A stretch of 64,000 bases of DNA from Planctomycetota bacterium (GTDB lineage Bacteria; Planctomycetota; Phycisphaerae; Phycisphaerales; UBA1924): NCBI GenBank assembly GCA_963204725.1, contig CAUJHH010000020.1, positions 1 to 64,000 on the forward strand. Direction: 5' to 3'. Of the stretch, positions 1 to 64,000 are shown piece after piece (position 1 is the stretch's first letter; the number at the start of each line of letters is the position of its first letter). The notes beneath the pieces were generated by a model, which made no database searches, was not told where the DNA came from, and was given only the letters and a program-made list of their open reading frames with translations. The position numbers and the translations under genes were made by a program.

Positions 1-123
1 AAACCGCACAAGGTGGCCATGGCCGCGTGCATGCGCAAGCTCCTGACCATCCTCAACGCGCTCGTCCGAGATGACATGCTCTGGGGACAAAAGACCTCCA
101 CAAAACCATCGATCAAACCTTGA
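1..123 (+). CDS. IS110-family transposase, C-terminal end (partial)
   Basis: The window opens inside a reading frame whose last 40 residues (KPHKVAMAACMRKLLTILNA..., then LVRDDMLWG) match the end of IS110/IS116-type transposases, which typically finish with a K-x-A-x-x-A-x-M-R-K-L-L helix after the transposase_20 domain. The stop is TGA at 121-123. The catalytic DEDD and serine parts lie outside the window, so it cannot be told whether the element is intact. IS110 elements usually lack terminal inverted repeats, and none is visible after the stop. Confidence 0.75.
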   Translation, partial: KPHKVAMAACMRKLLTILNALVRDDMLWGQKTSTKPSIKP

Positions 124-263
124 CCTCACACACAGTCGCTCTGTGGTGAACCCCCCTTCCTCCGTCGGGCCTTCGCCCTCTCGCGCGCCCCCGCGTTGAA
201 CGCCTCTCTCCCACGCACGCATCCGGATCGGGCTTCGCGATTGAGCGCGGGGCGGGCTCACCC

Positions 264-269
264 TACACT
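264..269 (+). promoter_or_regulatory. -10-like hexamer TACACT, leaderless start of tmk
   Basis: TACACT lies 6 nt before the GTG start of tmk and there is no Shine-Dalgarno-like sequence in the gap. A transcript started from it would begin at or next to the start codon. This is one of at least eight such arrangements in the window. No good -35 box is visible. Confidence 0.45.
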
Positions 270-275
270 CGGCGC

Positions 276-962
276 GTGACGGACACCTCTTTCCTCAAGC
301 AACTCGGCGGCCGGTTCATCGTCCTCGACGGGCCGGACGGCTCCGGCAAGTCCACGCAGTATCGGCGTCTGGCGGACGACGCGGCGGCGGCGGGCGTTGT
401 CGTATGCGAGGTTCGCGAGCCGGGGGGGACGCAGGTCGGGGAGCAGATCAGGAACATCCTGCTCGATCGATCGAGCGAGATGACGATGCTCTGCGAGATG
501 ATGCTGTATATGGCGAGCCGCGCACAATTGGTGGAGCAGAAGGTGGTGCCGGCGATGGCGCGCGGAGAGCTTGTGCTTGCCGATCGCTTCATCTCTTCGA
601 CGCTGGCGTATCAGGGGAGCGCGGGGGGCCTGCCCGAGGCGGACATCCTGGCTGTCGGCGACGTGGCGACGCTGCGGCTGAAACCGGATCTGGTGCTGAT
701 CTTCGATGTTGACGCGGAGACGGCGGCGCGGCGGACGTCAGGGGTGGAAAAGAAGGGGCGGAAGCCGATGCCGGTGCAGGGGCCGTCGCTCTTTGCGGAT
801 CGGATCGAGCAGCGGGGGAATGAGTTCCAGTGCCGCGTGAGGGAGGGGTACCTGGTGCAGGCGCGGAAGCACGCGGACCGGTACGCGGTGGTGGATGCGA
901 GCAAGGGGCCGGACGAGGTGTACGCGCAGACGCTGGGCGTGCTTCAGCGGCTGCGTAAGTGA
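276..962 (+). CDS. tmk: thymidylate kinase
   Basis: Phosphorylates dTMP to dTDP with ATP, a cytosolic step of dTTP synthesis. The 228-aa product has the P-loop GPDGSGKST at about residues 18-26, an EPGG motif near 48-51, and the nucleoside-binding motif DRFISSTLAYQG near 103-114. It is slightly longer than the usual 205-215 aa. The GTG at 276 is chosen because the protein begins just before the beta-strand leading to the P-loop and a -10-like box sits directly upstream. It lies 152 bp after the transposase end and points the same way as plsY. Confidence 0.95.
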   Translation: MTDTSFLKQLGGRFIVLDGPDGSGKSTQYRRLADDAAAAGVVVCEVREPGGTQVGEQIRNILLDRSSEMTMLCEMMLYMASRAQLVEQKVVPAMARGELVLADRFISSTLAYQGSAGGLPEADILAVGDVATLRLKPDLVLIFDVDAETAARRTSGVEKKGRKPMPVQGPSLFADRIEQRGNEFQCRVREGYLVQARKHADRYAVVDASKGPDEVYAQTLGVLQRLRK

Positions 963-1091
963 AGAGTTGGAACGCGAAGGGCGCGAAGATCGCGAAGAAG
1001 CGTCTGAACGCGGAGGATCGCGGAGAGGGCGGACGGGTGGAAAGAAGGACAAGAAGAGCGGGAGACATTGGCAGAAGGCGAGTATCTCATC

Positions 1092-1115
1092 GTGACTTCG
1101 TGACTTTGTGACTTC
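1092..1115 (+). repeat. three tandem octamers GTGACTTC/GTGACTTT before plsY
   Basis: GTGACTTC, GTGACTTT and GTGACTTC follow one another without gaps and end one base before the plsY ATG. The reverse complement GAAGTCAC is almost the unit of the 13-copy array at 8573-8676 (GGAGTCAC), so this may be the same repeat family in the opposite orientation. Confidence 0.7.
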
Positions 1116-1116
1116 G

Positions 1117-1827
1117 ATGCTGCACTTCTTCCTTCCCATCATCGGCTTCATCTCTGGCTCATTGCCATTCGGGCTGTGGATCGCGCGGGCCAAGGGCGTG
1201 GACATTCGGGCGCACGGGAGCGGGAATATCGGCGCGACGAACGTCTTGCGCGTGATGGGGCGCGGGCCGGGGATGCTCTGCTTCGCGCTCGACGTGCTGA
1301 AGGGGCTTGTGCCAACGGTGGCGGCGGGCGTGCTCCTTGGCATGATCCGGTTCGGGGGAGGGGACGATGCGGGAGTGGCGGCGGAGTCGAGCGTGTGGCT
1401 GCACATGCTGACGGGCGTCGCGGCGATCCTGGGGCACATGTTCACGCCGCTCGCGGGGTTCAAGGGCGGGAAGGGTGTGGCGACGGCGTTCGGGGTGTTG
1501 CTGGGTGTGTGGCCCTTGATGACGTGCGCGGTGCTGCTCGCGCTTGGGGCGTGGATTGTGGTGTTCAAGGTGTGGCGGATGGTTGGGATCGCGTCGGTGG
1601 CGGCAGCGGCGGTTGTGCCGCTGGCGGTGCTGGGGCTCGGGACGATCGATGACTCGCTGCGGTGGCGGACGCCTCACCTTGTGGTGGCGGCGGTGCTGGC
1701 GGCGCTGGTGATCTGGAAGCACCGTGGGAACATCCAGCGGACGATTGCGGGGACCGAGCCGCGGTTCGTGAAGAAGCGCCATGCGTCGGAATCCGAGGTT
1801 GGTTCGCAGGGGTCGGAGCCGTCGTGA
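1117..1827 (+). CDS. plsY: glycerol-3-phosphate acyltransferase PlsY
   Basis: Integral membrane enzyme that transfers the acyl group of acyl-phosphate to the sn-1 position of glycerol-3-phosphate, the first step of phospholipid synthesis. The 236-aa product shows the family motifs SGSLPFG near the N-terminus, GSGNIGATNVLR at about 40-51, and GHMFTPLAGFKGGKGVAT at about 108-125, spread over several hydrophobic segments. The C-terminus (ERTIAGTEPRF) is also typical. ATG 1117 is preferred over the in-frame GTG at 1108, which lies inside the octamer repeat. No strong Shine-Dalgarno site is visible because the repeat occupies that space. Confidence 0.93.
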   Translation: MLHFFLPIIGFISGSLPFGLWIARAKGVDIRAHGSGNIGATNVLRVMGRGPGMLCFALDVLKGLVPTVAAGVLLGMIRFGGGDDAGVAAESSVWLHMLTGVAAILGHMFTPLAGFKGGKGVATAFGVLLGVWPLMTCAVLLALGAWIVVFKVWRMVGIASVAAAAVVPLAVLGLGTIDDSLRWRTPHLVVAAVLAALVIWKHRGNIQRTIAGTEPRFVKKRHASESEVGSQGSEPS

Positions 1828-2069
1828 GCCCGCGTTCGGCGCGAGTTCTCGGACGTGCGGTGAGCCATCGCGAAGTTGTTCCGTTCTTGGCAGGATCGCG
1901 TGCGGATCGCCGATAACTGGCGTGGCCGCTTGGTGCGAGCGTGAAGTCGCGCAAGTTGTGCCGGATCCGCAACCTTCGATGGGCATGGATGCTCGATCGT
2001 TGGGAGCGGGGAGCAAGCTCCGAGGGCGGACGGTCGATCAAAGCCGTGCCGCTGGGACAGGAGTGCGAC

Positions 2070-2333
2070 ATGCCGAAGCTTCGTTTGATCAAGGACGACC
2101 CGAGACTGCAGGACATCATTCCGTTTCCTTCGGGACTCGGTGGTCGGATCGGGGCGCGAGTGAGCGGGCAGTATGGCGCGGTGCCGGGTCGGATGGCCGA
2201 GGGATCGGCGCAGGACCTTGAGCACGAGTTGCTGGGGACGATCGATCGGATGCAGGGGCAGCTCGACGAGTTGTCGGACATGCTCGGCCCGATCCCGTTG
2301 TTCCCGAGAGACGATCGCCCGACTGCGGCGTGA
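2070..2333 (+). CDS. small hypothetical protein
   Basis: An 87-aa protein beginning MPKLRLIKDDPRLQDIIPF. The start is set by GGGACAGGAG at 2053-2062, seven nt before the ATG; longer upstream in-frame starts lack a binding site. The middle is Gly/Arg-rich and the end (LEHELLGTIDRMQGQLDELSDML) is predicted to be an amphipathic helix or short coiled coil. I do not recognise a family. It stands alone between plsY and the convergent HTH gene. Confidence 0.6.
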   Translation: MPKLRLIKDDPRLQDIIPFPSGLGGRIGARVSGQYGAVPGRMAEGSAQDLEHELLGTIDRMQGQLDELSDMLGPIPLFPRDDRPTAA

Positions 2334-2462
2334 GTGGAGTGGCGGCGGCGAGAGCCGCCGGTCTTTCAAGCGATGTCAGTGACGGGCATGGTCGAGAGAC
2401 CGTGCCCGTTTGTGTTTGGGGGCATCGATCGCGAGGGATGCATCGGGATCGAGTGGGCAAGG

Positions 2463-2499
2463 CGAAAGAAAGAACCCCCGGATTCAATTCGTGGGTTCT
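2463..2499 (-). terminator. Rho-independent terminator for the HTH-membrane gene
   Basis: On the minus strand AGAACCC (2499-2493) pairs with GGGTTCT (2477-2471) across a loop of about 15 nt, followed by TTCTTTC. It lies about 40 bp after the stop of the gene ending at 2539. Confidence 0.5.
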
Positions 2500-2538
2500 G
2501 GAATCACCAGTTCATTCGGGGCCGTCTGAGGAAAGGAA

Positions 2539-3360
2539 TCAGCGGGCGTTCTTCAGCATGACGAAGCCGAGGATCGCGGCGACGACGGTCACGCCGGCGA
2601 GGCCGCCGACGATGGCCATGAAGTTGCCACCGACCATGGCGAGGATGGCGGCGCCGCCGCCGGTCATGGCCATGAGGATGACGACGGCCGTGAAGGCGAG
2701 GGCGAGGACCATGCCGATGGAGAGGCCGGCGGCGAGTCCGGAGCCGGGGCCATCGATCACCTCGGCGAGGACCATGGTGGGCGCGGCGGCTGAGGCGGCG
2801 GCGGTGATGTCCGACGCGGCGGAGGTTGTCTCGAAGAGTGCGGCGGCCTCACCGGTGCCGCCGGGGCTGGTGCTGCCCAGGGCGGTCTCGGCCTGGGTCT
2901 CGCCTCCGTAGACGTCTTCCAGGAGGTCGGCACCGAGGGATGTGTCGTCGGCCTCGCGGGTCATGTCGAGGAGGCCGGAGCCGGAGCCACCCGCGTCGCC
3001 GGGGGAGAATCCGGCGGAGGGGGAGGTTGTGATCTGGGTGGCGGCCATGGGGTCGGCCGAGTCGGTGTCTTCGGTCTCGAAGATGGAGATGCCGGTCTGG
3101 TCCTTGGGGTTGTCGACCTGCATCGAGGGTCCGGAGCCGGAGGATGCGAGGGACATGGGCTCCAGATCGTCGTCGGCGAGGGGGATCATCTCGTCGTCGT
3201 GGCCACCGGAGAGGAGGTCGACCTGGTCGACCTTGAACATCATGCGGTCGCGGTCGCGGAACTCCTGGAGCTGACCGGATTCGGCCATCTGCTTGACCTC
3301 GTCGGGGCTCTTTCCGAGCTTTGCGGCGGCTTCCTCGAGGGTGTAGAACATCTTGGCCAT
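2539..3360 (-). CDS. HTH (excisionase/MerR-type) domain protein with C-terminal membrane segments
   Basis: The 273-aa product begins MAKMFYTLEEAAAKLGKSPD, a helix-turn-helix of the excisionase/MerR type (roughly residues 1-55). An acidic, Ser/Gly/Thr-rich linker of about 130 residues follows, and then hydrophobic stretches from about residue 200 (GLSIGMVLALAFTAVVILMA, GGNFMAIVGG, VTVVAAILGFVML) that should give two or three membrane spans. ATG 3360 starts exactly at the HTH; the 23 extra residues of the longer frame are Arg-rich and unlike the family. A DNA-binding head tied to the membrane recurs in planctomycete genomes. Its function is unknown. Confidence 0.8.
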   Translation of the reverse strand: MAKMFYTLEEAAAKLGKSPDEVKQMAESGQLQEFRDRDRMMFKVDQVDLLSGGHDDEMIPLADDDLEPMSLASSGSGPSMQVDNPKDQTGISIFETEDTDSADPMAATQITTSPSAGFSPGDAGGSGSGLLDMTREADDTSLGADLLEDVYGGETQAETALGSTSPGGTGEAAALFETTSAASDITAAASAAAPTMVLAEVIDGPGSGLAAGLSIGMVLALAFTAVVILMAMTGGGAAILAMVGGNFMAIVGGLAGVTVVAAILGFVMLKNAR

Positions 3361-3706
3361 GGTCGGGACTCCGGAAGATCGGCCGCGGATGGGGCGGCGG
3401 GTGGTCGGGACGCGGTATTCAAGCCGCACGACCCGGCTGGGGTCGAGCGGGGCAGAGACTCTATCTTACGGCGGAACGGGGCGGAGCGGATCCATGGGAT
3501 TCGGGGCTTTGGGGGTGTTCGTCCACAGGATGCCCACAGGGGGAGGGGCATCGGGCAGTGGGCCCGAGACACGAGAAGCCTAAAAAGGCAGCAGGCAGTG
3601 ATCGGGGACCAATCCGAGCACTGCCCATGCCTTGAAGGAGTTCTGCGAACCTCTCATCGCACGACGCGCGCGTCGAGTTGAGCGCGTTGCGATGAGTTCG
3701 TGAGAA
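3361..3706. other. 346-bp gene-free stretch
   Basis: Holds the upstream region of the HTH-membrane gene on the right of 3360 and the 3' end of the PEP-CTERM gene at 3707. Apart from the hairpin at 3584-3625 I see no feature in it; reading frames here have no start signals or recognisable products. Confidence 0.5.
3584..3625 (-). terminator. probable terminator after the PEP-CTERM gene
   Basis: GGCAGTG (3594-3600) pairs with CACTGCC (3619-3625), with an inner TCGG/CCGA pairing. Read on the minus strand the hairpin is followed by CTGCTGCC and TTTTT. The T tract begins some 7 nt after the stem, which is not ideal. Confidence 0.4.
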
Positions 3707-4345
3707 TCAGTTGGAACGGCGACGGCGCGATGAGATGAGGCCGGCGAAGCCGGCGAGCGCGAGCGACGCGGGCGCGGGAACGGCGAAGCCGGGGACCTTG
3801 TCAGAGCCGCCGTTGCTCAGGCCTCGGAAGCGCGCGATGAGGCCGGGCGTGTTGGCGGCATCGAGGAAAGAAGCATCGTTGAGGAGCGCGGCATCGAAGG
3901 CATGGATGGCCCAGACGAAGGTTGCTGTTGCACCGGGCGCGACGCCGTTTGAGGGCTTCCCGCCACCCTCGAACTGGCCCCCGGTGCCGATGCCGCCCGC
4001 GAAGGTGCCGTAGGGCGCGCCGTTGACGGAGCCCGTGTTCGTCAGCCCGGCGACTGAGCTTGAGATCAACGAGGTCCAGGCGCCGGGGTCGAGCGTGTCG
4101 AAGCGGAAGGCGACTGCGGTGAGATAGCCGCCGACGGAGTCGGGTGTGTCGTTTGTGAGGGTGATCGTGAGCTCGCCTACTGAGGCGCTGACGAACTCGT
4201 AAGCCAGCGTGCCGGAGTACGTTGCGCCGGTCTGGGACGCGCTCGAGCCGACATCGCCGAAGAAGGCGTCGGCCGACGCGGAGCCGCAGAGGCAGGCGAC
4301 CGCGGCAGTGGCAGTGGCGATCGTGGCGTGGCGAGTGGTCTTCAT
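3707..4345 (-). CDS. PEP-CTERM-type secreted protein
   Basis: A 212-aa protein with a Sec signal peptide (MKTTRHATIATATAAVACLCGSASA in outline) and a C-terminal sorting tail VPAPASLALAGFAGL followed by SSRRRRSN. PEP-CTERM tails are thought to be cut by an exosortase/archaeosortase after export, so the mature protein is probably surface-bound or released. The middle is beta-rich with no recognised enzyme motif. ATG 4345 has AAAGGAG 6 nt before it; the longer frame has no binding site. It is a clear paralog of the next gene (shared blocks SVAGxTNTGxVNGAPYGTF and GTGGQFEGGG). Confidence 0.85.
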   Translation of the reverse strand: MKTTRHATIATATAAVACLCGSASADAFFGDVGSSASQTGATYSGTLAYEFVSASVGELTITLTNDTPDSVGGYLTAVAFRFDTLDPGAWTSLISSSVAGLTNTGSVNGAPYGTFAGGIGTGGQFEGGGKPSNGVAPGATATFVWAIHAFDAALLNDASFLDAANTPGLIARFRGLSNGGSDKVPGFAVPAPASLALAGFAGLISSRRRRSN

Positions 4346-4536
4346 GGCGTTCTCCTTTGGAAGTGTGCTGGGCCGGGAAATGGCCTTTGGGCTCACCGAA
4401 CACCATGCGGTACAACCAAGGGCTTTGCGTGGAATGCGATGATCGAAGCGCGCGAATGACGAACTCGATCCGGCGTAGGAGGCGAAAGGCACCCAGTGTG
4501 ATGCTGGGAATGGGCGTGGTCTGATAATCAATTTGT

Positions 4537-4573
4537 CGAAAAAGACACAGTGGCCGTGCGAACACGGCCACTG
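4537..4573 (-). terminator. Rho-independent terminator after PEP-CTERM gene 4606-5238
   Basis: A perfect 11-bp stem, CAGTGGCCGTG (4548-4558) with CACGGCCACTG (4563-4573), closed by a CGAA loop on the plus strand. Read on the minus strand it is followed by TGTCTTTTTCG. It separates the two PEP-CTERM paralogs. Confidence 0.8.
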
Positions 4574-4605
4574 CGCGTGGGAATCAATTCATCGGACGGG
4601 GGGAC

Positions 4606-5238
4606 TCAAGCGCGGCGACGGCGCGACGCGACGAGACCGGCGAAGCCGGCGAGCGCGAGCGAGGCGGGCGCGGGGACGAACTCGCCGGGGACCTTATCCG
4701 AGCCGCCGTCGGCCAGGCCGCGGAAGCGGGCGAGGAGACTGGGCTGGTTCGCGGCGTTTGTGAACGAGGAATCGGTGAGCAGCGCTGCGTCGGAGGCGGT
4801 GATCTTCCAGACGTAGGTGCCGGTTGCGCCGATGGCGAGGCCGTTCGCGGGCGAGCCGCCACCCTCGAACTGTCCGCCGGTGCCCGCGCCGCCCATGAAC
4901 GTGCCGTAGGGCGCGCCGTTCACGGTGCCGGTATTGGTCATGCCGGCGACGGAACTGGAGGTCAGGAGCGTGGAAGCGGAGCCATCGGTGGTGTCGAAGC
5001 GGAAGATGACGGCGGTGAGACGGCCGCCGATGAGGGCGGGAGTCTCATTGGTCACGGTGATTGTGAGTTCGCCGATGGAGCCGCCGATGTGTGAGTAGCT
5101 GAGCGTGCCGGAGTAGTTTGATCCGGTGGACTCGGTGCTCGCGCTCATATCGCCGGAGAAGGCGATCGAGCCGAAGGCGGACGAAGTGGAAAGGACAGCA
5201 GCGGCCCAGATGGGCGCGGTAAGCCGGGCACGAAACAT
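4606..5238 (-). CDS. PEP-CTERM-type secreted protein, paralog of 3707-4345
   Basis: A 210-aa protein with an N-terminal signal peptide (MFRARLTAPIWAAAVLSTSSA) and the tail VPAPASLALAGFAGLVASRRRRA. It aligns along its whole length with the downstream gene (FSGDMSAST...SNYSGTLSYS versus FFGDVGSSAS...TYSGTLAYE; shared NGAPYGTF, GGQFEGGG and LLARFRGLADGGSDKVPG). AGGAG lies 9 nt before the ATG. The pair arose by tandem duplication; each has its own terminator. Function unknown. Confidence 0.85.
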   Translation of the reverse strand: MFRARLTAPIWAAAVLSTSSAFGSIAFSGDMSASTESTGSNYSGTLSYSHIGGSIGELTITVTNETPALIGGRLTAVIFRFDTTDGSASTLLTSSSVAGMTNTGTVNGAPYGTFMGGAGTGGQFEGGGSPANGLAIGATGTYVWKITASDAALLTDSSFTNAANQPSLLARFRGLADGGSDKVPGEFVPAPASLALAGFAGLVASRRRRA

Positions 5239-5430
5239 GTTCTCATCTCCTGTTCAGGTTCTCTTGTCGGTCCGGCACGTTATGAGGGTGCCGCCATAAC
5301 AGAGATTACGCATGAAGGGGTGTTTTTCGATGACGAATTCTGTATTTTCCACCCAATTTTGGCCACAAAACGCCCTTTTTTCGGCCGCACTACCCAAACG
5401 GAATTCTGATGTGAGGTTCTCGGATGTTCG

Positions 5431-6930
5431 TTATCGGAATCTGACTGGGCGGAGGTAGGTGAAGGATCGCCAGAGCCATTCCATGGGGCCGATCGAGAAG
5501 GCGCGGAACCAGAGCGTGCTGATGAGGAGCTGGCAGGAGAATGTGCCGAGCACGATCGCGACCTTCTCGATCGGGTCGAGCGTGCCGAAGAGCGCGAAGC
5601 CATAGAAGTAGCAGAGCGTGGTGCCGACGAGAGTCTGCGTGAGGTAGTTCGTCAGGGCCATGCGGCCCGTGCAGGCGAGCGGCTTGAGGGACCGTGAGAG
5701 GAGGGAGTCGGGCGCTCGCGAGGCGCGCGTGGAGAGGATCGCGGCGGCCGAGAGGAACGCCAATGGGATCAGGAGCGCGGTGAGCTGGTGCACGCCCTGC
5801 CAGAGAACGAAGGAGGGCGGGAGCTTTCCGCCCTGGTGCGGGAATCCGTGCATCTGGTTCCAGGAAGCGAAGAGAGAGGCGGGCGCGGCGATGAGGAGCG
5901 CGCTCGCGATAAGCGCGACGTGGATGCGATGGCGCGTCGGAGAGAAGAAGTCCGCGCGGATGAGGCCTGCGCCGAGGATGAAGAGGCCGATGATGCGGGG
6001 GATTCCTCCAAAGAGGATGTAGATCTGGATGAATCCCCAGGTCACGGAGCGAAACGCGGCGAGGTCCATCCAGGGGCCCTCGCGATAGGCGATGGTTTCG
6101 GCTTCGGACCACTCTTCGGATTGGCCGGACTTTCCGGTTTTGAAGGCATCGATGATGAACGCCCAGCCGCGGAGAGGAGGGGCCGGATCAGCGGAGGGTT
6201 CGGCGTCGGCAGGCGGCGCCGTGTCGGCGGGCGACTCTGCATCGGGAGTCGTGGCTGGTTCGGAGGTCGGGGGTGTTTCGACGGCCGATGGCTCGACGGG
6301 GGCGGGCTCGGAGGTTGGCTCTGTGGTGACGATGGGGGCGGGAGCGGCGCGCTCGGAGGTCGGCGCGGCCGGCTGTCCGGTCCCGAAGATGACACCGGCC
6401 AAGGTCATCAGGAGGATGATGGAATCGCCGGCGAGTGTGAGCGTGGCTCCGATCGCGATGAGGATCCTCGCGCTCAGCCGCCGGCAGAGGAGCAGGGCGA
6501 GCGAGCACATCGCGTAGATAAAGAGGATGTCGCCGAACCAGAGCAGGTGGGCGTGCATGAGCCCGAGCGCGGCGAGGAATCCGAAGCGGCGGAGCGCGAC
6601 GGATGTGGGCGAGGAGTGTCGCGCCTGGACGCGATCGGTGAGGATGATGAATCCCATGCCGAAGAGGAGCGAGAAGAGCGTGTAGAACTTGGACTCGAAG
6701 AGGCCGTGGGTGATGAGGCCCCAGAGGAGCTCTGCATTGGTCGCGGTGGCGGGGTCGACGGGGACCATGTACTGGCCGGCGGGCTCTGCGAAGGCCCCGA
6801 TGTTCATGACGAAGATGCCCAGGAGGGCGAATCCACGCGCGATGTCCATTGCCCCGATGCGTTCGGAATAGGGGACCGGGGCGGGGGGCGGGGGAGAAGA
6901 GACGTGAACGGGCGGTTCGGCAGCGGTCAT
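5431..6930 (-). CDS. DUF418 (YeiB-like) membrane protein with a Pro/Ala/Glu-rich insert
   Basis: A 499-aa polytopic membrane protein. The N-terminus (SERIGAMDIARGFALLGIFVMNIG) and C-terminal part (SLKPLACTGRMALTNYLTQT, GPMEWLWRSFTYL) are characteristic of the DUF418/YeiB family, whose function is not established. Between about residues 180 and 265 there is an insert rich in Pro, Ala, Thr and Glu (repeats like TSEPAPVEPS and SPADTAPPADAEPS) that should be a flexible loop outside the membrane. The start is the first ATG before the family domain. It is divergent from the beta-helix array. Confidence 0.88.
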   Translation of the reverse strand: MTAAEPPVHVSSPPPPAPVPYSERIGAMDIARGFALLGIFVMNIGAFAEPAGQYMVPVDPATATNAELLWGLITHGLFESKFYTLFSLLFGMGFIILTDRVQARHSSPTSVALRRFGFLAALGLMHAHLLWFGDILFIYAMCSLALLLCRRLSARILIAIGATLTLAGDSIILLMTLAGVIFGTGQPAAPTSERAAPAPIVTTEPTSEPAPVEPSAVETPPTSEPATTPDAESPADTAPPADAEPSADPAPPLRGWAFIIDAFKTGKSGQSEEWSEAETIAYREGPWMDLAAFRSVTWGFIQIYILFGGIPRIIGLFILGAGLIRADFFSPTRHRIHVALIASALLIAAPASLFASWNQMHGFPHQGGKLPPSFVLWQGVHQLTALLIPLAFLSAAAILSTRASRAPDSLLSRSLKPLACTGRMALTNYLTQTLVGTTLCYFYGFALFGTLDPIEKVAIVLGTFSCQLLISTLWFRAFSIGPMEWLWRSFTYLRPVRFR

Positions 6931-7246
6931 CGGGGCCTCCCTTGAGCGGGCGTGCGCGGGCCTGATGCCAGTCTATGTTGGGGGGATGGCGGGGAGGGTT
7001 GCGGGCCAAGGGTGCGCGCGCGGACGGTTGGGCACGATCGAGTCGGAATCAGGACTTTCGGGGAGAGTCTGGCAGGATGGGTAAGAAGGGGGGCGGGGCA
7101 CGGGGACTGGGGGCAAGTTGATGTTCGTCGGGCGCGCGTGTGGGGGCGAGATGGTGCTTTGTGGGGAGATGCTGCCCGGGTATCTTCGTCGGATCTGGAG
7201 TCGGATCTGGGAGAGGCGCGGGCCGTCTGGAACTGGAGGTCTGGCA
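6931..7246. other. 316-bp divergent intergenic region
   Basis: Separates the minus-strand DUF418 gene from the plus-strand beta-helix array. On the minus strand a -10-like TAGACT sits at 6976-6971, about 40 nt before the DUF418 start. Nothing else is recognised; the in-frame extension of the beta-helix ORF into this stretch has no start signal. Confidence 0.4.
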
Positions 7247-8572
7247 ATGAATCGGATGCGTGTGTGGCGTGCCGCGTCGGCGGCGGCGGTCGGTGTGTGC
7301 GTTGCTGGCGGCGCGATCGCCGGACCGATCACGCCCCCACCGGGGCCGGTGGCGAGCACGGGGAAGACCATTGCAGAGGTTGAGCCGCGGATCGCGATCA
7401 ACCTGACGAACACGCCGGGGGACGCGAACAGCGTGTTCAAGATCACGGCGCGCGGGTCGTATTACCTGAGTGAGAACGTTGCGGGTGCGAGCGGCAAGCA
7501 CGGGATCGAGATCACGGCGAGCAACGTGACGCTGGACCTGAACGGGTTCTCGCTGGTGGGCGGATCGGGTTCGCTGGACGGGGTGAACATCGCGACATCA
7601 CGCGGCGTGAACATCCGTGTTCACAACGGGATGATCCAGTCGTGGGGAGGTAGCGGCCTGAAGATGGAGTACAACGCCGGGAACCCGCCCCAGGGGTCGA
7701 TCGTCGGGATCCACGCGAACAACAACGGCGCCGACGGGATCGTGGTGGAGTTCAACAGCGAGGTGATCGACTGCGTCGCGACGGACAATGTCGGGGACGG
7801 CATCAAGGGCGGGAGCATCGCGCAGATCACGGGTTGCCAGGCGTCCTCCAATGGCGGCGACGGGATCTATTCGGGCCAGATGAGCGTGGTGACCGAGTGC
7901 CGCGCGACGGGCAACGACGGCACCGGATTCGCGCTCGCCTTGGGGAGCGTCATCAGCGACAGCGTGGCCGCGGGCAACGCGGTGGGCATCACGGGGCAGG
8001 GGTGTGTGATCCGGTCGTGCATCGCTCACACCAATGCGGGGAACGGCATCGACTCGTTCGAGGGGTGCACGATTCTGGATTGCGCGGCGTATCGCAACGG
8101 CGGAGATGGGATCGAGGGCTCGACGGCAACGGTGGTGTCGCGGTGCAGCGCAACGGACAACGACGCGAACGGGATCGTGGTTTCGAGCGGCTCGACGGTG
8201 CAGGAGTGCGTGGCTCGTCTGAACGGGCTCAACGGCATCCAGGTGGCTGGGGCGTCGCTGATCCTCGGGAACCAGTGCTCATCCAATGGGCAGGATCCGG
8301 CGGGCGGCGCGGGGATTCTTGTTTCCTCAACCGACAGCAAGATTGAGGGAAACAACTGCACGAGCCAGGACATCGGTATCAAGGTCAGCTCTTCCGGGAG
8401 CATCATCGTGAGGAACACGTGCTCGGGGAACACGCTGCAGTGGGACATCGCGGCCAGCAACTACTACGGCCCGATCATCAATCGTGTGGGCGTGGCAACG
8501 GCGGCGGTGAGCGGCACGAGCGCGTCATCGACGCTGGGCAGCACGGATGCGAATGCGAACTTTACGTATTAG
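7247..8572 (+). CDS. secreted right-handed beta-helix protein 1 of 5
   Basis: A 441-aa protein with a signal peptide (MNRMRVWRAASAAAVGVCVA) cleaved near AIA/GPITPPPGPV. The next segment, TGKTIAEVEPRIAIN through GSYYLSEN, is nearly identical in all five tandem paralogs. The rest is a series of short coils with the pattern G-x-x-I-x-x-C-x-A-x-x-N-x-G-x-G-I, typical of parallel beta-helix (pectate-lyase-like) folds. No catalytic residues can be pointed to. It ends STLGSTDANANFTY. Start chosen at ATG 7247 with CTGGAGG 7 nt upstream; the longer frame adds a Trp/Arg-rich stretch that is not signal-like. Confidence 0.85.
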   Translation: MNRMRVWRAASAAAVGVCVAGGAIAGPITPPPGPVASTGKTIAEVEPRIAINLTNTPGDANSVFKITARGSYYLSENVAGASGKHGIEITASNVTLDLNGFSLVGGSGSLDGVNIATSRGVNIRVHNGMIQSWGGSGLKMEYNAGNPPQGSIVGIHANNNGADGIVVEFNSEVIDCVATDNVGDGIKGGSIAQITGCQASSNGGDGIYSGQMSVVTECRATGNDGTGFALALGSVISDSVAAGNAVGITGQGCVIRSCIAHTNAGNGIDSFEGCTILDCAAYRNGGDGIEGSTATVVSRCSATDNDANGIVVSSGSTVQECVARLNGLNGIQVAGASLILGNQCSSNGQDPAGGAGILVSSTDSKIEGNNCTSQDIGIKVSSSGSIIVRNTCSGNTLQWDIAASNYYGPIINRVGVATAAVSGTSASSTLGSTDANANFTY

Positions 8573-8676
8573 GAAGTCAGGGAGTCAGGGAGTCACGGAG
8601 TCACGGAGTCACGGAGTCACGGAGTCACGGAGTCACGGAGTCACGGAGTCACGGAGTCACGGAGTCACGGAGTCAC
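8573..8676 (+). repeat. 13-unit tandem octamer array, unit GGAGTCAC
   Basis: Starting right after the stop codon of the previous gene, thirteen 8-bp units follow without interruption: GAAGTCAG, GGAGTCAG, then eleven identical GGAGTCAC. The array ends 3 nt before the next ATG, so its last GGAG lies 7 nt from the start codon and acts as the Shine-Dalgarno site. The array therefore holds 12 copies of GGAG in a row. The identity of eleven units suggests recent slippage. Confidence 0.95.
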
Positions 8677-8679
8677 GCG

Positions 8680-9786
8680 ATGATGAAAGCGAATGTGTTT
8701 GCGTTGGTGGCGAGTGTGGCTCTGTGGAGCGCACCTGACGCGTTGGCCGGTCCGATCACGCCTCCTCCCGGGCCGGTGGCGAGCACGCCGGGGCCGGAGC
8801 CGCGGATCGCGATCAACGCGACGAACACACGGGGAGATTCGGACTCGCTGTTCAGGATCATCGCTCCCGGCTCCTACTACCTGACCGACAACATCACCGG
8901 CGTTCCGAGCAAGATGGGGATCGAGATCGCGACCCATGGCGTCACGATCGACCTCAATGGCTTCGATCTCCTGGGAGCCTTCGGCTCGCTGGACGGCATC
9001 GGGACCTCGATCGACAGTCTGCGCAACATCACAGTGGTCAATGGCTCGATCCGCAACTGGGGGGGTGATGGTCTCCGCCTGAGCACCACCTATGAATGCC
9101 GCGTGGAAGGCGTGCTCAGCTCGGGCAACGGCCGCTACGGCATTGTGATCGGCGCGGGCGGCGTGATCGCCCGCAGCGCCGGCCATAGCAACGCGAACCA
9201 CGGTATCGTGACGGGCGATGGCTGCACAATCACGGACTGCGCGGCATACTCCAACACGCTCAATGGGATCAGCGGCGGCACCGGCTGCACCATCACAGGG
9301 TGCTCGACCTACAAGAATGGCTACAACGGCATCACCACGGGATCCGACTGCCTGGTGACGGGCTGCACATCGACTTTCAACGGCCTGCGCGGAATCCTTG
9401 TCAGCATCCGCGGTGTGGTCACGGGCTGCAACGCGAGCAGCAACGGAGCCGATGGCATCCAATGCAGCTCGGGGGGCTACATCCACGCCAACAACTGCGC
9501 CGGCAACGGCAAGGTGTCCAGCGACGGCGCAGGAGTTCGCGCCACCGGCGCCGACAACCGGATCGAGGGCAACAACTGCACCGGCGCGGACCGAGGCATC
9601 ACGATCGATGTCGCCGGCAACCTCATCACCGGCAACACCTGCTCGGGCAACACCTCGAACTGGGAGATCGCGGCGAACAACAAGGTCGGGCCCATCGTCG
9701 CATCCCCGAACAGCGTCGCCATCAGCGGCGACACCGGCGGGGCGGGACTCGGCTCGACGAATCCGTGGGCGAACTTCACGTACTGA
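8680..9786 (+). CDS. secreted right-handed beta-helix protein 2 of 5
   Basis: A 368-aa paralog of the preceding protein. Signal peptide MMKANVFALVASVALWSAPDALA, then GPITPPPGPVAST, PEPRIAINATNTRGD and GSYYLTDNITG. Beta-helix coils follow with pairs such as GCTITDC, GCTITGC and DCLVTGC, giving regularly stacked cysteines. It ends GLGSTNPWANFTY. ATG 8680 (or 8683) is served by the last GGAG of the octamer array. The reading frame is open back through the array, but that part encodes only the repeat and is not considered coding. Confidence 0.87.
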   Translation: MMKANVFALVASVALWSAPDALAGPITPPPGPVASTPGPEPRIAINATNTRGDSDSLFRIIAPGSYYLTDNITGVPSKMGIEIATHGVTIDLNGFDLLGAFGSLDGIGTSIDSLRNITVVNGSIRNWGGDGLRLSTTYECRVEGVLSSGNGRYGIVIGAGGVIARSAGHSNANHGIVTGDGCTITDCAAYSNTLNGISGGTGCTITGCSTYKNGYNGITTGSDCLVTGCTSTFNGLRGILVSIRGVVTGCNASSNGADGIQCSSGGYIHANNCAGNGKVSSDGAGVRATGADNRIEGNNCTGADRGITIDVAGNLITGNTCSGNTSNWEIAANNKVGPIVASPNSVAISGDTGGAGLGSTNPWANFTY

Positions 9787-9834
9787 GTACGCACACATCC
9801 AGTACTGAGTCCATTCGAACAAGGACACTGCGTG

Positions 9835-11166
9835 ATGATGGAGCAGGGCACACACGAGGGCGTCACGGAGCTGGCATCATCTCTACCGTCGCAGCGACGC
9901 GCGCTGCTTGCGGGCGTTGCCGGATTGGCGGCGGGCGCGATGATGGCGGGCGGGCGCAGCGCGCATGCCGGGCCGATCACGCCACCTGCGGGTCCGGTCG
10001 TGGGCACGGGCAAGACGCTGACGGATGTGGAGCCCCGCATCGCGATCAACGCGGCGAACACGCGGGGGGATGCCAATAGCACCTATCGCATCACCCAGGC
10101 GGGCTCATACTACCTGACGTCGAACGTGGCGGGTGAGGTGGGAAAGCACGGCATCGAGATCGGCGCGAACAATGTGACCATCGATCTGATGGGATTCTCG
10201 ATGATCGGTGTGGCCGGCTCGCTCGCGGGCATCTCTGTGGATTCGGCGCGACGACACGTCACTGTGCGTGACGGCTTTCTGGAATCGTGGGATGGCGGGG
10301 GGATCGATCTGACAGCGGGAGGTGCCGCGGAAGGACATCGAGTCGAGCGAGTGGTCGTCCGAACAAGCGGGCCGATTGGTATCCGTGTCGGCAATGTCTC
10401 TGTCGTCGAGTCGTGCGTGGTGCTCTCGGGCTCGGGTGATGGGATCGTTGCATCGGGCAACTCGATCATCAGAGACTGCTCGGTCGAGTCGCGAGGCGGC
10501 ACGGGGATTGTGGCATCGAGCGTCTGCCGGATCTTCGGATGTAGCGCGCGGCTGAACGCCGTGAGCGGATTTGCGTTCTTCACGGCCTGTGTATTCGATG
10601 GATGCGTCGCAGAGCAGAACGTCCTGGATGGCTTTGGCGGATCGGGCGTCGGTGTGGCATGTGTCTTCAGCAACTGCACCGCGGTTGGCAACGGCGGCTC
10701 CGGATTCGCCATGCACGTGGACTGTGTCGTCAGGTCGTGCTCTGCCCGAGTGAACCTCGGGTATGGCTACACGGCTGCGCTGAACTTCCACATCTCGGAT
10801 TGCAGCGCGACGTTCAACAAACTCGACGGCATCCGCGCAGGCTCCGGACGAGCCGTGGTGCTGAACAATCACTGCGGCTCGAACGGCAATGGTGGCAGCG
10901 GCGCGGGGATCCTCGTGATGGGCACCGACAGCCGCATCGAGGGGAACAACTGCATCGGCAACACGAGGGGAATCGACGTTGATTCCGGCGGGTGCATCAT
11001 CCTCCGGAACACGTGCTCGGGCAACTCCACGAACTACGACATCGTGGCCAACAACCGGTATGGGGCGATCGTCAATATCGAAGCATCCGGCGGCGCAGCC
11101 GTCTCGGGGAGCAGCGCCGCGAGCAACCTCACGACGACCGATCCGTGGGCGAACTTCACGTACTAG
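9835..11166 (+). CDS. secreted beta-helix protein 3 of 5, with a Tat-type signal
   Basis: A 443-aa paralog of the array. Unlike its neighbours its N-terminus is long and carries SQRRALLAGVAGLAAGAMMAGG, a twin-arginine-like motif before a hydrophobic stretch, then AHAGPITPPAGPV. The shared block TLTDVEPRIAINAANTRGD and the coil repeats (CRIFGCSARLN, CVFDGCVAEQN, CVFSNCTAVGN) follow, and the end is TTTDPWANFTY. ATG 9835 is preferred; a GTG at 9832 and ATG 9838 are alternatives, with AAGGAC upstream. Tat export of only one paralog would be unusual and needs testing. Confidence 0.83.
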   Translation: MMEQGTHEGVTELASSLPSQRRALLAGVAGLAAGAMMAGGRSAHAGPITPPAGPVVGTGKTLTDVEPRIAINAANTRGDANSTYRITQAGSYYLTSNVAGEVGKHGIEIGANNVTIDLMGFSMIGVAGSLAGISVDSARRHVTVRDGFLESWDGGGIDLTAGGAAEGHRVERVVVRTSGPIGIRVGNVSVVESCVVLSGSGDGIVASGNSIIRDCSVESRGGTGIVASSVCRIFGCSARLNAVSGFAFFTACVFDGCVAEQNVLDGFGGSGVGVACVFSNCTAVGNGGSGFAMHVDCVVRSCSARVNLGYGYTAALNFHISDCSATFNKLDGIRAGSGRAVVLNNHCGSNGNGGSGAGILVMGTDSRIEGNNCIGNTRGIDVDSGGCIILRNTCSGNSTNYDIVANNRYGAIVNIEASGGAAVSGSSAASNLTTTDPWANFTY

Positions 11167-11228
11167 GAAGTCGCGACGGCAGGAGGCATTTGGCGATGGG
11201 CAATGAGTACCAGACTCGGAGTCATGTG

Positions 11229-12671
11229 ATGTTCAAGCGAACGAGCCTGTTGATTGTGTGTGGAGCTCTCTGGAGCGTCACTTCCCTGGCCGGACCCATC
11301 ACGCCTCCTCCGGGGCCGGTGGCATCGACACACAAGACGCTCACCGAGGTTGAGCCGCGGACGGCGATCAACGCGACGAACACGCCGGGTGATGCCGACT
11401 CGCTCTATAAAGTCACGGCTCCGGGGTCCTATTACCTCACCGGCAACATCACCGGCGTGGCGGGCAAGCACGGGATCGAGATTACGTCCGGCGGCGTCAC
11501 GCTCGATCTCATGGGGCTTGACCTGGTCGGCGTGCCCGGCTCCCTCGATGGCGTCTCCGCGACGGTGGGTGTGAATGGCGTGCGTGTCCATAACGGCTCC
11601 GTGCGCTCCTGGGGCGACGAGGGGCTCGACTTCTCCAACGGTGCTTCGATTGGTGTGACCGAAGTGACCGTGCTGGGTTGCGTCGGCTTTGGCATCAGCG
11701 TCGCGACGAACTCCAGCGTCACCGGCTGCCTCGTCTCCGGTAACGGCTCTGGGGGCATCGCCACCGGGACCAACTGTGTCGTGAGCGGGTGCACCGCCAA
11801 CGGCAATACCGGTGCAGGAGGCATCGTGGCGTATGTAGGGTGCCGAGTTGCCGATTGTGCGGCGTTCAGCAATAGCGGCGACGGCATCACCGCGGCCAAC
11901 GGAAGCACCATCTCGGGATGCACCTCGACCGACAACACCTCCGATGGCATCGCCGTCAACAGCGGCTGCACCATCTCGAACTGTTCGGTATCAAGCAACG
12001 ACGACCTTGGGATCAACGCGGGCGACCACTGCACGATCACGGGCTGCAACTCCAGGTCCAACGCAAAGGAAGGTATCCGAACTGGGTTGGGATCGACCAT
12101 CCACTCCTGCTCAAGCGCGGCGAACGGCGGCACCGGGCTGACCGCCGGCGACTCCAGCACCCTCTCCGGTTGCTCGGCCATCGGCAACAACACGAGCAAC
12201 GGAGTCACCGGTGCCGGCATCCTCGCGAATAGCGGCAGTTCGGTCCTCAACTGCGCGGCAGACGCCAATACCCGCACCGGCATCGTGCTCGGGGATGGCA
12301 GCACGGTCGCTAACTGCGCAGCCCGTGACAATACAGGCGACGGCATCTCGTGCGCTTCGGGTTGCCTCATCATCAGCAACACCTGCGCCAATAACGGCAA
12401 CGGCGGAGATGGGGCTGGGATCCATGCCATTTCGTCCGACAACCGGATCGAAGGGAACACCTGCCGCACTTCCGATCGCGGCATCGATGTCGACGGCACC
12501 GGCAATATCATCGTCCGCAATACGTGCTCGGGCAACGGCACAAACTGGACGTTCAATCTCGGGAACGCCTATGGGCCCATCGTCGTCACGCCCCCCGGTG
12601 CGGGCGTGAGCGGCAACAGTGCCGCCGCATCACTCGGCTCGACAGACCCCAATGCCAACTTCACGTTTTGA
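11229..12671 (+). CDS. secreted right-handed beta-helix protein 4 of 5
   Basis: The largest of the five, 480 aa, with extra coils. Signal peptide MFKRTSLLIVCGALWSVTSLA, then GPITPPPGPVAST and the shared EPRTAINATNTPGD block. At least nine coils show a C-x-I-x-x-C pattern (GCTISGC, GCTISNC, HCTITGC, CLVSGN), giving a ladder of cysteines on one face. It ends SLGSTDPNANFTF. ATG 11229 has GGAG 7 nt upstream in the context GGAGTCATGTG, strikingly like the octamer before gene 2. An alternative ATG at 11196 with AGGAGG would add 11 polar residues before the signal. Confidence 0.85.
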   Translation: MFKRTSLLIVCGALWSVTSLAGPITPPPGPVASTHKTLTEVEPRTAINATNTPGDADSLYKVTAPGSYYLTGNITGVAGKHGIEITSGGVTLDLMGLDLVGVPGSLDGVSATVGVNGVRVHNGSVRSWGDEGLDFSNGASIGVTEVTVLGCVGFGISVATNSSVTGCLVSGNGSGGIATGTNCVVSGCTANGNTGAGGIVAYVGCRVADCAAFSNSGDGITAANGSTISGCTSTDNTSDGIAVNSGCTISNCSVSSNDDLGINAGDHCTITGCNSRSNAKEGIRTGLGSTIHSCSSAANGGTGLTAGDSSTLSGCSAIGNNTSNGVTGAGILANSGSSVLNCAADANTRTGIVLGDGSTVANCAARDNTGDGISCASGCLIISNTCANNGNGGDGAGIHAISSDNRIEGNTCRTSDRGIDVDGTGNIIVRNTCSGNGTNWTFNLGNAYGPIVVTPPGAGVSGNSAAASLGSTDPNANFTF

Positions 12672-12710
12672 GCTCTCGTCCGCTGCCATCGCTTTGGAAC
12701 AGAGGTCTCC

Positions 12711-13898
12711 ATGAACAAGTCTGTTGTTGTGTGTTCGGTGCTCGCTGTCGTCGGTCTCTTGGGTGCGGGCACACTCGTCGCTGGCCCCATCACGCCTCCT
12801 CCGGGGCCGGTGGTGAGTACGGGCAAGACGCTGACGGAGGTTGAGCCCAGGATCGCGATCAACGCGACCAATACACCGGGGGACGCTTCGAGCGTCTATC
12901 TGATCACGCAGCCGGGGTCGTACTACCTGACGGGGAATGTGACGGGCGCGACGGGCAAGTCCGGGATCGCGATCGCGTCGAGCAATGTGACCATCGACCT
13001 CATGGGCTTCGCGCTGCAGGGCGTGGCGGGCTCCGGCAACGGGATTGCGGGCCAGGGGTTCAACAACGCGATCATCATCCGGAACGGCACGATCCGCGGG
13101 TGGGGAGATTCCGGCATCAATATGACCGGACTCGGGTTTGGGGACGATTCGCTGATCGAGGGCATCCTCGCGTCGGCCAACGGGGCAAGCGGCATCGTGA
13201 CGAGCAACAACGCGCTCGTGAGGGACTGTGTCGCGCTGGGGAATGCCGGCACCGGGATCTCTCTCAGCGCGAACGGCGTCGTTTCGGGCTGTACGGTGCG
13301 AGGCAACGGCGGCTCCGGGATCACGGCAGGCAACGCCGCGATCGTGTCGAGCTGCTCGGTGCGTCAGAACGCCAGTGGCGGGATCTCGGTGCAGACCGGC
13401 TCGTCTGTACTTGACTGTGTGGTGCATCTCAACGGCGGCACGGGGGTGAACGCGGGAACCGCTGCCACGGTGTCGAACTGCACGGTCACGAGCGGCACGG
13501 GGACGGGCGTCGTGGTCGGAAGCGCGAGTCTGGTTGCGGACTGCGTTGTGCAGCTGAACGGCGCACACGGGATCTCGATCCTGAACGACTGCGTGGTGCG
13601 GGGGAATCTGTGCGACTCGAACGGGGCCACGTCGGACGGCGCGGGGATCCTGATTCCGAGCCAGGACAACCGCATCGAGGGGAACAACTGCACCGACAAC
13701 GACTGGGGCATCCGGGCAACGAGCGCCGGGAACCTGTTCACGCGGAACACATGCTCCGGGAACACGACGCTCAACTGGGACATCGCCACCGGAAACATCT
13801 GTTTCGTCGTGAACGCGGCGATCTCGAGCGCGGTCGCGGGCAACTCCGGAGGCGTCGCCTCGGGCTCGTCGGACGCGAACGCGAACTTCACATACTGA
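12711..13898 (+). CDS. secreted right-handed beta-helix protein 5 of 5
   Basis: A 395-aa paralog closing the array. Signal peptide MNKSVVVCSVLAVVGLLGAG, then TLVAGPITPPPGPVVST and the shared block TLTEVEPRIAINATNTPGD, then GSYYLTGNVTG. Coil repeats such as GVVSGCTVRGNGGSGITAG follow, and the end is SGSSDANANFTY. AGAGG precedes the ATG. The spacing between genes is short (about 40-60 bp except for the octamer array), so the five may be one transcript. Confidence 0.86.
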   Translation: MNKSVVVCSVLAVVGLLGAGTLVAGPITPPPGPVVSTGKTLTEVEPRIAINATNTPGDASSVYLITQPGSYYLTGNVTGATGKSGIAIASSNVTIDLMGFALQGVAGSGNGIAGQGFNNAIIIRNGTIRGWGDSGINMTGLGFGDDSLIEGILASANGASGIVTSNNALVRDCVALGNAGTGISLSANGVVSGCTVRGNGGSGITAGNAAIVSSCSVRQNASGGISVQTGSSVLDCVVHLNGGTGVNAGTAATVSNCTVTSGTGTGVVVGSASLVADCVVQLNGAHGISILNDCVVRGNLCDSNGATSDGAGILIPSQDNRIEGNNCTDNDWGIRATSAGNLFTRNTCSGNTTLNWDIATGNICFVVNAAISSAVAGNSGGVASGSSDANANFTY

Positions 13899-13981
13899 CT
13901 CGCCTCCTCGTGCCGCAACAGATCTGGCGGCCGGCGACGAATCTGCCCCCACCCTCCCCAGCAACCCGGCTCGCGAGCCCC

Positions 13982-14085
13982 CACTGACAGACGTCTGTCA
14001 GTGAGCCGGGCCCGAGTGGGGCGGTTTGCGCGCGCAAATCCACACACACCGAACAAAGCCCTTGCATTGGGCCACCCAGGGTGGC
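13982..14085 (+). promoter_or_regulatory. regulatory signature A upstream of the terminase operon
   Basis: A perfect palindrome with core ACTGACAGACGTCTGTCAGT (13983-14002, one more matching pair outside) is followed by CCGAGTGGGGCGG (14012-14024), then the 14-bp palindrome TTTGCGCGCGCAAA (14025-14038), and finally GCCACCCAGGGTGGC (14071-14085). The first three are repeated, in the same orientation relative to transcription, before the portal gene 44 kb away. The palindrome is probably an operator for a dimeric regulator. The operon start is 154 bp further on. Confidence 0.75.
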
Positions 14086-14156
14086 AAGACTGTGGCGTCG
14101 CCCGTGTGGGGCCGGGGTTCGGCCGGAGCGGGGCGTGCTCATGGTGGAGGTCACCG

Positions 14157-14684
14157 ATGCGAGAGAGGACGATGGCAGAAGTCGGAGACGGGGTGCGCGT
14201 GGCGCGGGCCGCACGCACACTGCGCTTGAACGATGGGGCGACGCATGATCTTCGGCTGCGGATGGCGCGCGAGCGGGTGGAGTCGCTGCTTCGGCGCGCG
14301 ATCCTCCTCGCACCCGAGGATCAGTGGCTGCTCGAACAGGTTCTGGGCAGGGGTCGATCGCTGGCCTCGATCGCGCGTCTCTCCGGTGGATCACCCGAGG
14401 CGCTTCGCAAACGGACGAAACGGCTGATTGCCCGGGTCGAGTCCGCGATGTACGGGTTCGTGCTCGAGCGAGCGGAGCTGTGGGACAGCCAGATGCGGGA
14501 CGCGGCGCGGTCGTGCGTCGGACGCGGGCTCTCGATGCGTGCGACGGCTCGTGCGCTGCGGCTGCCGATGCACACGGTTCGGACACGGATGCTCGAGGTC
14601 CATGCGATGTTCGTCGCCTCCGTCGAACGGGCAACGCCTGCGCCGGTCTCGCTTCTCGCGCGGGGCATGGAGGACGCGGCATGA
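14157..14684 (+). CDS. double helix-turn-helix protein heading the terminase operon
   Basis: A 175-aa basic protein with two likely helix-turn-helix units: one near residues 55-85 (GRSLASIARLSGGSPEALRK) and one near 125-150 (GLSMRATARALRLPMHTVRT), both sigma/LuxR-like in spacing. ATG 14157 has GGAGG 6 nt upstream. It overlaps the next gene by ATGA. It could be the regulator of the operon or a small terminase subunit, which in phages is also HTH-bearing and lies upstream of the large subunit. I cannot decide between these from sequence. Confidence 0.75.
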   Translation: MRERTMAEVGDGVRVARAARTLRLNDGATHDLRLRMARERVESLLRRAILLAPEDQWLLEQVLGRGRSLASIARLSGGSPEALRKRTKRLIARVESAMYGFVLERAELWDSQMRDAARSCVGRGLSMRATARALRLPMHTVRTRMLEVHAMFVASVERATPAPVSLLARGMEDAA

Positions 14685-15370
14685 GCGCAGGCACACAGGT
14701 GATGGAAGGGCGGGTCTCGAGGCGCGTGCTGCGCGCACTGGCGGCGTTCGGCCTCTCGATCGACGACACGATCCGATCGCATTGCGCGGGGCGCGGTGAA
14801 TGGCGTAGACGTGCGGCGCGGATCGTCTCAGGCCGGGCGCGGGTCACGGCGATCGTCGGCCCGAGCGGCTCGGGCAAGAGCACGCTGCTGCACGAGGTGG
14901 AGCGGCTGGCGATGAACGGTGGGGAGCGCGTCGTGCGCGCCGGTCGGGAGCGCGCGGGACCGGAGCAGGCGATTGTGGCGATGCCCCACACCACGCTCGG
15001 CGAGGCGATCTCGCTGCTCGCGCGGGTCGGGCTCGCCGAGCCACGCCTGTTCGGACTCGGGCCCGGGGAGCTCTCGGATGGGCAGCGTGCGCGATACATG
15101 CTTGCGCTCGCGATCCGGGATGCGATGGATGCGCTCCGACGCGGCGCACCGGGCGGCACCGTGTGGTTGCTGATCGACGAGTTCGGGAGCGGGCTCGACG
15201 TGGTCACGGCGCGGGGAGTGGCGAGCGCGATGGCGCGGCTGGTGCGTCGGCACGCCGGCATCCGGCTTGTCGTGTGCGTCCACGATGATCGCGTGCTCCC
15301 CTGGCTTGAACCGGAGTCGACGATCGAACTGTCGCTCGGAGGGGCGGTGCGCGAGAGGAGGACGGCGTGA
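14681..15370 (+). CDS. ABC-type ATPase without membrane domain (COG2401-like ATPase half)
   Basis: A 229-aa protein with Walker A GPSGSGKST (about residues 61-69), a signature-like LSDGQRARYMLALAI, and Walker B VWLLIDEFGSGLD. These are the marks of an ABC ATPase, but no transporter partner is nearby. The next gene encodes a GNAT-like protein, and an ABC ATPase fused to a predicted acetyltransferase is a known but uncharacterised family (COG2401); here the halves look like separate genes. It overlaps both neighbours by a few bases, so it is translationally coupled. It lies between an HTH protein and a phage terminase. Confidence 0.8.
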   Translation: MSAGTQVMEGRVSRRVLRALAAFGLSIDDTIRSHCAGRGEWRRRAARIVSGRARVTAIVGPSGSGKSTLLHEVERLAMNGGERVVRAGRERAGPEQAIVAMPHTTLGEAISLLARVGLAEPRLFGLGPGELSDGQRARYMLALAIRDAMDALRRGAPGGTVWLLIDEFGSGLDVVTARGVASAMARLVRRHAGIRLVVCVHDDRVLPWLEPESTIELSLGGAVRERRTA

Positions 15371-16179
15371 TGCGGATGACCGACGTGTTCGCGGTGGAGC
15401 GCGGATCGTTCACGGATCTGGCGGCGCTCGCCCGCTTCCACTACGCGGGTGGGGCCCCGGGTGTGCCGGCACGGATTCTGCGCGCGATGGATCGTGTGCG
15501 AGGCGAGTTGATCGGGGTGCTGGTGGTCTCGTCTCCCCCGCTGAATGGCGCGTGGCGCGAGCGGGCCTGGCCACACCTCTTTGGTGATGCGGGAAGCGGC
15601 CGAATGAGCCGGCGGGATGCGGCGACTGCGCTGAACAGGCACGTGCGAACGATCTCGCGCGTGATCGTGGAGCCACGCCGCCGATCCATGGGGGTCGGGG
15701 CGATGCTGGTGCGGACGTATCTGGGCGACGCGCTGACGCCGCTGACGGAAGCGATCGCGGCGATGGGGCGTTACACGTCGCTCTTCGAGCGGTGCGGGAT
15801 GCGTGTGGTCGAGTGCGCCCGATCAACACGAGATTATCGTCTGATCGATGCCTTGGCGCACGAGGGGATCGCGCCGATCGACCTGGTCGATCCGGAACGG
15901 GCCGTGGAACTGATGCGCCGGGCGTTCGTGCGCGACGAGGTTGATCGATGGCTGAACGCGGCGCGGGGGACGCGCGGTCTGCTCTCGACCGCTCGCGTGG
16001 AACGGAGCGCGGTCGCGGGACGATCGATCATCGCGCGCCCGGTGGTGTACGTGCATGGAGAACCGGGGGAGGGAGCCCATGAAAGAGCGGACTCGGGGCG
16101 AGCGGGCGCGGGTGGCGATTGTCTTCTTCGTGTCGGAGGGGGAGCGGCGGCTCATCCTGCGCGTGCTCCGGCGGCTTGA
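15370..16179 (+). CDS. GNAT-like acetyltransferase domain protein (COG2401 acetyltransferase half)
   Basis: A 269-aa protein beginning MRMTDVFAVERGSFTDLAALA. The segment TISRVIVEPRRRSMGVGAMLVRTYL (about residues 95-120) has the V-x-P-x-x-R-x-x-G-(V/I)-G acetyl-CoA-binding pattern of GNAT enzymes. The first part (FHYAGGAPGVPARILRA) resembles the acetyltransferase half of COG2401. The start overlaps the stop of the ATPase gene (TGATG); a GTG at 15367 is an alternative. The last 35 or so residues are low-complexity and overlap the small gene at 16079, so the functional protein may end earlier. The substrate is unknown. Confidence 0.72.
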   Translation: MRMTDVFAVERGSFTDLAALARFHYAGGAPGVPARILRAMDRVRGELIGVLVVSSPPLNGAWRERAWPHLFGDAGSGRMSRRDAATALNRHVRTISRVIVEPRRRSMGVGAMLVRTYLGDALTPLTEAIAAMGRYTSLFERCGMRVVECARSTRDYRLIDALAHEGIAPIDLVDPERAVELMRRAFVRDEVDRWLNAARGTRGLLSTARVERSAVAGRSIIARPVVYVHGEPGEGAHERADSGRAGAGGDCLLRVGGGAAAHPARAPAA

Positions 16180-16231
16180 CCGGGATCGCAGGCGGTCGCT
16201 GCTGAGGGTGCTCGGGATCCTGCGGGCGTGA
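16079..16231 (+). CDS. 50-aa basic protein between the GNAT gene and the terminase
   Basis: Too short for most gene callers, but the ATG has a strong binding site (GGGGGAGGGAG, 16065-16075) 3 nt upstream. The product begins MKERTRGERARVAIVFFVSE and is very rich in Arg and Leu (RRLILRVLRRL), suggesting amphipathic helices. It overlaps the tail of the GNAT gene by about 100 bp in another frame and ends 43 bp before the terminase start. I recognise no family. Confidence 0.5.
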   Translation: MKERTRGERARVAIVFFVSEGERRLILRVLRRLDRDRRRSLLRVLGILRA

Positions 16232-16274
16232 CGGTTCGGGGAACGGCCTGATTGCGTGGGGCTCCCGCTCCGCG

Positions 16275-17780
16275 ATGGAACCCGTGGGGGGCCATCGCGT
16301 GGATGAACGGATCGATGGGATGGAAGGGATGCGCCGCTTCGACGGTGCGCGCCCGGCGTGCGCGCGCGACCTGCAGCGGTTTGTGCGTGACGCAACGGGC
16401 TTGCTGGTGCCTTCGCGGTCGAGGGAGGGGAACGCGGGCGGGCCGCTCGAGTATCTGTGGCACGCGTTCGACGATGGGGGCGCGGAGACTCGCGCGCGGG
16501 ATTCGGTGGTGTGGGCCTGCCGCGGAGGAGGGAAGACGCTGCTGGGTGCGCTGGCGACGGTGGCGGACATGGTGTTCAACGAGGGGATCCAGGTGCGGAT
16601 CCTCGCGGGGTCGCTGCAGCAGGCGTCGCGGATGCACGCGCACCTGCGCTGGGCGTTCGGGAGGCCGATGCTGTCGGGGCTGGTTCGGGGCCGGATCACG
16701 GAGCGCCGGATCGAGCTCGAGAGCGGCTCGCGCGTGGAGCTGCTTGCGCAGTCGCAGACGGCGGTGCGCGGCACGCGAGTGCATCGCTTGCGCTGCGACG
16801 AGGTGGAGCTCTTCGACCCCGAGGTGTGGGAGGCGGCGCAGCTCGTGACGCGGTCGGAGCAACTGCCCACGGGACCGGTGAGGGGATCGATCGAGGCGAT
16901 GAGCACGATGCACATGCCGTTCGGGTTGATGCACCGCGTGGTGGAGTCGTGCGCGCTGGGAACGCGGGAGCTCTTCAAGTGGGGCATCGCGGACGTGCTC
17001 GGGCCGTGCGCGTGTGGAGCGGGCGAGCGAGCGGCGTGTTCGCTGGAGCCGGAGTGTGCGATGGCGCCGGCAAGGGCGAGCGAGGAGCCGGGGTTCTACG
17101 GGATCGAGGATGCGAAGCGTTCCAAGCGGCGCGTCGGGGCCGAGGTCTGGGCGTCGGAGATGTTGTGCGTCCGACCGTCGAGGCGTGAGACGGTCTTTCC
17201 CGAGTTTGAGGAATCGACACACGTCGTCGGCGAGATCCCCGACGGGCTCGGCGCGAACGGGGCGTGGTACTGCGGCATGGACTTCGGCTTTCGCACCAGC
17301 GCGCTGCTGTGGGCTGTGCACGACCCGACCGGCGGCACGCTCTACGTGGTGGACGAGCGGGTGGAGCACAACGCGATGCTGCGCGATCAGATCGAGGCGA
17401 TCCGGGCGTCCGAGTGGCCCACGCCGCTCTGGCTCGGCGTCGATCCTGCGGGGAACCAGCGGAGCGACCAGAGCGGGCGCTCGAGCATCGAGCTGCTGCG
17501 CGAGCACGGGCTGAGGGTGAAGTGGAAGAAGCTGGAGACGAGGGCGGGGCTCGAACTGGTGCGCCTGCGACTGCGCCCGGCGGCGGGTGTGGCCCGGCTG
17601 TTCGTGCACCGACGCTGCACGAAGCTGATCGAGGCGATGCGTTCGTACCACTTTGATCCGGAGGACCAGACGCGCGAGAGGCCGGTCAAGGACGGCCACG
17701 ATCACATCGCCGATGCGCTGCGGTATCTGGTGGTGTGCCTCGATGGGCGGTTCGAGACGCGGGTGGGTGGGTATGCGTAG
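16275..17780 (+). CDS. terL: phage terminase large subunit (DNA-packaging ATPase/nuclease)
   Basis: A 501-aa protein with both terminase domains. The ATPase has a Walker A ACRGGGKT (about residues 84-91), a Q-rich LAGSLQQASRM segment, and the Walker B-like LRCDEVELFDPEVW. The nuclease begins GMDFGFRTSALLWAV (first acidic residue near 335) and ends in KDGHDHIADALRYLV near 475-490. In phages this protein cuts DNA and pumps it into an empty head. It is the last gene of the HTH-ATPase-GNAT operon; no portal gene follows, but one lies 40 kb away on the other strand. GTG 16299 or ATG 16320 are alternative starts. Confidence 0.88.
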   Translation: MEPVGGHRVDERIDGMEGMRRFDGARPACARDLQRFVRDATGLLVPSRSREGNAGGPLEYLWHAFDDGGAETRARDSVVWACRGGGKTLLGALATVADMVFNEGIQVRILAGSLQQASRMHAHLRWAFGRPMLSGLVRGRITERRIELESGSRVELLAQSQTAVRGTRVHRLRCDEVELFDPEVWEAAQLVTRSEQLPTGPVRGSIEAMSTMHMPFGLMHRVVESCALGTRELFKWGIADVLGPCACGAGERAACSLEPECAMAPARASEEPGFYGIEDAKRSKRRVGAEVWASEMLCVRPSRRETVFPEFEESTHVVGEIPDGLGANGAWYCGMDFGFRTSALLWAVHDPTGGTLYVVDERVEHNAMLRDQIEAIRASEWPTPLWLGVDPAGNQRSDQSGRSSIELLREHGLRVKWKKLETRAGLELVRLRLRPAAGVARLFVHRRCTKLIEAMRSYHFDPEDQTRERPVKDGHDHIADALRYLVVCLDGRFETRVGGYA

Positions 17781-17786
17781 AGACGA

Positions 17787-18635
17787 TCACTCGATCGCAT
17801 ACAGATCGTCGTAGTAGACGGTGCCACGCGATGGGGCGTCGGTTTCCTGATGGTCGTCGTAGCGGACCTCAAAGAGGATGCGGCAGTACTCAAAGTCTTC
17901 GAAGTCGAAGCCCCACTGCTGCTTGAAGTCCTCGCGCGGGTGGACCTCGAAGTGGATCCACTCAGTTTGCACCGGCTCGGGCGGGCCGCTGAGGATGAAC
18001 TTGCGATTGGAGATCGAGAGGGGCGGTTCTTCGACGCCGGCGAGCGTGTAGGCGATCTGTACGTTGCCGAAGCCGCGCGAGCCGGGGATGCGCTCGCGGA
18101 CGTTCCAGAGGATGACGACGGCCTGGAGGTATTGCTTCTTTGTGCCGCGTTCCCAGCCCTCGACGCGGTACCACCCCCCCACCGTCGCGGGTGCGTGGCG
18201 GGGCTTGAACTCCTGGATCGCGCCGTGGATGCGGGTCTTGCCGGGATACTTGGAGCTGTCCATCTCGAGGACCGCGCTCTGGGCGCCCGTGCGGGGCATC
18301 GCGTCCGAGACGGTGAAGGGGCCCCACGAGATCGGGTTCCGCTCGGCGAAGCTGAACCACGGCTCGATCCCTTCCTCGAAGGATGGATTCACGAGCATGT
18401 TCACGGGTTCGTCGGCGGTGCCGGGCTGGGGAGGATCCGGCAGGCCGAGTTCCGGGAAGCCCTGGCGCGGCTGTTCGGGCCCTTGTCCGGGCTGACGGGG
18501 CGGATCGACGAGCGGTGGGCGTTGGGGCGGCTGCGCCTGGGGCTGGGAAGGGGGAAGGGCGGGGGGTTGGAGAGGGGGCTGGAGAGTTGCCAGCAGCCCG
18601 GCAACGAGCAGCATGCACGCGTGTGAAGAAAGCAT
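17787..18635 (-). CDS. secreted protein with a Pro/Gln-rich linker and a carbohydrate-binding-like domain
   Basis: A 282-aa protein with a signal peptide (MLSSHACMLLVAGLLATL), then about 60 residues very rich in Pro and Gln, then a beta-rich domain from VNMLVNPSFEEGIEPWF onward, ending YYDDLYAIE. The opening NPSFEEG...PW and closing YYDD are typical of galactose-binding-like/CBM-type jelly-roll modules. It converges with terL, 6 bp away, and is not part of that operon. The start has TACACT 6 nt upstream and no Shine-Dalgarno site. Confidence 0.75.
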   Translation of the reverse strand: MLSSHACMLLVAGLLATLQPPLQPPALPPSQPQAQPPQRPPLVDPPRQPGQGPEQPRQGFPELGLPDPPQPGTADEPVNMLVNPSFEEGIEPWFSFAERNPISWGPFTVSDAMPRTGAQSAVLEMDSSKYPGKTRIHGAIQEFKPRHAPATVGGWYRVEGWERGTKKQYLQAVVILWNVRERIPGSRGFGNVQIAYTLAGVEEPPLSISNRKFILSGPPEPVQTEWIHFEVHPREDFKQQWGFDFEDFEYCRILFEVRYDDHQETDAPSRGTVYYDDLYAIE

Positions 18636-18641
18636 GACAAG

Positions 18642-18647
18642 AGTGTA
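18642..18647 (-). promoter_or_regulatory. -10-like TACACT, leaderless start
   Basis: Read on the minus strand TACACT is followed by 6 nt and then the ATG at 18635. No ribosome binding site fits in the gap. Confidence 0.45.
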
Positions 18648-18749
18648 CCGAATGATGGTGGGCGGGCGGCACGCGATGTGCGAACTGCTTGCGGGATCGT
18701 TGCGGTGCGGCTAGTTTGGCCGCACACGCCACGCGCTGCGGAGGACACC

Positions 18750-19076
18750 ATGATCGTTGTGAATACAGAGATTGTGCCGGGGATGCGGGTCATCGAGTTG
18801 AAGGGGCTGGTGCAGGGGAACACGGTCCGCGCCAAGCACTTCGGCCGCGACATCGCGGCGGGGCTCAAGAACATCGTCGGGGGCGAGCTCAAGGGGTACA
18901 CCGAGCTGCTCACCGAGTCGCGCCGGCAGGCCGTCGAGCGGATGATGGCCCAGGCCCAGCAGCTCGGCGCCAACGCCGTCCTGAACGTGCGTTTCAGCAC
19001 GAGCAGCGTCACGAGCGGCGCGGCGGAGATGTACGCCTATGGCACGGCGGCGGTCGTCCAGCCCGAGGACGCCTGA
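18750..19076 (+). CDS. YbjQ/UPF0145-family protein
   Basis: A 108-aa soluble protein, full length for the YbjQ family: MIVVNTEIVPG at the start, VRAKHFGRDIAAGLKNIVGGELKGYTELL in the middle, and ANAVLNVRFSTSSV near the end. Members form pentamers with ring-like symmetry; the role is unknown. GGAGG lies 6 nt before the ATG. It is the first gene of a short operon with a second YbjQ protein and a PrsW protease. Confidence 0.9.
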   Translation: MIVVNTEIVPGMRVIELKGLVQGNTVRAKHFGRDIAAGLKNIVGGELKGYTELLTESRRQAVERMMAQAQQLGANAVLNVRFSTSSVTSGAAEMYAYGTAAVVQPEDA

Positions 19077-19090
19077 GAGGGAGCGGCCAA

Positions 19091-19618
19091 ATGAACAACT
19101 ACGGACCCGGATTCGACACACTGATCGGTTTCGCGTGGGTGCTCGCGCTGCTGCTGGTCGGATTGGGCGCGGGCAAGATCACCGAGCGGCGCCATCTCAG
19201 GCGGCTCGCGCGTGAGGAGGAGTCGCTGCTCTCGGGGATGCTGATCACGGACCTGCGCCAGTTCCCGATGTGCGCCGAGGGGAGCACGACCGAGGCGAAC
19301 GCGCCCTCGCTCGTCTCCGGCGAGGCCGTCGTCTCGAGCGACTACTTCAAGACCTTTCTGGCGACGCTCAAGAAGATCATCGGGGGGGAGCTGCGCTCGA
19401 TCGAGACGCTCATGTCGCGCGCCAGGCGCGAGGCGGTGCTGCGCATGGCTCGCCAGGCGAGGTCGCTCGGCTACGACGCCATCTGCAACGTGCGCATCGA
19501 GAGCACGGACATCGCCGGCAGCACCGTCAACCCGCAGCAGAAGGCGTTGATCATGGCGACGGTGCTGGCGAGCGGCACCGCGTACCGGCGCGCGGGCTCT
19601 TCGGCGCGGGCCGTGTGA
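19091..19618 (+). CDS. membrane-anchored YbjQ-like protein
   Basis: A 175-aa protein with an N-terminal membrane segment (FDTLIGFAWVLALLLVGLGAG) and a YbjQ-like domain (VVSSDYFKTFLATLKKIIGGELRSIETLMSRARR, then GYDAICNVRIESTDI). It appears to be a paralog of the preceding gene with an added anchor and a slightly diverged start of the domain. It begins 14 bp after that gene, with GAGAGGGAG upstream, and its stop overlaps the start of the PrsW gene. Confidence 0.85.
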   Translation: MNNYGPGFDTLIGFAWVLALLLVGLGAGKITERRHLRRLAREEESLLSGMLITDLRQFPMCAEGSTTEANAPSLVSGEAVVSSDYFKTFLATLKKIIGGELRSIETLMSRARREAVLRMARQARSLGYDAICNVRIESTDIAGSTVNPQQKALIMATVLASGTAYRRAGSSARAV

Positions 19619-20460
19619 TGGCCAGAGTGCCCAAGAGGGCGCGGGGTGCCCGCGCGGACGATGTCACGAACGAGCCCTATCTGGACCCGTCGATCGGCAC
19701 TCGCCTGTCGGGGATGGCACCGAGCGACCCCTTGGCGTGCTGGCGGTGCGGATACAGCCGCGTGGGGCTCGGGAGCGGCGCGCTCTGCCCGGAGTGCGGC
19801 TCGGTACCGATCCGGCCGCACGAGTCGGACCCGGACGCGAGCGTGTGGGAGGAGCCAACGACGAGCGCGGCGCTCTCCGGCGCAACACCCGGGGATGCGC
19901 TGACCTATGCGCGCTGGCTGGATGCGCGCCTCGCGGAGCGGGATGTCGGGAAGTCATGGGCGATGACGGGGCTGATCGCGCTCTGCGCGGGCCCCTTCGC
20001 GGTGATGGGCGCGTTCTGGGGCGCGGGACAGACACTCTTCAGTGTGCTCGCGCTCGTCGTCTTGGGACCGATCATCGAGGAGGTGACCAAGCTCGCGTTG
20101 CCGACGTATGTGGTCGAGCGGAAGCCGCACATGTTCCTGGGTTCGACGCAGATCCTGATCTGCGGCGGGTGCGCCGGCCTGGTGTTCGCGGTCATCGAGA
20201 ATCTTCTTTACCTGAATGTGTACATCTCCGGCCCATCGACGGCGCTCGTCGTCTGGCGCTGGACGGTGTGCGTCGCGCTGCACGTGGGATGCTCGATCAT
20301 CGGTGCGATGGGGCTGGCGCGGGCGTGGCGCGAGGGGATGGCGACAAAGCGGAGGCCCGATGTTGTGGGCGCGGCCCGCTGGATCGTGGCGGCGACGATC
20401 ATCCACGGCACATACAACGGCATCGCGGTCGTCATGACAGGGACGGCGATGGGTCCGTGA
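19618..20460 (+). CDS. PrsW-family intramembrane protease with N-terminal zinc ribbon
   Basis: A 280-aa protein. The first 100 residues hold a zinc-ribbon pair, CWRCGY...CPECGS. The rest is a polytopic membrane domain with the PrsW glutamates GPIIEEVTKL (about residues 147-156), the following LICGGCAGLVFAVIENLLY and the conserved HGTYN near the end (IHGTYNGI). PrsW in Bacillus cleaves the anti-sigma factor RsiW; the target here is unknown. ATG 19618 overlaps the previous stop. Coupling with two YbjQ proteins suggests a common role, perhaps at the envelope. Confidence 0.85.
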   Translation: MARVPKRARGARADDVTNEPYLDPSIGTRLSGMAPSDPLACWRCGYSRVGLGSGALCPECGSVPIRPHESDPDASVWEEPTTSAALSGATPGDALTYARWLDARLAERDVGKSWAMTGLIALCAGPFAVMGAFWGAGQTLFSVLALVVLGPIIEEVTKLALPTYVVERKPHMFLGSTQILICGGCAGLVFAVIENLLYLNVYISGPSTALVVWRWTVCVALHVGCSIIGAMGLARAWREGMATKRRPDVVGAARWIVAATIIHGTYNGIAVVMTGTAMGP

Positions 20461-20815
20461 CCGCTCACGCAGGGGCCTTGGCAAGAGAGCGTGCCAGAAC
20501 CAGCCCGCGCCGTGCGGCAGACTTCTCGACGCCCTCGGAGGCGGGTGCGGGTCGCACGCCTCTGGGTGTGCGGTTGCTTGCGCAGACCCGATGGCTGGAG
20601 TTCTCGGTCCGTGGGGTTTCTTCTTATTGGATCTGGTTTGTGAATCTGGGCTGGAGAGAGCCAGATTCTCGGAGATTTTGCTTGTTCGTTCGCATCTCGA
20701 TCAAGTACCCTGATCGACAGTGTGTCTCGTAAGATTTCGATCGCGCGTTGCGCAGGTCGCAGCACGCGTCTTTGACGGCTGCGCCTGCCTCAGAGCGTTC
20801 AATGGGAGTTCCGCC
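20461..20815 (+). other. 355-bp upstream region of the 929-aa surface protein gene
   Basis: Noticeably less GC-rich in its second half. AATCTGG (20643-20649) and CCAGATT (20661-20667) form an imperfect hairpin with an inner GGCT/AGCC pair; it could be a terminator for the PrsW operon or a leader structure. No open frame with a start signal is seen. GGGAG at 20804 serves the next gene. Confidence 0.4.
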
Positions 20816-23605
20816 ATGTCGATCCGTCGTTCCGCCGTCGTCGCCGCCGTTTCGGGCCTTGCGGTCGCGCTCCCTGCGGCGGCTCAGTCGATCCCTTGGC
20901 TGAACCCCGTGAACGGAAACTGGAACGATCCGACCAAGTGGACGGGGGGCAACGTGCCGGACGTGTCCGGCGAGGTCGGTCGTCTGAACGTGGCGGGCAC
21001 CTACGTCGTCACGCAGAACCTCGCGGGCTTGACGCTCAGCGCGATCAACATCAGCACAACCACGGCGACGCTCAACCTCACCGGCAACTCGGTGACGCTC
21101 ACGGGCGCAAACGGACTGACCAACAGCGGCTCGGTCGTGAGTGTCGGCGGCAACACACTCATCACTGGGGCGATCAACAACAACACCTCGGGGCTGATCG
21201 GGATCAACACCAACACGGCCATCACGCTCGCGGGCGCGCTGACGAACAACGGTCAGATCCTGGTGAACACGACGGGCAACAACAGCTTCGGCACGACTCT
21301 GGCGGCGGGAACGCCGGTCGTGATCAGCGGCAGCGGGTCGATCCTGCTCAATGGGAATGGGGGCACGGGCCACATGGCCGGCCCAAGCACGTTCGAGAAC
21401 GGTGCGTCGCACCTGATCCACGGGCGTGGTCAGATCACGGCGGGGCTCACCAACCAGGGCGTGGTGCAGGCGGACCAGCCGAGCCAGACGCTGAGCCTCG
21501 TCACGAGCCCGATGACGAATAACGGGACGATGCGCGCGAGCAACGACGCGATCCTGTCGATCAGCGGCATCCTGGTCACACAGGGCGCCTCGGGCGTCAT
21601 CGAGGCCGACGACGGCTCGGTCAATCTCAGCAGCGCCGGCCTCTCGGATGGCACGCTCCGCACCTTCAACGACGGTTTCCTCGGCAACGTCAGCGGCACA
21701 TCGACGCTGACCAACGTGACCAACGAGGGGAACCTGTTCATCAACACCAACACCACCATCTCGCTCGCGGGCTCGATGCTGAACAACGAGGGCACCGTGG
21801 TGGTGAACACGACGGGCAACAACTCGTTCACGACGACGCTCAACGCCTCGACATCGGTGCTCATCGACGGGCCCGGAGACATCCTCCTGAACGGTAGCTT
21901 CAGCGCGGGCCAGCTCACCAACTCGGTGGGCGCTGTGGTCACCAACGGCTCGAGCCACACCATCCACGGGCGCGGACAGATCACCACGCCGCTGGTCAAT
22001 AACGGCCTCGTGGACGCCGACTTCGCCGGCCTCACGCTGGCGCTCAACTCGAACGGAAAGACCAACAACGCGGTCATGCGCGCCTCCAACACCGGCACGA
22101 TGTCGATCACCGGCATCACGATCACGCAGGCGCCGGGCGCCGTCGTCTCCGCCGACGGCGGCCTGGTTGATCTCTTCACCGCCGGTATCTCCGGGGGTGA
22201 GATCGAGGCCATCAACGGCGGGCTGATCCGCGGCATCCTCGGCAACCAGACGCTCACCAACGTCAACCTGACCGGACCGCTCAACGTCAACACCAACACC
22301 TCCGTCTCGCTCGCGGGTGGGTCGTTCACGAACAACGGCTCGGTCCTGGTCAACGACCAAGGCAACAACGGCTTCGCAACCACGCTCAGCATGAGCGGAG
22401 ACATCGCCATCGACGGCACGGGCGAGATCGTCCTGAACGGCTCCGCCGCCGCTGGCCAGATCACCGGCAACACGCTCACGCTCGGCTCCGGACAGACCGT
22501 CCGCGGACGCGGGCAGATCGTCGCGCCCATGACCAACAACGGAACGGTCCATTCCAACGTGAACGGGCAGGCGATCGCGCTCAACACCAACAACAAGCTC
22601 AACAACGCGACCATGCGTGCTTCCGGCGGCGGCGTCCTGGCCATCAACGGCATCACCGTCAACCAGTCGCCCTCGGGCGTCATCGAGGCCGACGGCGGCT
22701 TCGTCGACCTCAACATCGGCGGGATCACCGGCGGAAGCCTCGCGGGCACGAACGGCGCTCGCTTCCGCGGCATCGCCGGCCTCCAGACCCTGACCGATAT
22801 CGCCAGCTCAGCTCAGATCGATGTCAACACCAACTCGGCGATCTCGCTGGTCGGATCGATCGTCAATGACGGCGAGTTCCTCGTCAACCACTCGGCCAAC
22901 AACGGCTTCGCAACCACGCTCAGCATGAACGGGCCGGTCTCCATGAGCGGCACCGGTCGCGTCTACCTCAACGCGTCCGGCGCCGCGGCGCAGCTCACCG
23001 GATCATCGCTCTCGATGGGTCCCGGCCAGACGCTCACGGGCATCGGCAACATCAACTGCCCGCTCTTCATGGAGGGCACGATGGCCCCGGGCCGCCCCGT
23101 CGGCGCGCTCAACGTGCCGTCGACCGGAAACATCGTGACCTATCAGCCCGGCTCGACGTTCGAGGCGGAGCTCTCCTCCGCGTCGTCGTACGACCGCGTC
23201 ACCGGAGGCAGCCACACCATCAACGGCGGGACCGTCGAGGTCACGCTGGTTGATGGTTACGCGCCCACCCTCTTCACCAAGCACACCATCATCGACGGCT
23301 CGGGCGCCTCGGTTGTCATCGGGAAATTCGACGGGATCACCGGGCCCGCGCTGCCGCCGCCACTGGTCTGGAAGATCGGCTACTCGGCACAGGACGTGGT
23401 CATCGGCGTGACCTGCCCCTCGGACACCAACGCCGACTTCATCGTCGACATCCTCGACTTCCTGGACTTCTTCGACGAGTTCGCCGGCTGCGAGAACCAG
23501 CCCGCTCCGTGCGGCAACCTCTTCGACGCGGACTACAACGGCGACACCTTTGTCGACATCCTCGACTTCCTGGACTTCCTCGATGCCTTCGGCGGCGGGT
23601 GCTGA
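20816..23605 (+). CDS. 929-aa secreted beta-repeat protein with GC-type dockerin tail
   Basis: Signal peptide MSIRRSAVVAAVSGLAVALP, then IPWLNPVNGNWNDPTKWTGG, an opening typical of large surface and autotransporter-like beta-solenoid proteins. About 750 residues of repeated units follow (LTNNGQILVNTTGNN, HGRGQIT, LNNATMRA, IEADGGFVDL), recurring roughly every 160-190 residues, so about four or five long repeats. The end holds two calcium-loop-like segments (DTNADFIVDILDFLDFF and DYNGDTFVDILDFLDFLD) and finishes FGGGC, a dockerin-like tail. There is no beta-barrel, so it is not a true autotransporter. ATG 20816 has GGGAG upstream. Inverted paralog at 29723-32509. Confidence 0.85.
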   Translation: MSIRRSAVVAAVSGLAVALPAAAQSIPWLNPVNGNWNDPTKWTGGNVPDVSGEVGRLNVAGTYVVTQNLAGLTLSAINISTTTATLNLTGNSVTLTGANGLTNSGSVVSVGGNTLITGAINNNTSGLIGINTNTAITLAGALTNNGQILVNTTGNNSFGTTLAAGTPVVISGSGSILLNGNGGTGHMAGPSTFENGASHLIHGRGQITAGLTNQGVVQADQPSQTLSLVTSPMTNNGTMRASNDAILSISGILVTQGASGVIEADDGSVNLSSAGLSDGTLRTFNDGFLGNVSGTSTLTNVTNEGNLFINTNTTISLAGSMLNNEGTVVVNTTGNNSFTTTLNASTSVLIDGPGDILLNGSFSAGQLTNSVGAVVTNGSSHTIHGRGQITTPLVNNGLVDADFAGLTLALNSNGKTNNAVMRASNTGTMSITGITITQAPGAVVSADGGLVDLFTAGISGGEIEAINGGLIRGILGNQTLTNVNLTGPLNVNTNTSVSLAGGSFTNNGSVLVNDQGNNGFATTLSMSGDIAIDGTGEIVLNGSAAAGQITGNTLTLGSGQTVRGRGQIVAPMTNNGTVHSNVNGQAIALNTNNKLNNATMRASGGGVLAINGITVNQSPSGVIEADGGFVDLNIGGITGGSLAGTNGARFRGIAGLQTLTDIASSAQIDVNTNSAISLVGSIVNDGEFLVNHSANNGFATTLSMNGPVSMSGTGRVYLNASGAAAQLTGSSLSMGPGQTLTGIGNINCPLFMEGTMAPGRPVGALNVPSTGNIVTYQPGSTFEAELSSASSYDRVTGGSHTINGGTVEVTLVDGYAPTLFTKHTIIDGSGASVVIGKFDGITGPALPPPLVWKIGYSAQDVVIGVTCPSDTNADFIVDILDFLDFFDEFAGCENQPAPCGNLFDADYNGDTFVDILDFLDFLDAFGGGC

Positions 23606-23670
23606 GCGGGGCGTTGAATCCGGGGATGCCGCGCCGGTTCGCCAGTGCGGCGTGTTTCGGCTGATTCCCC

Positions 23671-23676
23671 TACCAT
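23671..23676 (+). promoter_or_regulatory. -10-like TACCAT, leaderless start of the QueD-like gene
   Basis: TACCAT ends 7 nt before the GTG at 23684, with only TGGGGCT between. A transcript from here would have almost no leader. Confidence 0.35.
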
Positions 23677-23683
23677 TGGGGCT

Positions 23684-24094
23684 GTGTACGAGTTGTCCGT
23701 CCAGACCGAGTTCTGCGCGGCGCACGCCATCTGGATCCGGGGCGAGCGCGAGACGCTCCACGGGCACAACTGGCGCGTGACCGTGGTCGTCGCCGGCTCG
23801 GCGCTCGATCAGGACGGGCTGCTCTGCGACTTCCACGAGGTGGAGCGGGCCCTGGCCGGCGCGATCGCGCCCTGGCGGGATCGCTCGCTGAACGATTCGG
23901 CGCCCTTCGCACCGGACGGGCGCGGGGTCAACCCGACGGCCGAGCACGTGGCGCGGGAGATTGCGCGAGCGGTCGATGCCGCGATTCGTGCGACGCTTGC
24001 GGGGCGCGGGGGTGTCGCGTCGGTGTCTGTGACCGAGGCGCCGGGGTGCGTCGCGACGTACCGCTCTGCGGACGGGATCGGGAGATTGGCATGA
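23684..24094 (+). CDS. queD: 6-carboxytetrahydropterin synthase/6-pyruvoyltetrahydropterin synthase family protein
   Basis: A 136-aa enzyme of the QueD/PTPS fold, which converts dihydroneopterin triphosphate towards queuosine or related pterins. It has the Cys-x-x-x-His pair FCAAHAI near the start, the second zinc site LHGHNWRV, a conserved DFHEVERAL, NPTAEHVAREI and the late TEAPG. GTG 23684 is chosen because the first beta-strand (YELSVQTEFCAAH) begins right after it. Its stop overlaps the ppk start. Members vary in exact reaction, so the queuosine assignment is an inference. Confidence 0.85.
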   Translation: MYELSVQTEFCAAHAIWIRGERETLHGHNWRVTVVVAGSALDQDGLLCDFHEVERALAGAIAPWRDRSLNDSAPFAPDGRGVNPTAEHVAREIARAVDAAIRATLAGRGGVASVSVTEAPGCVATYRSADGIGRLA

Positions 24095-26277
24095 CGAGGG
24101 TTGCGAGCGTTCAGGGTGTGCCGCTCGGCGTCGGCGCGACGCCGGCCGGTCCGTGGGGCGACGGCGAGTGGTGGGCCTCCGCGCCCTTCAATCGCGACCT
24201 CTCGTGGCTGGAGTTCAACCGGCGCGTGCTGGACCAGGCGCTCGACGCGTCGGTGCCGCTGCTGGAGCGGGTGAAGTTCCTGGCGATCTTCAACTCGAAC
24301 CTCGACGAGTTCTTCATGAAGCGCGTCGGCATGATGAAGCTGCAGGTCGAGGCGGGCCTCACCGCGCGCACGCCCGAGGGCCTGACGGCGCTGGAGCTGC
24401 TCGCGCGCGTGCGGACCGTGGTGCTGGAGCAACAGGAGCTGATGGCCCGCTGCTACAAGGAGGATCTCTCGCCGCAACTCGCGGAGAAGGAGATCCGCGT
24501 CATCGCGTACGACGACCTCTCCCCGGAGGATCGGCAGATCGCGGACCGGTGGTATCGCGCCAATGTCTTCCCGGTGCTGACGCCCCTCTCGGTCGATCCC
24601 GGTCACCGCTTCCCCTTTATCTCGAATCTCTCGAACAACCTCGGCGTCTTCCTCACCATGCCGGGCACGGAGGAGCCGGTCTTCGCGCGGATCAAGATCC
24701 CTTCGAACCTGCCGCTCTTCGTGCGCGTCTTCGATGCGCCGGGCGAGGGTCCGAGGTCGGCGATCGGCCCGGTTCGGCTGATCGCGCTGCGCGAGATGGT
24801 GATCCGGAACCTTCAGGACCTCTTCCCCGGCGCGACGATCAACCATGTCACGGCCTTCCGCGTGACGCGCAACGTCTCGGTGCAGCAGGACGAGGAGGAA
24901 TCGGAAGACCTGCTGCAGAGCGTTGAGCAGGAACTCCGCCAGCGACGCTTCGCCGATGCCGTGCGCATCGAGGTCCAGCCCGCCGCGTCGCCCGAGGTGA
25001 TGTCGTTCGTGCTGCGCTCGCTCGAGCTTGGGCCGGACGACGTCTACGAGCGGGCCGGTCCGATCGACTATTCCGCCCTCTGGTCGATCGCGGACCTGGA
25101 CCGTCCGGACCTGAAGAACCCGGTGTGGATGCCGGTGACGCCGCCCCGTCTCGCCGGGGACGACGTCGACATCTTCGCCGCGATCCGCGAGCGGGACATC
25201 TTTCTGCACCATCCCTACGAGTCGTTCAAGGCATCGGTGGAACGCTTCATCGCCGCCGCGGCGCGCGATCCGGATGTGCTGGCGATCAAGCAGACGCTGT
25301 ACCGCACCAGCCGCGACTCGCCGTTCGTGAGCTCTCTCGTGCGTGCGGCCGAAGAGGGCAAGCAGGTTGCGTGCCTCGTGGAGGTCCGCGCCCGGTTCGA
25401 TGAGCAGAAGAACGTGCGCTTTGCGCGCCAGCTCGAGAAGGCGGGCGTCCACGTCGCGTACGGCGTGGTGGGCCTGAAGACGCACTGCAAGTGCTCGCTG
25501 GTGGTCCGCAAGGAAGCCGACGGCCTGCGCTGCTACGCGCACCTGGGCACGGGCAACTACAACCCGCAGACGGCGCATCTCTACACCGACCTCTCGCTCC
25601 TGACCTGCGACCCGGTGATCACGCGCGACGTGGTCGATCTCTTCAACTGCCTGACCGGCCGCTCGCTGCACACGGACTACAAGGCGTTGCTCGTCGCGCC
25701 CTTCACCATGCGGGACCGGCTCTGCGACATGATCGACCGCGAGGCGGCGAACGCCCTCGCCGGGCGCCCGGCCCGCATCTGGGCCAAGATGAACTCGCTG
25801 GAGGATCGCTCCGTCGCCAAGCGGCTCTACGAGGCCTCTCGCGCGGGCGTGAAGATCACGCTGGTGGTGCGCGGGTTCTGCTGTCTGGAGCCGGGCGTCC
25901 CCGACAAGAGCGAGAACATCAGCGTCATCTCCGTCGTCGGCCGCTTCCTCGAGCACTCCCGCATCTTCCACTTCGCAAACGGGGACGCGGACCCTCTGGC
26001 TGGCGACTGGTATCTCGGCAGCGCGGACTGGATGTACCGAAACCTGAGCGGCCGCATGGAGGCGCTCACGCCGCTCAACGACCGCGAGGCGAGGCGCCGG
26101 ATCCTCCGCATTATGGAGGTGATGTTCGAGGACCGACGCAACGCGTGGGACCTCGACCCGAGCGGCACGTATGCGAGGCGGACGCCGGGCGCTGAGGATG
26201 ATCCGGAATCGGACGCGACGCTCGGCACGTTCGAGGTGATGATGCGCGACGCGCTGCGGAGCGTGGGGAGGGCCTGA
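24091..26277 (+). CDS. ppk1: polyphosphate kinase 1
   Basis: Reversibly polymerises the gamma-phosphate of ATP into polyphosphate. The 728-aa product is the usual length and shows [14 protein letters not shown] in the N-domain, [14 protein letters not shown], the head-domain [12 protein letters not shown], and the two catalytic phospholipase D-like segments: [17 protein letters not shown] (phospho-accepting His) and [11 protein letters not shown]. The C-terminal [15 protein letters not shown] is also conserved. The start overlaps the preceding stop (ATGA) and has GGGAG upstream, so it is coupled to the QueD-like gene. Confidence 0.96.
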
Positions 26278-26314
26278 AGCGGGTCCGAACCGAGTGGCTC
26301 GGCGAATCCCCCGA

Positions 26315-26884
26315 TCACGCCGGCAGGTGCCTCACGCGCCCAAGGGTCAGCGACGGATCGATCAGCCGCCGACGCTGGGGTGTGTGGTTCTCATCGGACA
26401 TGAGCGCGGCGAGCGCGCGCACCTTCCGTTCCTTGTCCCTCGGGCTCGCGACCGTGATCAGCATGACAAGGTCGATCATCTCGTCCTCGTCGGGTTCCGG
26501 CCCGTCATCGTCGACGATCAGCACCAGCCCGGGCGCCACCGGGATCTTGCCTTGCATGAAGAGACTGTTGAACATCAAGGGGTACGCCATGCGCACGCGC
26601 CCGCCCGCGAGACTCGCCGGATCGAGCAACTGGGCGTACCGGCGCCGGGCGGCGAGCGACAGCAGCATGTGGCTGAAGAGCGGGCTGATCCCGGCGACGA
26701 TCAGGGGCACCACGATGCGGCAACCAATGCCGACATGGAGCCGCCACGCTGGCGGTGTCGGGGCCGCCCGCTCGGCCTCGATGCCGAGAAGACGCCGGCA
26801 CGTCGCGTCCTCCAGAAAGAGCTTCTTCGCCACCGGCCCAACACGCGCGAACCAGCCACCCGGGATACCCGGTTCAGTGTCCAT
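26315..26884 (-). CDS. hypothetical protein
   Basis: A 189-aa protein starting [22 protein letters not shown] moderately hydrophobic segment ([25 protein letters not shown]) lies near residues 55-80 and an acidic patch ([14 protein letters not shown]) near 125-140. I recognise no family. It converges with ppk1 and is divergent from the aldolase gene. The longer frame to 27031 runs over the aldolase promoter and was not used. Confidence 0.55.
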
Positions 26885-27020
26885 TCGTTGTCTTGCCAGC
26901 ACAGCATTCGGCCTGCACAGCGACAGGCCCGCAGAGTCTGTCAATCCCGGCAATCGCCGACCCGACTTCCTAGAATCCGCCCCACTTCCGACGCACAGCG
27001 TCCTATCCCGGAGCAGCTCG

Positions 27021-28127
27021 ATGGCCATCAATGTTCGCGACGTCCTCGGCGCCGATTACGACGCCCTCATGAAGCACGAGTCCAAGACCATCGGCAAGGG
27101 CGCGCTGCACCTGCCCGGGCCCGACTTTGTTGACCGTGTCTTCAGCGCGTCGGACCGCTCCGTCAACACGCTCCGCAACTTCCAGACGATTCTCAACCAC
27201 GGGCGCCTCGGCGGCACCGGCTACATGTCCATCCTCCCCGTCGACCAGGGGATCGAACACTCCGCCGGCGCATCCTTCGCCCCGAACCCGGAGTACTTCG
27301 ACCCCGAGAACATCGTCAAGCTCGCGATCGAGGGCGGCTGCTACGCCGTCGCCTCGACCGTCGGCGTCCTCGGCTCCATCGCCCGAAAGTACGCCCACAA
27401 GATCCCCTTCCTCGTCAAGTTCAACCACAACGAGATGCTGACCTACCCCAACATCTTCAAGCAGTCGTACTTCGGCTCGGTCAAGCAGTGCTTCGAGATG
27501 GGCGCGCTCGCGGTCGGCGCAACCGTGTACTTCGGCTCTGACGACTCGCGCGAAGAGATCAAGTACGTCTCCGAGATGTTCGAGGAGGCCCACGCCTATG
27601 GCATGGTCACCGTCCTCTGGTGCTACACCCGCAACAACGCCTTTAAGGTCAAGGGCGCAGATGGGAAGTCGACGGACTACCACGCCTCGGCGGACCTGAC
27701 CGGCCAGGCCAATCACCTCGGCGTCACGATCCAGGCCGACATCATCAAGCAGAAGCTCCCGACGAACAACGGCGGGTACGCCGCACTCAACTCCGGCGGC
27801 TCCTCCTACGGCAAGTGGGACAAGCGCGTGTACACCAAGCTCGCGGGATGCGATGAGACGGGCGCGGGCGGACACCCGATCGATCTCTGCCGCTACCAGA
27901 TCATCAACAACTACATGGGCCGCGCGCCGCTGATCAACTCCGGCGGCGAGTCCAAGGGCGCAAGCGACATGCAGGAAGCCCTCTACACCGCGGTCGTGAA
28001 CAAGCGCGCCGGCGGCGCAGGGCTGATCTCCGGCCGCAAGGCGTTCCAGCGTCCCATGAAAGAGGGCGCGGGCCTTCTGCAGGCGATCCAGGATGTGTAT
28101 CTGGATAGGGCGATCACAGTCGCCTGA
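27021..28127 (+). CDS. class I fructose-bisphosphate aldolase
   Basis: Splits fructose-1,6-bisphosphate into two triose phosphates in glycolysis and does the reverse in gluconeogenesis. The 368-aa protein resembles the FbaB/DhnA type of class I (Schiff-base) aldolase: [31 protein letters not shown] near the start, [16 protein letters not shown] in the middle and [32 protein letters not shown] at the end, all typical. No class II zinc motif is present. A -10-like TAGAAT lies about 45 nt upstream of the ATG. Confidence 0.92.
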
Positions 28128-28250
28128 GCCGCGACGGTTTGAAGGGAGCCCCGAGCGCCCCCACATGGAAAGGCTCGGGGACGCGCCACCAAGCGTGACT
28201 CGCGCGCCGCTCGCAACTGATCCTCTGACTGATCATCACCGAATCGAACC

Positions 28251-28278
28251 AGCCGCCCGATGGGACATCCCGCCGGGC
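28251..28278. terminator. possible bidirectional terminator hairpin
   Basis: CCGCCCG (28251-28257) pairs with CGGGCGG (28272-28278), followed on the plus strand by TTGTCGTTCG. It lies between the convergent aldolase and zinc-ribbon genes. The U tract is weak. Confidence 0.3.
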
Positions 28279-28297
28279 GGTTGTCGTTCGCTCGCTC

Positions 28298-29683
28298 TCA
28301 CCGCCTCCCCGCATGAAACCTTGCGAAGCGGGCCGGGTCCGCCGAGTCGCCGAGCATCGGCGGCACGAGCCCCTCGTACCTCGGCGGATGCTCACAGGTC
28401 CAAGCCCACGACACGGCCCGGAATCGATCCGTCGCATCGTCCCACGCATAGCGCACCCGCCACGAGACATCCGGAGGCGGCTCGATCGCCTCGCCATCGG
28501 CGGTCTCGCTGCGGATGTACTCCACGCGAGAGTCCGCGTCGAAGGCGACATCGTGCCCATCCTCGGCAAACCGCAGCTCGACCCGCCACTCGTGGTCGAT
28601 CGCCTGCCCCCATCCGGACAGGTGCCCGCGCGAAGGGATCGCAAACGCCGGCGTCCCCGCCGCGTCGCGCAGGTCATGGAAGAGGATGCGCCCCGAGTAG
28701 ACGCCCGACCCCGTCACCACGTCATCGTGCGCGAGAAAGAACGGATGCCCGCCGATCGACACGATGCGTGATTCCTCTCGCCCGTATCTGCCGTGCGCCA
28801 CCCCGAACTCGCCCGCGTACAGCCAGCGACCCTCCCGGTGGAGCAGCGAGATCGCGATCGTCTGCAGGCGCGGCTGCTCGGCAAGGAGCAGGCAATCCGT
28901 CTGACCGTCACCATCGAGATCGAGCGCCGGCTCGGCGATGCGAAGCGTGAAGGGATCGTTGTCGCCGTCGAACGCGAGCGAGGCACGACCGACGAATCCC
29001 GCTCTCGCCCGGTCCAGCGCATCAAAGTCATGCGCGAGCGAGCGGCGCACGAGCGATGCCGGATCGCCGTCGATCTCCACCGGCTCCGGCGCGGCATACG
29101 AGGGCATGTCCGGCAGGTGAAAGCACGGATATCCCGCCGGATCGAGCCCGTACACCGAGCCCGAACCCACGTCGGCGAGGCCCGCGGCTCGAAGTTGACG
29201 CCTTGTGAGCAGCGGCCAGCGCGAAATAACAACCACGCCATCCCCACCCCACATCCGCCGATCGATCTCATCGCGGATGTGCTCGGTCGGGATGACCGCC
29301 GAGCTCCTCATCATCAGGAGCACCGTCAGCGGCATAAACCGGGGCCACACCGGCGCGAGCGCCCCGCGAAAGAGCACGATCGCCGCCAGCATCGCAACGG
29401 CCAGGCCGAGCGCGCTGCGCCACGGGCGGCGGCGGGTGCGCGAGAGGCCGCGCCGGGACTCCGCGACGCGTCCGCACTCCGGGCACGTCCACGAGGGCTT
29501 GGGTGTGATGCCCGCCTCCCCGTCGCGCGGCGTCTCCACCACACCCTTCATGTCGTACCAGCACCTCGGGCACCGCAGGCGCCCGCGTGACCGATCCCAG
29601 AACGCCGCCCAGATGAACATCGCCAGCCCGAGCGTGCCGAGGGCGAGTGCGACGGCATTCCAGATGGCGGCACCGGTCGGCAT
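28298..29683 (-). CDS. membrane protein with N-terminal zinc ribbon
   Basis: A 461-aa protein. Membrane segment VALALGTLGLAMFIWAAFW at the N-terminus, a zinc-ribbon pair CPRCWYDM...CPECGR at about 38-73, a second membrane segment (ALGLAVAMLAAIVLFRGAL), then a large soluble part. The latter includes LDLDGDGQTDCLLL, a calcium-loop-like element found in VCBS/FG-GAP repeats. The family is not recognised, though this head is common in Phycisphaerae. TAGACT lies 6 nt before the ATG and there is no Shine-Dalgarno site. Confidence 0.7.
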   Translation of the reverse strand: MPTGAAIWNAVALALGTLGLAMFIWAAFWDRSRGRLRCPRCWYDMKGVVETPRDGEAGITPKPSWTCPECGRVAESRRGLSRTRRRPWRSALGLAVAMLAAIVLFRGALAPVWPRFMPLTVLLMMRSSAVIPTEHIRDEIDRRMWGGDGVVVISRWPLLTRRQLRAAGLADVGSGSVYGLDPAGYPCFHLPDMPSYAAPEPVEIDGDPASLVRRSLAHDFDALDRARAGFVGRASLAFDGDNDPFTLRIAEPALDLDGDGQTDCLLLAEQPRLQTIAISLLHREGRWLYAGEFGVAHGRYGREESRIVSIGGHPFFLAHDDVVTGSGVYSGRILFHDLRDAAGTPAFAIPSRGHLSGWGQAIDHEWRVELRFAEDGHDVAFDADSRVEYIRSETADGEAIEPPPDVSWRVRYAWDDATDRFRAVSWAWTCEHPPRYEGLVPPMLGDSADPARFARFHAGRR

Positions 29684-29689
29684 GGGCGC

Positions 29690-29695
29690 AGTCTA
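29690..29695 (-). promoter_or_regulatory. -10-like TAGACT, leaderless start
   Basis: On the minus strand TAGACT, then GCGCCC, then the ATG at 29683. TAGACT also occurs upstream of other minus-strand genes (6976, 34107 and 52186), which suggests a real -10 variant in this genome. Confidence 0.45.
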
Positions 29696-29722
29696 CGACC
29701 CGCGTGCCGGAGTCGCGTCCGC

Positions 29723-32509
29723 TCAGCACCCGGTGCCGAAGGCGTCGAGGAAGTCGAGGAAGTCCAGCACATCCACGAACGTGTCGCCGTTGTAGTCGGC
29801 CTCGACGACCGTGCCGCACGGCGCGGGCTGGTTCTCGCAGTTCCCGAAGGCATCAAGGAAGTCGAGGAAGTCGAGCACGTCGACCGTGAAGTCGGCGTTG
29901 ACATCCGATGGGCAGGTCACGCCGACGAGCACGTCGTGGTCCGTGTATCCGACCCTCCACACAAACGGCGCGGGGAGCGCGGGACCCGTGACGGCATCGA
30001 ACTTGCCGGAGAGCACCGTGCCGGTCCCGCCGTCGATGATCGCGTGTGTATCGAAGAGCGCGGGCATGTAGCTGTCGGTGAGGGTGACGTTGACCGTACC
30101 GCCGTTGATCGTGTGGCTGCCGAGCGTGATCTTGTCGAATGATGAGATCGAGCCGAGCTCGACATCAAGGTTCGATCCGGGCTGCCACGTCACTGTCGTG
30201 GCGGCGGCGGTAATCGCCAGAGAGCCGATGGAGAGGCCGGGCGCGATCGTGCCTTCGATGGTGAACGGCATGGTCACCTGACCGATACCGCGGAGCGTCT
30301 GGCCCGGACCGAGTATCAGCGAGCCGGTGCTCGAGATGATCTGGGCGCGGCTGCCGGGCGCGTTCAGGATGATCTCGCCCGTGCCGTCGATGGTGTTGGC
30401 GTTGTCGATGCGGAGTGTTGTCGTCGATCCGCCCAAGGTCGGGTTGACGGTGATCGTGCCGTTGTTGGTCAGATTCGAATCGATGATGAGCGTGGTGGTG
30501 TTCGCGACTTCGACATTTGCCTCGGAACTCACGCCTTGGAACATCGACGTGCCGGAGGACTGGCGAACAATGCCCGCGCCGGTGGAGCGAATGGTTCCGC
30601 CGAGAATGCTGGCGCTCGTGAGTGTGACGTCCGCGCCATCGGCGCGGATCTCGGCCGAGCCGAACTGCGGGATCGAGATGCCGCTGATGGCGAGCGTGCC
30701 CGCGGTCGCGGTCATCAGGCCGTAGTTCGACTTGGTGATGTTGTTCAGGGCAAGGGACTGTCCCGCGAAGTCGGCGTCGATCACACCATAGTTGTTCATC
30801 GCCGCTGCAATCTGCCCCTGCCCGCGGATCGTCTGGTCCGCACCGAGCGTGAGCGGCAGGGCGGACTGTGTGGCGATCCTCGCGCGGCTGCCCGGCGCGT
30901 TGAGCACGATCTCGCCCGCACCGTCGATCGTGACATCATCGTCGATTCGGAGGGTGGTGGTCGAGCCGCCCACGGTCGGGTTGACGACGATCGTCCCGTT
31001 GTTGGTGTAGGAGCTGCCCTTGAGGGCGAGCGTTGTGGTGTTCAGAACCTGGACATCGGCCTCGGATTCGACGGCGTCGAAGACAGAGGTGCCGGTTGAC
31101 GTCTGAACCAGGCCGCCGTTCGACGAGCGGATGGTGCCTGATGCGATTGTGGAATTGCTGAGCGTCACATCAGAACCGTCGGCGATCACTTCGCCCAAGG
31201 CGGACTGGTTGACCGCGATGCTGGTGATGGCGAGCGTGCCGCCGAGCGCCGCCATCGTGCCGTTGTTGGTCTTCGTACCCGTGGTGAGCAGGAGCGTGCC
31301 GGCGGGCACATCCGCCACGATCAGCCCGTTGTTGATCGTGGGGACCGTGATCTGGCCCTCGCCACGGACGGTCTGGCCTGAACCAAGGGTGAGCGCACCG
31401 TCGGTCCCGGCGTTGATCTGTGAGAGCGTCCCGGGGCGCCGAAGGAAGATCTCGCCCGTTCCATCGATGGCGAGCGGCCCATCGACACGCAGCGATGTCG
31501 TCGTTCCGCCCAGGTTGTAGTTCACATCGACGGTGCCGTTGTTCGTAAAGGCACCGCCTGCCAGAGCGATCGTCGTGGTGTTCGCAACTTGCACAAGGCC
31601 CGCAGAATTCACATCGTTCAGAATGCTCGTGCCGGAGCTCGAACGGACACCTCCGCCACCAGAAGCGTTCAGCAGTCCGCTGTTGATCGTGGCGTTCGAG
31701 AGTTCGACAAAGGTACCGTCTCCACGGATCTCGCCGGCTGCGCCCTGAGTGACCGCGATGGAAATGATGTCGAGCGTGCCGCCCGCCGCTCGCATCACGC
31801 CGTCGTTCGTTTTGGGATTCGTGCCCAGCCGGAGCGTCGTTGCCGGCACATCGGCCTGCACCATCCCGCTGTTGGCGAGAACGCCCGTGATCTGGCCCTG
31901 GCCTCGGATGGTCTGGTCCGGCCCGATCGTGAGGGCACCGGAAGCACCAGTGATGATCTGCGCCAGCGAGCCGGGCCGGTTCAGCACGATCTCGCCCGTG
32001 CCGCCGATGGTGATGGGGGCGTCGATCTTGAGCGTCGTGTTCGAGCCGCCGCCGGTAGAGTTGACGGTGAGCGTGCCGTGGTTGGTGACGTCAGAGAGCA
32101 GCGTCAGCGTCATCGTGTTCGCGATGTTGACTCGCCCGGACGCCCGGTTGACGAACGGGCCACTGATCGTGTTCGCGCCGCTGCTTGTGGCTATGGTGCC
32201 GAAGTTGGAGATCCCGGCGCCGAGCAGCGTCGTCGTATTCCCGCCCAGACTCAGGATGGCATCGACATTCGTGATGTCGATCGCGTCGAGCATCAGCCCC
32301 GCGACGTTCTGCGTCACCGTGTACACGCCCGACATGCCGATCTCGGCCGTCTCGCCCGAAGCGTCCGGCACGTTCCCACCCGTCCACTTGGTCGCGTCGT
32401 TCCAGTTGCCGACCACCGGGTTCAGCCAGGGAATCACCTGTCCCGCCGCGGGAAGGGCGAACGCGAGGCCCGCGACAGCGGCGACCACAGCAGTGCGACG
32501 AATCAACAT
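29723..32509 (-). CDS. 928-aa secreted beta-repeat protein with GC-type dockerin tail, paralog of 20816-23605
   Basis: Signal peptide MLIRRTAVVAAVAGLAFALP followed by IPWLNPVVGNWNDATKWTGG, then long beta-repeats with recurring blocks (TNNGTIVVNPTVGGSTTTLRID, GTGEIVLNAPGSRAQI, GQTVRGEGQIT) and a dockerin-like tail with DVNADFTVDVLDFLDFLD and DYNGDTFVDVLDFLDFLD, ending FGTGC. Length, order and ends match the plus-strand 929-aa protein, so the two are an inverted duplicate pair that has diverged in the repeats. GGGAG is 6 nt before ATG 32509; the longer frame lacks a signal-like start. Confidence 0.85.
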   Translation of the reverse strand: MLIRRTAVVAAVAGLAFALPAAGQVIPWLNPVVGNWNDATKWTGGNVPDASGETAEIGMSGVYTVTQNVAGLMLDAIDITNVDAILSLGGNTTTLLGAGISNFGTIATSSGANTISGPFVNRASGRVNIANTMTLTLLSDVTNHGTLTVNSTGGGSNTTLKIDAPITIGGTGEIVLNRPGSLAQIITGASGALTIGPDQTIRGQGQITGVLANSGMVQADVPATTLRLGTNPKTNDGVMRAAGGTLDIISIAVTQGAAGEIRGDGTFVELSNATINSGLLNASGGGGVRSSSGTSILNDVNSAGLVQVANTTTIALAGGAFTNNGTVDVNYNLGGTTTSLRVDGPLAIDGTGEIFLRRPGTLSQINAGTDGALTLGSGQTVRGEGQITVPTINNGLIVADVPAGTLLLTTGTKTNNGTMAALGGTLAITSIAVNQSALGEVIADGSDVTLSNSTIASGTIRSSNGGLVQTSTGTSVFDAVESEADVQVLNTTTLALKGSSYTNNGTIVVNPTVGGSTTTLRIDDDVTIDGAGEIVLNAPGSRARIATQSALPLTLGADQTIRGQGQIAAAMNNYGVIDADFAGQSLALNNITKSNYGLMTATAGTLAISGISIPQFGSAEIRADGADVTLTSASILGGTIRSTGAGIVRQSSGTSMFQGVSSEANVEVANTTTLIIDSNLTNNGTITVNPTLGGSTTTLRIDNANTIDGTGEIILNAPGSRAQIISSTGSLILGPGQTLRGIGQVTMPFTIEGTIAPGLSIGSLAITAAATTVTWQPGSNLDVELGSISSFDKITLGSHTINGGTVNVTLTDSYMPALFDTHAIIDGGTGTVLSGKFDAVTGPALPAPFVWRVGYTDHDVLVGVTCPSDVNADFTVDVLDFLDFLDAFGNCENQPAPCGTVVEADYNGDTFVDVLDFLDFLDAFGTGC

Positions 32510-32763
32510 GTTTGCATCTCCCATATCACGGTGCTCAACCCGCTCATCCTGAACCCAAGAGAGACCCTGAGCCCTGTGGAGCGGTTGCCGCTCGCGGCCT
32601 CCGTCGTCCACCCTACCCCAAACAGGTCGGCCGGAGCAACACCCGAATTGGGAAAAGACCCTATGAGGGCCACGAATCGAGCACTTTGTTCACCCAGCGT
32701 CCGATATCCGGCGTGGGTCGTGGTCGCCACTCGCGCAGCTCTGCGCCGTCCGGTGCGATTCTC

Positions 32764-34053
32764 TCAGCACCCGTCCCCGAAGGCATCGAGGAAGTCGAGC
32801 AGGTCGAGGATGTCCACGATCGTGTCGCCGTTGGCATCGGCGTTGCCGAATCTGCCGCATGGCCCGGGTCCGTTCTCGCAATCTGAGAAGTCCTGCATGT
32901 AGTCGAGAAAGTCGAGGATGTCCGGCTCGGTGTCGCCGTTGTAGTCCGCGCCACACGTGGCACCCGGCAACCGCGCTATCCACGCCTCGGTGTCGCCTTC
33001 GGCGTTGATGCCCGCACCCACGATGGTCCGCCCATCGGCAGAGATCCCCCGCGCCGCGACGAGCGTCCATCCAGCGAGATCGATCCCATAGTCGTCGATG
33101 AGCACGCGATCGAGCTGGCGCATGCCGCCCGCTTGTGTCCAGTAGAACGCGCGCCGCTTTCCTTCCGGATCGCCGCTGGACCCCACCACCACCGCGCCAT
33201 CCCCGCTCACGGCCGTCGCGAAGCTCCTGTGCAGCAATCCGGGAAGCGTGCCGAGCCCGACCATGCCGGTCTGCTGGGTCCACCGGAACGCTTCGGACCC
33301 GGACTCACCCTCGCCCGTGCCCACCACCACGGAGCCGTCCGCGCTCACCGCGCTCGCTTCGGCGTTGACATCGCCGTCGGCAATGTCGCCGATCGACACC
33401 ATGCCATCTTTCGCGGTCCATCTGAAGGCCTCGTTGCCCGCCGCGCTCCGGCCGCGCCCCACGATCACGCGTCCATCCGGTGTCACGGCCGTCGCCTGGC
33501 TGGAAAACTCGCCCCCGGACAAGTCGCCCATCCCCACCATCCCCAGGCCCTTGACCCAGCGGAACGCCTCGTACCCGGCGAGCGAACTCCCGCGCCCCAC
33601 CACCACCGATCCATCCGCGCTCACACCGAAGGCGTCGCTCAGCAGCCCGTTCCCCGGCAGATCGCCGAGCCCCACCATGGCTTCGAGTCCAACCGCGCGA
33701 AACGCCTCGTTGCCGGAGATCGACTGCGCCGTACCGACGATCACAGCCCCATCAGCGCTCACACCGGTCCCGACGCTGTAAGGAAAGCTGTTGGTCGGCA
33801 GAGGCACAATCCCCCGCATCTGCCCCGACTCCCAGCGAAAGGCCTGGAGCCCGAGCGCAGAATACGAAAGCCCCACCACCACGCGTCCGTCCGCGCTCAC
33901 GGCCCGCGCATCGCTCAGGTAGAACCCCCCGGAAAGATCGCCGAGGCCCGCGAAACTCTGCGCAAACGCACCCGGCGCGACGCACACACCGGCACAAACG
34001 CCGCATGCAGCGATCAACGCCGCGCGGACCCCACGAACATGCTTTGCCGACAT
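32764..34053 (-). CDS. secreted HAF-repeat protein with GC-type dockerin tail
   Basis: A 429-aa protein. Signal peptide (GVRAALIAACGVCAGVCVA), then about six repeats of 45-50 residues of the form GLGDLSGG...A-x-A-V-S-A-D-G-x-V-V-V-G...G-x-E-A-F-R-W, the HAF/extracellular repeat, probably a beta-propeller. The tail has DYNGDTEPDILDFLDYMQD and DANGDTIVDILDLLDFLDAFGDGC. The dockerin-like end matches three other proteins in this window. TAGACT lies about 50 nt upstream. Function unknown. Confidence 0.85.
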   Translation of the reverse strand: MSAKHVRGVRAALIAACGVCAGVCVAPGAFAQSFAGLGDLSGGFYLSDARAVSADGRVVVGLSYSALGLQAFRWESGQMRGIVPLPTNSFPYSVGTGVSADGAVIVGTAQSISGNEAFRAVGLEAMVGLGDLPGNGLLSDAFGVSADGSVVVGRGSSLAGYEAFRWVKGLGMVGMGDLSGGEFSSQATAVTPDGRVIVGRGRSAAGNEAFRWTAKDGMVSIGDIADGDVNAEASAVSADGSVVVGTGEGESGSEAFRWTQQTGMVGLGTLPGLLHRSFATAVSGDGAVVVGSSGDPEGKRRAFYWTQAGGMRQLDRVLIDDYGIDLAGWTLVAARGISADGRTIVGAGINAEGDTEAWIARLPGATCGADYNGDTEPDILDFLDYMQDFSDCENGPGPCGRFGNADANGDTIVDILDLLDFLDAFGDGC

Positions 34054-34273
34054 CGCTCTCTCTCCAGACGTCGCTCGAGACCGCTCGACGCCGCTGTGTG
34101 GAGTCTAGTGCATCCCGCCCCCGACCCACAGCACAAACTTCTCGAGCTCCGTCGACAGGCGAGCTTCTGTCCACCCAATGGTTCGCTCTTGCCCAATGCC
34201 GCCCACCCAACCCAAGGGTGAGACCTCCGCTCAATCCATTTCTTGTAAAACTAGAAGAATTCCTGTCTTGATG

Positions 34274-34279
34274 TATAAT
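34274..34279 (+). promoter_or_regulatory. consensus -10 box TATAAT 5 nt before a start codon
   Basis: TATAAT, GCAGT, then ATG 34285. This is the closest match to the consensus among the leaderless-type starts, and it sits in a local AT-rich stretch (34236-34285). Confidence 0.6.
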
Positions 34280-34284
34280 GCAGT

Positions 34285-34923
34285 ATGGTGCGCTTCAGGC
34301 GCAAATCCGTTTGGATGCGGCCGCTCGCCATCGGGATGCTGGGACTGTACCTCAGTGCATCACTCGGCATCCTTCCATCCCCCACGCTGATCTCACGCTG
34401 GTTCGGACACGCGATCTCCGAGCCCTACCCCTGCCAGGACCACGGCTGCGGCTGCGCTTCGGCCCATGAGTGCTGGAACGCCTGCTGCTGCTACACCCCC
34501 CACCAGCGACTCGCGTGGGCCATCCGAAACGGCGTCGCGCCCCCACCCTCGGTCCGCTATACCGATGAGCAATGGATCGCCGCGGCCATCGACGTCGAGC
34601 CCGACTCGGCCAATTGCTCGCTCTGCGTCGCGGAGATCAAGTCAGACTTGGCCAATGGCGTCGCCCATAAGCCATCCGACCCGGACTCCTCCCAGGCCAC
34701 GGACACAACTTCTTCACCCTCATTCCCATTCCCGACGATCTCGGCCCGTTCCTGCAAGGGACTGACCGAGTTGCTCGCGTTCGCGCTCCCCGGCGTCCCC
34801 CCGCTGGCGGTCTCGGCTCTTCTGCCGCCGCCGGCGCGCGTGCCCGGCTTCGCTCACCCCGAAGATGAGTCGTCGCCGACGCGCGCTCTGGAGATCGCGT
34901 CGCCCCCACCCCGCGTGGCCTGA
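34285..34923 (+). CDS. Cys-rich membrane-anchored protein of a planctomycete type
   Basis: A 212-aa protein with an N-terminal signal/anchor (LAIGMLGLYLSASLGIL), followed by a compact Cys/His-rich block, CQDHGCGCASAHECWNACCC (about 50-69), then YTPHQRLAWAIRNGV. Such a knot of nine cysteines in under 25 residues suggests metal binding or several disulfides. A lone CSLCVAEI follows at about 112-119, and the rest is Ser/Pro-rich and disordered. I recall similar blocks in planctomycete proteins but know no function. It may be co-transcribed with the pseudopilin gene 83 bp downstream. Confidence 0.65.
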   Translation: MVRFRRKSVWMRPLAIGMLGLYLSASLGILPSPTLISRWFGHAISEPYPCQDHGCGCASAHECWNACCCYTPHQRLAWAIRNGVAPPPSVRYTDEQWIAAAIDVEPDSANCSLCVAEIKSDLANGVAHKPSDPDSSQATDTTSSPSFPFPTISARSCKGLTELLAFALPGVPPLAVSALLPPPARVPGFAHPEDESSPTRALEIASPPPRVA

Positions 34924-35006
34924 TCCGCGCCGCGAACCCGCGTCCACATTCCAGACCCCGCGCTCACCCTCTCCGCCGCGCTCGCGTTGGAGAAAGGAGA
35001 GTCACC

Positions 35007-35687
35007 ATGACCCGTCACAGGCGTCGGCGCCCTCGCGCGTTCACGCTCGTCGAGCTCCTCGTCTCGATCGCACTGATCGGCGTGCTGATCTCGCTGCTCG
35101 CGCCCGGCCTCGCCGGCGCACGCAACGCCGCCCGCGCCGTCGTGTGCACCAACCAGCTCCGCACGCTCGCCCAGTTCACCTCCCACTACGCCGACGATCA
35201 CAAGGATCGGATGCCCCGCAGCCAGCACTCGGCGTTCGCCTCGGGGTGCGCGCCCTGGGGCTACGCGCTCTACGAGTACTACACCGGGCGAACCTTCGAG
35301 ACCGCGGATGCCTCGTGGCTCGCCCTGTTCAACGGCGCGTACCGCTGCCCGATCGATCGGCGCACGGAGCGATGGAGCTACGGCTCCAACGTCTACTACG
35401 AGCTCACGCGCGACGAGACGCACGGGTCGGTCTGGAATCGAAGGTCCCTCACGCCCCGCCCCTCCGCCACGGTCCTCTTCGGCGAGCTGCTCCCGACGAC
35501 CACGGCGGACCACGCGATGGCCCACTTCTGGACGCAGTTCAACGCGCCCCCCGAGATCGATCCCGATCGCCACGGCACGGCGACGGGCGCCGCGTTCCTC
35601 GACGGGCACGCCTCGAGCGTCCCATTCACCTCCCTGTTCGAACGTTCGTCTGATACCGACAGTTTCAATCCGGCGACGGCCAAGTAA
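35007..35687 (+). CDS. type II secretion/pseudopilin-like protein (prepilin N-terminus)
   Basis: A 226-aa protein with a class III signal: RPRAFTLVELLVSIALIGVL, in which the peptidase cuts before F and the fifth residue is Glu. It continues with the DUF1559-like or GspG-like pattern (LAGARNAARAVVCTNQLRTLAQFTSHYADDHKD) and ends with GAAFLDGHASSVPF, the DGH element usual in planctomycete pseudopilins. AAAGGAG lies 7 nt before the ATG. Confidence 0.88.
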   Translation: MTRHRRRRPRAFTLVELLVSIALIGVLISLLAPGLAGARNAARAVVCTNQLRTLAQFTSHYADDHKDRMPRSQHSAFASGCAPWGYALYEYYTGRTFETADASWLALFNGAYRCPIDRRTERWSYGSNVYYELTRDETHGSVWNRRSLTPRPSATVLFGELLPTTTADHAMAHFWTQFNAPPEIDPDRHGTATGAAFLDGHASSVPFTSLFERSSDTDSFNPATAK

Positions 35688-35715
35688 GCCGTCCCCGAGA
35701 AAGGCATCACGTCCC

Positions 35716-36351
35716 ATGAATCTCCGCACCGCATCCAGCACCCTCGCCCTCACCCTCGGCGCCTCGCTCGCCCCCGGAGCGCTCGCCGACATGCCGCAGA
35801 TGGGCGGCCCGATGAAGCACATCCGCGTCATGTTCGACGAGTCGAGCGCAGCCATCCATCTGCACGTCGACGACTCGATCTCCACGCCGATCCTCGACAA
35901 CGCCGGAGGCCCCTACGCCGGCAACGCGGGCGCACTCGACGGCCTCATGCACAACGCCCAGTACGGATGGATGGTCGAGGGCTTCTGGGCCCCGCCCGCC
36001 GGATCGAATCTCTGGATCGAGCAGACCAGCGCGACCCCGGGCCTCCTCGCGTTCCAGGGCGGCATGATGTCCATGATGGGCTCCCACACCTTCGCGCCCA
36101 TCTTCGGCACCGACGGCTCCGACTCGACGCTCATGTGGAACGGCTTGATGCTGCACAACTGGTACGCCGCGAGCGCCGCCGGCGACTACACCGCGGCGTA
36201 CAACGTCTACTTCGGCGACTCCTCCGGCGTCCCCACCCCCGGCTTCACGCCCGGCTCGGTCACACTGCACTGGACCGCCCTCCCCGCGCCGGGCTCGCTC
36301 GCGCTGCTCGGACTCACCGCGCTCGGCGCACGCCGTCGCCGCACGAACTGA
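35716..36351 (+). CDS. PEP-CTERM-type secreted protein
   Basis: A 211-aa protein: signal peptide MNLRTASSTLALTLGASLAPGALA, then DMPQMGGPMKHIRVMFDES, and a sorting tail LPAPGSLALLGLTALGARRRRTN. Its domain (GGPMKHI, HVDDSISTPILDNAGG, NAQYGWMVEGFW, FAPIFGTDGSDS, MLHNWYA) is clearly the same as that in the next gene, which has a dockerin tail instead. It follows the pseudopilin gene by 28 bp and is likely in the same transcript. Confidence 0.85.
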   Translation: MNLRTASSTLALTLGASLAPGALADMPQMGGPMKHIRVMFDESSAAIHLHVDDSISTPILDNAGGPYAGNAGALDGLMHNAQYGWMVEGFWAPPAGSNLWIEQTSATPGLLAFQGGMMSMMGSHTFAPIFGTDGSDSTLMWNGLMLHNWYAASAAGDYTAAYNVYFGDSSGVPTPGFTPGSVTLHWTALPAPGSLALLGLTALGARRRRTN

Positions 36352-36404
36352 TCCCTCCACACACATCGGCCCCGCCGAAGCGCGGGACCACCCGGAGTCC
36401 ACCC

Positions 36405-37142
36405 ATGCACCGCATCCATGCACCCCTCGCCGCCGCACTCGCGCTCGTCGCGCCCGCTGCGCTCGCGCAGAGCCCGGACCTCGGCGGCCCGATGAAGCAC
36501 ATCGAGGTGCAACTCGTCGGCTCGACACTCGAGGCCCACATCGACTCGCTCGTCGACACGCCCGTCCTCCGAGACAGCGGCGTGCTCTACACCGGCGGCC
36601 CCGCCGTGCTCAACGGCACCCACTTCAACGCACAGCACGGCTGGAGCGTCGGAGGGTTCTGGTCCCTTCCCCCCGGCTCGTTCGTCTGGATCGAACAGAT
36701 CGAGGCGTCCGATGGCCTCACGGTCTACCTCCAGGGCACCTACGCACCGATCTTCTCCACCGAGGGCACGAGCCCGCGCATCCGCTGGAGCGGCGCGATG
36801 CTCCACAACTGGTACAGCACCAGCACCCCCGGGCCCCATCAGGCCACCTACATCGTCTACCTCGGCGACGCCGCCGGGATCCCGACGAGCGGCTACGAGG
36901 GCGCGGTCGTCGCACTCGACTTCCTGAACGACCTTGCGCTCTGCACCGCCGATTTCAACCACGACGCCGAGGTCGACATCCTCGACTTTCTCGATTTCCT
37001 CGACGCCTTCGGCGGCTGCGACGGCCAGCCCGCGCCGTGCCCTTCCGTTGATGTGAACGCCGACGTCAACGGCGATACCGGCATCGATATCCTCGATTTC
37101 CTCGACTTCCTCGACGCGTTTGGCACCGGGACCTGTCCGTAA
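36405..37142 (+). CDS. dockerin-tailed paralog of the preceding PEP-CTERM protein
   Basis: A 245-aa protein with a signal peptide (MHRIHAPLAAALALVAPAALA), the shared domain (LGGPMKHIEVQLV, HIDSLVDTPVLRDSG, NAQHGWSVGGFW, YAPIFSTEG, MLHNWYS) and, instead of VPAP...RRRR, a double dockerin-like tail: DFNHDAEVDILDFLDFLDAFGG and DVNGDTGIDILDFLDFLDAFGTGTC. The calcium-loop spacing D-x-N-x-D-x-x-x-D is kept. It begins 53 bp after the preceding gene; ACCCGGAG lies 10 nt before the ATG. Confidence 0.87.
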   Translation: MHRIHAPLAAALALVAPAALAQSPDLGGPMKHIEVQLVGSTLEAHIDSLVDTPVLRDSGVLYTGGPAVLNGTHFNAQHGWSVGGFWSLPPGSFVWIEQIEASDGLTVYLQGTYAPIFSTEGTSPRIRWSGAMLHNWYSTSTPGPHQATYIVYLGDAAGIPTSGYEGAVVALDFLNDLALCTADFNHDAEVDILDFLDFLDAFGGCDGQPAPCPSVDVNADVNGDTGIDILDFLDFLDAFGTGTCP

Positions 37143-37214
37143 CACCATCCTCCGGGCCGCTCCGCCGACGCGGAACGGCCCGATTTCGAGCGCAGCCGCC
37201 GCCCCGCCCTCCTC

Positions 37215-37220
37215 TACAAT
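37215..37220 (+). promoter_or_regulatory. -10-like TACAAT just before dnaX
   Basis: TACAAT ends 8 nt before the ATG of dnaX; the gap CCCACACC holds no ribosome binding site. A near-leaderless transcript is likely. Confidence 0.5.
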
Positions 37221-37228
37221 CCCACACC

Positions 37229-38386
37229 ATGGCCTACACCGTCCTCGCACGCAGATACCGCTCCCAGGACTTCGATTCGGTCGTCGGCCAGGAAGCCGTC
37301 GCAAAGACGCTCAAGAACGCCATCGAGACCGATCGCGTCGCGCACGCCTACCTCTTCTGCGGCACGCGCGGCGTCGGCAAGACCTCCATGGCCCGCATCT
37401 TCGCCAAGGCACTGAACGGCGGCTCGCCCGAGATCGACGCCCTCATCATGCAGGGTCGCGACACCGACGTCATCGAGATCGACGCCGCCAGCAACACCGG
37501 TGTCGACAACGTCCGCGAGCTCATTGCCAACGCCGCCTACCGCCCCATGCGGGGCAGGCACAAGATCTACATCATCGACGAGGTCCACATGCTCTCGACC
37601 AACGCGTTCAACGCGCTGCTCAAGACCATGGAAGAGCCCCCCGAGCACGTCAAGTTCATCCTCTGCACCACCGACACGCACAAGGTCCCCGCGACCATCA
37701 CCTCGCGCTGTCAGCGCTTCGACTTTCGCAACATCCCGACCTCGAAGATCGCCGAGCACCTCCGCGAGGTCGTCACGAAAGAGGAACTCTCGGCCGAGCC
37801 CGAGCTCCTCCACGCCGTCGCCAAGCTCGGCAACGGCTCCATGCGCGACGCGCTCTCCCTGCTCGACCGCCTCATGGCCTCCGGCGACAAGAAGCTCACC
37901 GTCCACCTGCTCCAGGAGCTGCTCGGCCTGCCCGATCGCGAGCTCGTCGGCACACTCCTCGATCGCGTCGCCGACGGCGACGCCGGCGCTGCCCTCACCG
38001 CAGCCGACGCGCTCCTCGCGCGCGGCAACTCCATCGACCAGATGATCGACGCCATCCTCGAACGCCTCCGCGATCTGATGATCCTCGCCGCGTGCGGCAA
38101 GGAGACCACCCTCGTCGATCTCTCCGTAGAGTCTCGTGCCGAAGAGGCCGCCCGCGCCAAACGATTCGATGCCGCAGGTGTCGTCCACATGATCGCCCTC
38201 TGCGAGAGCGTGCAGCACGCCGCCAAGAGATCCTCCTCGCCCCGCGCCCTGCTCGACGCGCTCGTCGTCCGGCTCGCGCTCACTGAAAAGCTGGCCGACG
38301 TCACGGCCGTTGTCACCGGCGCCCGCGCCGTCTCCGACGCACAGAGATCGCCCGAGCCCGCAGGAGCCGGCGGAAAAAAACGCTAG
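37229..38386 (+). CDS. dnaX: DNA polymerase III subunit gamma (zero-frame product of dnaX)
   Basis: Clamp-loader ATPase. The 385-aa zero-frame product has RRYRSQDFDSVVGQEAV, Walker A GTRGVGKTSMARIFAKAL (about 45-62), Walker B IYIIDEVHMLS (about 111-121), the SRC motif TSRCQRFDFR near 158 and the sensor segment GSMRDALSLLDR. Oddly, the zinc-binding four-Cys module normally after AKALN is missing: the sequence runs ALNGGSPEIDALIMQGRDTD directly into VIEIDAASN. It ends ...GAGGKKR at a TAG just after an A7 run, which looks like a programmed frameshift site giving tau. Confidence 0.93.
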   Translation: MAYTVLARRYRSQDFDSVVGQEAVAKTLKNAIETDRVAHAYLFCGTRGVGKTSMARIFAKALNGGSPEIDALIMQGRDTDVIEIDAASNTGVDNVRELIANAAYRPMRGRHKIYIIDEVHMLSTNAFNALLKTMEEPPEHVKFILCTTDTHKVPATITSRCQRFDFRNIPTSKIAEHLREVVTKEELSAEPELLHAVAKLGNGSMRDALSLLDRLMASGDKKLTVHLLQELLGLPDRELVGTLLDRVADGDAGAALTAADALLARGNSIDQMIDAILERLRDLMILAACGKETTLVDLSVESRAEEAARAKRFDAAGVVHMIALCESVQHAAKRSSSPRALLDALVVRLALTEKLADVTAVVTGARAVSDAQRSPEPAGAGGKKR

Positions 38387-38934
38387 CGGCGGCCGGAAGC
38401 GACGCGCCAGAGACGCCCGCTCGCTCCGCACCGCCGAGAGCCCCGCTCCAATCGACGCCACCCCTTGCGCCCCCCACTCCGCCCGCGCCGCGCGCACCGG
38501 AGCCCATCACCCCCCCATCCTCTGGCGACGACGGCCCCGGCGAGCCCATCGCCGCCCTGCGCGCCGCGTTCCCCTCGTCCATGGCCGCGATCGCGATCGA
38601 CCAGCTGCGGATCGCACGCCTCGACGACACCGAGGTCGAACTCGTCGGCCCTTCCGGCGCTGTCGGGTTCTTTCGCTCGCGCGTCGATGATGTCTCTCGC
38701 GCGCTCTCGGGCGCGCTCGGCCGCCGCGTCCGCGCCCAGTTCACCTCCGAGTCGCACCACCCGGCCGACAACGGCGCCCACGGCGGATCGGATCAACAGG
38801 TTACAATGGAAGCAGCCAAGGACCACCCACTCGTCGCCGCCGCCCGGCGCGCGTTCAACGCCGAGGTGCAGCGAGTAGACCCGATCCCGAATCGCCCGAC
38901 CGCTCTCCCGACAACCACGGAGCCCGCACCATGA
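37229..38934 (+). CDS. dnaX: DNA polymerase III subunit tau, produced by -1 frameshifting in dnaX
   Basis: If ribosomes slip back one base in the A7 run (38374-38380), they avoid the TAG at 38384 and read on to the TGA at 38932. This gives a 568-aa protein: the gamma part, a Pro/Ala-rich linker (TPARSAPPRAPLQS, PPTPPAPRAPEPI), and a C-terminal domain (EPIAALRAAFPSSM, AIAIDQLRIARLDD, VGFFRSRVDDVSRALSGALG, DHPLVAAARRAFNAEV) of the kind seen at tau C-termini. The -1 frame is open throughout, and its stop overlaps the next gene's ATG. Frameshifting rate cannot be judged from sequence. Confidence 0.8.
38362..38388 (+). promoter_or_regulatory. programmed -1 frameshift element in dnaX
   Basis: AGGAG (38362-38366), 7 nt, then A7 (38374-38380), then CGC TAG in the zero frame. 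An upstream Shine-Dalgarno-like stimulator before an A-rich slippery run is the arrangement in E. coli dnaX. CGCTAGCG (38381-38388), which includes the stop, is itself a palindrome. Transcriptional slippage on the A7 run is an alternative mechanism. Confidence 0.7.
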
Positions 38935-39392
38935 CGCCAACAGCCCGCCGGTCCACACGCACCCTCGCCATCCGCCTCGCCATGCTCGGGCTCGCCGGCT
39001 CGCTCTCCGTCGCTACGCTCGCGTCGCTCGGCGCCTGCGAGAGGCCCCGCGACAAGGCGATGAAGATCGAACGCGCCGGCTCGCTCATCGGTGTCACCAT
39101 CGAAGAGGGCAACAAGATCGTCGGCATCGACGCCACCAAGCACGACGAGTTCAACTACTACTACGACATGGGCAAGGGCAACGGCGTCATCCAGGTCCTC
39201 GTCCGGGGCGGCAAGATCACCCGCGTCGAGTTCGTCGAGACCTTCGAGGCCCGAGCCGCGCGCGACAACACCCCGAGCCATCCAGGCGTCACCAACGAGA
39301 GGCCCCCATCCCTCGAGGAGCTCGAGGGCAAGACGAACGCCGGAAGCGGCGACAGCGACCCCAAGACGCCCCCGCCGCCCACCGGCGGCTGA
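38931..39392 (+). CDS. small lipoprotein-like secreted protein
   Basis: A 153-aa protein. Hydrophobic segment LAIRLAMLGLAGSLSVATLASL leads to GAC (about residue 36), a lipobox-like site. It continues ERPRDKAMKIERAGSLIGVTIEEGNKIVGIDATKHDEFNYYYDMGKGNG, a short soluble domain, and a Pro-rich tail (PKTPPPPTGG). The ATG overlaps the tau stop (ATGA), which supports the tau frame. No known family. Confidence 0.65.
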   Translation: MTPTARRSTRTLAIRLAMLGLAGSLSVATLASLGACERPRDKAMKIERAGSLIGVTIEEGNKIVGIDATKHDEFNYYYDMGKGNGVIQVLVRGGKITRVEFVETFEARAARDNTPSHPGVTNERPPSLEELEGKTNAGSGDSDPKTPPPPTGG

Positions 39393-39425
39393 TCGCCCCG
39401 CACGTCGGCACATCTCAACGAACGC

Positions 39426-39461
39426 AAGAACCCACGGCGCATCTCCGTGGGTTCTTTGTTT
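39426..39461 (+). terminator. Rho-independent terminator of the dnaX-lipoprotein operon
   Basis: AAGAACCCACGG (39426-39437) pairs with CCGTGGGTTCTT (39445-39456) around a 7-nt loop, followed by TGTTT. It lies 34 bp after the stop. Confidence 0.85.
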
Positions 39462-39500
39462 CCGTCTCGCTCTGCGCCCGAGTGCGTGGGCCCGCGAAGC

Positions 39501-39947
39501 TCAACTCCGCAGGTACAGCTCAAGATACTGCACAGTCTGCTCGAGGTCCTCGGTCCGCGCCATGTTGAGGTCGCCGATCGACACCATCCCCACCGGACGG
39601 TCCTCCTCGACCACGGGCACATGCCGCACCCGCTTCTCACGGATCACCGATCGCAGCTCGTCCGCGCTCGTCTGCTTCGAGCAGCAGACAACCCGTTTGG
39701 TCATGACATCCGCGACACGCGTCGCCTTGGCCTCACGCCCCTCGCCCACCACGCGCGTGAGCAGGTCCCGCTCCGTGAAGATCCCGACCATCTTCCCGCT
39801 CGTGCGATCGACGACGATCACGCTGCCGATGCGGTGCTCGTTCATCACGCGCACCGCATCAACGACGCTCATCTCCGGCGCAACGGTGACAATCCCCGCA
39901 CCGCCTCGCTCCGACTTCTTGAAAAGGACGTCTGCAACCGTGGGCAT
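39501..39947 (-). CDS. two-CBS-domain protein
   Basis: A 148-aa protein made of two CBS domains: VTVAPEMSVVDAVRVMNEHRIGSVIVVD...GIFTERDLL and TKRVVCCSKQTSADELRSVI...HVPVVEEDRPVGMVSIGDL. A tandem pair binds adenosine nucleotides; stand-alone forms act as energy sensors or inhibitors, but the partner is unknown here. The first 20 residues carry a short basic linker. AAGGAGCCCC lies just before the ATG. Confidence 0.9.
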   Translation of the reverse strand: MPTVADVLFKKSERGGAGIVTVAPEMSVVDAVRVMNEHRIGSVIVVDRTSGKMVGIFTERDLLTRVVGEGREAKATRVADVMTKRVVCCSKQTSADELRSVIREKRVRHVPVVEEDRPVGMVSIGDLNMARTEDLEQTVQYLELYLRS

Positions 39948-40081
39948 CTTGGGGCTCCTTCCTGGAACTCCCTCGCTCCTCCGATCATGCGACTCTCTCA
40001 GCCGGGCAGTCTACCAGATCTGGCCCCCCGATGGAAGCCGAATCCGGGGGGCCGTTCGCGGTCGCCGCTCCTCACAATCCG

Positions 40082-41509
40082 CTATTTCTTCCCGCCCGCG
40101 CCATCCTGCGACAGCCGCCTGGCCAGCACGAACGCCAGCTCCAGCGCCTGGTGATAGTTCAATCGCGGATCGCAGAGTGATGCGTAGTTGGTGTGCAGCG
40201 TCTCTTCGGTGATGTCCGTCGCGCCGCCGACGCACTCGGTCACATCCTCCCCCGTCAATTCCACGTGGATGCCGCCGAGGTGCGCGCCGTGCGATCGGAG
40301 CGTGTCGTAGGTCGTCTCGAGCTCGCCCCGGATCGCGTCGAACGATCGCGTCTTGAGCCCCGACGCGGTCGACACCGTGTTCCCGTGCATCGGGTCACAG
40401 ACCCACAGCACCGGCGACGCCGCATCGCGCAGCGCATCGACGAACGCCGCGAGTCTCTCGCCGGCCTTCCCCGCGCCGAGGCGCGTGATGAGGACGATCT
40501 TCCCGCGCTCGCCCGTCGGGTTGAGCACGTCCACCAGCTCGCGCACGTCCTCCGCGCGCGTCCCCGGCCCGATCTTGATCCCCACCGGGTTGCGGATCCC
40601 GCGGAAATACTCCACGTGAGCGCCGTCGATCTGCCTCGTGCGCTCACCGACCCACGGCAGGTGCGTCGAGAGGTTGTAGTGCCCCTCGCGCCGGGGAACG
40701 GTCCGCGTCTGCGCCGACTCATACAGAAGACTCAGCCCCTCGTGGCTCGTGAAGAACTCGACCCGCGTCAGCTCCTCGATCCGCGCCTCGCCCAGGACCT
40801 CCATGAAACGCAGCCCGTCGGCCAGCGACCGCGTCATCTGCTCGTACTGCGCCCGCAGGTCCGCCGGCAAAGACGCGTGACGCATGAACGACAGGTCCCA
40901 GTATTCCGGGTGGTGGATGTCGGCGAAGCCGCCCTCGGTCAGCGCACGGATGAAGTTCAGCGTCATCGCCGCGTGCTGATACGCCCGCACCAGAAGGTGG
41001 GGGTCCGGCCTGCGCGACTCTGGCGTGAACGCCGCGCCATTCACCAGGTCCCCGAAATAGCTCGGCAGCGTCACCGGGACACCGCCAACCGTCCGCGTCT
41101 CAACCGGGCTCGACCGCGGCTTGGCGTACTGCCCCGCGAACCGCCCGATCCGCACCACCGGCTTCCGCCCGCCGTGAACCAGCGCGAGCGACATCTGCAT
41201 CAGGATCTTCAGCTTGTTCGTGATCGCGCCCGGCGTGCAATCGTCGAGCGTCTCGGCGCAGTCCCCCCCCTGCAGCACGAACCGCTTCCCCTCCTGCGCG
41301 TCGGCGATCTCCGACTTCAGCCGCTCGATCTCCCAGCTCGTCACCAGCGGGGGAAGCGAACGAAGCTTCGCCACCGATCGAGCCACCGACTCCGCATCCG
41401 GATACTCGATCCGCTGCGCCTCCACGCGACCGCGCCACGAATCGGGCGACCACGCGCTCGGAGCGACACTCGCGGCATCCTTCGACGAACTCGGTGGCAC
41501 TGGCGTCAT
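40082..41509 (-). CDS. class II 3-deoxy-7-phosphoheptulonate (DAHP) synthase
   Basis: Condenses phosphoenolpyruvate with erythrose-4-phosphate, the first step of the shikimate pathway. The 475-aa product is of the class II (plant/actinobacterial) type: KRFVLQGGDCAETLDD, RIGRFAGQYAKPRS, SHEGLSLLYE, LPWVGERTRQIDGAHVEYFRGIRNPVGIKIGPG, CDPMHGN and HVELTGEDVTECVGG all match. ATG 41509 begins at MTPVPPSS, ahead of the conserved PDSWRG; no strong ribosome binding site is visible. Feedback sites cannot be judged. Confidence 0.94.
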   Translation of the reverse strand: MTPVPPSSSKDAASVAPSAWSPDSWRGRVEAQRIEYPDAESVARSVAKLRSLPPLVTSWEIERLKSEIADAQEGKRFVLQGGDCAETLDDCTPGAITNKLKILMQMSLALVHGGRKPVVRIGRFAGQYAKPRSSPVETRTVGGVPVTLPSYFGDLVNGAAFTPESRRPDPHLLVRAYQHAAMTLNFIRALTEGGFADIHHPEYWDLSFMRHASLPADLRAQYEQMTRSLADGLRFMEVLGEARIEELTRVEFFTSHEGLSLLYESAQTRTVPRREGHYNLSTHLPWVGERTRQIDGAHVEYFRGIRNPVGIKIGPGTRAEDVRELVDVLNPTGERGKIVLITRLGAGKAGERLAAFVDALRDAASPVLWVCDPMHGNTVSTASGLKTRSFDAIRGELETTYDTLRSHGAHLGGIHVELTGEDVTECVGGATDITEETLHTNYASLCDPRLNYHQALELAFVLARRLSQDGAGGKK

Positions 41510-41880
41510 GACGTTCTCGAATCGACTTTCAACCCGTCCAAGGTGAGCGCGAGCGCAATCACTCGACCCGCATCCACACTCGATGCGGCACGCGCTCGCG
41601 CACCGTGCAAGCGTAGAGATGGTTGCGCGCACGACGCGCGAAGGCGCAATCTTCGCCTGCTTTCGGTTCCAATGACTGATTTTTCCACCTTTTATGCTCC
41701 ACTACTCAACCCGGGGGTTGGTCGGTGTCGATTGGCGAGGTCTGCCGCGTGTTATCGCGGCGACGCCGTGGGACGCTCAAAGGTCGGCCAAGTGGACCGA
41801 CCCGCCCCGAAGGCAGCAATCCGAGGCCGGCAAGTCCGTCGGCCCTCACGTCGATCCCTTGTGGGATCAGGAGCTTGAAC
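41510..41880. other. 371-bp divergent region between DAHP synthase and histone-like genes
   Basis: Contains the promoters of two divergent genes. The stretch 41660-41705 is locally AT-rich, with GATTTTTCCACCTTTTATGC, and its TATGCT (41692-41697) could be a -10 for the histone-like gene, leaving a leader of about 180 nt. No gene is seen. Confidence 0.4.
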
Positions 41881-42264
41881 ATGCCGACCAATACCCGCCG
41901 TCGTACCAGCCGCAAGACCACGGCCAAGAAGCCCGCCGCCAAACGCAAGGCCGCCAAGACCGGCGCCAAGAAGAGCGCGGCTCGCAAGTCCACCGCCCGC
42001 AAGACCACCGCTCGCAAGACGACGGCCCGCAAGACCACCGCCAAGAAGGCCTCCTTCAAGAAGACCACCAAGGCCAAGAAGTCCACGGCCCGCAAGAGCG
42101 CGCGGAAGAGCACGGCCCGCAAGTCCACCGCTCGCAAGACCGCCCCCAAGAGCGCGGCTCGCAAGACGACGGCCCGCAAGAGCACCGCTCGCAAGACGAC
42201 GGCACGTCGCACCCCCGCTCCCAAGGCCTACGCCTTCAACCGCACCTTCGCCTACGCCGCCTGA
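41881..42264 (+). CDS. histone H1-like, Lys/Ala/Arg/Thr repeat protein
   Basis: A 127-aa very basic protein. After MPTNTRRRTSRKTTAKKPAA it consists of short repeats of five residues such as KSTAR, KTTAR and KSAAR, with runs like KTTARKTTARKTTAK, and a less basic end, APKAYAFNRTFAYAA. This is the bacterial histone H1-like (Hc1/AAK-repeat) type that binds and compacts DNA. The start is fixed by AGGAG (41870-41874) 6 nt upstream; earlier in-frame starts give an unrelated extension. It has its own terminator. Confidence 0.88.
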   Translation: MPTNTRRRTSRKTTAKKPAAKRKAAKTGAKKSAARKSTARKTTARKTTARKTTAKKASFKKTTKAKKSTARKSARKSTARKSTARKTAPKSAARKTTARKSTARKTTARRTPAPKAYAFNRTFAYAA

Positions 42265-42383
42265 GCGGAACACCAGCGAACCAACACCGGCTCGACCACG
42301 GACGGACGAGCCGCACAACAGCGATTGGTCGATGCCACCGCAAGGACGCGACGGCGGCTGACCAGAACTACGAACGCTTGACG

Positions 42384-42420
42384 ACACCGGCCATGCACAC
42401 GCGTGGCCGGTGTTGTTTTT
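42384..42420 (+). terminator. Rho-independent terminator of the histone-like gene
   Basis: ACACCGGCCA (42384-42393) pairs with TGGCCGGTGT (42404-42413) around a 10-nt loop, followed by TGTTTTTG. About 120 bp after the stop. Confidence 0.85.
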
Positions 42421-42644
42421 GCCCCCTCCAGCTCGCTCCAAACCGCGATTCCGCAGAATGAGCCGCTTCTCAGGGTGCATTCACGGGTCTCTCAAACCCC
42501 GGGGCAAAGTACATGTGTGGAGCGGACGTTCGGACCACCATGCCCGACGCTCCCAAGGGAACCACAAGAGGCCGGTTCGCCGGTCGGTCCGTGAGAAGTG
42601 CAGGTCCGGACCGATCGGCGAGTCGGAGTGCGAAGGAGCTCGCA

Positions 42645-43268
42645 ATGTCCACCATGATCGAACACAAGCAGATCCGCATCGACGGCATGACATGCCAGGA
42701 GTGCTGCAACAAAGTTGCCCGCGCTCTGGGCGGAGTCGATGGCGTGCAGGTCGAGTCGGTCGACCTCGGCGCCGCGACCATCACCGCCGACAATCAGCAC
42801 GCCGTGGCCGAGGCGCGAATGGCGATCGACTCCCTGGGCTACAGCGCCCGCCCCGAACTCGAAACACCTCCCTCCGCAAACGGCTCTGCCGCCGCACGGA
42901 ACACCGACGCCCGCCAGGCCCGCGACAAGAGCGAGCCCTCGGGGATCGCCCGCGCCACCAGCCAGGGCGTGCGCGACGCCAACGACGAGGACAACAGCGA
43001 CGACGACGCGCCCGAGGTCGACGAAGACTCCCCCGCGGCCGCGATCCATCGCGCACCCACGGACGCCACGAAGAAAGTCGGCGACGCGGGGCGCGATGAT
43101 CGCGACCGGGGTGAGCCGATGCCCGAGCGGGTGAAGGGGCCGAAGACCCCCGGTGCCAACGCGCCCAGCCACCGCGACACCCCCGGCTCCCGACCCGCGA
43201 ATCGTGACCAGAACCCCACGACGAACCCGGCTTCGGACTCAGAGTCCCGGCCCGGCGCTCGGCGCTGA
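42645..43268 (+). CDS. heavy-metal-associated (HMA) domain protein with a long acidic disordered tail
   Basis: A 207-aa protein. Residues 1-70 are an HMA fold, MSTMIEHKQIRIDGMTCQEC...VESVDLGAATITADN...IDSLGYSARPE, with the metal-binding pair in GMTCQECC. Residues 75-207 are highly charged and low in hydrophobics (DEDNSDDDAPEVDEDS, then Arg/Pro-rich), so presumably unfolded. Normal CopZ-type chaperones stop after the HMA fold. GAAGGAG is 6 nt before ATG 42645. It heads a group of small stress-type genes in the same orientation. Confidence 0.82.
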   Translation: MSTMIEHKQIRIDGMTCQECCNKVARALGGVDGVQVESVDLGAATITADNQHAVAEARMAIDSLGYSARPELETPPSANGSAAARNTDARQARDKSEPSGIARATSQGVRDANDEDNSDDDAPEVDEDSPAAAIHRAPTDATKKVGDAGRDDRDRGEPMPERVKGPKTPGANAPSHRDTPGSRPANRDQNPTTNPASDSESRPGARR

Positions 43269-43368
43269 CACGAAACCACGCTCCGAACGTGGCCGCCGGA
43301 TCACTCCCCCGGCGGCCACCGAGGGCATGAGTATCCAACCCACACGCCACAAAGAGAGGGCTCCACCG

Positions 43369-43860
43369 ATGAAACTCGCCACACTCGAAGACCTCTACGT
43401 CGACCAGATCCGCGACATGCACAACGCCGAGAAGCAGCTGGTCCGCACGCTCCCCGCGATGGCCAAGGCCGCCAGCAACCCCGATCTCGCCATCGCGATC
43501 TCCGACCACCTCGAGCAGACCCGCGCCCACGTCGAGCGCCTCGAGCAGATCCTGCAAGGGCTCGACAAGCCCAGCGGCCGCAAAGTCTGCAAGGCGATGC
43601 ACGGCCTCATCGAAGAGGGCAAGGAGCTCCTCCAGGCCGACACCGAGGACGTGAAGGACGTCTGCATCATCACCGCAGCACAGAAGGTCGAGCACTACGA
43701 GATCGCCACGTACGGATGCCTCCGCACGTACGCCTCCGTGCTCAACCGCGAGAACGACGTCCGACTCCTCGACGAGACGCTCGACGAAGAGAAGGCCGCC
43801 GACGACAAGCTGACCAGTCTTGCGCTCGGCTCGATCAACGCACGCGCCGCGACGGCCTGA
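43369..43860 (+). CDS. DUF892 (YciE/YciF-like, ferritin-like) protein
   Basis: A 163-aa four-helix protein of the DUF892 family: MKLATLEDLYVDQIRDMHNAEKQLVRTLPAMAKAA at the start, then DHLEQTRAHVERLEQIL, ADTEDVKDVCIITAAQKVEHYEIATYG and VRLLDETLDEEKAADDKLTSLA. E and H residues at these places in the family match a ferritin-like metal site, and homologs are induced by stress. ATG 43369 is favoured, with AGAGGG upstream; ATG 43327 is possible. Confidence 0.9.
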   Translation: MKLATLEDLYVDQIRDMHNAEKQLVRTLPAMAKAASNPDLAIAISDHLEQTRAHVERLEQILQGLDKPSGRKVCKAMHGLIEEGKELLQADTEDVKDVCIITAAQKVEHYEIATYGCLRTYASVLNRENDVRLLDETLDEEKAADDKLTSLALGSINARAATA

Positions 43861-43907
43861 CCGTCCGACCCGCGCCCAACGCCGCGCACGCGGCAGGAGT
43901 ACCAGCC

Positions 43908-44345
43908 ATGAAACCCAACACGCTCATCGCATCGCTCGCGATCGCGGCCTCGCTCGGCATCCTCGGCTGCGACGACTACGGCAACACCGGCACGACGCCA
44001 ACCGTCCCGAACACGCCCCCGCCATCGAGCACAACAACCACGCCCCCGCCCGCGAAAGACGCCGACAACACCGAGCGGAACCGCAACGACGCCAATCCGA
44101 CCGCGCTCGATCAGGGCACAAGCGAATCGGACGTCAGGATCACCGCCGACATCCGCCGCGCGATCCTGGAGGACACGCTCATGTCCGTGAACGCGCAGAA
44201 CTGCAAGGTCATCACGCGGAACGGCGTCGTGACCCTGCGCGGGCCGGTCGCCAGCCAGGCGGAGAAGGACGCGATCGAGGCCAAGGCCAAGGCGGTCGCG
44301 GGCGTCACGGGCGTCGACAACCAGCTCGAGGTCAAGGCCCCCTGA
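43908..44345 (+). CDS. BON-domain lipoprotein
   Basis: A 145-aa lipoprotein with signal MKPNTLIASLAIAASLGILGC (lipobox ILGC), a Thr/Pro-rich linker, and a single BON domain from about residue 70: SDVRITADIRRAILEDT, NCKVITRNGVVTLRGPV, EKDAIEAKAKAVAGVTGVDNQLEV. BON domains bind phospholipids and are known from osmotically induced OsmY-type proteins. GCAGGAG lies 8 nt before the ATG. Confidence 0.9.
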   Translation: MKPNTLIASLAIAASLGILGCDDYGNTGTTPTVPNTPPPSSTTTTPPPAKDADNTERNRNDANPTALDQGTSESDVRITADIRRAILEDTLMSVNAQNCKVITRNGVVTLRGPVASQAEKDAIEAKAKAVAGVTGVDNQLEVKAP

Positions 44346-44420
44346 TCCCTCGGCGCAACCACGAATCGCCGCGGGCGATCCGACGCCCGCCGCCCACGAC
44401 ACACACAAGGAGTAGACACC

Positions 44421-44978
44421 ATGGCAACATCAGTCTTCTGCATCGCCGCGTCGGAGTCACAGGCCAACGACATCGTCTCCCGGCTTCGCCTCGAGAACTT
44501 CAGCACCAACGACATCTCCGTGCTCTTCCCCGATCGGGCCAGCACCCGTGACTTCGCCCACGAGAAAAACACCAAGGCCCCGGAGGGGGCGGTGGTCGGC
44601 GCGGGCTCGGGAGGCGTCATCGGCGGCGCCATCGGCCTGCTCGCGGGCGCTGGCCTCCTCGCGATCCCCGGCCTCGGGCCGTTCATCGCGGCAGGACCGA
44701 TCATGGCCGCGCTCTCCGGGATCGCTGTGGGGGCGACCATGGGCGGCGTCGCGGGCGCGCTGATCGGCCTGGGCGTCCCCGAGATCGAAGCCAAGCGCTA
44801 CGAGAACAAGGTGAAGGATGGCAACATCCTGATCTCGGCCCACGCCGCCACGCACGACGACGCGCAGATCGCCAAGCGGATCTTCAAAGACTGCAAGGCC
44901 TCGGACATCAGCTCCGCCGGCGAGGACAAGGCGCCCGGCACGGTAGAAGCGAAAGACCGGGCCACGGCACGATTCTGA
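44421..44978 (+). CDS. general-stress-type membrane protein with Gly-zipper region
   Basis: A 185-aa protein. The N-terminal 45 residues (MATSVFCIAASESQANDIVSRLRLENFSTNDISVLFPD) look like the fold of YflT/GSP17M-type general stress proteins. The middle is a glycine-zipper membrane region, AVVGAGSGGVIGGAIGLLAG...IAVGATMGGVAGALIGLGVP. A soluble part with NILISAHAATHDDAQIAKRIFKDCKASDI follows. It closes the small stress-gene group. AAGGAG lies about 9 nt before the ATG. Confidence 0.75.
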   Translation: MATSVFCIAASESQANDIVSRLRLENFSTNDISVLFPDRASTRDFAHEKNTKAPEGAVVGAGSGGVIGGAIGLLAGAGLLAIPGLGPFIAAGPIMAALSGIAVGATMGGVAGALIGLGVPEIEAKRYENKVKDGNILISAHAATHDDAQIAKRIFKDCKASDISSAGEDKAPGTVEAKDRATARF

Positions 44979-45122
44979 TTCGCGCAGCGTCCCGGGGTAC
45001 GCACTCGCCCGCGCCAACGCCGGCAACCCGGCGACGCGGACACCCACGACGCAAGCGCGGCCCGTCGCGTCCCCCGGGCGCTGTTCATTCAACACACCGC
45101 TCTCGGATCCCCACGAGACGCT

Positions 45123-45157
45123 GGGCCCCGGCCGAATGGCTGGGGCTCGGCGCTTTT
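45123..45157 (+). terminator. terminator of the stress-gene group
   Basis: GCCCCGGCC (45125-45133) pairs with GGCTGGGGC (45138-45146), followed by TCGGCGCTTTTG. It lies about 150 bp after the last stop. Confidence 0.5.
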
Positions 45158-45191
45158 GTGGTCGAGTTGTGATTGAGAGACTGCACGCCTC

Positions 45192-46550
45192 TTAGCGCTT
45201 GATCAACCCGAGCTGCCGGTACTTCTCCAGGTACTTCTTGTAGAGCGCGCTCTGCTTGTTGGAGAGATCGAGCGTCTTCCCCTCTATGTACGCCATTTCG
45301 GTCTTCGTGCGCACCTCGAGCGGATCCCCATCCGTCACGATCAGCGTCGCGTCCTTGCCCACTTCAAGCGAGCCCACGCGATCCGCGACCCCGAGGATCT
45401 CCGCCGGGCTCAGCGTCACGCCCCGCACCGCCGCGTCGTGATCGAGTCCGTGTGCCACGGCCTGTGCCGCGTGATAGGGCAGGTTCCGCTCGTGCGGGGT
45501 CTCCTCGCCGCTGGCGATCGCCCAGCGGATCCCCGCCGCCTCCAGCAGCGCGGGCTGGGTGTACGACTCGTTGTACGGCGAATCGTTGCGCTTCGGGAAC
45601 TTGTGCGTCGCGACGATGATCACAGGAACATCGTGCGCCTTGAGCAGGCCCGTCACGAGGTGCGCATCGCGCCCGCCGACGATGATGGGCCTGAGCTTTC
45701 GTTCAACCGCCCAACGCACGCCCGCCTCGATCTGCTCCATCTCGTTGGCCATCAGATAGACGGGGTTCTGCTTCTCTCCCGCCTCCGGCAGCACGCCGAG
45801 CACACCCTCCAGGCGCGCGTCCACGGGCAGCTTGCCGTCCTCCGCTCGCGCCTCGCGGTACGCGCGGCTGCGCTTGAAGAGCTCTTCCAGGTTCTCGAAC
45901 GCCTCGTCGAGCCGCTTCTGCCCGCTCTCGTCGGCGCGCCCGAAGATGTTCTGCCCCTGGTGCGTCGGCGGGAAGCCAACAACCAATCCCGCATCCGCAT
46001 CGATCGTCATGTCCTCGTAGGTCCACCCCTCCATCTGCATCACGCTGACGCGCCCGGGGATCAGCCCGCCCGTCGGGAAGACGCCCTCGAGAAGGATGCC
46101 GTTGGCTCGTGTCACGGGGATCAGCGTCGAGTCGGGGTTCACCGCGACCGCCGCACGCACCTCGGGCGTCACATCGCCCGTCTCGCGATGGTCCTCGGTG
46201 GCGCGGATGGAACCGATCTCCGACAAGCCCATCTGCGAGTACGCGCCGAAGAGGCCGGGATAGACGTGCTTCCCCTTGGCCTCGATCACCAGCGTGCCGA
46301 GCGGCAGCACGCCGTCGCCCGCGCCGACCGAAACGATCTTCCCCTTGTCAAAGAGCACATGCCCGTTCTCGATCGCCGGGCCGCTGATCGGATGGATCGT
46401 CGCCTTGGTGATCGCAATCGGGCGGCTCTGGGGCGGCGCCTTGATGCCGAGATCCTGCGCCAGCGCGCTCGCGCACACCGTCATGCAGAGCAGCGTCCCC
46501 GCCGCCATCGAGATCGCCATGTGCGATATGGACTTCGTGCCGTTCTTCAT
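45192..46550 (-). CDS. amidohydrolase-like secreted protein lacking the metal-binding HxH
   Basis: A 452-aa protein with a signal peptide (HMAISMAAGTLLCMTVCASALA) and an amidohydrolase (imidazolonepropionase-like) layout: PIAITKATIHPISGPAIENGHVLFDKGKIVSVG, then TLVIEAKGKHVYPGLFGAYSQMG and late LSPAEILGVADRVGSLEVGKDATLIV. The H-x-H usually found after YPGL(I/F) is replaced by A-Y-S, so it is probably not a metal-dependent hydrolase in the usual way. The start overlaps the stop of the upstream gene (ATGA), so the two are coupled and may act together. Confidence 0.85.
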   Translation of the reverse strand: MKNGTKSISHMAISMAAGTLLCMTVCASALAQDLGIKAPPQSRPIAITKATIHPISGPAIENGHVLFDKGKIVSVGAGDGVLPLGTLVIEAKGKHVYPGLFGAYSQMGLSEIGSIRATEDHRETGDVTPEVRAAVAVNPDSTLIPVTRANGILLEGVFPTGGLIPGRVSVMQMEGWTYEDMTIDADAGLVVGFPPTHQGQNIFGRADESGQKRLDEAFENLEELFKRSRAYREARAEDGKLPVDARLEGVLGVLPEAGEKQNPVYLMANEMEQIEAGVRWAVERKLRPIIVGGRDAHLVTGLLKAHDVPVIIVATHKFPKRNDSPYNESYTQPALLEAAGIRWAIASGEETPHERNLPYHAAQAVAHGLDHDAAVRGVTLSPAEILGVADRVGSLEVGKDATLIVTDGDPLEVRTKTEMAYIEGKTLDLSNKQSALYKKYLEKYRQLGLIKR

Positions 46551-49500
46551 CGTGCACCTCCCACCGAAGCCGAGCCGGCCCCTTCGCTCTCGAGCAGCGC
46601 ATCCATCTGGATCAGACCGCAGTCACCGGCTGTCGAGCCCGCCTGCCACATCGCGCCCATCGCCTCCGGCGGGCGCGGCCCGCGCCGCCTCCCTCCCGAC
46701 CCGCCAGCCGGCGGCCCTTCGGGCTTCTCACCGGCCGCGTCGTCGCCCTTCTTCTTGCCCTTGGCGTCGGCCGTCAGGATCTTCTGCACAAGTCGCGTCC
46801 GCTCCGCCGCGATCTCCTTCCGGAACTCGGCATCGCGTGCGAGCGAGAAGAGCTCGCGCCCATCCACGTACGTCGCCTCGGCCCGCGCACTCGCCGTCAG
46901 CGGGTCGCGCGACCAGATCACCACATCCGCATCCTTACCAACCTCGAGCGACCCAGTCCGCCCGTCGATCATGAGCTGCTTCGCCGGATTGATTGTCACG
47001 AACTTGAGCGCCTCCGTCGGGGGCACGTTGCCATATCGCACGGCCTTGGCCGCCTCGAGATTCATGTGCGTCGCGAGCATGTCGTCGTCGCTGTTGTAGC
47101 TCACCAGCACACCGGCAAAGTGCATCAACGCGCCGTTGTAGGGGATCGCGTCCTGCACCTCGACCTTGTAGTTCCACCAGTCGCTGAACGCCGACGCGCC
47201 GATCGCGTTCTCCTTGATCGCCTCCGCGACCTTGTACCCCTCCAGGATGTGCTGGAAGGTGCCGATCTTGAAGCCAAAGTCCTTCGCCACGCGGCAGAGC
47301 ATCAGGATCTCATCCTGCCTGTAGCTGTGGCAGTGCACCAGACGATCGCCCGAAAGAATCTGCGCCAGCGCCTCCAACTGCAGATCGCGACGCGGGGCGA
47401 CGCTCGACTTGTCCGAGGCGTTCCACGCCGCCCACGACGACGCGTACTCCTTGGCCTGCTGGAATCGATCGCGGATGATCGCCTCGACACCCATCCGCGA
47501 CTGCGGATAGCGGCTGCTCCCCTGCCCGTTGGACTGCTTCACGTTCTCGCCGAGCGCGAACTTGATCCCCGGCTTGGCATCTTCCACGTGCATCTCGTCG
47601 GGGTGCCTCACACCCCAGCGAAGCTTGACGGTCTGGCTCTGTCCGCCGATGGGATTCGCCGAGCCGTGCAACTGATTGGCCGCGACCAGCCCGCCCGCGA
47701 GCTGGCGATACCAGTTGATGGTGTCCGTGTCGGTGGTCGAGCCGATCTCGCACTCGGCGGTGATGTTGGTCGCAAACTCGTTGACGCCCCAGCGGAAAAG
47801 CCCCGTGTGCGAGTGGCAGTCGATCAGCCCCGCCGTGACGTGCTTGCCCGTTCCGTCGATGACCGTGTAGGTGTCGTCGAAGCGCGGCATCGACGCCGAT
47901 GGCCCGACGTACACGAGCTTGCCCCCCGAGAAGAGCACCGCGCCGCCCTCGATGATCCCCGCATCAGCGCTCGTCCACACCGTCGCGTTGGTGATCGCGA
48001 CGTTCCCCTGTGCCGGCATCTCCTTCATCGCGTACGGCCCGAACGGATACCCCGGAAGGTCCGGCGTCTCCGCGGGCTTCTCCGCATCATCGTCCTTGCC
48101 CTGTTTCCGGGCCTTCCAGTTGTGCAGCGTGCCGTCCGGCATCACCGACTGCCCAACCATCTCGTCATCCGCGATCGTCGCCGTGTCCTTCACCACACCG
48201 GCATCGCCGAACGGTCCGTTCTCATACGCGAACGACAGCTTCCCCGCCTCGATCACCACATCGGTCGCGACGCTCTTGGCCTCGCCGACAAGAATCGTGA
48301 TCTCACCCTTCTCCGTGATCTCCGCGCGCGGCGCGTCGGGCGCGTCCGGAGGCACCGGCTTCCCGTCCGCCTCAGAAACCATCCACTTGCCCGCAATCCG
48401 CTGCGCCGGTGTCGGGTCCGACGGCGCGCGGCGCTTCGCGGTGAACCCCATCGTGCCAGCGCCCGGGATCAGCAGCCGCCCTGACATCGCGTCCCCGATG
48501 ATCGTCACCGTCGCGACAATCGCCTCGGGCGGGTCCGTGTCGGGCACATCCACGACGTACGACAGCACCCCGTTCCTGTAGAAGACATTTCGGGCCTTCT
48601 CCCCGCCCTCCTTCTTCCCGTCGGCGCTCTCCTTCTCCTCGCTCTTCACGCCGACCTTGCCGTCGTCGCCCACCTCGACGATCATCGCGCCGTCGTGCGC
48701 ACGATCGCCGCCGAAGGTGAAATCCCACGTCCCGGCGATCTCCTTCGGAGCCGCAGCGGACATCTCGTACCGCTCGCCATCCACCCACATGTCCCGGATC
48801 TTCGTCTTCTTCGCAAAGATCGGGCCGTCGGCCACGATCAGGTTCGCGACCTTCCCCTTCTCGACGGTGCCCATCATCCCCTCGACACCCAGCATCTTCG
48901 CGGGGTTGGTCGTCACCATCGCGAGGGCGCGGTCCTCCTTGAGACCGTGGTTGATCGCCTTGCGGAGATTCGCACCGAACTCCTTGCGCGACTCCAGCTC
49001 GCTGCTCGTGAGCGCGACCAGCAGCCCCGCCTCATCCAGCCGCCTCGGATTGGTCGGCGCCTGCTCCCACGCCATCAGGTCGCGCAGGTCCATCTCGTCG
49101 ACCTTCGCGAGCGTCTCCACCTGCGGCGTCCGCGCAAACTTCAGCGGGATGATCGTCGCGTTCCCGTCCGCCTTGATCGCGTCCAGCCGCTTGTACTCGT
49201 TCCCCGAGCCGATCAGAATCGTCGGACGCCCGAACTCCTGCCCGATCTTCGCCGCACGCAGCGACTCGAGCTCGTGCTCCACATCGAACGCCAGCGGCAC
49301 GCCCTTGTCCGCGAGCGCATCGAGGCAGCTCACCGCCTCTGCCGAGACGCCGGCCTTCACCTCTGCGGCGCGATGGTCCGCATCCAGCAGCGTCTGACGG
49401 ACGAGCGCGATCGCGCCCATCTGGCTGGAGGGATAGACGCGGAACCCCGCCTCACCCGAACGGATCGACGCCGCCTGATAGACGACACCTTTATACACCG

Positions 49501-50107
49501 GCGGCCGTTCCGCGCTCGACTCGCCCGGCACGTCGCCGACCGAGACCAGCGCTGCCGTGCCCCGCAGGTTGCCGCGCAGCGGCGAGATCACCGCCGCCGT
49601 GAAGCCGAGCGACCGGAGCGACTTCCGCGTCTCGGCATCCAGCCCCGCGCCGTCGAGCGCGCTCCGCTGAGGCACCACATTCGGATTCTGGTGCACACCC
49701 GGCGCGCTCCGGTCGGGCGCTGGTGCTTCAACCTCCACGAACGGCTCGATGAAACCCGCGTAGACGTGCAGCCCCTCACCCGCCCACACGCGGCAGCCCT
49801 CGACCGACTTCGGATCCGGCTCGACACCGGTGAGCACCCGCTCGATCCGCCCATTCTTGAAGACAACCGTTCCGTTCTCGATCACCTCTGTCGGCGAGAC
49901 ATGGACCGTCGCCCCCGTGATCGCGTGCCAGGAGGGCCTCGCATCGCGGATCGCCTCCGGCCTTGGCAGAAGCGGCGACGTTCCCGTCGGCTGCGCGATC
50001 GCGAACGCGCACCCGAGGGATGCCGAAGCGACCAGAGACATCGCCACCGAATGGCCGGATGGGAGACGCGTCAGACTGGACATGAAACGTCGGAAAGAGG
50101 TGTGCAT
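46547..50107 (-). CDS. 1186-aa protein with two amidohydrolase domains, the first degenerate
   Basis: A secreted protein (signal segment VAMSLVASASLGCAFA). Domain 1 (about 60-480) has the amidohydrolase layout but VYAGFIEPFVEVE where HxH should be, and ends TNPAKMLGVEGMMGTVEKGKVANLIV. A beta-rich insert of about 240 residues follows (TWDFTFGGD, ADGKPVPPDAPD). Domain 2 (about 700-1110) has the intact site VTAGLIDCHSHTGL, further His residues (LVHCHSYRQDE, FQHILEGYK) and LMIDGRTGSLEVGKDADVVIW. The last 60 residues are Gly/Arg-rich. The neighbouring 452-aa gene resembles domain 1. The substrate is unknown. Confidence 0.87.
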   Translation of the reverse strand: MHTSFRRFMSSLTRLPSGHSVAMSLVASASLGCAFAIAQPTGTSPLLPRPEAIRDARPSWHAITGATVHVSPTEVIENGTVVFKNGRIERVLTGVEPDPKSVEGCRVWAGEGLHVYAGFIEPFVEVEAPAPDRSAPGVHQNPNVVPQRSALDGAGLDAETRKSLRSLGFTAAVISPLRGNLRGTAALVSVGDVPGESSAERPPVYKGVVYQAASIRSGEAGFRVYPSSQMGAIALVRQTLLDADHRAAEVKAGVSAEAVSCLDALADKGVPLAFDVEHELESLRAAKIGQEFGRPTILIGSGNEYKRLDAIKADGNATIIPLKFARTPQVETLAKVDEMDLRDLMAWEQAPTNPRRLDEAGLLVALTSSELESRKEFGANLRKAINHGLKEDRALAMVTTNPAKMLGVEGMMGTVEKGKVANLIVADGPIFAKKTKIRDMWVDGERYEMSAAAPKEIAGTWDFTFGGDRAHDGAMIVEVGDDGKVGVKSEEKESADGKKEGGEKARNVFYRNGVLSYVVDVPDTDPPEAIVATVTIIGDAMSGRLLIPGAGTMGFTAKRRAPSDPTPAQRIAGKWMVSEADGKPVPPDAPDAPRAEITEKGEITILVGEAKSVATDVVIEAGKLSFAYENGPFGDAGVVKDTATIADDEMVGQSVMPDGTLHNWKARKQGKDDDAEKPAETPDLPGYPFGPYAMKEMPAQGNVAITNATVWTSADAGIIEGGAVLFSGGKLVYVGPSASMPRFDDTYTVIDGTGKHVTAGLIDCHSHTGLFRWGVNEFATNITAECEIGSTTDTDTINWYRQLAGGLVAANQLHGSANPIGGQSQTVKLRWGVRHPDEMHVEDAKPGIKFALGENVKQSNGQGSSRYPQSRMGVEAIIRDRFQQAKEYASSWAAWNASDKSSVAPRRDLQLEALAQILSGDRLVHCHSYRQDEILMLCRVAKDFGFKIGTFQHILEGYKVAEAIKENAIGASAFSDWWNYKVEVQDAIPYNGALMHFAGVLVSYNSDDDMLATHMNLEAAKAVRYGNVPPTEALKFVTINPAKQLMIDGRTGSLEVGKDADVVIWSRDPLTASARAEATYVDGRELFSLARDAEFRKEIAAERTRLVQKILTADAKGKKKGDDAAGEKPEGPPAGGSGGRRRGPRPPEAMGAMWQAGSTAGDCGLIQMDALLESEGAGSASVGGAR

Positions 50108-50114
50108 GGCCAGA

Positions 50115-50120
50115 AGCGTA
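50115..50120 (-). promoter_or_regulatory. -10-like TACGCT before the 1186-aa amidohydrolase gene
   Basis: On the minus strand TACGCT, then TCTGGCC, then ATG 50107. No ribosome binding site fits. The promoter lies in the junction with the truncated PEP-CTERM gene. Confidence 0.4.
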
Positions 50121-50139
50121 CAGATTCACTCGCCGTCGG

Positions 50140-50670
50140 GTGCGGCTGCGCCGAAACCCCCACGTTCTCGTGTTGATAGGGCGGTGGTCGGGCCCGAGAC
50201 CGAAAGAACGCAGGATCGGCGGCCAGACGTTCACGCTGCTCACCACCGAGCACCCCTTCGATGGCAACGTCACGGTCGGTCTTGGCCACTACTCCTTTGC
50301 CGATGTGGACTTCGGTGACGGCACGCCGATCGTCACGTCGAGCCCTCCCGTGTTCCGGCAGGACTTCAACGTCAGCAACGCTCACCCGTGGTTCTCCACG
50401 CCGTTCCGCGCCAGTTCCATCACGCTCTTCTCCCCGAACTATGCCGAGGGCCACGCGGAGTTCGATCGCTTCCTCGGGTCCGACATGATCGCCCTGCACC
50501 TGGCGCTCGAGGGTCGCACCGACCTCGTGTACCCGCCGACACCCGACTTCATCGGGCGCGAGACCGGCTCAGAGTGGGTCGTCGACGTGGCGTACACATT
50601 CGTCCCCGCGCCCGGCCCGGTCGTCTTCGCCGGCGTCGCCGCACTCTTCGCCCGCTCACGTCGGCGCTGA
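50140..50670 (+). pseudogene. 5'-truncated PEP-CTERM protein gene, remnant
   Basis: The frame from about residue 28 (GQTFTLLTTEHPFDGNVTVGL) to the end (VPAPGPVVFAGVAALFARSRRR) aligns with residues about 70 to the end of the next gene, sharing RQDF-NAHPWF-TPF, EFDRFLG/SFDRFTG and LVxPPTPDxIG. But the signal peptide and the first 70 or so residues are missing; in their place is sequence that belongs to the divergent amidohydrolase promoter. The 33 or so first codons shown by the frame have no signal character. So it is most likely a remnant of a tandem duplicate. Confidence 0.6.
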
Positions 50671-50907
50671 CGCGCCTCCTGAAAGTCGCTCGAAACCCGA
50701 CCGCCTCCGGGACTCGCCACGTCCGGCCTGTATCGATCGCGCGGACTCTGCGCGATCGTTCGGTCTCCGAACGGAGCCGATCCGCGAATTCTCAGCCAAT
50801 GCGCCCGTATCGGTGGCCGGATGTCGGTTTGTTCTCCATACTTTCGGGCACGCACACGGCACATATGCCCGGCGCGTCCTCGCGACCGCCCGAAGGGGAT
50901 AACCACC

Positions 50908-51540
50908 ATGCTCCGCACGACGGCACTCATTGTCCTCGCCTCCACCGCGCTCGGCGCAAGCGCCGGTGTTGTCACCCAGGAGTTCGCCGTCCCCTGGGCC
51001 TCCGGCCTCAACTCGCTCGACCTTTCCGTCAGCCCCTTTGTCGCGCCCCCCGGCGCCGGACCGCTGAACAGCGTCTCGGTCGCCATCGAGGGGTACGTCC
51101 GCACGACGTTCACCACCGAATCGCCCTTCGAGGGCTTCGTGACGATCGGCATGACGCAGTCGTATGCCGTGCTCGCCGAGTTCTCCGACGGCGTGGATGT
51201 CGCGACCTTCAGCAGCACCTCGCCCCGTCAGGACTTCGTCGTCAACAACGCCCACCCCTGGTTCACCACCCCGTTCACCCTCGGATCGGTCTTCGTTGCG
51301 CCGACCGTCTACCTCCCCGGCGATAGCTCGTTCGATCGCTTCACGGGCCTCGACCCCGTCGCGCTCCACCTGGAACTCGCCGGCGCGACGAACCTTGTCC
51401 GGCCCCCGACGCCCGATTCCATCGGCGCCGTCACCGGTGCCGACTGGATCGTCCGTGTGTCGTACGACTTTGTGCCCGCTCCCGGCGGCCTCGCCCTCGC
51501 GGGCATCGCCGGGTTCATCGCGCTCCGCCGCCGGCGGTGA
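50908..51540 (+). CDS. PEP-CTERM-type secreted protein
   Basis: A 210-aa protein with signal peptide MLRTTALIVLASTALGASA, a beta-rich domain of about 170 residues (SVSPFVAPPGAGPLNSVSV, YVRTTFTTESPFEGFVTIG, QDFVVNNAHPWFTTPF, ALHLELAGATNLVRPPTP) and a tail VPAPGGLALAGIAGFIALRRRR. AAGGGG lies about 10 nt before the ATG; upstream in-frame starts are not signal-like. It is the intact sister of the truncated copy 240 bp upstream. Confidence 0.85.
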   Translation: MLRTTALIVLASTALGASAGVVTQEFAVPWASGLNSLDLSVSPFVAPPGAGPLNSVSVAIEGYVRTTFTTESPFEGFVTIGMTQSYAVLAEFSDGVDVATFSSTSPRQDFVVNNAHPWFTTPFTLGSVFVAPTVYLPGDSSFDRFTGLDPVALHLELAGATNLVRPPTPDSIGAVTGADWIVRVSYDFVPAPGGLALAGIAGFIALRRRR

Positions 51541-51567
51541 ACGAGGTCCCTCTCCATCGCCGCCGAG

Positions 51568-52170
51568 TCATCGCTCGATCACGAACGAGTCCTGCAGCAT
51601 CAGCTCGCGCCCATCCGGGCCCGTTGTCGTGAGCGACGCCGCCACCCGCACGCGCACGGGCGTCGGTGCACCCTCGACCCTTGCCAGCAGCGACTCGGCC
51701 GCGGACCCCGCTCGAACCGAACGATTCAGCCCGCCGAGCGTGAACCGGTACATCTTCGACGCGGGGTCGTACCACGCCGCGTTCTCTTCCAGATCCGAAA
51801 GATTGATCCCGGGCCAGGTGAGTTCCAGCGTCTCTGGGTCCGACGCGATCGAACGATCGCCGGCGTACACCCGCAGCTCCAGCTCGCCGATCGCCTTGGC
51901 GAAGTCGCCCCAGCGATCGACCGTCTCGATGTACACCACCACGACCGCCCGCCCCTGGGCGTCCCGATCGAGCCGCGTCAGGGGGTAGATCCGCAGCTCC
52001 GTCGCAGCGAACGGCCACGCGTGAGCGGTCGGATCGACCTCGCCCCGGACCGTCGGTCGGATCGGTCGCGAGAGTTGGCACGCCGAGAGCAACATCCCCG
52101 CGGCACAGAGCGCGAGCGCCGCCCGGATCCCCGAAAGGTGTCCAACCGAGTTGCCGGGTCGTGGTGCCAT
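51568..52170 (-). CDS. lipoprotein of unknown function at the end of the capsid operon
   Basis: A 200-aa protein with a lipoprotein signal (ALALCAAGMLLSAC, Cys near residue 31) followed by a mature domain (AATELRIYPLTRLDRDAQGRAVVVVYIETVDRWGDFAKAIGELELRVY, ending GRELMLQDSFVIER). It does not resemble a phage protein and may simply follow the capsid operon on the same strand, starting 47 bp after the holin-like gene. TAGACT lies 10 nt before the ATG, so it has its own likely promoter. Confidence 0.7.
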   Translation of the reverse strand: MAPRPGNSVGHLSGIRAALALCAAGMLLSACQLSRPIRPTVRGEVDPTAHAWPFAATELRIYPLTRLDRDAQGRAVVVVYIETVDRWGDFAKAIGELELRVYAGDRSIASDPETLELTWPGINLSDLEENAAWYDPASKMYRFTLGGLNRSVRAGSAAESLLARVEGAPTPVRVRVAASLTTTGPDGRELMLQDSFVIER

Positions 52171-52217
52171 GCAGGGCCGAAGTCTATCGGGGGTGCGCGC
52201 CGCCAGAGAACTCGGCC

Positions 52218-52520
52218 TCACGCCGCCCGCTCCGACGCCCTGTCCGATGCCTCGGCCACCGCTCCCCGCTCCCCCGTCCGACCCCGCCCCCTGTCGAGCA
52301 CCCCCCGAAGCGCCCCCTCCAGCGCGGTCAACGCCCGCGTGTTCTCCCGCACGACATCCACCAGCAGCGTCAACTCCGAACGCTGGCGCACCAGCCGCTC
52401 GTGCGCCTCGGTCAACTGCCGCTCACGCTCCGCCGCCGAACGCCGCTCCGTCAGCCAGAGGAACGCGATCAGCCCCGCGGCACCAAAGGGCGTCAGCGAT
52501 GTCATCGTCGCAGGATCCAT
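52218..52520 (-). CDS. small one-TM coiled-coil protein, BhlA/UviB holin-like
   Basis: A 100-aa protein: a short N-terminus, one membrane segment (SLTPFGAAGLIAFLWLT), then a charged helix of about 55 residues (RRSAAERERQLTEAHERLVRQRSELTLLVDVVREN), and an Ala/Arg-rich end. One N-terminal span plus a charged coiled coil is the layout of BhlA/UviB-type holin-like proteins. GGAG lies 6 nt before ATG 52520. It lies downstream of the capsid genes, where phages often carry a holin, but no endolysin is next to it. Confidence 0.55.
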   Translation of the reverse strand: MDPATMTSLTPFGAAGLIAFLWLTERRSAAERERQLTEAHERLVRQRSELTLLVDVVRENTRALTALEGALRGVLDRGRGRTGERGAVAEASDRASERAA

Positions 52521-52592
52521 GTCGGGCTCCAAGGAGATTGCATCTGGGAAGATCCGCCGCACCGAGGTCGTGCAAGACCCGCAGACGCGAAC

Positions 52593-52985
52593 TCACGGCG
52601 CCGAGGGCGTCAGCGCGTTGAAGCGCCTGAACCGCGCCTCGTACGCGATCGAACGCTCCCTCCCCCGATCCGTCCGATCCCCCTCCGTGTACGAATAGAA
52701 CGACATGTCGTCCCACGCGTGCCCGTGCGCATCGACCAGCGTCCCCGGCGTCGGCGGATCGACGAGCTCCGCCGCCATCGCGTCACGCAGCCCACGCAGC
52801 GCGCTCTCGCCCGCCGCGACCAGCCGCCCCGTCACCACCACCTCAAGCTCCACCAGCCCGAGCGGATAGGTGCTCGCCCCGAATCCGCCCAGCACCAGCT
52901 CGGACACCACCAGCTGCCCCTGCCGCCCGATCGCAAATCGGTGCGGCCCGGCAAACAACGCGAGCGACTTGAATGTCGACGGCAT
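52593..52985 (-). CDS. hypothetical protein of the capsid operon
   Basis: A 130-aa protein, MPSTFKSLALFAGPHRFAIGRQGQ...SFYSYTEGDRTDRGRERSIAYEARFRRFN. The length, beta-rich make-up and place after the capsid and connector genes suggest a minor head or neck protein, but no family is recognised. CGGGGG lies a few nt before the ATG. Confidence 0.6.
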   Translation of the reverse strand: MPSTFKSLALFAGPHRFAIGRQGQLVVSELVLGGFGASTYPLGLVELEVVVTGRLVAAGESALRGLRDAMAAELVDPPTPGTLVDAHGHAWDDMSFYSYTEGDRTDRGRERSIAYEARFRRFNALTPSAP

Positions 52986-53042
52986 GGAAACCCCCGATGT
53001 GAGAACGAACAGCGCATCCGTTCAAGGCCGCTCAAGACATGA

Positions 53043-53450
53043 TCAATCCGCGCCCTCCGTCGTGATCGGGTCCGTCGCCCCGTCCGCCGACAGCGCCACC
53101 AGCGTGATCGTCCGGTGCGTCCCGCGCTTCAACGAGACCTCGTGCGCCACCGACTCCACACACGCCGTCGCGCTCAGCCTCGTGCGCGCCCGGTTCGTCG
53201 CCGTCGGCGATGTGTAGAGCTCCAGCACACCAACCTCCCCGGGCCGCGGCGAGCCCAGGTCATCCCCCGCCAATTCCTGCACCACCCTGATCCGCGTCGT
53301 CTGCTCCGGCGCATCGGCGAACGTCGGATGCGGCCCGAGATCCGTGAAGTCGAGCACGCCCCGCGAAGACGCCCTATCAATCGCCACCAGCGAGACGTTC
53401 GCCCAGAGCGACGCACCAAACGTCACAACCCGCGGAGAAAGCAGCAGCAT
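53043..53450 (-). CDS. hypothetical protein of the capsid operon, possible head-tail joining protein
   Basis: A 135-aa protein, MLLLSPRVVTFGASLWANVSLVAIDRASSRGVLDFTDLGPHPTFADAPEQTTRI..., ending ADGATDPITTEGAD. The beta-rich pattern (LELYTSPTATNRARTRLSATACVESVAHEVS) is like small tail-completion or stopper proteins, but this is only by layout. GGAGGAGA lies 6 nt before ATG 53450; the long frame upstream overlaps the previous gene and is not coding. Confidence 0.6.
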   Translation of the reverse strand: MLLLSPRVVTFGASLWANVSLVAIDRASSRGVLDFTDLGPHPTFADAPEQTTRIRVVQELAGDDLGSPRPGEVGVLELYTSPTATNRARTRLSATACVESVAHEVSLKRGTHRTITLVALSADGATDPITTEGAD

Positions 53451-53491
53451 CGAGTCTCCTCCATCGCACTCCGCCCCACGCCCGAACCCGC

Positions 53492-54133
53492 TCACGCCCG
53501 CGACAACTGGATCACACCCGGCCTGCGCACCGCATCCGGAAACCCATCCCCATCCAGGTCGATGAACGCGCCCACCCGCGCCCGCTCCTGTCCATACAAC
53601 ACGCGATACCGCTCCGCCCGCGTCGAAACCCCCGCATCCGACCCCGCGTTGAGCGACGCGCTCATCCACACCAGTTGCAACGCCGCCAGCGCTTCCAGGG
53701 TCGCCAGCGCGCCCGGATTCAGGATGCTCGCGACCCCCGGCTCCCCATCGACCTCGACGTCCGGTTCGATGCCGATCGATCGCATCACCTGCCCGTGCGC
53801 GATCTCCCGCTGCAGCGCGAACACCACCACGTGCAGCGGCCGATTCGTCACCGGCGAGGGCGGTCGCACCTCCGGCTCCCCCCGCGCCCGCACCCGCGAC
53901 ACCGTCAGCGTCGTCGCGCCCGTTCGCTCCACCACCTCGCACACCTGCCCATCCACCACGCAGACATGCCCGGGCGCGATCCCCGCCACATCGAACGCCA
54001 CATCCACCCCCACCGCCGTCAGCGTCGAACCGGCGATCGACACGGTCCCCCGCGTCAGACGCTGGCCCGCGTGCTGCGCCTCGATGAACACCATCGATTC
54101 AATCCTCGCAAGATCCGCATCGGTCGTCAGCAC
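53492..54133 (-). CDS. phage head protein, connector/adaptor-like, of the capsid operon
   Basis: A 213-aa protein. The GTG at 54133 is chosen because AGAGGAGG lies 6 nt upstream; a GTG at 54157 lies inside that site. The product, MLTTDADLARIESMVFIEAQ...GQRLTRGTVSIAGSTLTAVGVDVAFDVAGIAPGHVCVVDGQVCEVVER..., ends VGAFIDLDGDGFPDAVRRPGVIQLSRA with a calcium-loop-like D-x-D-G-D-G. Its place right after the major capsid gene suggests a head-tail adaptor. No family is recognised. Confidence 0.6.
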   Translation of the reverse strand: MLTTDADLARIESMVFIEAQHAGQRLTRGTVSIAGSTLTAVGVDVAFDVAGIAPGHVCVVDGQVCEVVERTGATTLTVSRVRARGEPEVRPPSPVTNRPLHVVVFALQREIAHGQVMRSIGIEPDVEVDGEPGVASILNPGALATLEALAALQLVWMSASLNAGSDAGVSTRAERYRVLYGQERARVGAFIDLDGDGFPDAVRRPGVIQLSRA

Positions 54134-54245
54134 GAGCACCCTCCTCTCCCATCGCACACGCCATCAATCCCCTGAACCACCGCGACCGGCCCGTCTGCCG
54201 GCCGCGGCGTGCGTGCGGGGCTCCCACCCCGCGATGATCCATCAC

Positions 54246-55412
54246 CTACGCCGCCAGACCCGCGATCAACGCGTGCGCGTTCTCGTTGCGGCACTCCAGC
54301 GTGTACTCGCCGAGCACCTGCCCCGTGTGCGCGTCCCCTCGCGCCGCCAGCGCCTTGAAGTGGAACGAGCGGCCCGACAACGCCAGCACCTCGACACGCG
54401 AAGAGTCCAGCAGCAGCACATGGTCCTGCGGCACCCATCGCGACAGAATCACGCGGCAGACCCCGTAGTCCGACTCGTACACGCTCACCATGTCGCGATA
54501 CCGCGTCTCCTCCGGCAGATACGCCCGCGACGCCGTCGCGAACCCGTTGATCCGACGCTTCTGCGCGCCCCCCACCACGATCGTGTCGATCGTCGCCGCC
54601 GACTGCTCCCACACCCGACGCAGCGCCGCGTTGAGCAACTCCTCGTTGAGCACATCACCCGTGCCCCCGCCGGAAGGGAACCCGCTCACGCCGGGGATGA
54701 ACCGGTTGGTCTGCACGATCCGCAGCAACCCGTTCATCGACCGCCGCACCGTGCTCGAGCCCTGCGGATCGCTCGCCGGCGCCACGCCGTTGATCACGCA
54801 GTTCTCCAGATCCCGCAGCAGCTCGCGCGTCCGCTCCTGCTTCTGGAAGTCCATCTCGTCCGCGACGCCGAGCGCCCGCGCCGCCTGCATCGAGCCGGAG
54901 ACCTCCACCGTCGCCGCAAAGATCTGCGCGTAGTTCCGCCTCCGCACGCGGCTGGTAAACCTCGCCCCGCTCGCGTCCGCTCCCTCCAGCGCCGCGTTCC
55001 CGAGAATCGTCAACGCCATGTCGTTCGCGAGCGCAACCGCCGTCGTCCCCCCGTACCCGCGCACCACCGTCAGCACGTTCGTCGCGACCGCCGTCACCAG
55101 CATCACCTCCGTCGACGCCCCGGGACGCACCAGGTCCCCCGCCTGGAACCGCGACCCGTTGTCCACCGTGATCGATGTCGCCGTCGTCGGGCTCGGTGTG
55201 AACGTCGTCTGATTGATCTGGTCCGTGTTGGGCAGCAACGCATCCTCCACCCACTCGTGGATCGTGCTCTGCGCCGAACGCTTGGCATCTCCGAGATGAT
55301 CGAGCAGCGGCGTCTCGAACGGACTCACGATCGACACGATGTCCGCGACATCCTCCGCAAGTTCCGGCAGGTTCGCGCCGGCTCCAAACGTGGGCTTTCC
55401 AGTAAACGGCAT
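54246..55412 (-). CDS. major capsid protein, SU10 type (DUF5309)
   Basis: A 388-aa protein with the family start MPFTGKPTFGAGANLPELAEDVADIVSIVSPFETPLLDHLGDAKRSAQST..., then the E-loop and P-domain parts typical of HK97-fold shells (RRNYAQIFAATVEVSGSMQAARALGVADEMDFQKQ), and an end HTGQVLGEYTLECRNENAHALIAGL. AAGGAG lies 7 nt before ATG 55412. DUF5309/SU10-type proteins form the icosahedral shell in tailed phages. This is the strongest evidence that the operon encodes a virus-like head. Confidence 0.88.
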   Translation of the reverse strand: MPFTGKPTFGAGANLPELAEDVADIVSIVSPFETPLLDHLGDAKRSAQSTIHEWVEDALLPNTDQINQTTFTPSPTTATSITVDNGSRFQAGDLVRPGASTEVMLVTAVATNVLTVVRGYGGTTAVALANDMALTILGNAALEGADASGARFTSRVRRRNYAQIFAATVEVSGSMQAARALGVADEMDFQKQERTRELLRDLENCVINGVAPASDPQGSSTVRRSMNGLLRIVQTNRFIPGVSGFPSGGGTGDVLNEELLNAALRRVWEQSAATIDTIVVGGAQKRRINGFATASRAYLPEETRYRDMVSVYESDYGVCRVILSRWVPQDHVLLLDSSRVEVLALSGRSFHFKALAARGDAHTGQVLGEYTLECRNENAHALIAGLAA

Positions 55413-55433
55413 AGGGACTCCTTGTGCTTGGAA

Positions 55434-55543
55434 ACAGTGACCGAGTAACACAGTGACGCGATACGGCGCGACGAGACCGCGAGGCCATCGGTGACCCAGC
55501 ACGAAGCGAGAGAGCTCCACAACCGCTCTGTCACTCCGTCACT
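55434..55543 (-). repeat. short octamer repeats in the leader of the capsid gene
   Basis: On the plus strand ACAGTGAC, CGAGTAAC and ACAGTGAC follow in 8-bp steps (55434-55457), and CTGTCACT, CCGTCACT at 55528-55543. They share the AGT-AC core with the octamer array at 8573-8676 (GGAGTCAC). They lie in the 144-bp gap before the capsid gene. Confidence 0.45.
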
Positions 55544-55556
55544 GCGCCACCTCTCC

Positions 55557-56132
55557 TCACGCCCCGCGACGCAGCCGCAGGTAACGCAGCAGCTGCGTGC
55601 GGCTGCCGCTCGCCCTCGCCTCCTCCAGCGCATCCTCGAGCGGCTCACGCCCCGGTCCAGCCGGCGCGCCCGCCATCGCCGCGCCCCCCGGTGCCCGCGT
55701 CGGCGCACGAAACAGGTACGGACGCTCCGCTGCCAGCCTCGACACGATCGGCCCGAGCCGCGCCGCAAGATCGACACCCTCTCCGGCGCCCTCGCGCTCC
55801 AGTTCGCGCTCCACCAGCGTCGCGCACAGCTCGCCGTCGATCGGATGGTGCGCATCGATCGCGTCACCGATCAATCGCTCGCGCCGCGCCGCTTCCTCCG
55901 CTTCGGCACGCGCCCGTGTGACGCTCTCGATGTTCCGCTCGTGTGTGGCGCACCGCTCGGTCAGCGCGTCGATCTCCCTCTTCGCCGCCTCGAGCGCGCT
56001 CTCGGCCTCCAGCGCACGCTTCTTCCAGCTGATCTCTTCCACATGCGCCACGCGCCGCTCCACCGACACATCAATCGGACCCGGACCAGGACCCGGACCG
56101 GGACCAGTCCCGGGGTTCGCTTCAGTTGGCAT
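55557..56132 (-). CDS. scaffold-like coiled-coil protein of the capsid operon
   Basis: A 191-aa protein with a Gly-Pro repeat (GTGPGPGPGPGP) after the start, a long charged helix (AHVEEISWKKRALEAESALEAAKREIDALTER...RAEAEEAARRER), a middle domain (IDAHHPIDGELCATLVERELE) and a basic end (SRTQLLRYLRLRRGA). It lies between portal and major capsid genes, where phages carry the scaffold or the fused protease; the helical make-up and basic C-terminus fit a scaffold. AAAGGGAG lies 6 nt before ATG 56132. Assignment rests on place and make-up. Confidence 0.6.
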   Translation of the reverse strand: MPTEANPGTGPGPGPGPGPIDVSVERRVAHVEEISWKKRALEAESALEAAKREIDALTERCATHERNIESVTRARAEAEEAARRERLIGDAIDAHHPIDGELCATLVERELEREGAGEGVDLAARLGPIVSRLAAERPYLFRAPTRAPGGAAMAGAPAGPGREPLEDALEEARASGSRTQLLRYLRLRRGA

Positions 56133-56218
56133 CGACACTCCCTTTCTTGAAATGGCGCAGCGCGCCCCAACCACACACCAACACGACACACAAACCACAG
56201 CCGGATCGCGGACGGGCG

Positions 56219-57736
56219 TCACACGCCGCCGTCGTCGCTCCGTCGCGCCCCCGCCGCCTCCTCCCCCGCGATCTCTCCCAGGGGATCCGGCCAGCGCACC
56301 TCGGTCGAGCGCTCGCTCGCGCCCGTGCGCAGCACGCCCGCGCCGTCGAGCGCTCGCAGAATCAACCCGTTCATCTCCACCATCCCGCGCCCATACGCGA
56401 GCCGCTTCCGCGCCGTCTTGGCCAGCAGCGACATCAACGTGATCCGCAGCGCATTCGCGCTCGACAGATTCCCGATCCGCGCCCGCACCACGCCCCCCGC
56501 CAAGGGCGGCACCGCCGACGCCTTGTCCATCGCCTCGCGCACCTCACCGATGTGCGCATCCTCCGACGGGCTCGACGCGTCCCCACCGAACGCCTTCACC
56601 TCCGCGTCAGGGTTGTCCGTCGACCACACCTGACCCGGACCCACCGGCATCCGATCGAACCCCTCGATCCCCTTGGCCAGGTACATGTTGAACGACTGCA
56701 TCGTCACGCGGCACGCGCGATCCGACAGTCGCGTGTTCAACTCATCCTGCAGCGGGATCAGCGGCTCAACCTCCGACAACCCGCCGTACCGGAACGGCTG
56801 CGACATGTTCTGCACATGCACCACCGGCACCACGTCCGCCAGCAGCGCGCCGGACTCATCGAGCGTCACCCGCCCCTCCCGCGTCACCGTCCGCCGACCC
56901 GGCGTCAACGCCTCCAGCGTCGTGACCCGCCGCCGCGCCGCCCCACGCGAACCCGACAGCGCACCCGCCCGCTCGATCGCGTTCTCCTCGTGCTCCACGT
57001 GGATCAGGTACCCATCGAGCGTGCGATAGTCCGCCGGTGACATCACGGGGATGCCGCGCGTCGGCTCGATGATCTCGACCCGGATCGCCCGCGCGATCCG
57101 GTCCACATCCCCGCCCCCGTCGCTCCCCTGCGCCGCGTCCCGCAGCGCATCCTCATCGATCCGCAGCACAAGATCGACATGCCCATAGACGTGCCCGAGC
57201 AGCGCAAGGTCCTGCACGAGCGTGATCCCGCCCGACGCCTCCCAGATCGCGCCGAGCACGCGCTCGATCCGCTCGCGCACCCCCGCCTCGCTCGCGCCGC
57301 TCACGATCGAGACCGCGCGCCCCGCCATGAAGTCCACCATCAGGTGGACACGCCACGCGATGTCGTTCTCGATCACAACCTCGCGCCGCGACCGGGCCCT
57401 GTCATCGCTGTGCACCGATCCCGCGCCGACAATCCGTCCCGGCAGACCCATCTCCTGCGCCAGCGAGTACCACCGTCCGGCCCGGGCCGCCCCGCCGCAT
57501 CCCATCGCGCCACCGGCCGTCGGAGCCCCGGCCAGCGCGTTGCGGTAATACGCCCACAGCCGCTCGAGGCGCGGCGTCGTCACCGATCGATGCTCCTCGA
57601 TCAGGTATCGCACAAACGCCTCGTCCAGGCCGCCAAACGCACCACCGCCGCGACCCTCCGATCCCCGCTCGCTCCGCGAACCGCCTGACGCTCCCCCCGA
57701 GCGGGCGAACGCGGCAACGTGTGTCGGATTGGGCAT
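56219..57736 (-). CDS. phage portal protein
   Basis: A 505-aa protein of portal length and layout. The middle part resembles SPP1 gp6-like/DUF935-type portals: VHLMVDFMAGRAVSIVSGAS near 115-135, VQDLALLGHVYGHVDLVLRIDED near 185-210, VHVQNMSQPFRYGGLSEVEPLIPLQDELNTRLSDRACR near 315-355, then GQVWSTDN and VVRARIGNLSSANALRITLMSLLAKTARKR. In phages the dodecamer forms the DNA gate to which terminase docks, so it should work with terL at 16275-17780. It is the first gene of the capsid operon; GGAG lies 8 nt before the ATG. Confidence 0.82.
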   Translation of the reverse strand: MPNPTHVAAFARSGGASGGSRSERGSEGRGGGAFGGLDEAFVRYLIEEHRSVTTPRLERLWAYYRNALAGAPTAGGAMGCGGAARAGRWYSLAQEMGLPGRIVGAGSVHSDDRARSRREVVIENDIAWRVHLMVDFMAGRAVSIVSGASEAGVRERIERVLGAIWEASGGITLVQDLALLGHVYGHVDLVLRIDEDALRDAAQGSDGGGDVDRIARAIRVEIIEPTRGIPVMSPADYRTLDGYLIHVEHEENAIERAGALSGSRGAARRRVTTLEALTPGRRTVTREGRVTLDESGALLADVVPVVHVQNMSQPFRYGGLSEVEPLIPLQDELNTRLSDRACRVTMQSFNMYLAKGIEGFDRMPVGPGQVWSTDNPDAEVKAFGGDASSPSEDAHIGEVREAMDKASAVPPLAGGVVRARIGNLSSANALRITLMSLLAKTARKRLAYGRGMVEMNGLILRALDGAGVLRTGASERSTEVRWPDPLGEIAGEEAAGARRSDDGGV

Positions 57737-57880
57737 GGCCGGGGCTCCGTCTTGCGCGCCGCGCACCGCCGCGACGCGTCAGGTGATCGTGAAAGAGGGG
57801 AGCGGGCGGGTGCCGCAGGTCTCACGGGGCTCCCACACAAACCCGCTCGCCCTCACCCACCCCGCCCGACCGTCCCGGGC

Positions 57881-58029
57881 GCGCGCGCAAACCAACCCAC
57901 TCGCCCACGCCCCCGCGCGCAAGCCTTTGGAATCACGACGCACAAAAAACTCAGAAAGCCCAAGCCGCCCCACTCGGAAGCGGCCCACCCTGCGCGCGCA
58001 ATCCCGCCCACTGACAGACAGCTGTCAGT
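57881..58029 (-). promoter_or_regulatory. regulatory signature B upstream of the capsid operon
   Basis: Read towards the portal gene: ACTGACAGCTGTCTGTCAGT (58029-58010, plus one G) differs from signature A only at two central bases. It is followed by TTGCGCGCGCA (58001-57991), CCGAGTGGGGCGG (57977-57965, identical to A) and GGTTTGCGCGCGC (57893-57881, identical to part of A). The palindrome lies 280 bp before the portal start and 85 bp before the divergent DUF5131 gene, so it may control both sides. Confidence 0.75.
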
Positions 58030-58113
58030 CAGAACCGCACCAAGCCGGGATTCACGCGAACCAATCTCGATACCCGATCGAATACCTGATATCGTGACGC
58101 ATGGAGGTGCCGC

Positions 58114-59001
58114 ATGGCTCAGGGATCGCGGATTGAGTGGACCGAGGCGACTTGGAATCCCGTCGCGGGCTGCACGCCCGTATCGCCGGGCTGCCTGAAC
58201 TGCTATGCCGCCCGGATGGCTCTCCGGCTTGAGCACATGCCGGGGAGCACCGGCAAGAAGTACAAGGGCACGGCGAAAAGAGCGCGCGACGGCCGCCCGG
58301 TTTTCTCTGGCAACATCACGCTGGACGAGTCCGCGCTCGACCTGCCACGTTCATGGCGTCTGGGTCGCATCATCTTCGTCAACTCGATGAGCGACCTGTT
58401 CCACGATGCGGTGCCGTTGGAATACATACAGCGTGTGTTCACAGTGATGCGGGATTGTCCTCAGCACACGTTCCAGGTGTTGACCAAGCGTCCGAACCGC
58501 GCGCTGGACTTTGCCTCTGATCTGCCGTGGCCGAAGAACGTGTGGTTGGGAACCAGTGTCGAGAGTGACAAGTACTTCGATCGCATCCGTGTTCTCAAGC
58601 AGATTCCCGCCAAGGTCCGGTTCCTCTCGTGCGAGCCGCTCCTAGGTCCGCTCAAGAGGATGCCGCTAGCGGGTATGCACTGGGTCATCGTCGGCGGCGA
58701 GTCCGGCCCCGGCGCGAGGCCGATGGAAGCCGAGTGGGTCCACGATATCAAAGATCAGTGTGAAGCCCGCAGCGTTCCATTCTTCTTCAAGCAATGGGGT
58801 GGGGTGCGGAAGAAGAAGAGAGGAAGGCGACTCATGGGCCGGACATACTCCCATTTGCCAAGGACTTCCGATGGAAGTTATTCTGCCCTAACCAGTGTGC
58901 GCGAGTTGCGACCGCGTGGTCGGGGAAGGAACTGCGTCAATGAGCAAATCCGTAACGCCAAAACAGGTCATCGCGACCCTGAAAGCAGGCATTCGCCATG
59001 A
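58114..59001 (+). CDS. phage Gp37/Gp68-family protein (DUF5131), radical-SAM-like Cys motif
   Basis: A 295-aa protein: SRIEWTEATWNPVAGCTPVSPGCLNCYA carries the C-x6-C-x-x-C motif of the DUF5131 family, followed by IIFVNSMSDLFHDAVPLEYI, TFQVLTKRPNRA, NVWLGTSVES, VRFLSCEPLLGPL, WVIVGGESGPGARPM and FFFKQWGG. Such proteins are predicted iron-sulfur, radical-SAM-like enzymes, often paired with three-Cys-motif partner proteins in phages and islands; the reaction is unknown. The end after MGRTYSHLPR is atypical and overlaps the next gene by about 60 bp, so the true end may be earlier. GGAGG lies 6 nt before the ATG. Confidence 0.85.
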   Translation: MAQGSRIEWTEATWNPVAGCTPVSPGCLNCYAARMALRLEHMPGSTGKKYKGTAKRARDGRPVFSGNITLDESALDLPRSWRLGRIIFVNSMSDLFHDAVPLEYIQRVFTVMRDCPQHTFQVLTKRPNRALDFASDLPWPKNVWLGTSVESDKYFDRIRVLKQIPAKVRFLSCEPLLGPLKRMPLAGMHWVIVGGESGPGARPMEAEWVHDIKDQCEARSVPFFFKQWGGVRKKKRGRRLMGRTYSHLPRTSDGSYSALTSVRELRPRGRGRNCVNEQIRNAKTGHRDPESRHSP

Positions 59002-59332
59002 CCTGGTCATTCTGGCCATTCCAAGCCATGACCGAAAGAACAAGAAGATTAGTGATCAGGATCAGTGGGCGGATGAGGCTCTCCGGCTCTTCTCGACTCT
59101 TTACGGGGGAGCAACCGCTTTCGAGACCTTTGCGGGGGTCTATAAGTCCAGTGAAGATGAAGACTTATGGGACGAGCCTATACTGATTGAGTCATATGCA
59201 GAACGTGAACGCGTTGAGAGCGAGTCGAATCTGAAAGAACTGCTCGACTTTGCCAGACGTATGCGGAAGGGCACAGATCAAGAGAGCATTCTTCTTGTGC
59301 TGAACGAGTATCGATGGTTCATTGGCGCATGA
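58940..59332 (+). CDS. hypothetical protein of the DUF5131 module
   Basis: A 130-aa protein, MSKSVTPKQVIATLKAGIRHDLVILAIPSHDRKNKKISDQDQWADEALRLFSTLYGGATAFETFAG... It ends LLDFARRMRKGTDQESILLVLNEYRWFIGA. No family is recognised; the layout is a small alpha/beta protein. GGAAGGA lies 9 nt before ATG 58940. Base use is less GC-rich than in neighbouring genes. It overlaps the DUF5131 tail and its stop overlaps the next ATG, so all three genes are coupled. Confidence 0.7.
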   Translation: MSKSVTPKQVIATLKAGIRHDLVILAIPSHDRKNKKISDQDQWADEALRLFSTLYGGATAFETFAGVYKSSEDEDLWDEPILIESYAERERVESESNLKELLDFARRMRKGTDQESILLVLNEYRWFIGA

Positions 59333-60288
59333 TCAACAAACCTCTAAATCCCTACGCGATAAGCCAAGTACTCGGTGGCTGTTTCGTGCCTGGAGCACGG
59401 GGGCGATTTGGCTCGTTTGGTCTCTTGCAGACCACGGCAGATATCGTGGCGTCTCGACCGGAAGTCGTGCCTGCTGTCCACTTCTCAGACAAAGATGACG
59501 CCATCATCCGCAAAGTGTTTGAGGAGATGCGAGAAGGCATGGCCGTCGATCGATTCTTGGCGGACCCCAGCCTTGCTCGTCGTTTCGTTTCCACGTGCCA
59601 GAAGCTTGGACTGAGGGTTTCGCCCCCCGCGATCAATCGTCGACTACTACGGATGCGCAAAGCGGCGGGCGGCGGGCCATTTAGGAAGGCGATTCGTCAG
59701 CCAGCCAAGAGAGGGCTCTTCGATCTATACGGAATGGGTGTCGAAGCCGGCATGGTCAAGGTATCCGCGCGTCACGGCGCCTCTGTCGATGACATCCTCG
59801 CGGATCTCGAGATTGGCGAACAGTTTGAGAAGATTGCCAAGACCGTGTCCCCCGGGGGATCCGCCATCGACTACCGACTCTGCGCGCTTCAAGTACGTAA
59901 GCATCGACACCTCTCCAAGAGCGATCGCAGTCTCTACGAGGACATTGATGCTGGCAAGATCATCTCTGGGCTTGAAACAGCTGGCTCGGTTGAGGAGCTG
60001 AATCCTGAGAGCGTTCCGGACGATGAGGGAATACTCTTGCTTCGTGAGCCAGAACGGCCCTTGTATGTGGCGAGCTTCGGCGATCTGCAGGAAGCAGTCG
60101 AACGGCACGCCAACACAGCGATTCTCAACGGACTCGCCAGCGATAACGGATTTTGGCGACCCGATCCGAGGCAAGTCTTTGTTCAGTATGTAACTGCCGA
60201 TGACCTTGATGCACCGCCACACGTGTGTGCGCTCAAGCTCATAAGTGAGCTGCGTCCCACATTCAACTGGCGCGTGAAAGCGGCCTGA
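59329..60288 (+). CDS. hypothetical protein of the DUF5131 module
   Basis: A 319-aa protein starting MINKPLNPYAISQVLGGCFVPGARG. The first part resembles nothing known to me; segments MREGMAVDRFLADPSLARRFVSTCQKLGLRVSPPAINRRLLRMRK and DYRLCALQVRKHRHLSKSDRSLYEDI suggest an alpha-helical, possibly DNA-binding region. It is the last gene of the coupled trio and its stop directly abuts the stop of nuoG on the other strand with no gap. Lower GC and lack of planctomycete features suggest acquired DNA. Confidence 0.7.
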   Translation: MINKPLNPYAISQVLGGCFVPGARGRFGSFGLLQTTADIVASRPEVVPAVHFSDKDDAIIRKVFEEMREGMAVDRFLADPSLARRFVSTCQKLGLRVSPPAINRRLLRMRKAAGGGPFRKAIRQPAKRGLFDLYGMGVEAGMVKVSARHGASVDDILADLEIGEQFEKIAKTVSPGGSAIDYRLCALQVRKHRHLSKSDRSLYEDIDAGKIISGLETAGSVEELNPESVPDDEGILLLREPERPLYVASFGDLQEAVERHANTAILNGLASDNGFWRPDPRQVFVQYVTADDLDAPPHVCALKLISELRPTFNWRVKAA

Positions 60289-62022
60289 CTACAGCTCCAC
60301 CACCTGCATGTCCGCCTCTGCCAGCGATCCCGTCATCGGCATCGAGACATCGGTGATGAACACCGAGAGCGTGGCGTGCGCCGCCGCCATCGCGCGCCGG
60401 GTCTCCGCCGCGTTGTACGCCGCCGCACGCTTTCCCTCGCGATGCGCCGCGAGGTCCATCGCGATCTGACCCTCGCTCTTGGCCATCTCGACAACCGGGA
60501 TCGCCTGCTCAAAGTGCTGGATCATGTTCCGCGCGTTCTCGAACGATCCCGCCTTCTCCATCCACGTCGCGCCCGGCAGCACCACGCCCGCCGCATCCAC
60601 CAGCGACGAGCCCAGCGTGTCGATCAGCGTCACGAACTTGCCCCCGAGCGCGCCCATCAGCTCATCCGTCGCCCACGCGCTCGGATAGTTCCCCGTCAGC
60701 AGCACCGCGCCAACGTCCGACGCGCCCGTGCCGTGCCCGAGCGTCTTGAGGAGCTGCTCATAGCTCTGCACGCTCCCGCTCCCACCGATCGCCTCCAGCA
60801 CACGCCGCACGCCCCGCGCGTTCGGAGCCTTCTCGGCGTACATCCTGAACCCGTTCGCATCCCCCGGTGGGAAGGTCTTGTCCTCGCCCTTCACCGGCAC
60901 CGGCCCGATCGCCAGAACCGCCTTGGGATCGATCGCGCGGGCCAGCGTCCCGAGCAGGTACGCCTCCTCGCACGAGAGCATCGGACTCACCACCACGGCC
61001 AGGCGCTTGCCGTTCCGCACCGCGCCGTCTATCCCCGCGATCGCGTCGTCATACGCGCGGCTGTAATCACTCTCCGCCAGCACGCCGTGCATCCGACGCA
61101 TCGGCGAACGCAGCCGCGCCTCAGACTGCACATGCTTCCACCCGTAACGCACCTCATCCGTGATCCACCACTTGTTCACCGCCGCGTTGGTACGGGGCTT
61201 GATGCGATAGACCCGGCCCTCGTTGTGCTCGATGAAGATATTGTCACCGCTCGCCGTGATCCCGTCGATGCTGGGCGTGCTCTTCAGGAACCAGACCCGC
61301 TGCGCGAACAGAAAGTCCTTGTCCAGGAGCGCGCCGACCGGGCAGAGATCCACCACGTTCGCCGACAACTCGTTGTCGAGCGCGATGCCGGGGAAAACGT
61401 CGATCTCTTCCTTGTTGCCGCGCCCCGCGACCAGCAGCTCCGACGTCCCCGAGACCTCGCGCGTGAAGCGCACGCAGCGCGTGCACATGATGCAGCGATC
61501 GGAATAGAGATAGACGTGCGTGCCCAGGTCCTTCTTGGGCTGCTTGACCTTCTGCTCTTCGAACCGCGACACGCCGCGCCCATACTCGTACGAGAAGTCC
61601 TGGAGCGTGCACTCGCCCGCCTGATCGCACACAGGGCAATCCAGCGGGTGGTTGATCAGCAGATACTCCATCACCGCCTTCTGGTTGGCCACCGACTTGG
61701 GCGAGTCCGTGTACACAACCATGCCGTCCGTGCACGCCGTCTGGCATGTCGGCATCAGCTTCCCGCCCATCAGCGGCTCGAGCGCGTTGTTGTTCCGCGG
61801 GTTCGGCGCCCACACCTCCGCCAGGCAGATGCGGCACGAGGCCACAATCGACAGCCCGTCGTGGTAGCAATACTGCGGGATGTCTACGCCGCCCGCGTTG
61901 GCGACCTGCAGGATCATCTCCCCGGGCGTGAACTCGCGCACGACGCCGTTGATCGTGATCTTGGGTCGGGCGGCGGGAGACTTGCCGCTGGAGGGAGAGC
62001 CGGTGGTGGGTGTGGAAGCCAT
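60289..62022 (-). CDS. nuoG: NADH-quinone oxidoreductase subunit G-like iron-sulfur protein
   Basis: A 577-aa protein with the NuoG layout: a 2Fe-2S ferredoxin domain (GGVDIPQYCYHDGLSIVASCRICLAEV...PTCQTACTDGM), the His-Cys3 cluster site (NHPLDCPVCDQAGECTLQD) and a 4Cys site (YSDRCIMCTRCVRFTREV...VVDLCPVGAL), followed by a molybdopterin-oxidoreductase-like domain (YGWKHVQSEARLRSPMRR, LLTGNYPSAWAT, VVLPGATWMEKAGSFENA). It is on the short side for NuoG. No other nuo gene is in the window. TACAAT lies 10 nt before the ATG. Confidence 0.88.
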   Translation of the reverse strand: MASTPTTGSPSSGKSPAARPKITINGVVREFTPGEMILQVANAGGVDIPQYCYHDGLSIVASCRICLAEVWAPNPRNNNALEPLMGGKLMPTCQTACTDGMVVYTDSPKSVANQKAVMEYLLINHPLDCPVCDQAGECTLQDFSYEYGRGVSRFEEQKVKQPKKDLGTHVYLYSDRCIMCTRCVRFTREVSGTSELLVAGRGNKEEIDVFPGIALDNELSANVVDLCPVGALLDKDFLFAQRVWFLKSTPSIDGITASGDNIFIEHNEGRVYRIKPRTNAAVNKWWITDEVRYGWKHVQSEARLRSPMRRMHGVLAESDYSRAYDDAIAGIDGAVRNGKRLAVVVSPMLSCEEAYLLGTLARAIDPKAVLAIGPVPVKGEDKTFPPGDANGFRMYAEKAPNARGVRRVLEAIGGSGSVQSYEQLLKTLGHGTGASDVGAVLLTGNYPSAWATDELMGALGGKFVTLIDTLGSSLVDAAGVVLPGATWMEKAGSFENARNMIQHFEQAIPVVEMAKSEGQIAMDLAAHREGKRAAAYNAAETRRAMAAAHATLSVFITDVSMPMTGSLAEADMQVVEL

Positions 62023-62388
62023 AAGGGTCGCGATTGTAGGAATCGCCTGCCGCGTCGTCGGTCCCCCGACCCAAATGCACCGCCCTCAACACCCGACCCC
62101 CAAGACCAGTCACCCACCGAATCTCGCCCGCCGGTGAATCGACCTCCACTCTCCAGACGTATCCATCAGGTCCGACGAACCGATCTTGAATCCCGCGCCG
62201 TATGTTCGTACAATGTGCGGCATCTCGCCGACATCATTGAGAAGAGTCCGAGAGGATTAAGGCCCGCGTACCCCATTTGCGTGGTCTTTTGGGACGGTGT
62301 GGGTTATATCAATGGAGTACAGGCGCGCCACGGAGGGTCAGGCGCGTCTTACTTTGAGCAACACGTGACTCCCAATTGGAGAAAGAGC
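62023..62388. other. 366-bp divergent region between nuoG and a PEP-CTERM gene
   Basis: Contains the nuoG promoter side (TACAAT at 62038-62033 on the minus strand) and the upstream region of the PEP-CTERM gene, with a less GC-rich stretch GGGTTATATCAATGG (62302-62316) that could hold its -10. No gene seen; the plus-strand frame running through it and through antisense nuoG has no start signal. Confidence 0.4.
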
Positions 62389-63216
62389 ATGAAGAAGGTC
62401 ATCAGCGTTCTCGCCATCGTCGGACTCGCAACCCCGGCATTCGGCGTCGATTTCTTCGGAAACGCCGGCACCGCCGGCTTCCAGGGCAACCTCGGCGGCA
62501 TCAGCGGCACACCGGTCCTCACCGACTCGCTCCGCGGCCTTGAGACCCTCTGGTCCTCCGGCGGGTTCCTCCCCGCCAGCACCAGCTACGGCGACATCAT
62601 CGGCGTCAGCAGCCCCAACACCGTCTCCACCCCCCAGACCGTCTATCGCGTCGACAACGCCCTCTCCGGCGCGCCCTCGCTCGTCGCCATCGGCTCCATC
62701 CCCACCGCCAACGCCGTCTCCGACCTCACCGTCGGCAACGGCAAGATCTTCGGCTCCCGCATCAGCGGCGCGGGTGGCACCATCATCGTCTATGAGCTCG
62801 ACACCACCTTCGCCATCGTCAACACCTACGACACCGGCATCGGCATCATCAACACCGGCCAGGGCGGCATCGCGTACGACGCCACCTCCGACAGCTTCTA
62901 CCTCACCGACCCCGACAACGACAAGCTCTGGAACTGGTCCATCGGCGGCCCGGCCACCCTCGTCGGCACCAACGCCTTCGACTATGACAACAACGACCTC
63001 GCCATCGATCCCAACACCGGCACCCTCTACGGCGCGATCGAGAACGTCGCCACCGGCGCCTGGGAAGTCGGCATCTGGAGCAAGAACACCGGCCAGTTCT
63101 CCGCATCCGTCTCCGTCGCCGGCATCTCCGGCTCCACCGGCCTCGCGATCCCGGCCCCCGCGACCCTCGCGCTCGTCGGCTTCGGTGGCCTCCTCGCCGG
63201 CCGTCGTCGCCGCTGA
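62389..63216 (+). CDS. PEP-CTERM-type secreted protein with a beta-propeller-like domain
   Basis: A 275-aa protein with signal peptide MKKVISVLAIVGLATPAFG and the tail IPAPATLALVGFGGLLAGRRRR. The domain has repeated strands with NTVSTPQTVYRVD, IAYDATSDSFYLTDPDNDKLWNW, NDLAIDPNTGTLYGAIEN, a pattern of blade-like units with Asp-rich turns. GGAG lies 8 nt before ATG 62389. It has its own terminator. Function unknown. Confidence 0.85.
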   Translation: MKKVISVLAIVGLATPAFGVDFFGNAGTAGFQGNLGGISGTPVLTDSLRGLETLWSSGGFLPASTSYGDIIGVSSPNTVSTPQTVYRVDNALSGAPSLVAIGSIPTANAVSDLTVGNGKIFGSRISGAGGTIIVYELDTTFAIVNTYDTGIGIINTGQGGIAYDATSDSFYLTDPDNDKLWNWSIGGPATLVGTNAFDYDNNDLAIDPNTGTLYGAIENVATGAWEVGIWSKNTGQFSASVSVAGISGSTGLAIPAPATLALVGFGGLLAGRRRR

Positions 63217-63252
63217 TCCGGCTCTCGCCCGGGTCCCAGCATGAATCCAACC

Positions 63253-63287
63253 GAAGGCCCGGCCCCGCGCCGGGCCTTCTTCACTTT
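63253..63287 (+). terminator. Rho-independent terminator after the PEP-CTERM gene
   Basis: GAAGGCCCGGC (63253-63263) pairs with GCCGGGCCTTC (63269-63279) around a 5-nt loop, followed by TTCACTTTG. The TATGAT of the next gene begins only 10 bp after the stem. Confidence 0.8.
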
Positions 63288-63288
63288 G

Positions 63289-63294
63289 TATGAT
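63289..63294 (+). promoter_or_regulatory. -10-like TATGAT, leaderless start of the HYExAFE gene
   Basis: TATGAT, CAAAACC, then ATG 63302. The in-frame ATG at 63290 lies inside this box, so the start is taken at 63302. Confidence 0.5.
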
Positions 63295-63301
63295 CAAAAC
63301 C

Positions 63302-63874
63302 ATGGCCCAACGTCGCCATCACTACGAAGTCGCCCTCGAGTCCTACCTGCGCGACCATCGCATCCCCTACATCTCCATCGACGAGGCCCGGCGCTCCCTC
63401 CTCCCCTCCATCGCCTCCCTCCGCGTCGCCGAGGGGCCGGCGCTCAAGGCCTTTGACTTCGTCGTCTATGGCTCCTCCGAGAATCTCCTCCTCGAGGTCA
63501 AGGGCCGACGTCTCGGCCCGCGCACGCGCCGCCTCGAGTCCTGGGTCACGCGCGACGACATCGACTCCCTCCGCGCCTGGTCCTCGCTCTTCGGCAACGG
63601 CTTCCGCCCCACGCTCCTCTTCGTCTACTGGTGCGAAGAGCAGCCCCCCGACGCCCTCTTCACCGAACTCTTCACCCACAAGGACCGCGCCTACGCCCTC
63701 CGCTCCATCTCGGTCGACGACTACGCCCGCGCCATGCGCCCGCGCAGCCCCAAGTGGGGCACCGTCGATCTCGCACCAAGAGACTTCGAGTCGCTCAGCC
63801 AGCCCTTCCTCTCCCACCCCTCCCGCGCCCTCCAGCCCGCCCCGCTCGCCGCCATGGAACCCATCGGGACTTGA
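63302..63874 (+). CDS. HYExAFE-family protein
   Basis: A 190-aa protein with the family opening MAQRRHHYEVALESYLRDHRIPYISIDEARRSLL (HYE-x-A-x-E in place of the HYExAFE consensus), then AFDFVVYGSSENLLLEVKGRRLG and LFVYWCEEQPPDALF. The D...E-V-K-G pattern is reminiscent of the PD-(D/E)xK nuclease core, but the activity is untested. The family is common in planctomycetes. ATG 63302 is chosen over 63290 because the latter lies inside a -10-like box. Confidence 0.75.
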   Translation: MAQRRHHYEVALESYLRDHRIPYISIDEARRSLLPSIASLRVAEGPALKAFDFVVYGSSENLLLEVKGRRLGPRTRRLESWVTRDDIDSLRAWSSLFGNGFRPTLLFVYWCEEQPPDALFTELFTHKDRAYALRSISVDDYARAMRPRSPKWGTVDLAPRDFESLSQPFLSHPSRALQPAPLAAMEPIGT

Positions 63875-63926
63875 GTCCCAATGCCACGCATCCGCCCGCC
63901 CCGAACCCCCGTACCATTCCTTTACT

Positions 63927-64000
63927 ATGCGACACACCCGCCGCGCACTCCCGATCCTCGCCGCGACCTGCGTTCTCGCGCTCGGGGCCTCCCTCGCCGA
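63927..64000 (+). CDS. start of a secreted protein gene (partial)
   Basis: The first 24 codons, MRHTRRALPILAATCVLALG and following ASLA, form a typical signal peptide: basic start, hydrophobic core and an A-x-A-like site. The gene runs off the window, so its product is unknown. TACCAT (63912-63917) lies 9 nt before the ATG. Confidence 0.5.
   Translation, partial: MRHTRRALPILAATCVLALGASLA

Follow-up and report, generated by a model that had tools for sequence, protein, structure and literature searches.

The closest described systems to the array considered here are dispersed families of short tandem repeats. GGGNATC heptamers in Xanthomonas and Nostoc are scattered through intergenic DNA, mostly beside stop codons and on the coding strand (Rehm et al., 2015, PMC4692102). 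Their arrays stand singly or as inverted pairs, and between species they keep their position and differ in length (PMC4692102). TAACTGA direct repeats, which occur patchily in unrelated phyla (Beggiatoaceae, Cyanobacteria and Bacteroidetes), are also dispersed, with many of them near start codons (MacGregor, 2015, PMC4679880). A third system is formed by the intervening sequences of 23S rRNA that carry the S23/IVP open reading frame, e.g. in Coxiella burnetii, and are bordered by complementary sequences (PMC4990558).

We considered how an octamer array at 8573-8676 on the forward strand of the window, by which we mean the whole 64,000-nucleotide stretch of DNA that was analysed, compares with these systems. 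The array is a member of a dispersed family with the unit AGTCACGR. Its units run in the order GAAGTCAG at 8573, GGAGTCAG at 8581 and then eleven identical copies of GGAGTCAC at 8589-8676, followed by GCG and by the ATG at 8680, which leaves 3 nt between the end of the array and the start codon. The whole spacer is array, from the upstream TAG (8570-8572) to 3 nt short of the ATG. The sequence-only reading had described 13 octamers, 11 of them identical, between tandem genes, and this description is confirmed by Tandem Repeats Finder (period 8, 12.9 copies, 98% matches, with a score of 192 that is the highest in the window) and by a shuffle count, in which the 16-mer GGAGTCACGGAGTCAC was found 16 times at up to three mismatches against 1.15 expected. 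Of the limits first given, 8573-8682, the start is correct and the end is not: the array proper stops at 8676/8677, and 8680-8682 is the start codon. We rejected as coding an extended open frame that reads across the array (8419-9786), because its GTG falls within the upstream gene and 8680 is where the signal peptide starts. We also rejected a role for the units as GANTC methylation sites (GAGTC within the GGAG form), since many units of the family read GAAG, which abolishes the site. An Rfam search of positions 1-20000 returned no match, and a scan of the beta-helix cluster for sigma-70 promoters and terminators gave nothing above chance. The leader RNA folds no better than shuffled sequences (z -0.49), and the suggestion that array length acts through RNA structure, as a structural switch, is therefore rejected.

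The downstream gene (8680-9786, forward strand) encodes a 368-aa protein with a signal peptide (MMKANVFALVASVALWSAPDALAG) and a match to Pfam Beta_helix. The upstream gene (7247-8572, forward strand), whose TAG abuts the array, encodes a protein of the same family, also with a signal peptide, that shares 43-47% identity with its neighbor over parts of their length. In other words, the tandem beta-helix pair proposed earlier stands for the downstream member on the Pfam match, and the upstream member, for which Pfam gave no match of its own, owes its assignment to paralogy. Within the same cluster, the spacer at 11167-11228 (forward strand) starts, stop codon included, with TAGGAAGTC and ends in one unit, GGAGTCAT (11218-11225), whose GGAG lies 7 nt from the ATG at 11229; this spacer is a degenerate counterpart of the focal array. 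The cluster genes starting near 9834 and at 12711 have no array before them. Two other loci in the window can be recorded here. Near the beta-helix cluster, 16275-17780 encodes a terminase large subunit-like protein (Pfam Terminase_6C), and on the minus strand 3707-5148 encodes two tandem paralogous proteins of secreted type with a PEP-CTERM-like tail (VPAPASLALAGFAGLISSRRRR).

The GGAG of the last unit (8669-8672, forward strand) is the probable Shine-Dalgarno site of the downstream gene. The favorable distance from the ATG that had been claimed for it is 7 nt, and the same register recurs in two species: all eight array-bearing beta-helix spacers, in the window and in G002:C45 of a sister species, have a last unit with GGAG 6-7 nt from the ATG. 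A Shine-Dalgarno site should be a box of purines some 5-9 nt ahead of the start codon, conserved in relatives, and the last unit supplies one. Across the six G002 spacers, GGAG is present at 8 of 28 other unit positions and in every last unit (Fisher p=0.002), a test that favors the claim, the last unit having been located by a search for GGAG and the spacers being related rather than independent. The uniform box and register in the eight spacers argue that the last unit is very probably a Shine-Dalgarno site, one that would have been taken over from the repeat by exaptation. Tuning of translation by copy number is a possible, putative further function; the terms with which we searched the literature for multiple Shine-Dalgarno sites found no paper on them.

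The proposal to look for the array elsewhere in the genome gave a clear answer. Pattern searches, on which all the genome-wide array counts given here are based, found 14 separate arrays of the unit AGTCACGR in the genome of the window, on both strands (pattern AGTCANNNAGTCA), and the reversed-pattern control found none. The focal array is the longest copy of the family found in this genome, and its units are more uniform than those of most arrays. A second array in the window, of 3.4 copies at 1090-1116 on the minus strand, immediately precedes plsY (start at 1117) in antisense orientation and offers that gene no Shine-Dalgarno site; it is absent from the sequence-only reading. The family is present in all four genomes of this genus of Phycisphaerales, and a three-unit pattern is found in nine of 301 sampled genomes of the order, four of which belong to this genus. 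Among 85,000 species genomes, a four-unit pattern matched 58 stretches, mostly in Phycisphaerales MAGs, with several in one Lysobacterales MAG and others scattered in Actinobacteria, Betaproteobacteria and other groups. The unit itself changes between species, from AGTCACGR in the genome of the window to AGGCACGR in many arrays of the sister species G003. The AGGCACGR arrays of G003 form a large set (e.g. C1:2618277-2618378 and C1:753227-753320), and the genome of the window has one match to this unit. In seven cases, a perfect array of about 10-16 units is placed at the extreme end of a contig or of an analysed stretch; some of these probably break assemblies, so real lengths may be longer.

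Thus, with many loci above chance, a mainly intergenic location and positions that are kept while unit number varies, the AGTCACGR arrays are a dispersed intergenic short tandem repeat family of the GGGNATC, TAACTGA or STRR kind. The unit is not identical to those of the described GGGNATC and TAACTGA families, so the kind is the same and the family is not, and the open-access literature yielded no paper containing the unit GTCACGAAGTCACG.

Comparison between species bears on the expectation that the array should change in length. Orthologous arrays of G001 and G003, at sites where both flanks match at about 85-95%, contain 3.6 versus 7.6, 4.2 versus 2.4, 5.8 versus 4.8, 3.6 versus 4.8 and 6.9 versus 18.5 units; one pair is equal, at 2.1 each. 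At the focal locus, the upstream gene (7247-8572) forms a reciprocal best-hit pair with a G002 gene that ends at C45:11604 (66% identity, 434 aa), and similarity at the DNA level reaches as far as the array itself (78% across 598 nt). The spacer after this gene contains 13.1 units in the window and 4.5 in G002. The downstream genes of the two spacers are not mutual best hits, and the spacer is therefore orthologous on its upstream side only. Paralogous beta-helix spacers contain 2.5 to 9.5 units. As judged by these alignments, array positions are conserved between species while the number of units shifts. A change in length with the last-unit register kept is thus found between species (13 versus 4.5 units), and slippage would be a plausible cause of it. 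The constant copy number that would speak against a variable array was not seen in this comparison, where each species is represented by one genome and orthologous arrays mostly differ.

The genomic context of the arrays indicates how the family as a whole should be understood. Among 58 arrays of the genus, placed relative to genes called by a simple codon-usage script that makes the starts approximate, 25 are co-directional in sense orientation, 16 are antisense, 6 lie between convergent and 4 between divergent genes, 6 are inside called genes and 1 is at an edge; 52 of the 58 are therefore outside called genes. When the beta-helix cluster is left aside, 19 sense arrays stand against 16 antisense ones, a random orientation (p=0.74). 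Arrays toward which the preceding gene is directed start a median of 4 nt past its stop codon (typically 0-5 nt); for comparison, the median gap between genes in the window is 149 nt. This even division of orientations, together with the placement after stop codons, means that the family is not, taken overall, a device for providing ribosome sites. The earlier view of the array as a ladder of ribosome sites is not supported: the same arrays occur genome-wide in both orientations, in convergent and divergent spacers, and antisense before plsY.

Our explanation, which we consider likely, is that the focal array belongs to a family of intergenic octamer repeats dispersed through the genome, and that in the beta-helix genes the terminal unit of such arrays was co-opted as a Shine-Dalgarno site. 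The family, which we describe for this Phycisphaerales genus, has a unit that can be written AGTCACGR or, equally, GRAGTCAC. Its arrays lie mostly just past a stop codon. Comparison of species shows that they hold their position over species-level time while units are gained, lost and homogenised, changes that replication slippage or unequal recombination may cause. In the beta-helix cluster, sense arrays extend as far as the following start codon. Since GGAG is part of the sense unit, the unit closest to the ATG has very probably become the Shine-Dalgarno site, to which ribosomes presumably bind. The upstream units would then be mostly by-products of expansion, with a modest effect on ribosome loading that is possible but would not be the reason for the array. 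A selected role could also explain the high uniformity of the focal array.

Compatible with this explanation is the idea that arrays standing alone are what is left of hairpin elements, or the blocks from which these are built; in such elements, inverted arrays surround IVP genes or short cores. We regard this as rather unlikely. In the genome of the window, at G000:C68 (stretch L050, 1987-2418), an inverted pair of AGTCACGR arrays surrounds a damaged four-helix-bundle gene (PF05635, 23S rRNA IVP), the only IVP gene found in this genome, between neighbors that we take, from their sequence, to be accB-like and accC-like. Complementary short-repeat flanks are present at all nine IVP genes of the genus. 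We compared arms at 46 IVP genes, taken from the genus, the family and four additional genomes. Aligned with the reverse-complemented downstream arm, the upstream one has a median score of 23, versus 11 in direct orientation, and a score of at least 18 is reached at 35 of the 46 versus 5 of 134 control genes; the control set probably includes an IVP gene that was overlooked. The arrays that form the arms are built from varied units, among them AGTCACGR, AGTGACRC and AGGCACGR. Inverted array pairs roughly 100-200 bp apart also occur in G003 and in the Lysobacterales MAG MO_188.B40; the pairs of the latter are formed by AGTCACGG and AGTCACCT around short, partly shared cores, which look like a family of miniature hairpin elements, and this MAG also has an IVP gene bearing AGTCACGG-type arms. 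Against the idea, an inverted partner within 400 bp was found for only 8 of the 58 genus arrays and not for the focal array, at which there is no IVP element; a link between the focal array and IVP genes is therefore a possibility only. We rejected the stronger proposal that all arrays are tied to IVP genes, since, in the genus, an IVP gene is enclosed at just a single AGTCACGR locus.

IVP genes are found at what seems to be the same accB-accC spot in two species (G000:C68 and G003), with arms that differ (AGTCACGG versus AGTGACAC). The arms of each pair match themselves, which could reflect either concerted change of both arms or two separate insertions. The broadest model, which we advance with little confidence, would unite octamer arrays and inverted IVP arms in one system of mobile hairpin elements, whose arms would have been grown and homogenised as tandem arrays. 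Solo arrays would be the seeds or remains of such elements, and hosts would have taken up units as Shine-Dalgarno sites with a variable number of upstream ribosome sites. Our search of open-access text found no report of tandem-array arms at IVP genes outside rRNA.

The reading of the array as a tuning device is unlikely. On this reading, ribosomes could land at every unit of a mostly unstructured leader, and slippage, by changing the number of units, would alter the output of a surface protein. Such a device agrees with the sense orientation and fixed last-unit register of all array-bearing beta-helix spacers, with the differences in unit number between species and paralogues, and with leader folding no better than shuffles. 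However, elsewhere arrays run antisense, separate convergent genes or lie well away from starts, the array before plsY in this window is itself antisense, and two genes of the beta-helix cluster lack an array. We think it very unlikely that the units bind a putative protein, an RNA-binding regulator or a DNA-binding one, at many loci that together form a regulon. The core AGTCAC is conserved at many loci, and such a mode of action has been proposed for the TAACTGA repeats of Beggiatoaceae (PMC4679880), but the arrays occur in both orientations and in convergent spacers, and both their unit number and their unit sequence change fast between species (AGTCACGR versus AGGCACGR in G003). Chance growth of a Shine-Dalgarno box into a lone microsatellite would fit a very homogeneous array whose unit contains such a box, but is highly improbable given the 14 arrays of this unit in the genome, with none in the control, and the counterpart array in the sister species G002.

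Co-option of a terminal unit, as we suggest, would exemplify how a spreading short repeat, still changing in length, can come to serve a gene family as its signal for translation. The beta-helix spacers provide a natural series, from 1 to 13 units at a constant distance from the start, for asking whether extra upstream ribosome sites matter. They also counsel caution, as a repeat whose last unit simply falls next to a start codon can look like an array of Shine-Dalgarno sites. IVP genes between matching inverted short-repeat arrays give a handle on the function of this element family.

The dispersed short-repeat kind was already known; what sets the present case apart is the very probable use of the terminal unit of such a repeat as a Shine-Dalgarno site in one gene family. 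Like the 23S rRNA intervening sequences, a cassette in the genome of the window has a four-helix-bundle gene within complementary flanks, in this case inverted AGTCACGR arrays. In contrast to those sequences, however, the cassettes seen here lie between protein genes and have short tandem arrays as arms, and the focal array is solo, with no IVP gene. With TAACTGA the family shares dispersed arrays of a short unit, a patchy distribution across phyla and shifts in length by whole units. Most arrays here, unlike those repeats, are not directly before starts, and TAACTGA units have no Shine-Dalgarno character and overlap the expected site, whereas here the last unit supplies it. The resemblance to GGGNATC lies in the dispersed, intergenic location near stop codons, in arrays that occur alone or in inverted pairs, and in positions that are kept while length varies. 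The focal family differs from GGGNATC in that its unit has 8 bp, a different sequence and no G-tracts that could form quadruplexes, and in that its sense unit contains a Shine-Dalgarno box on which one gene family draws.
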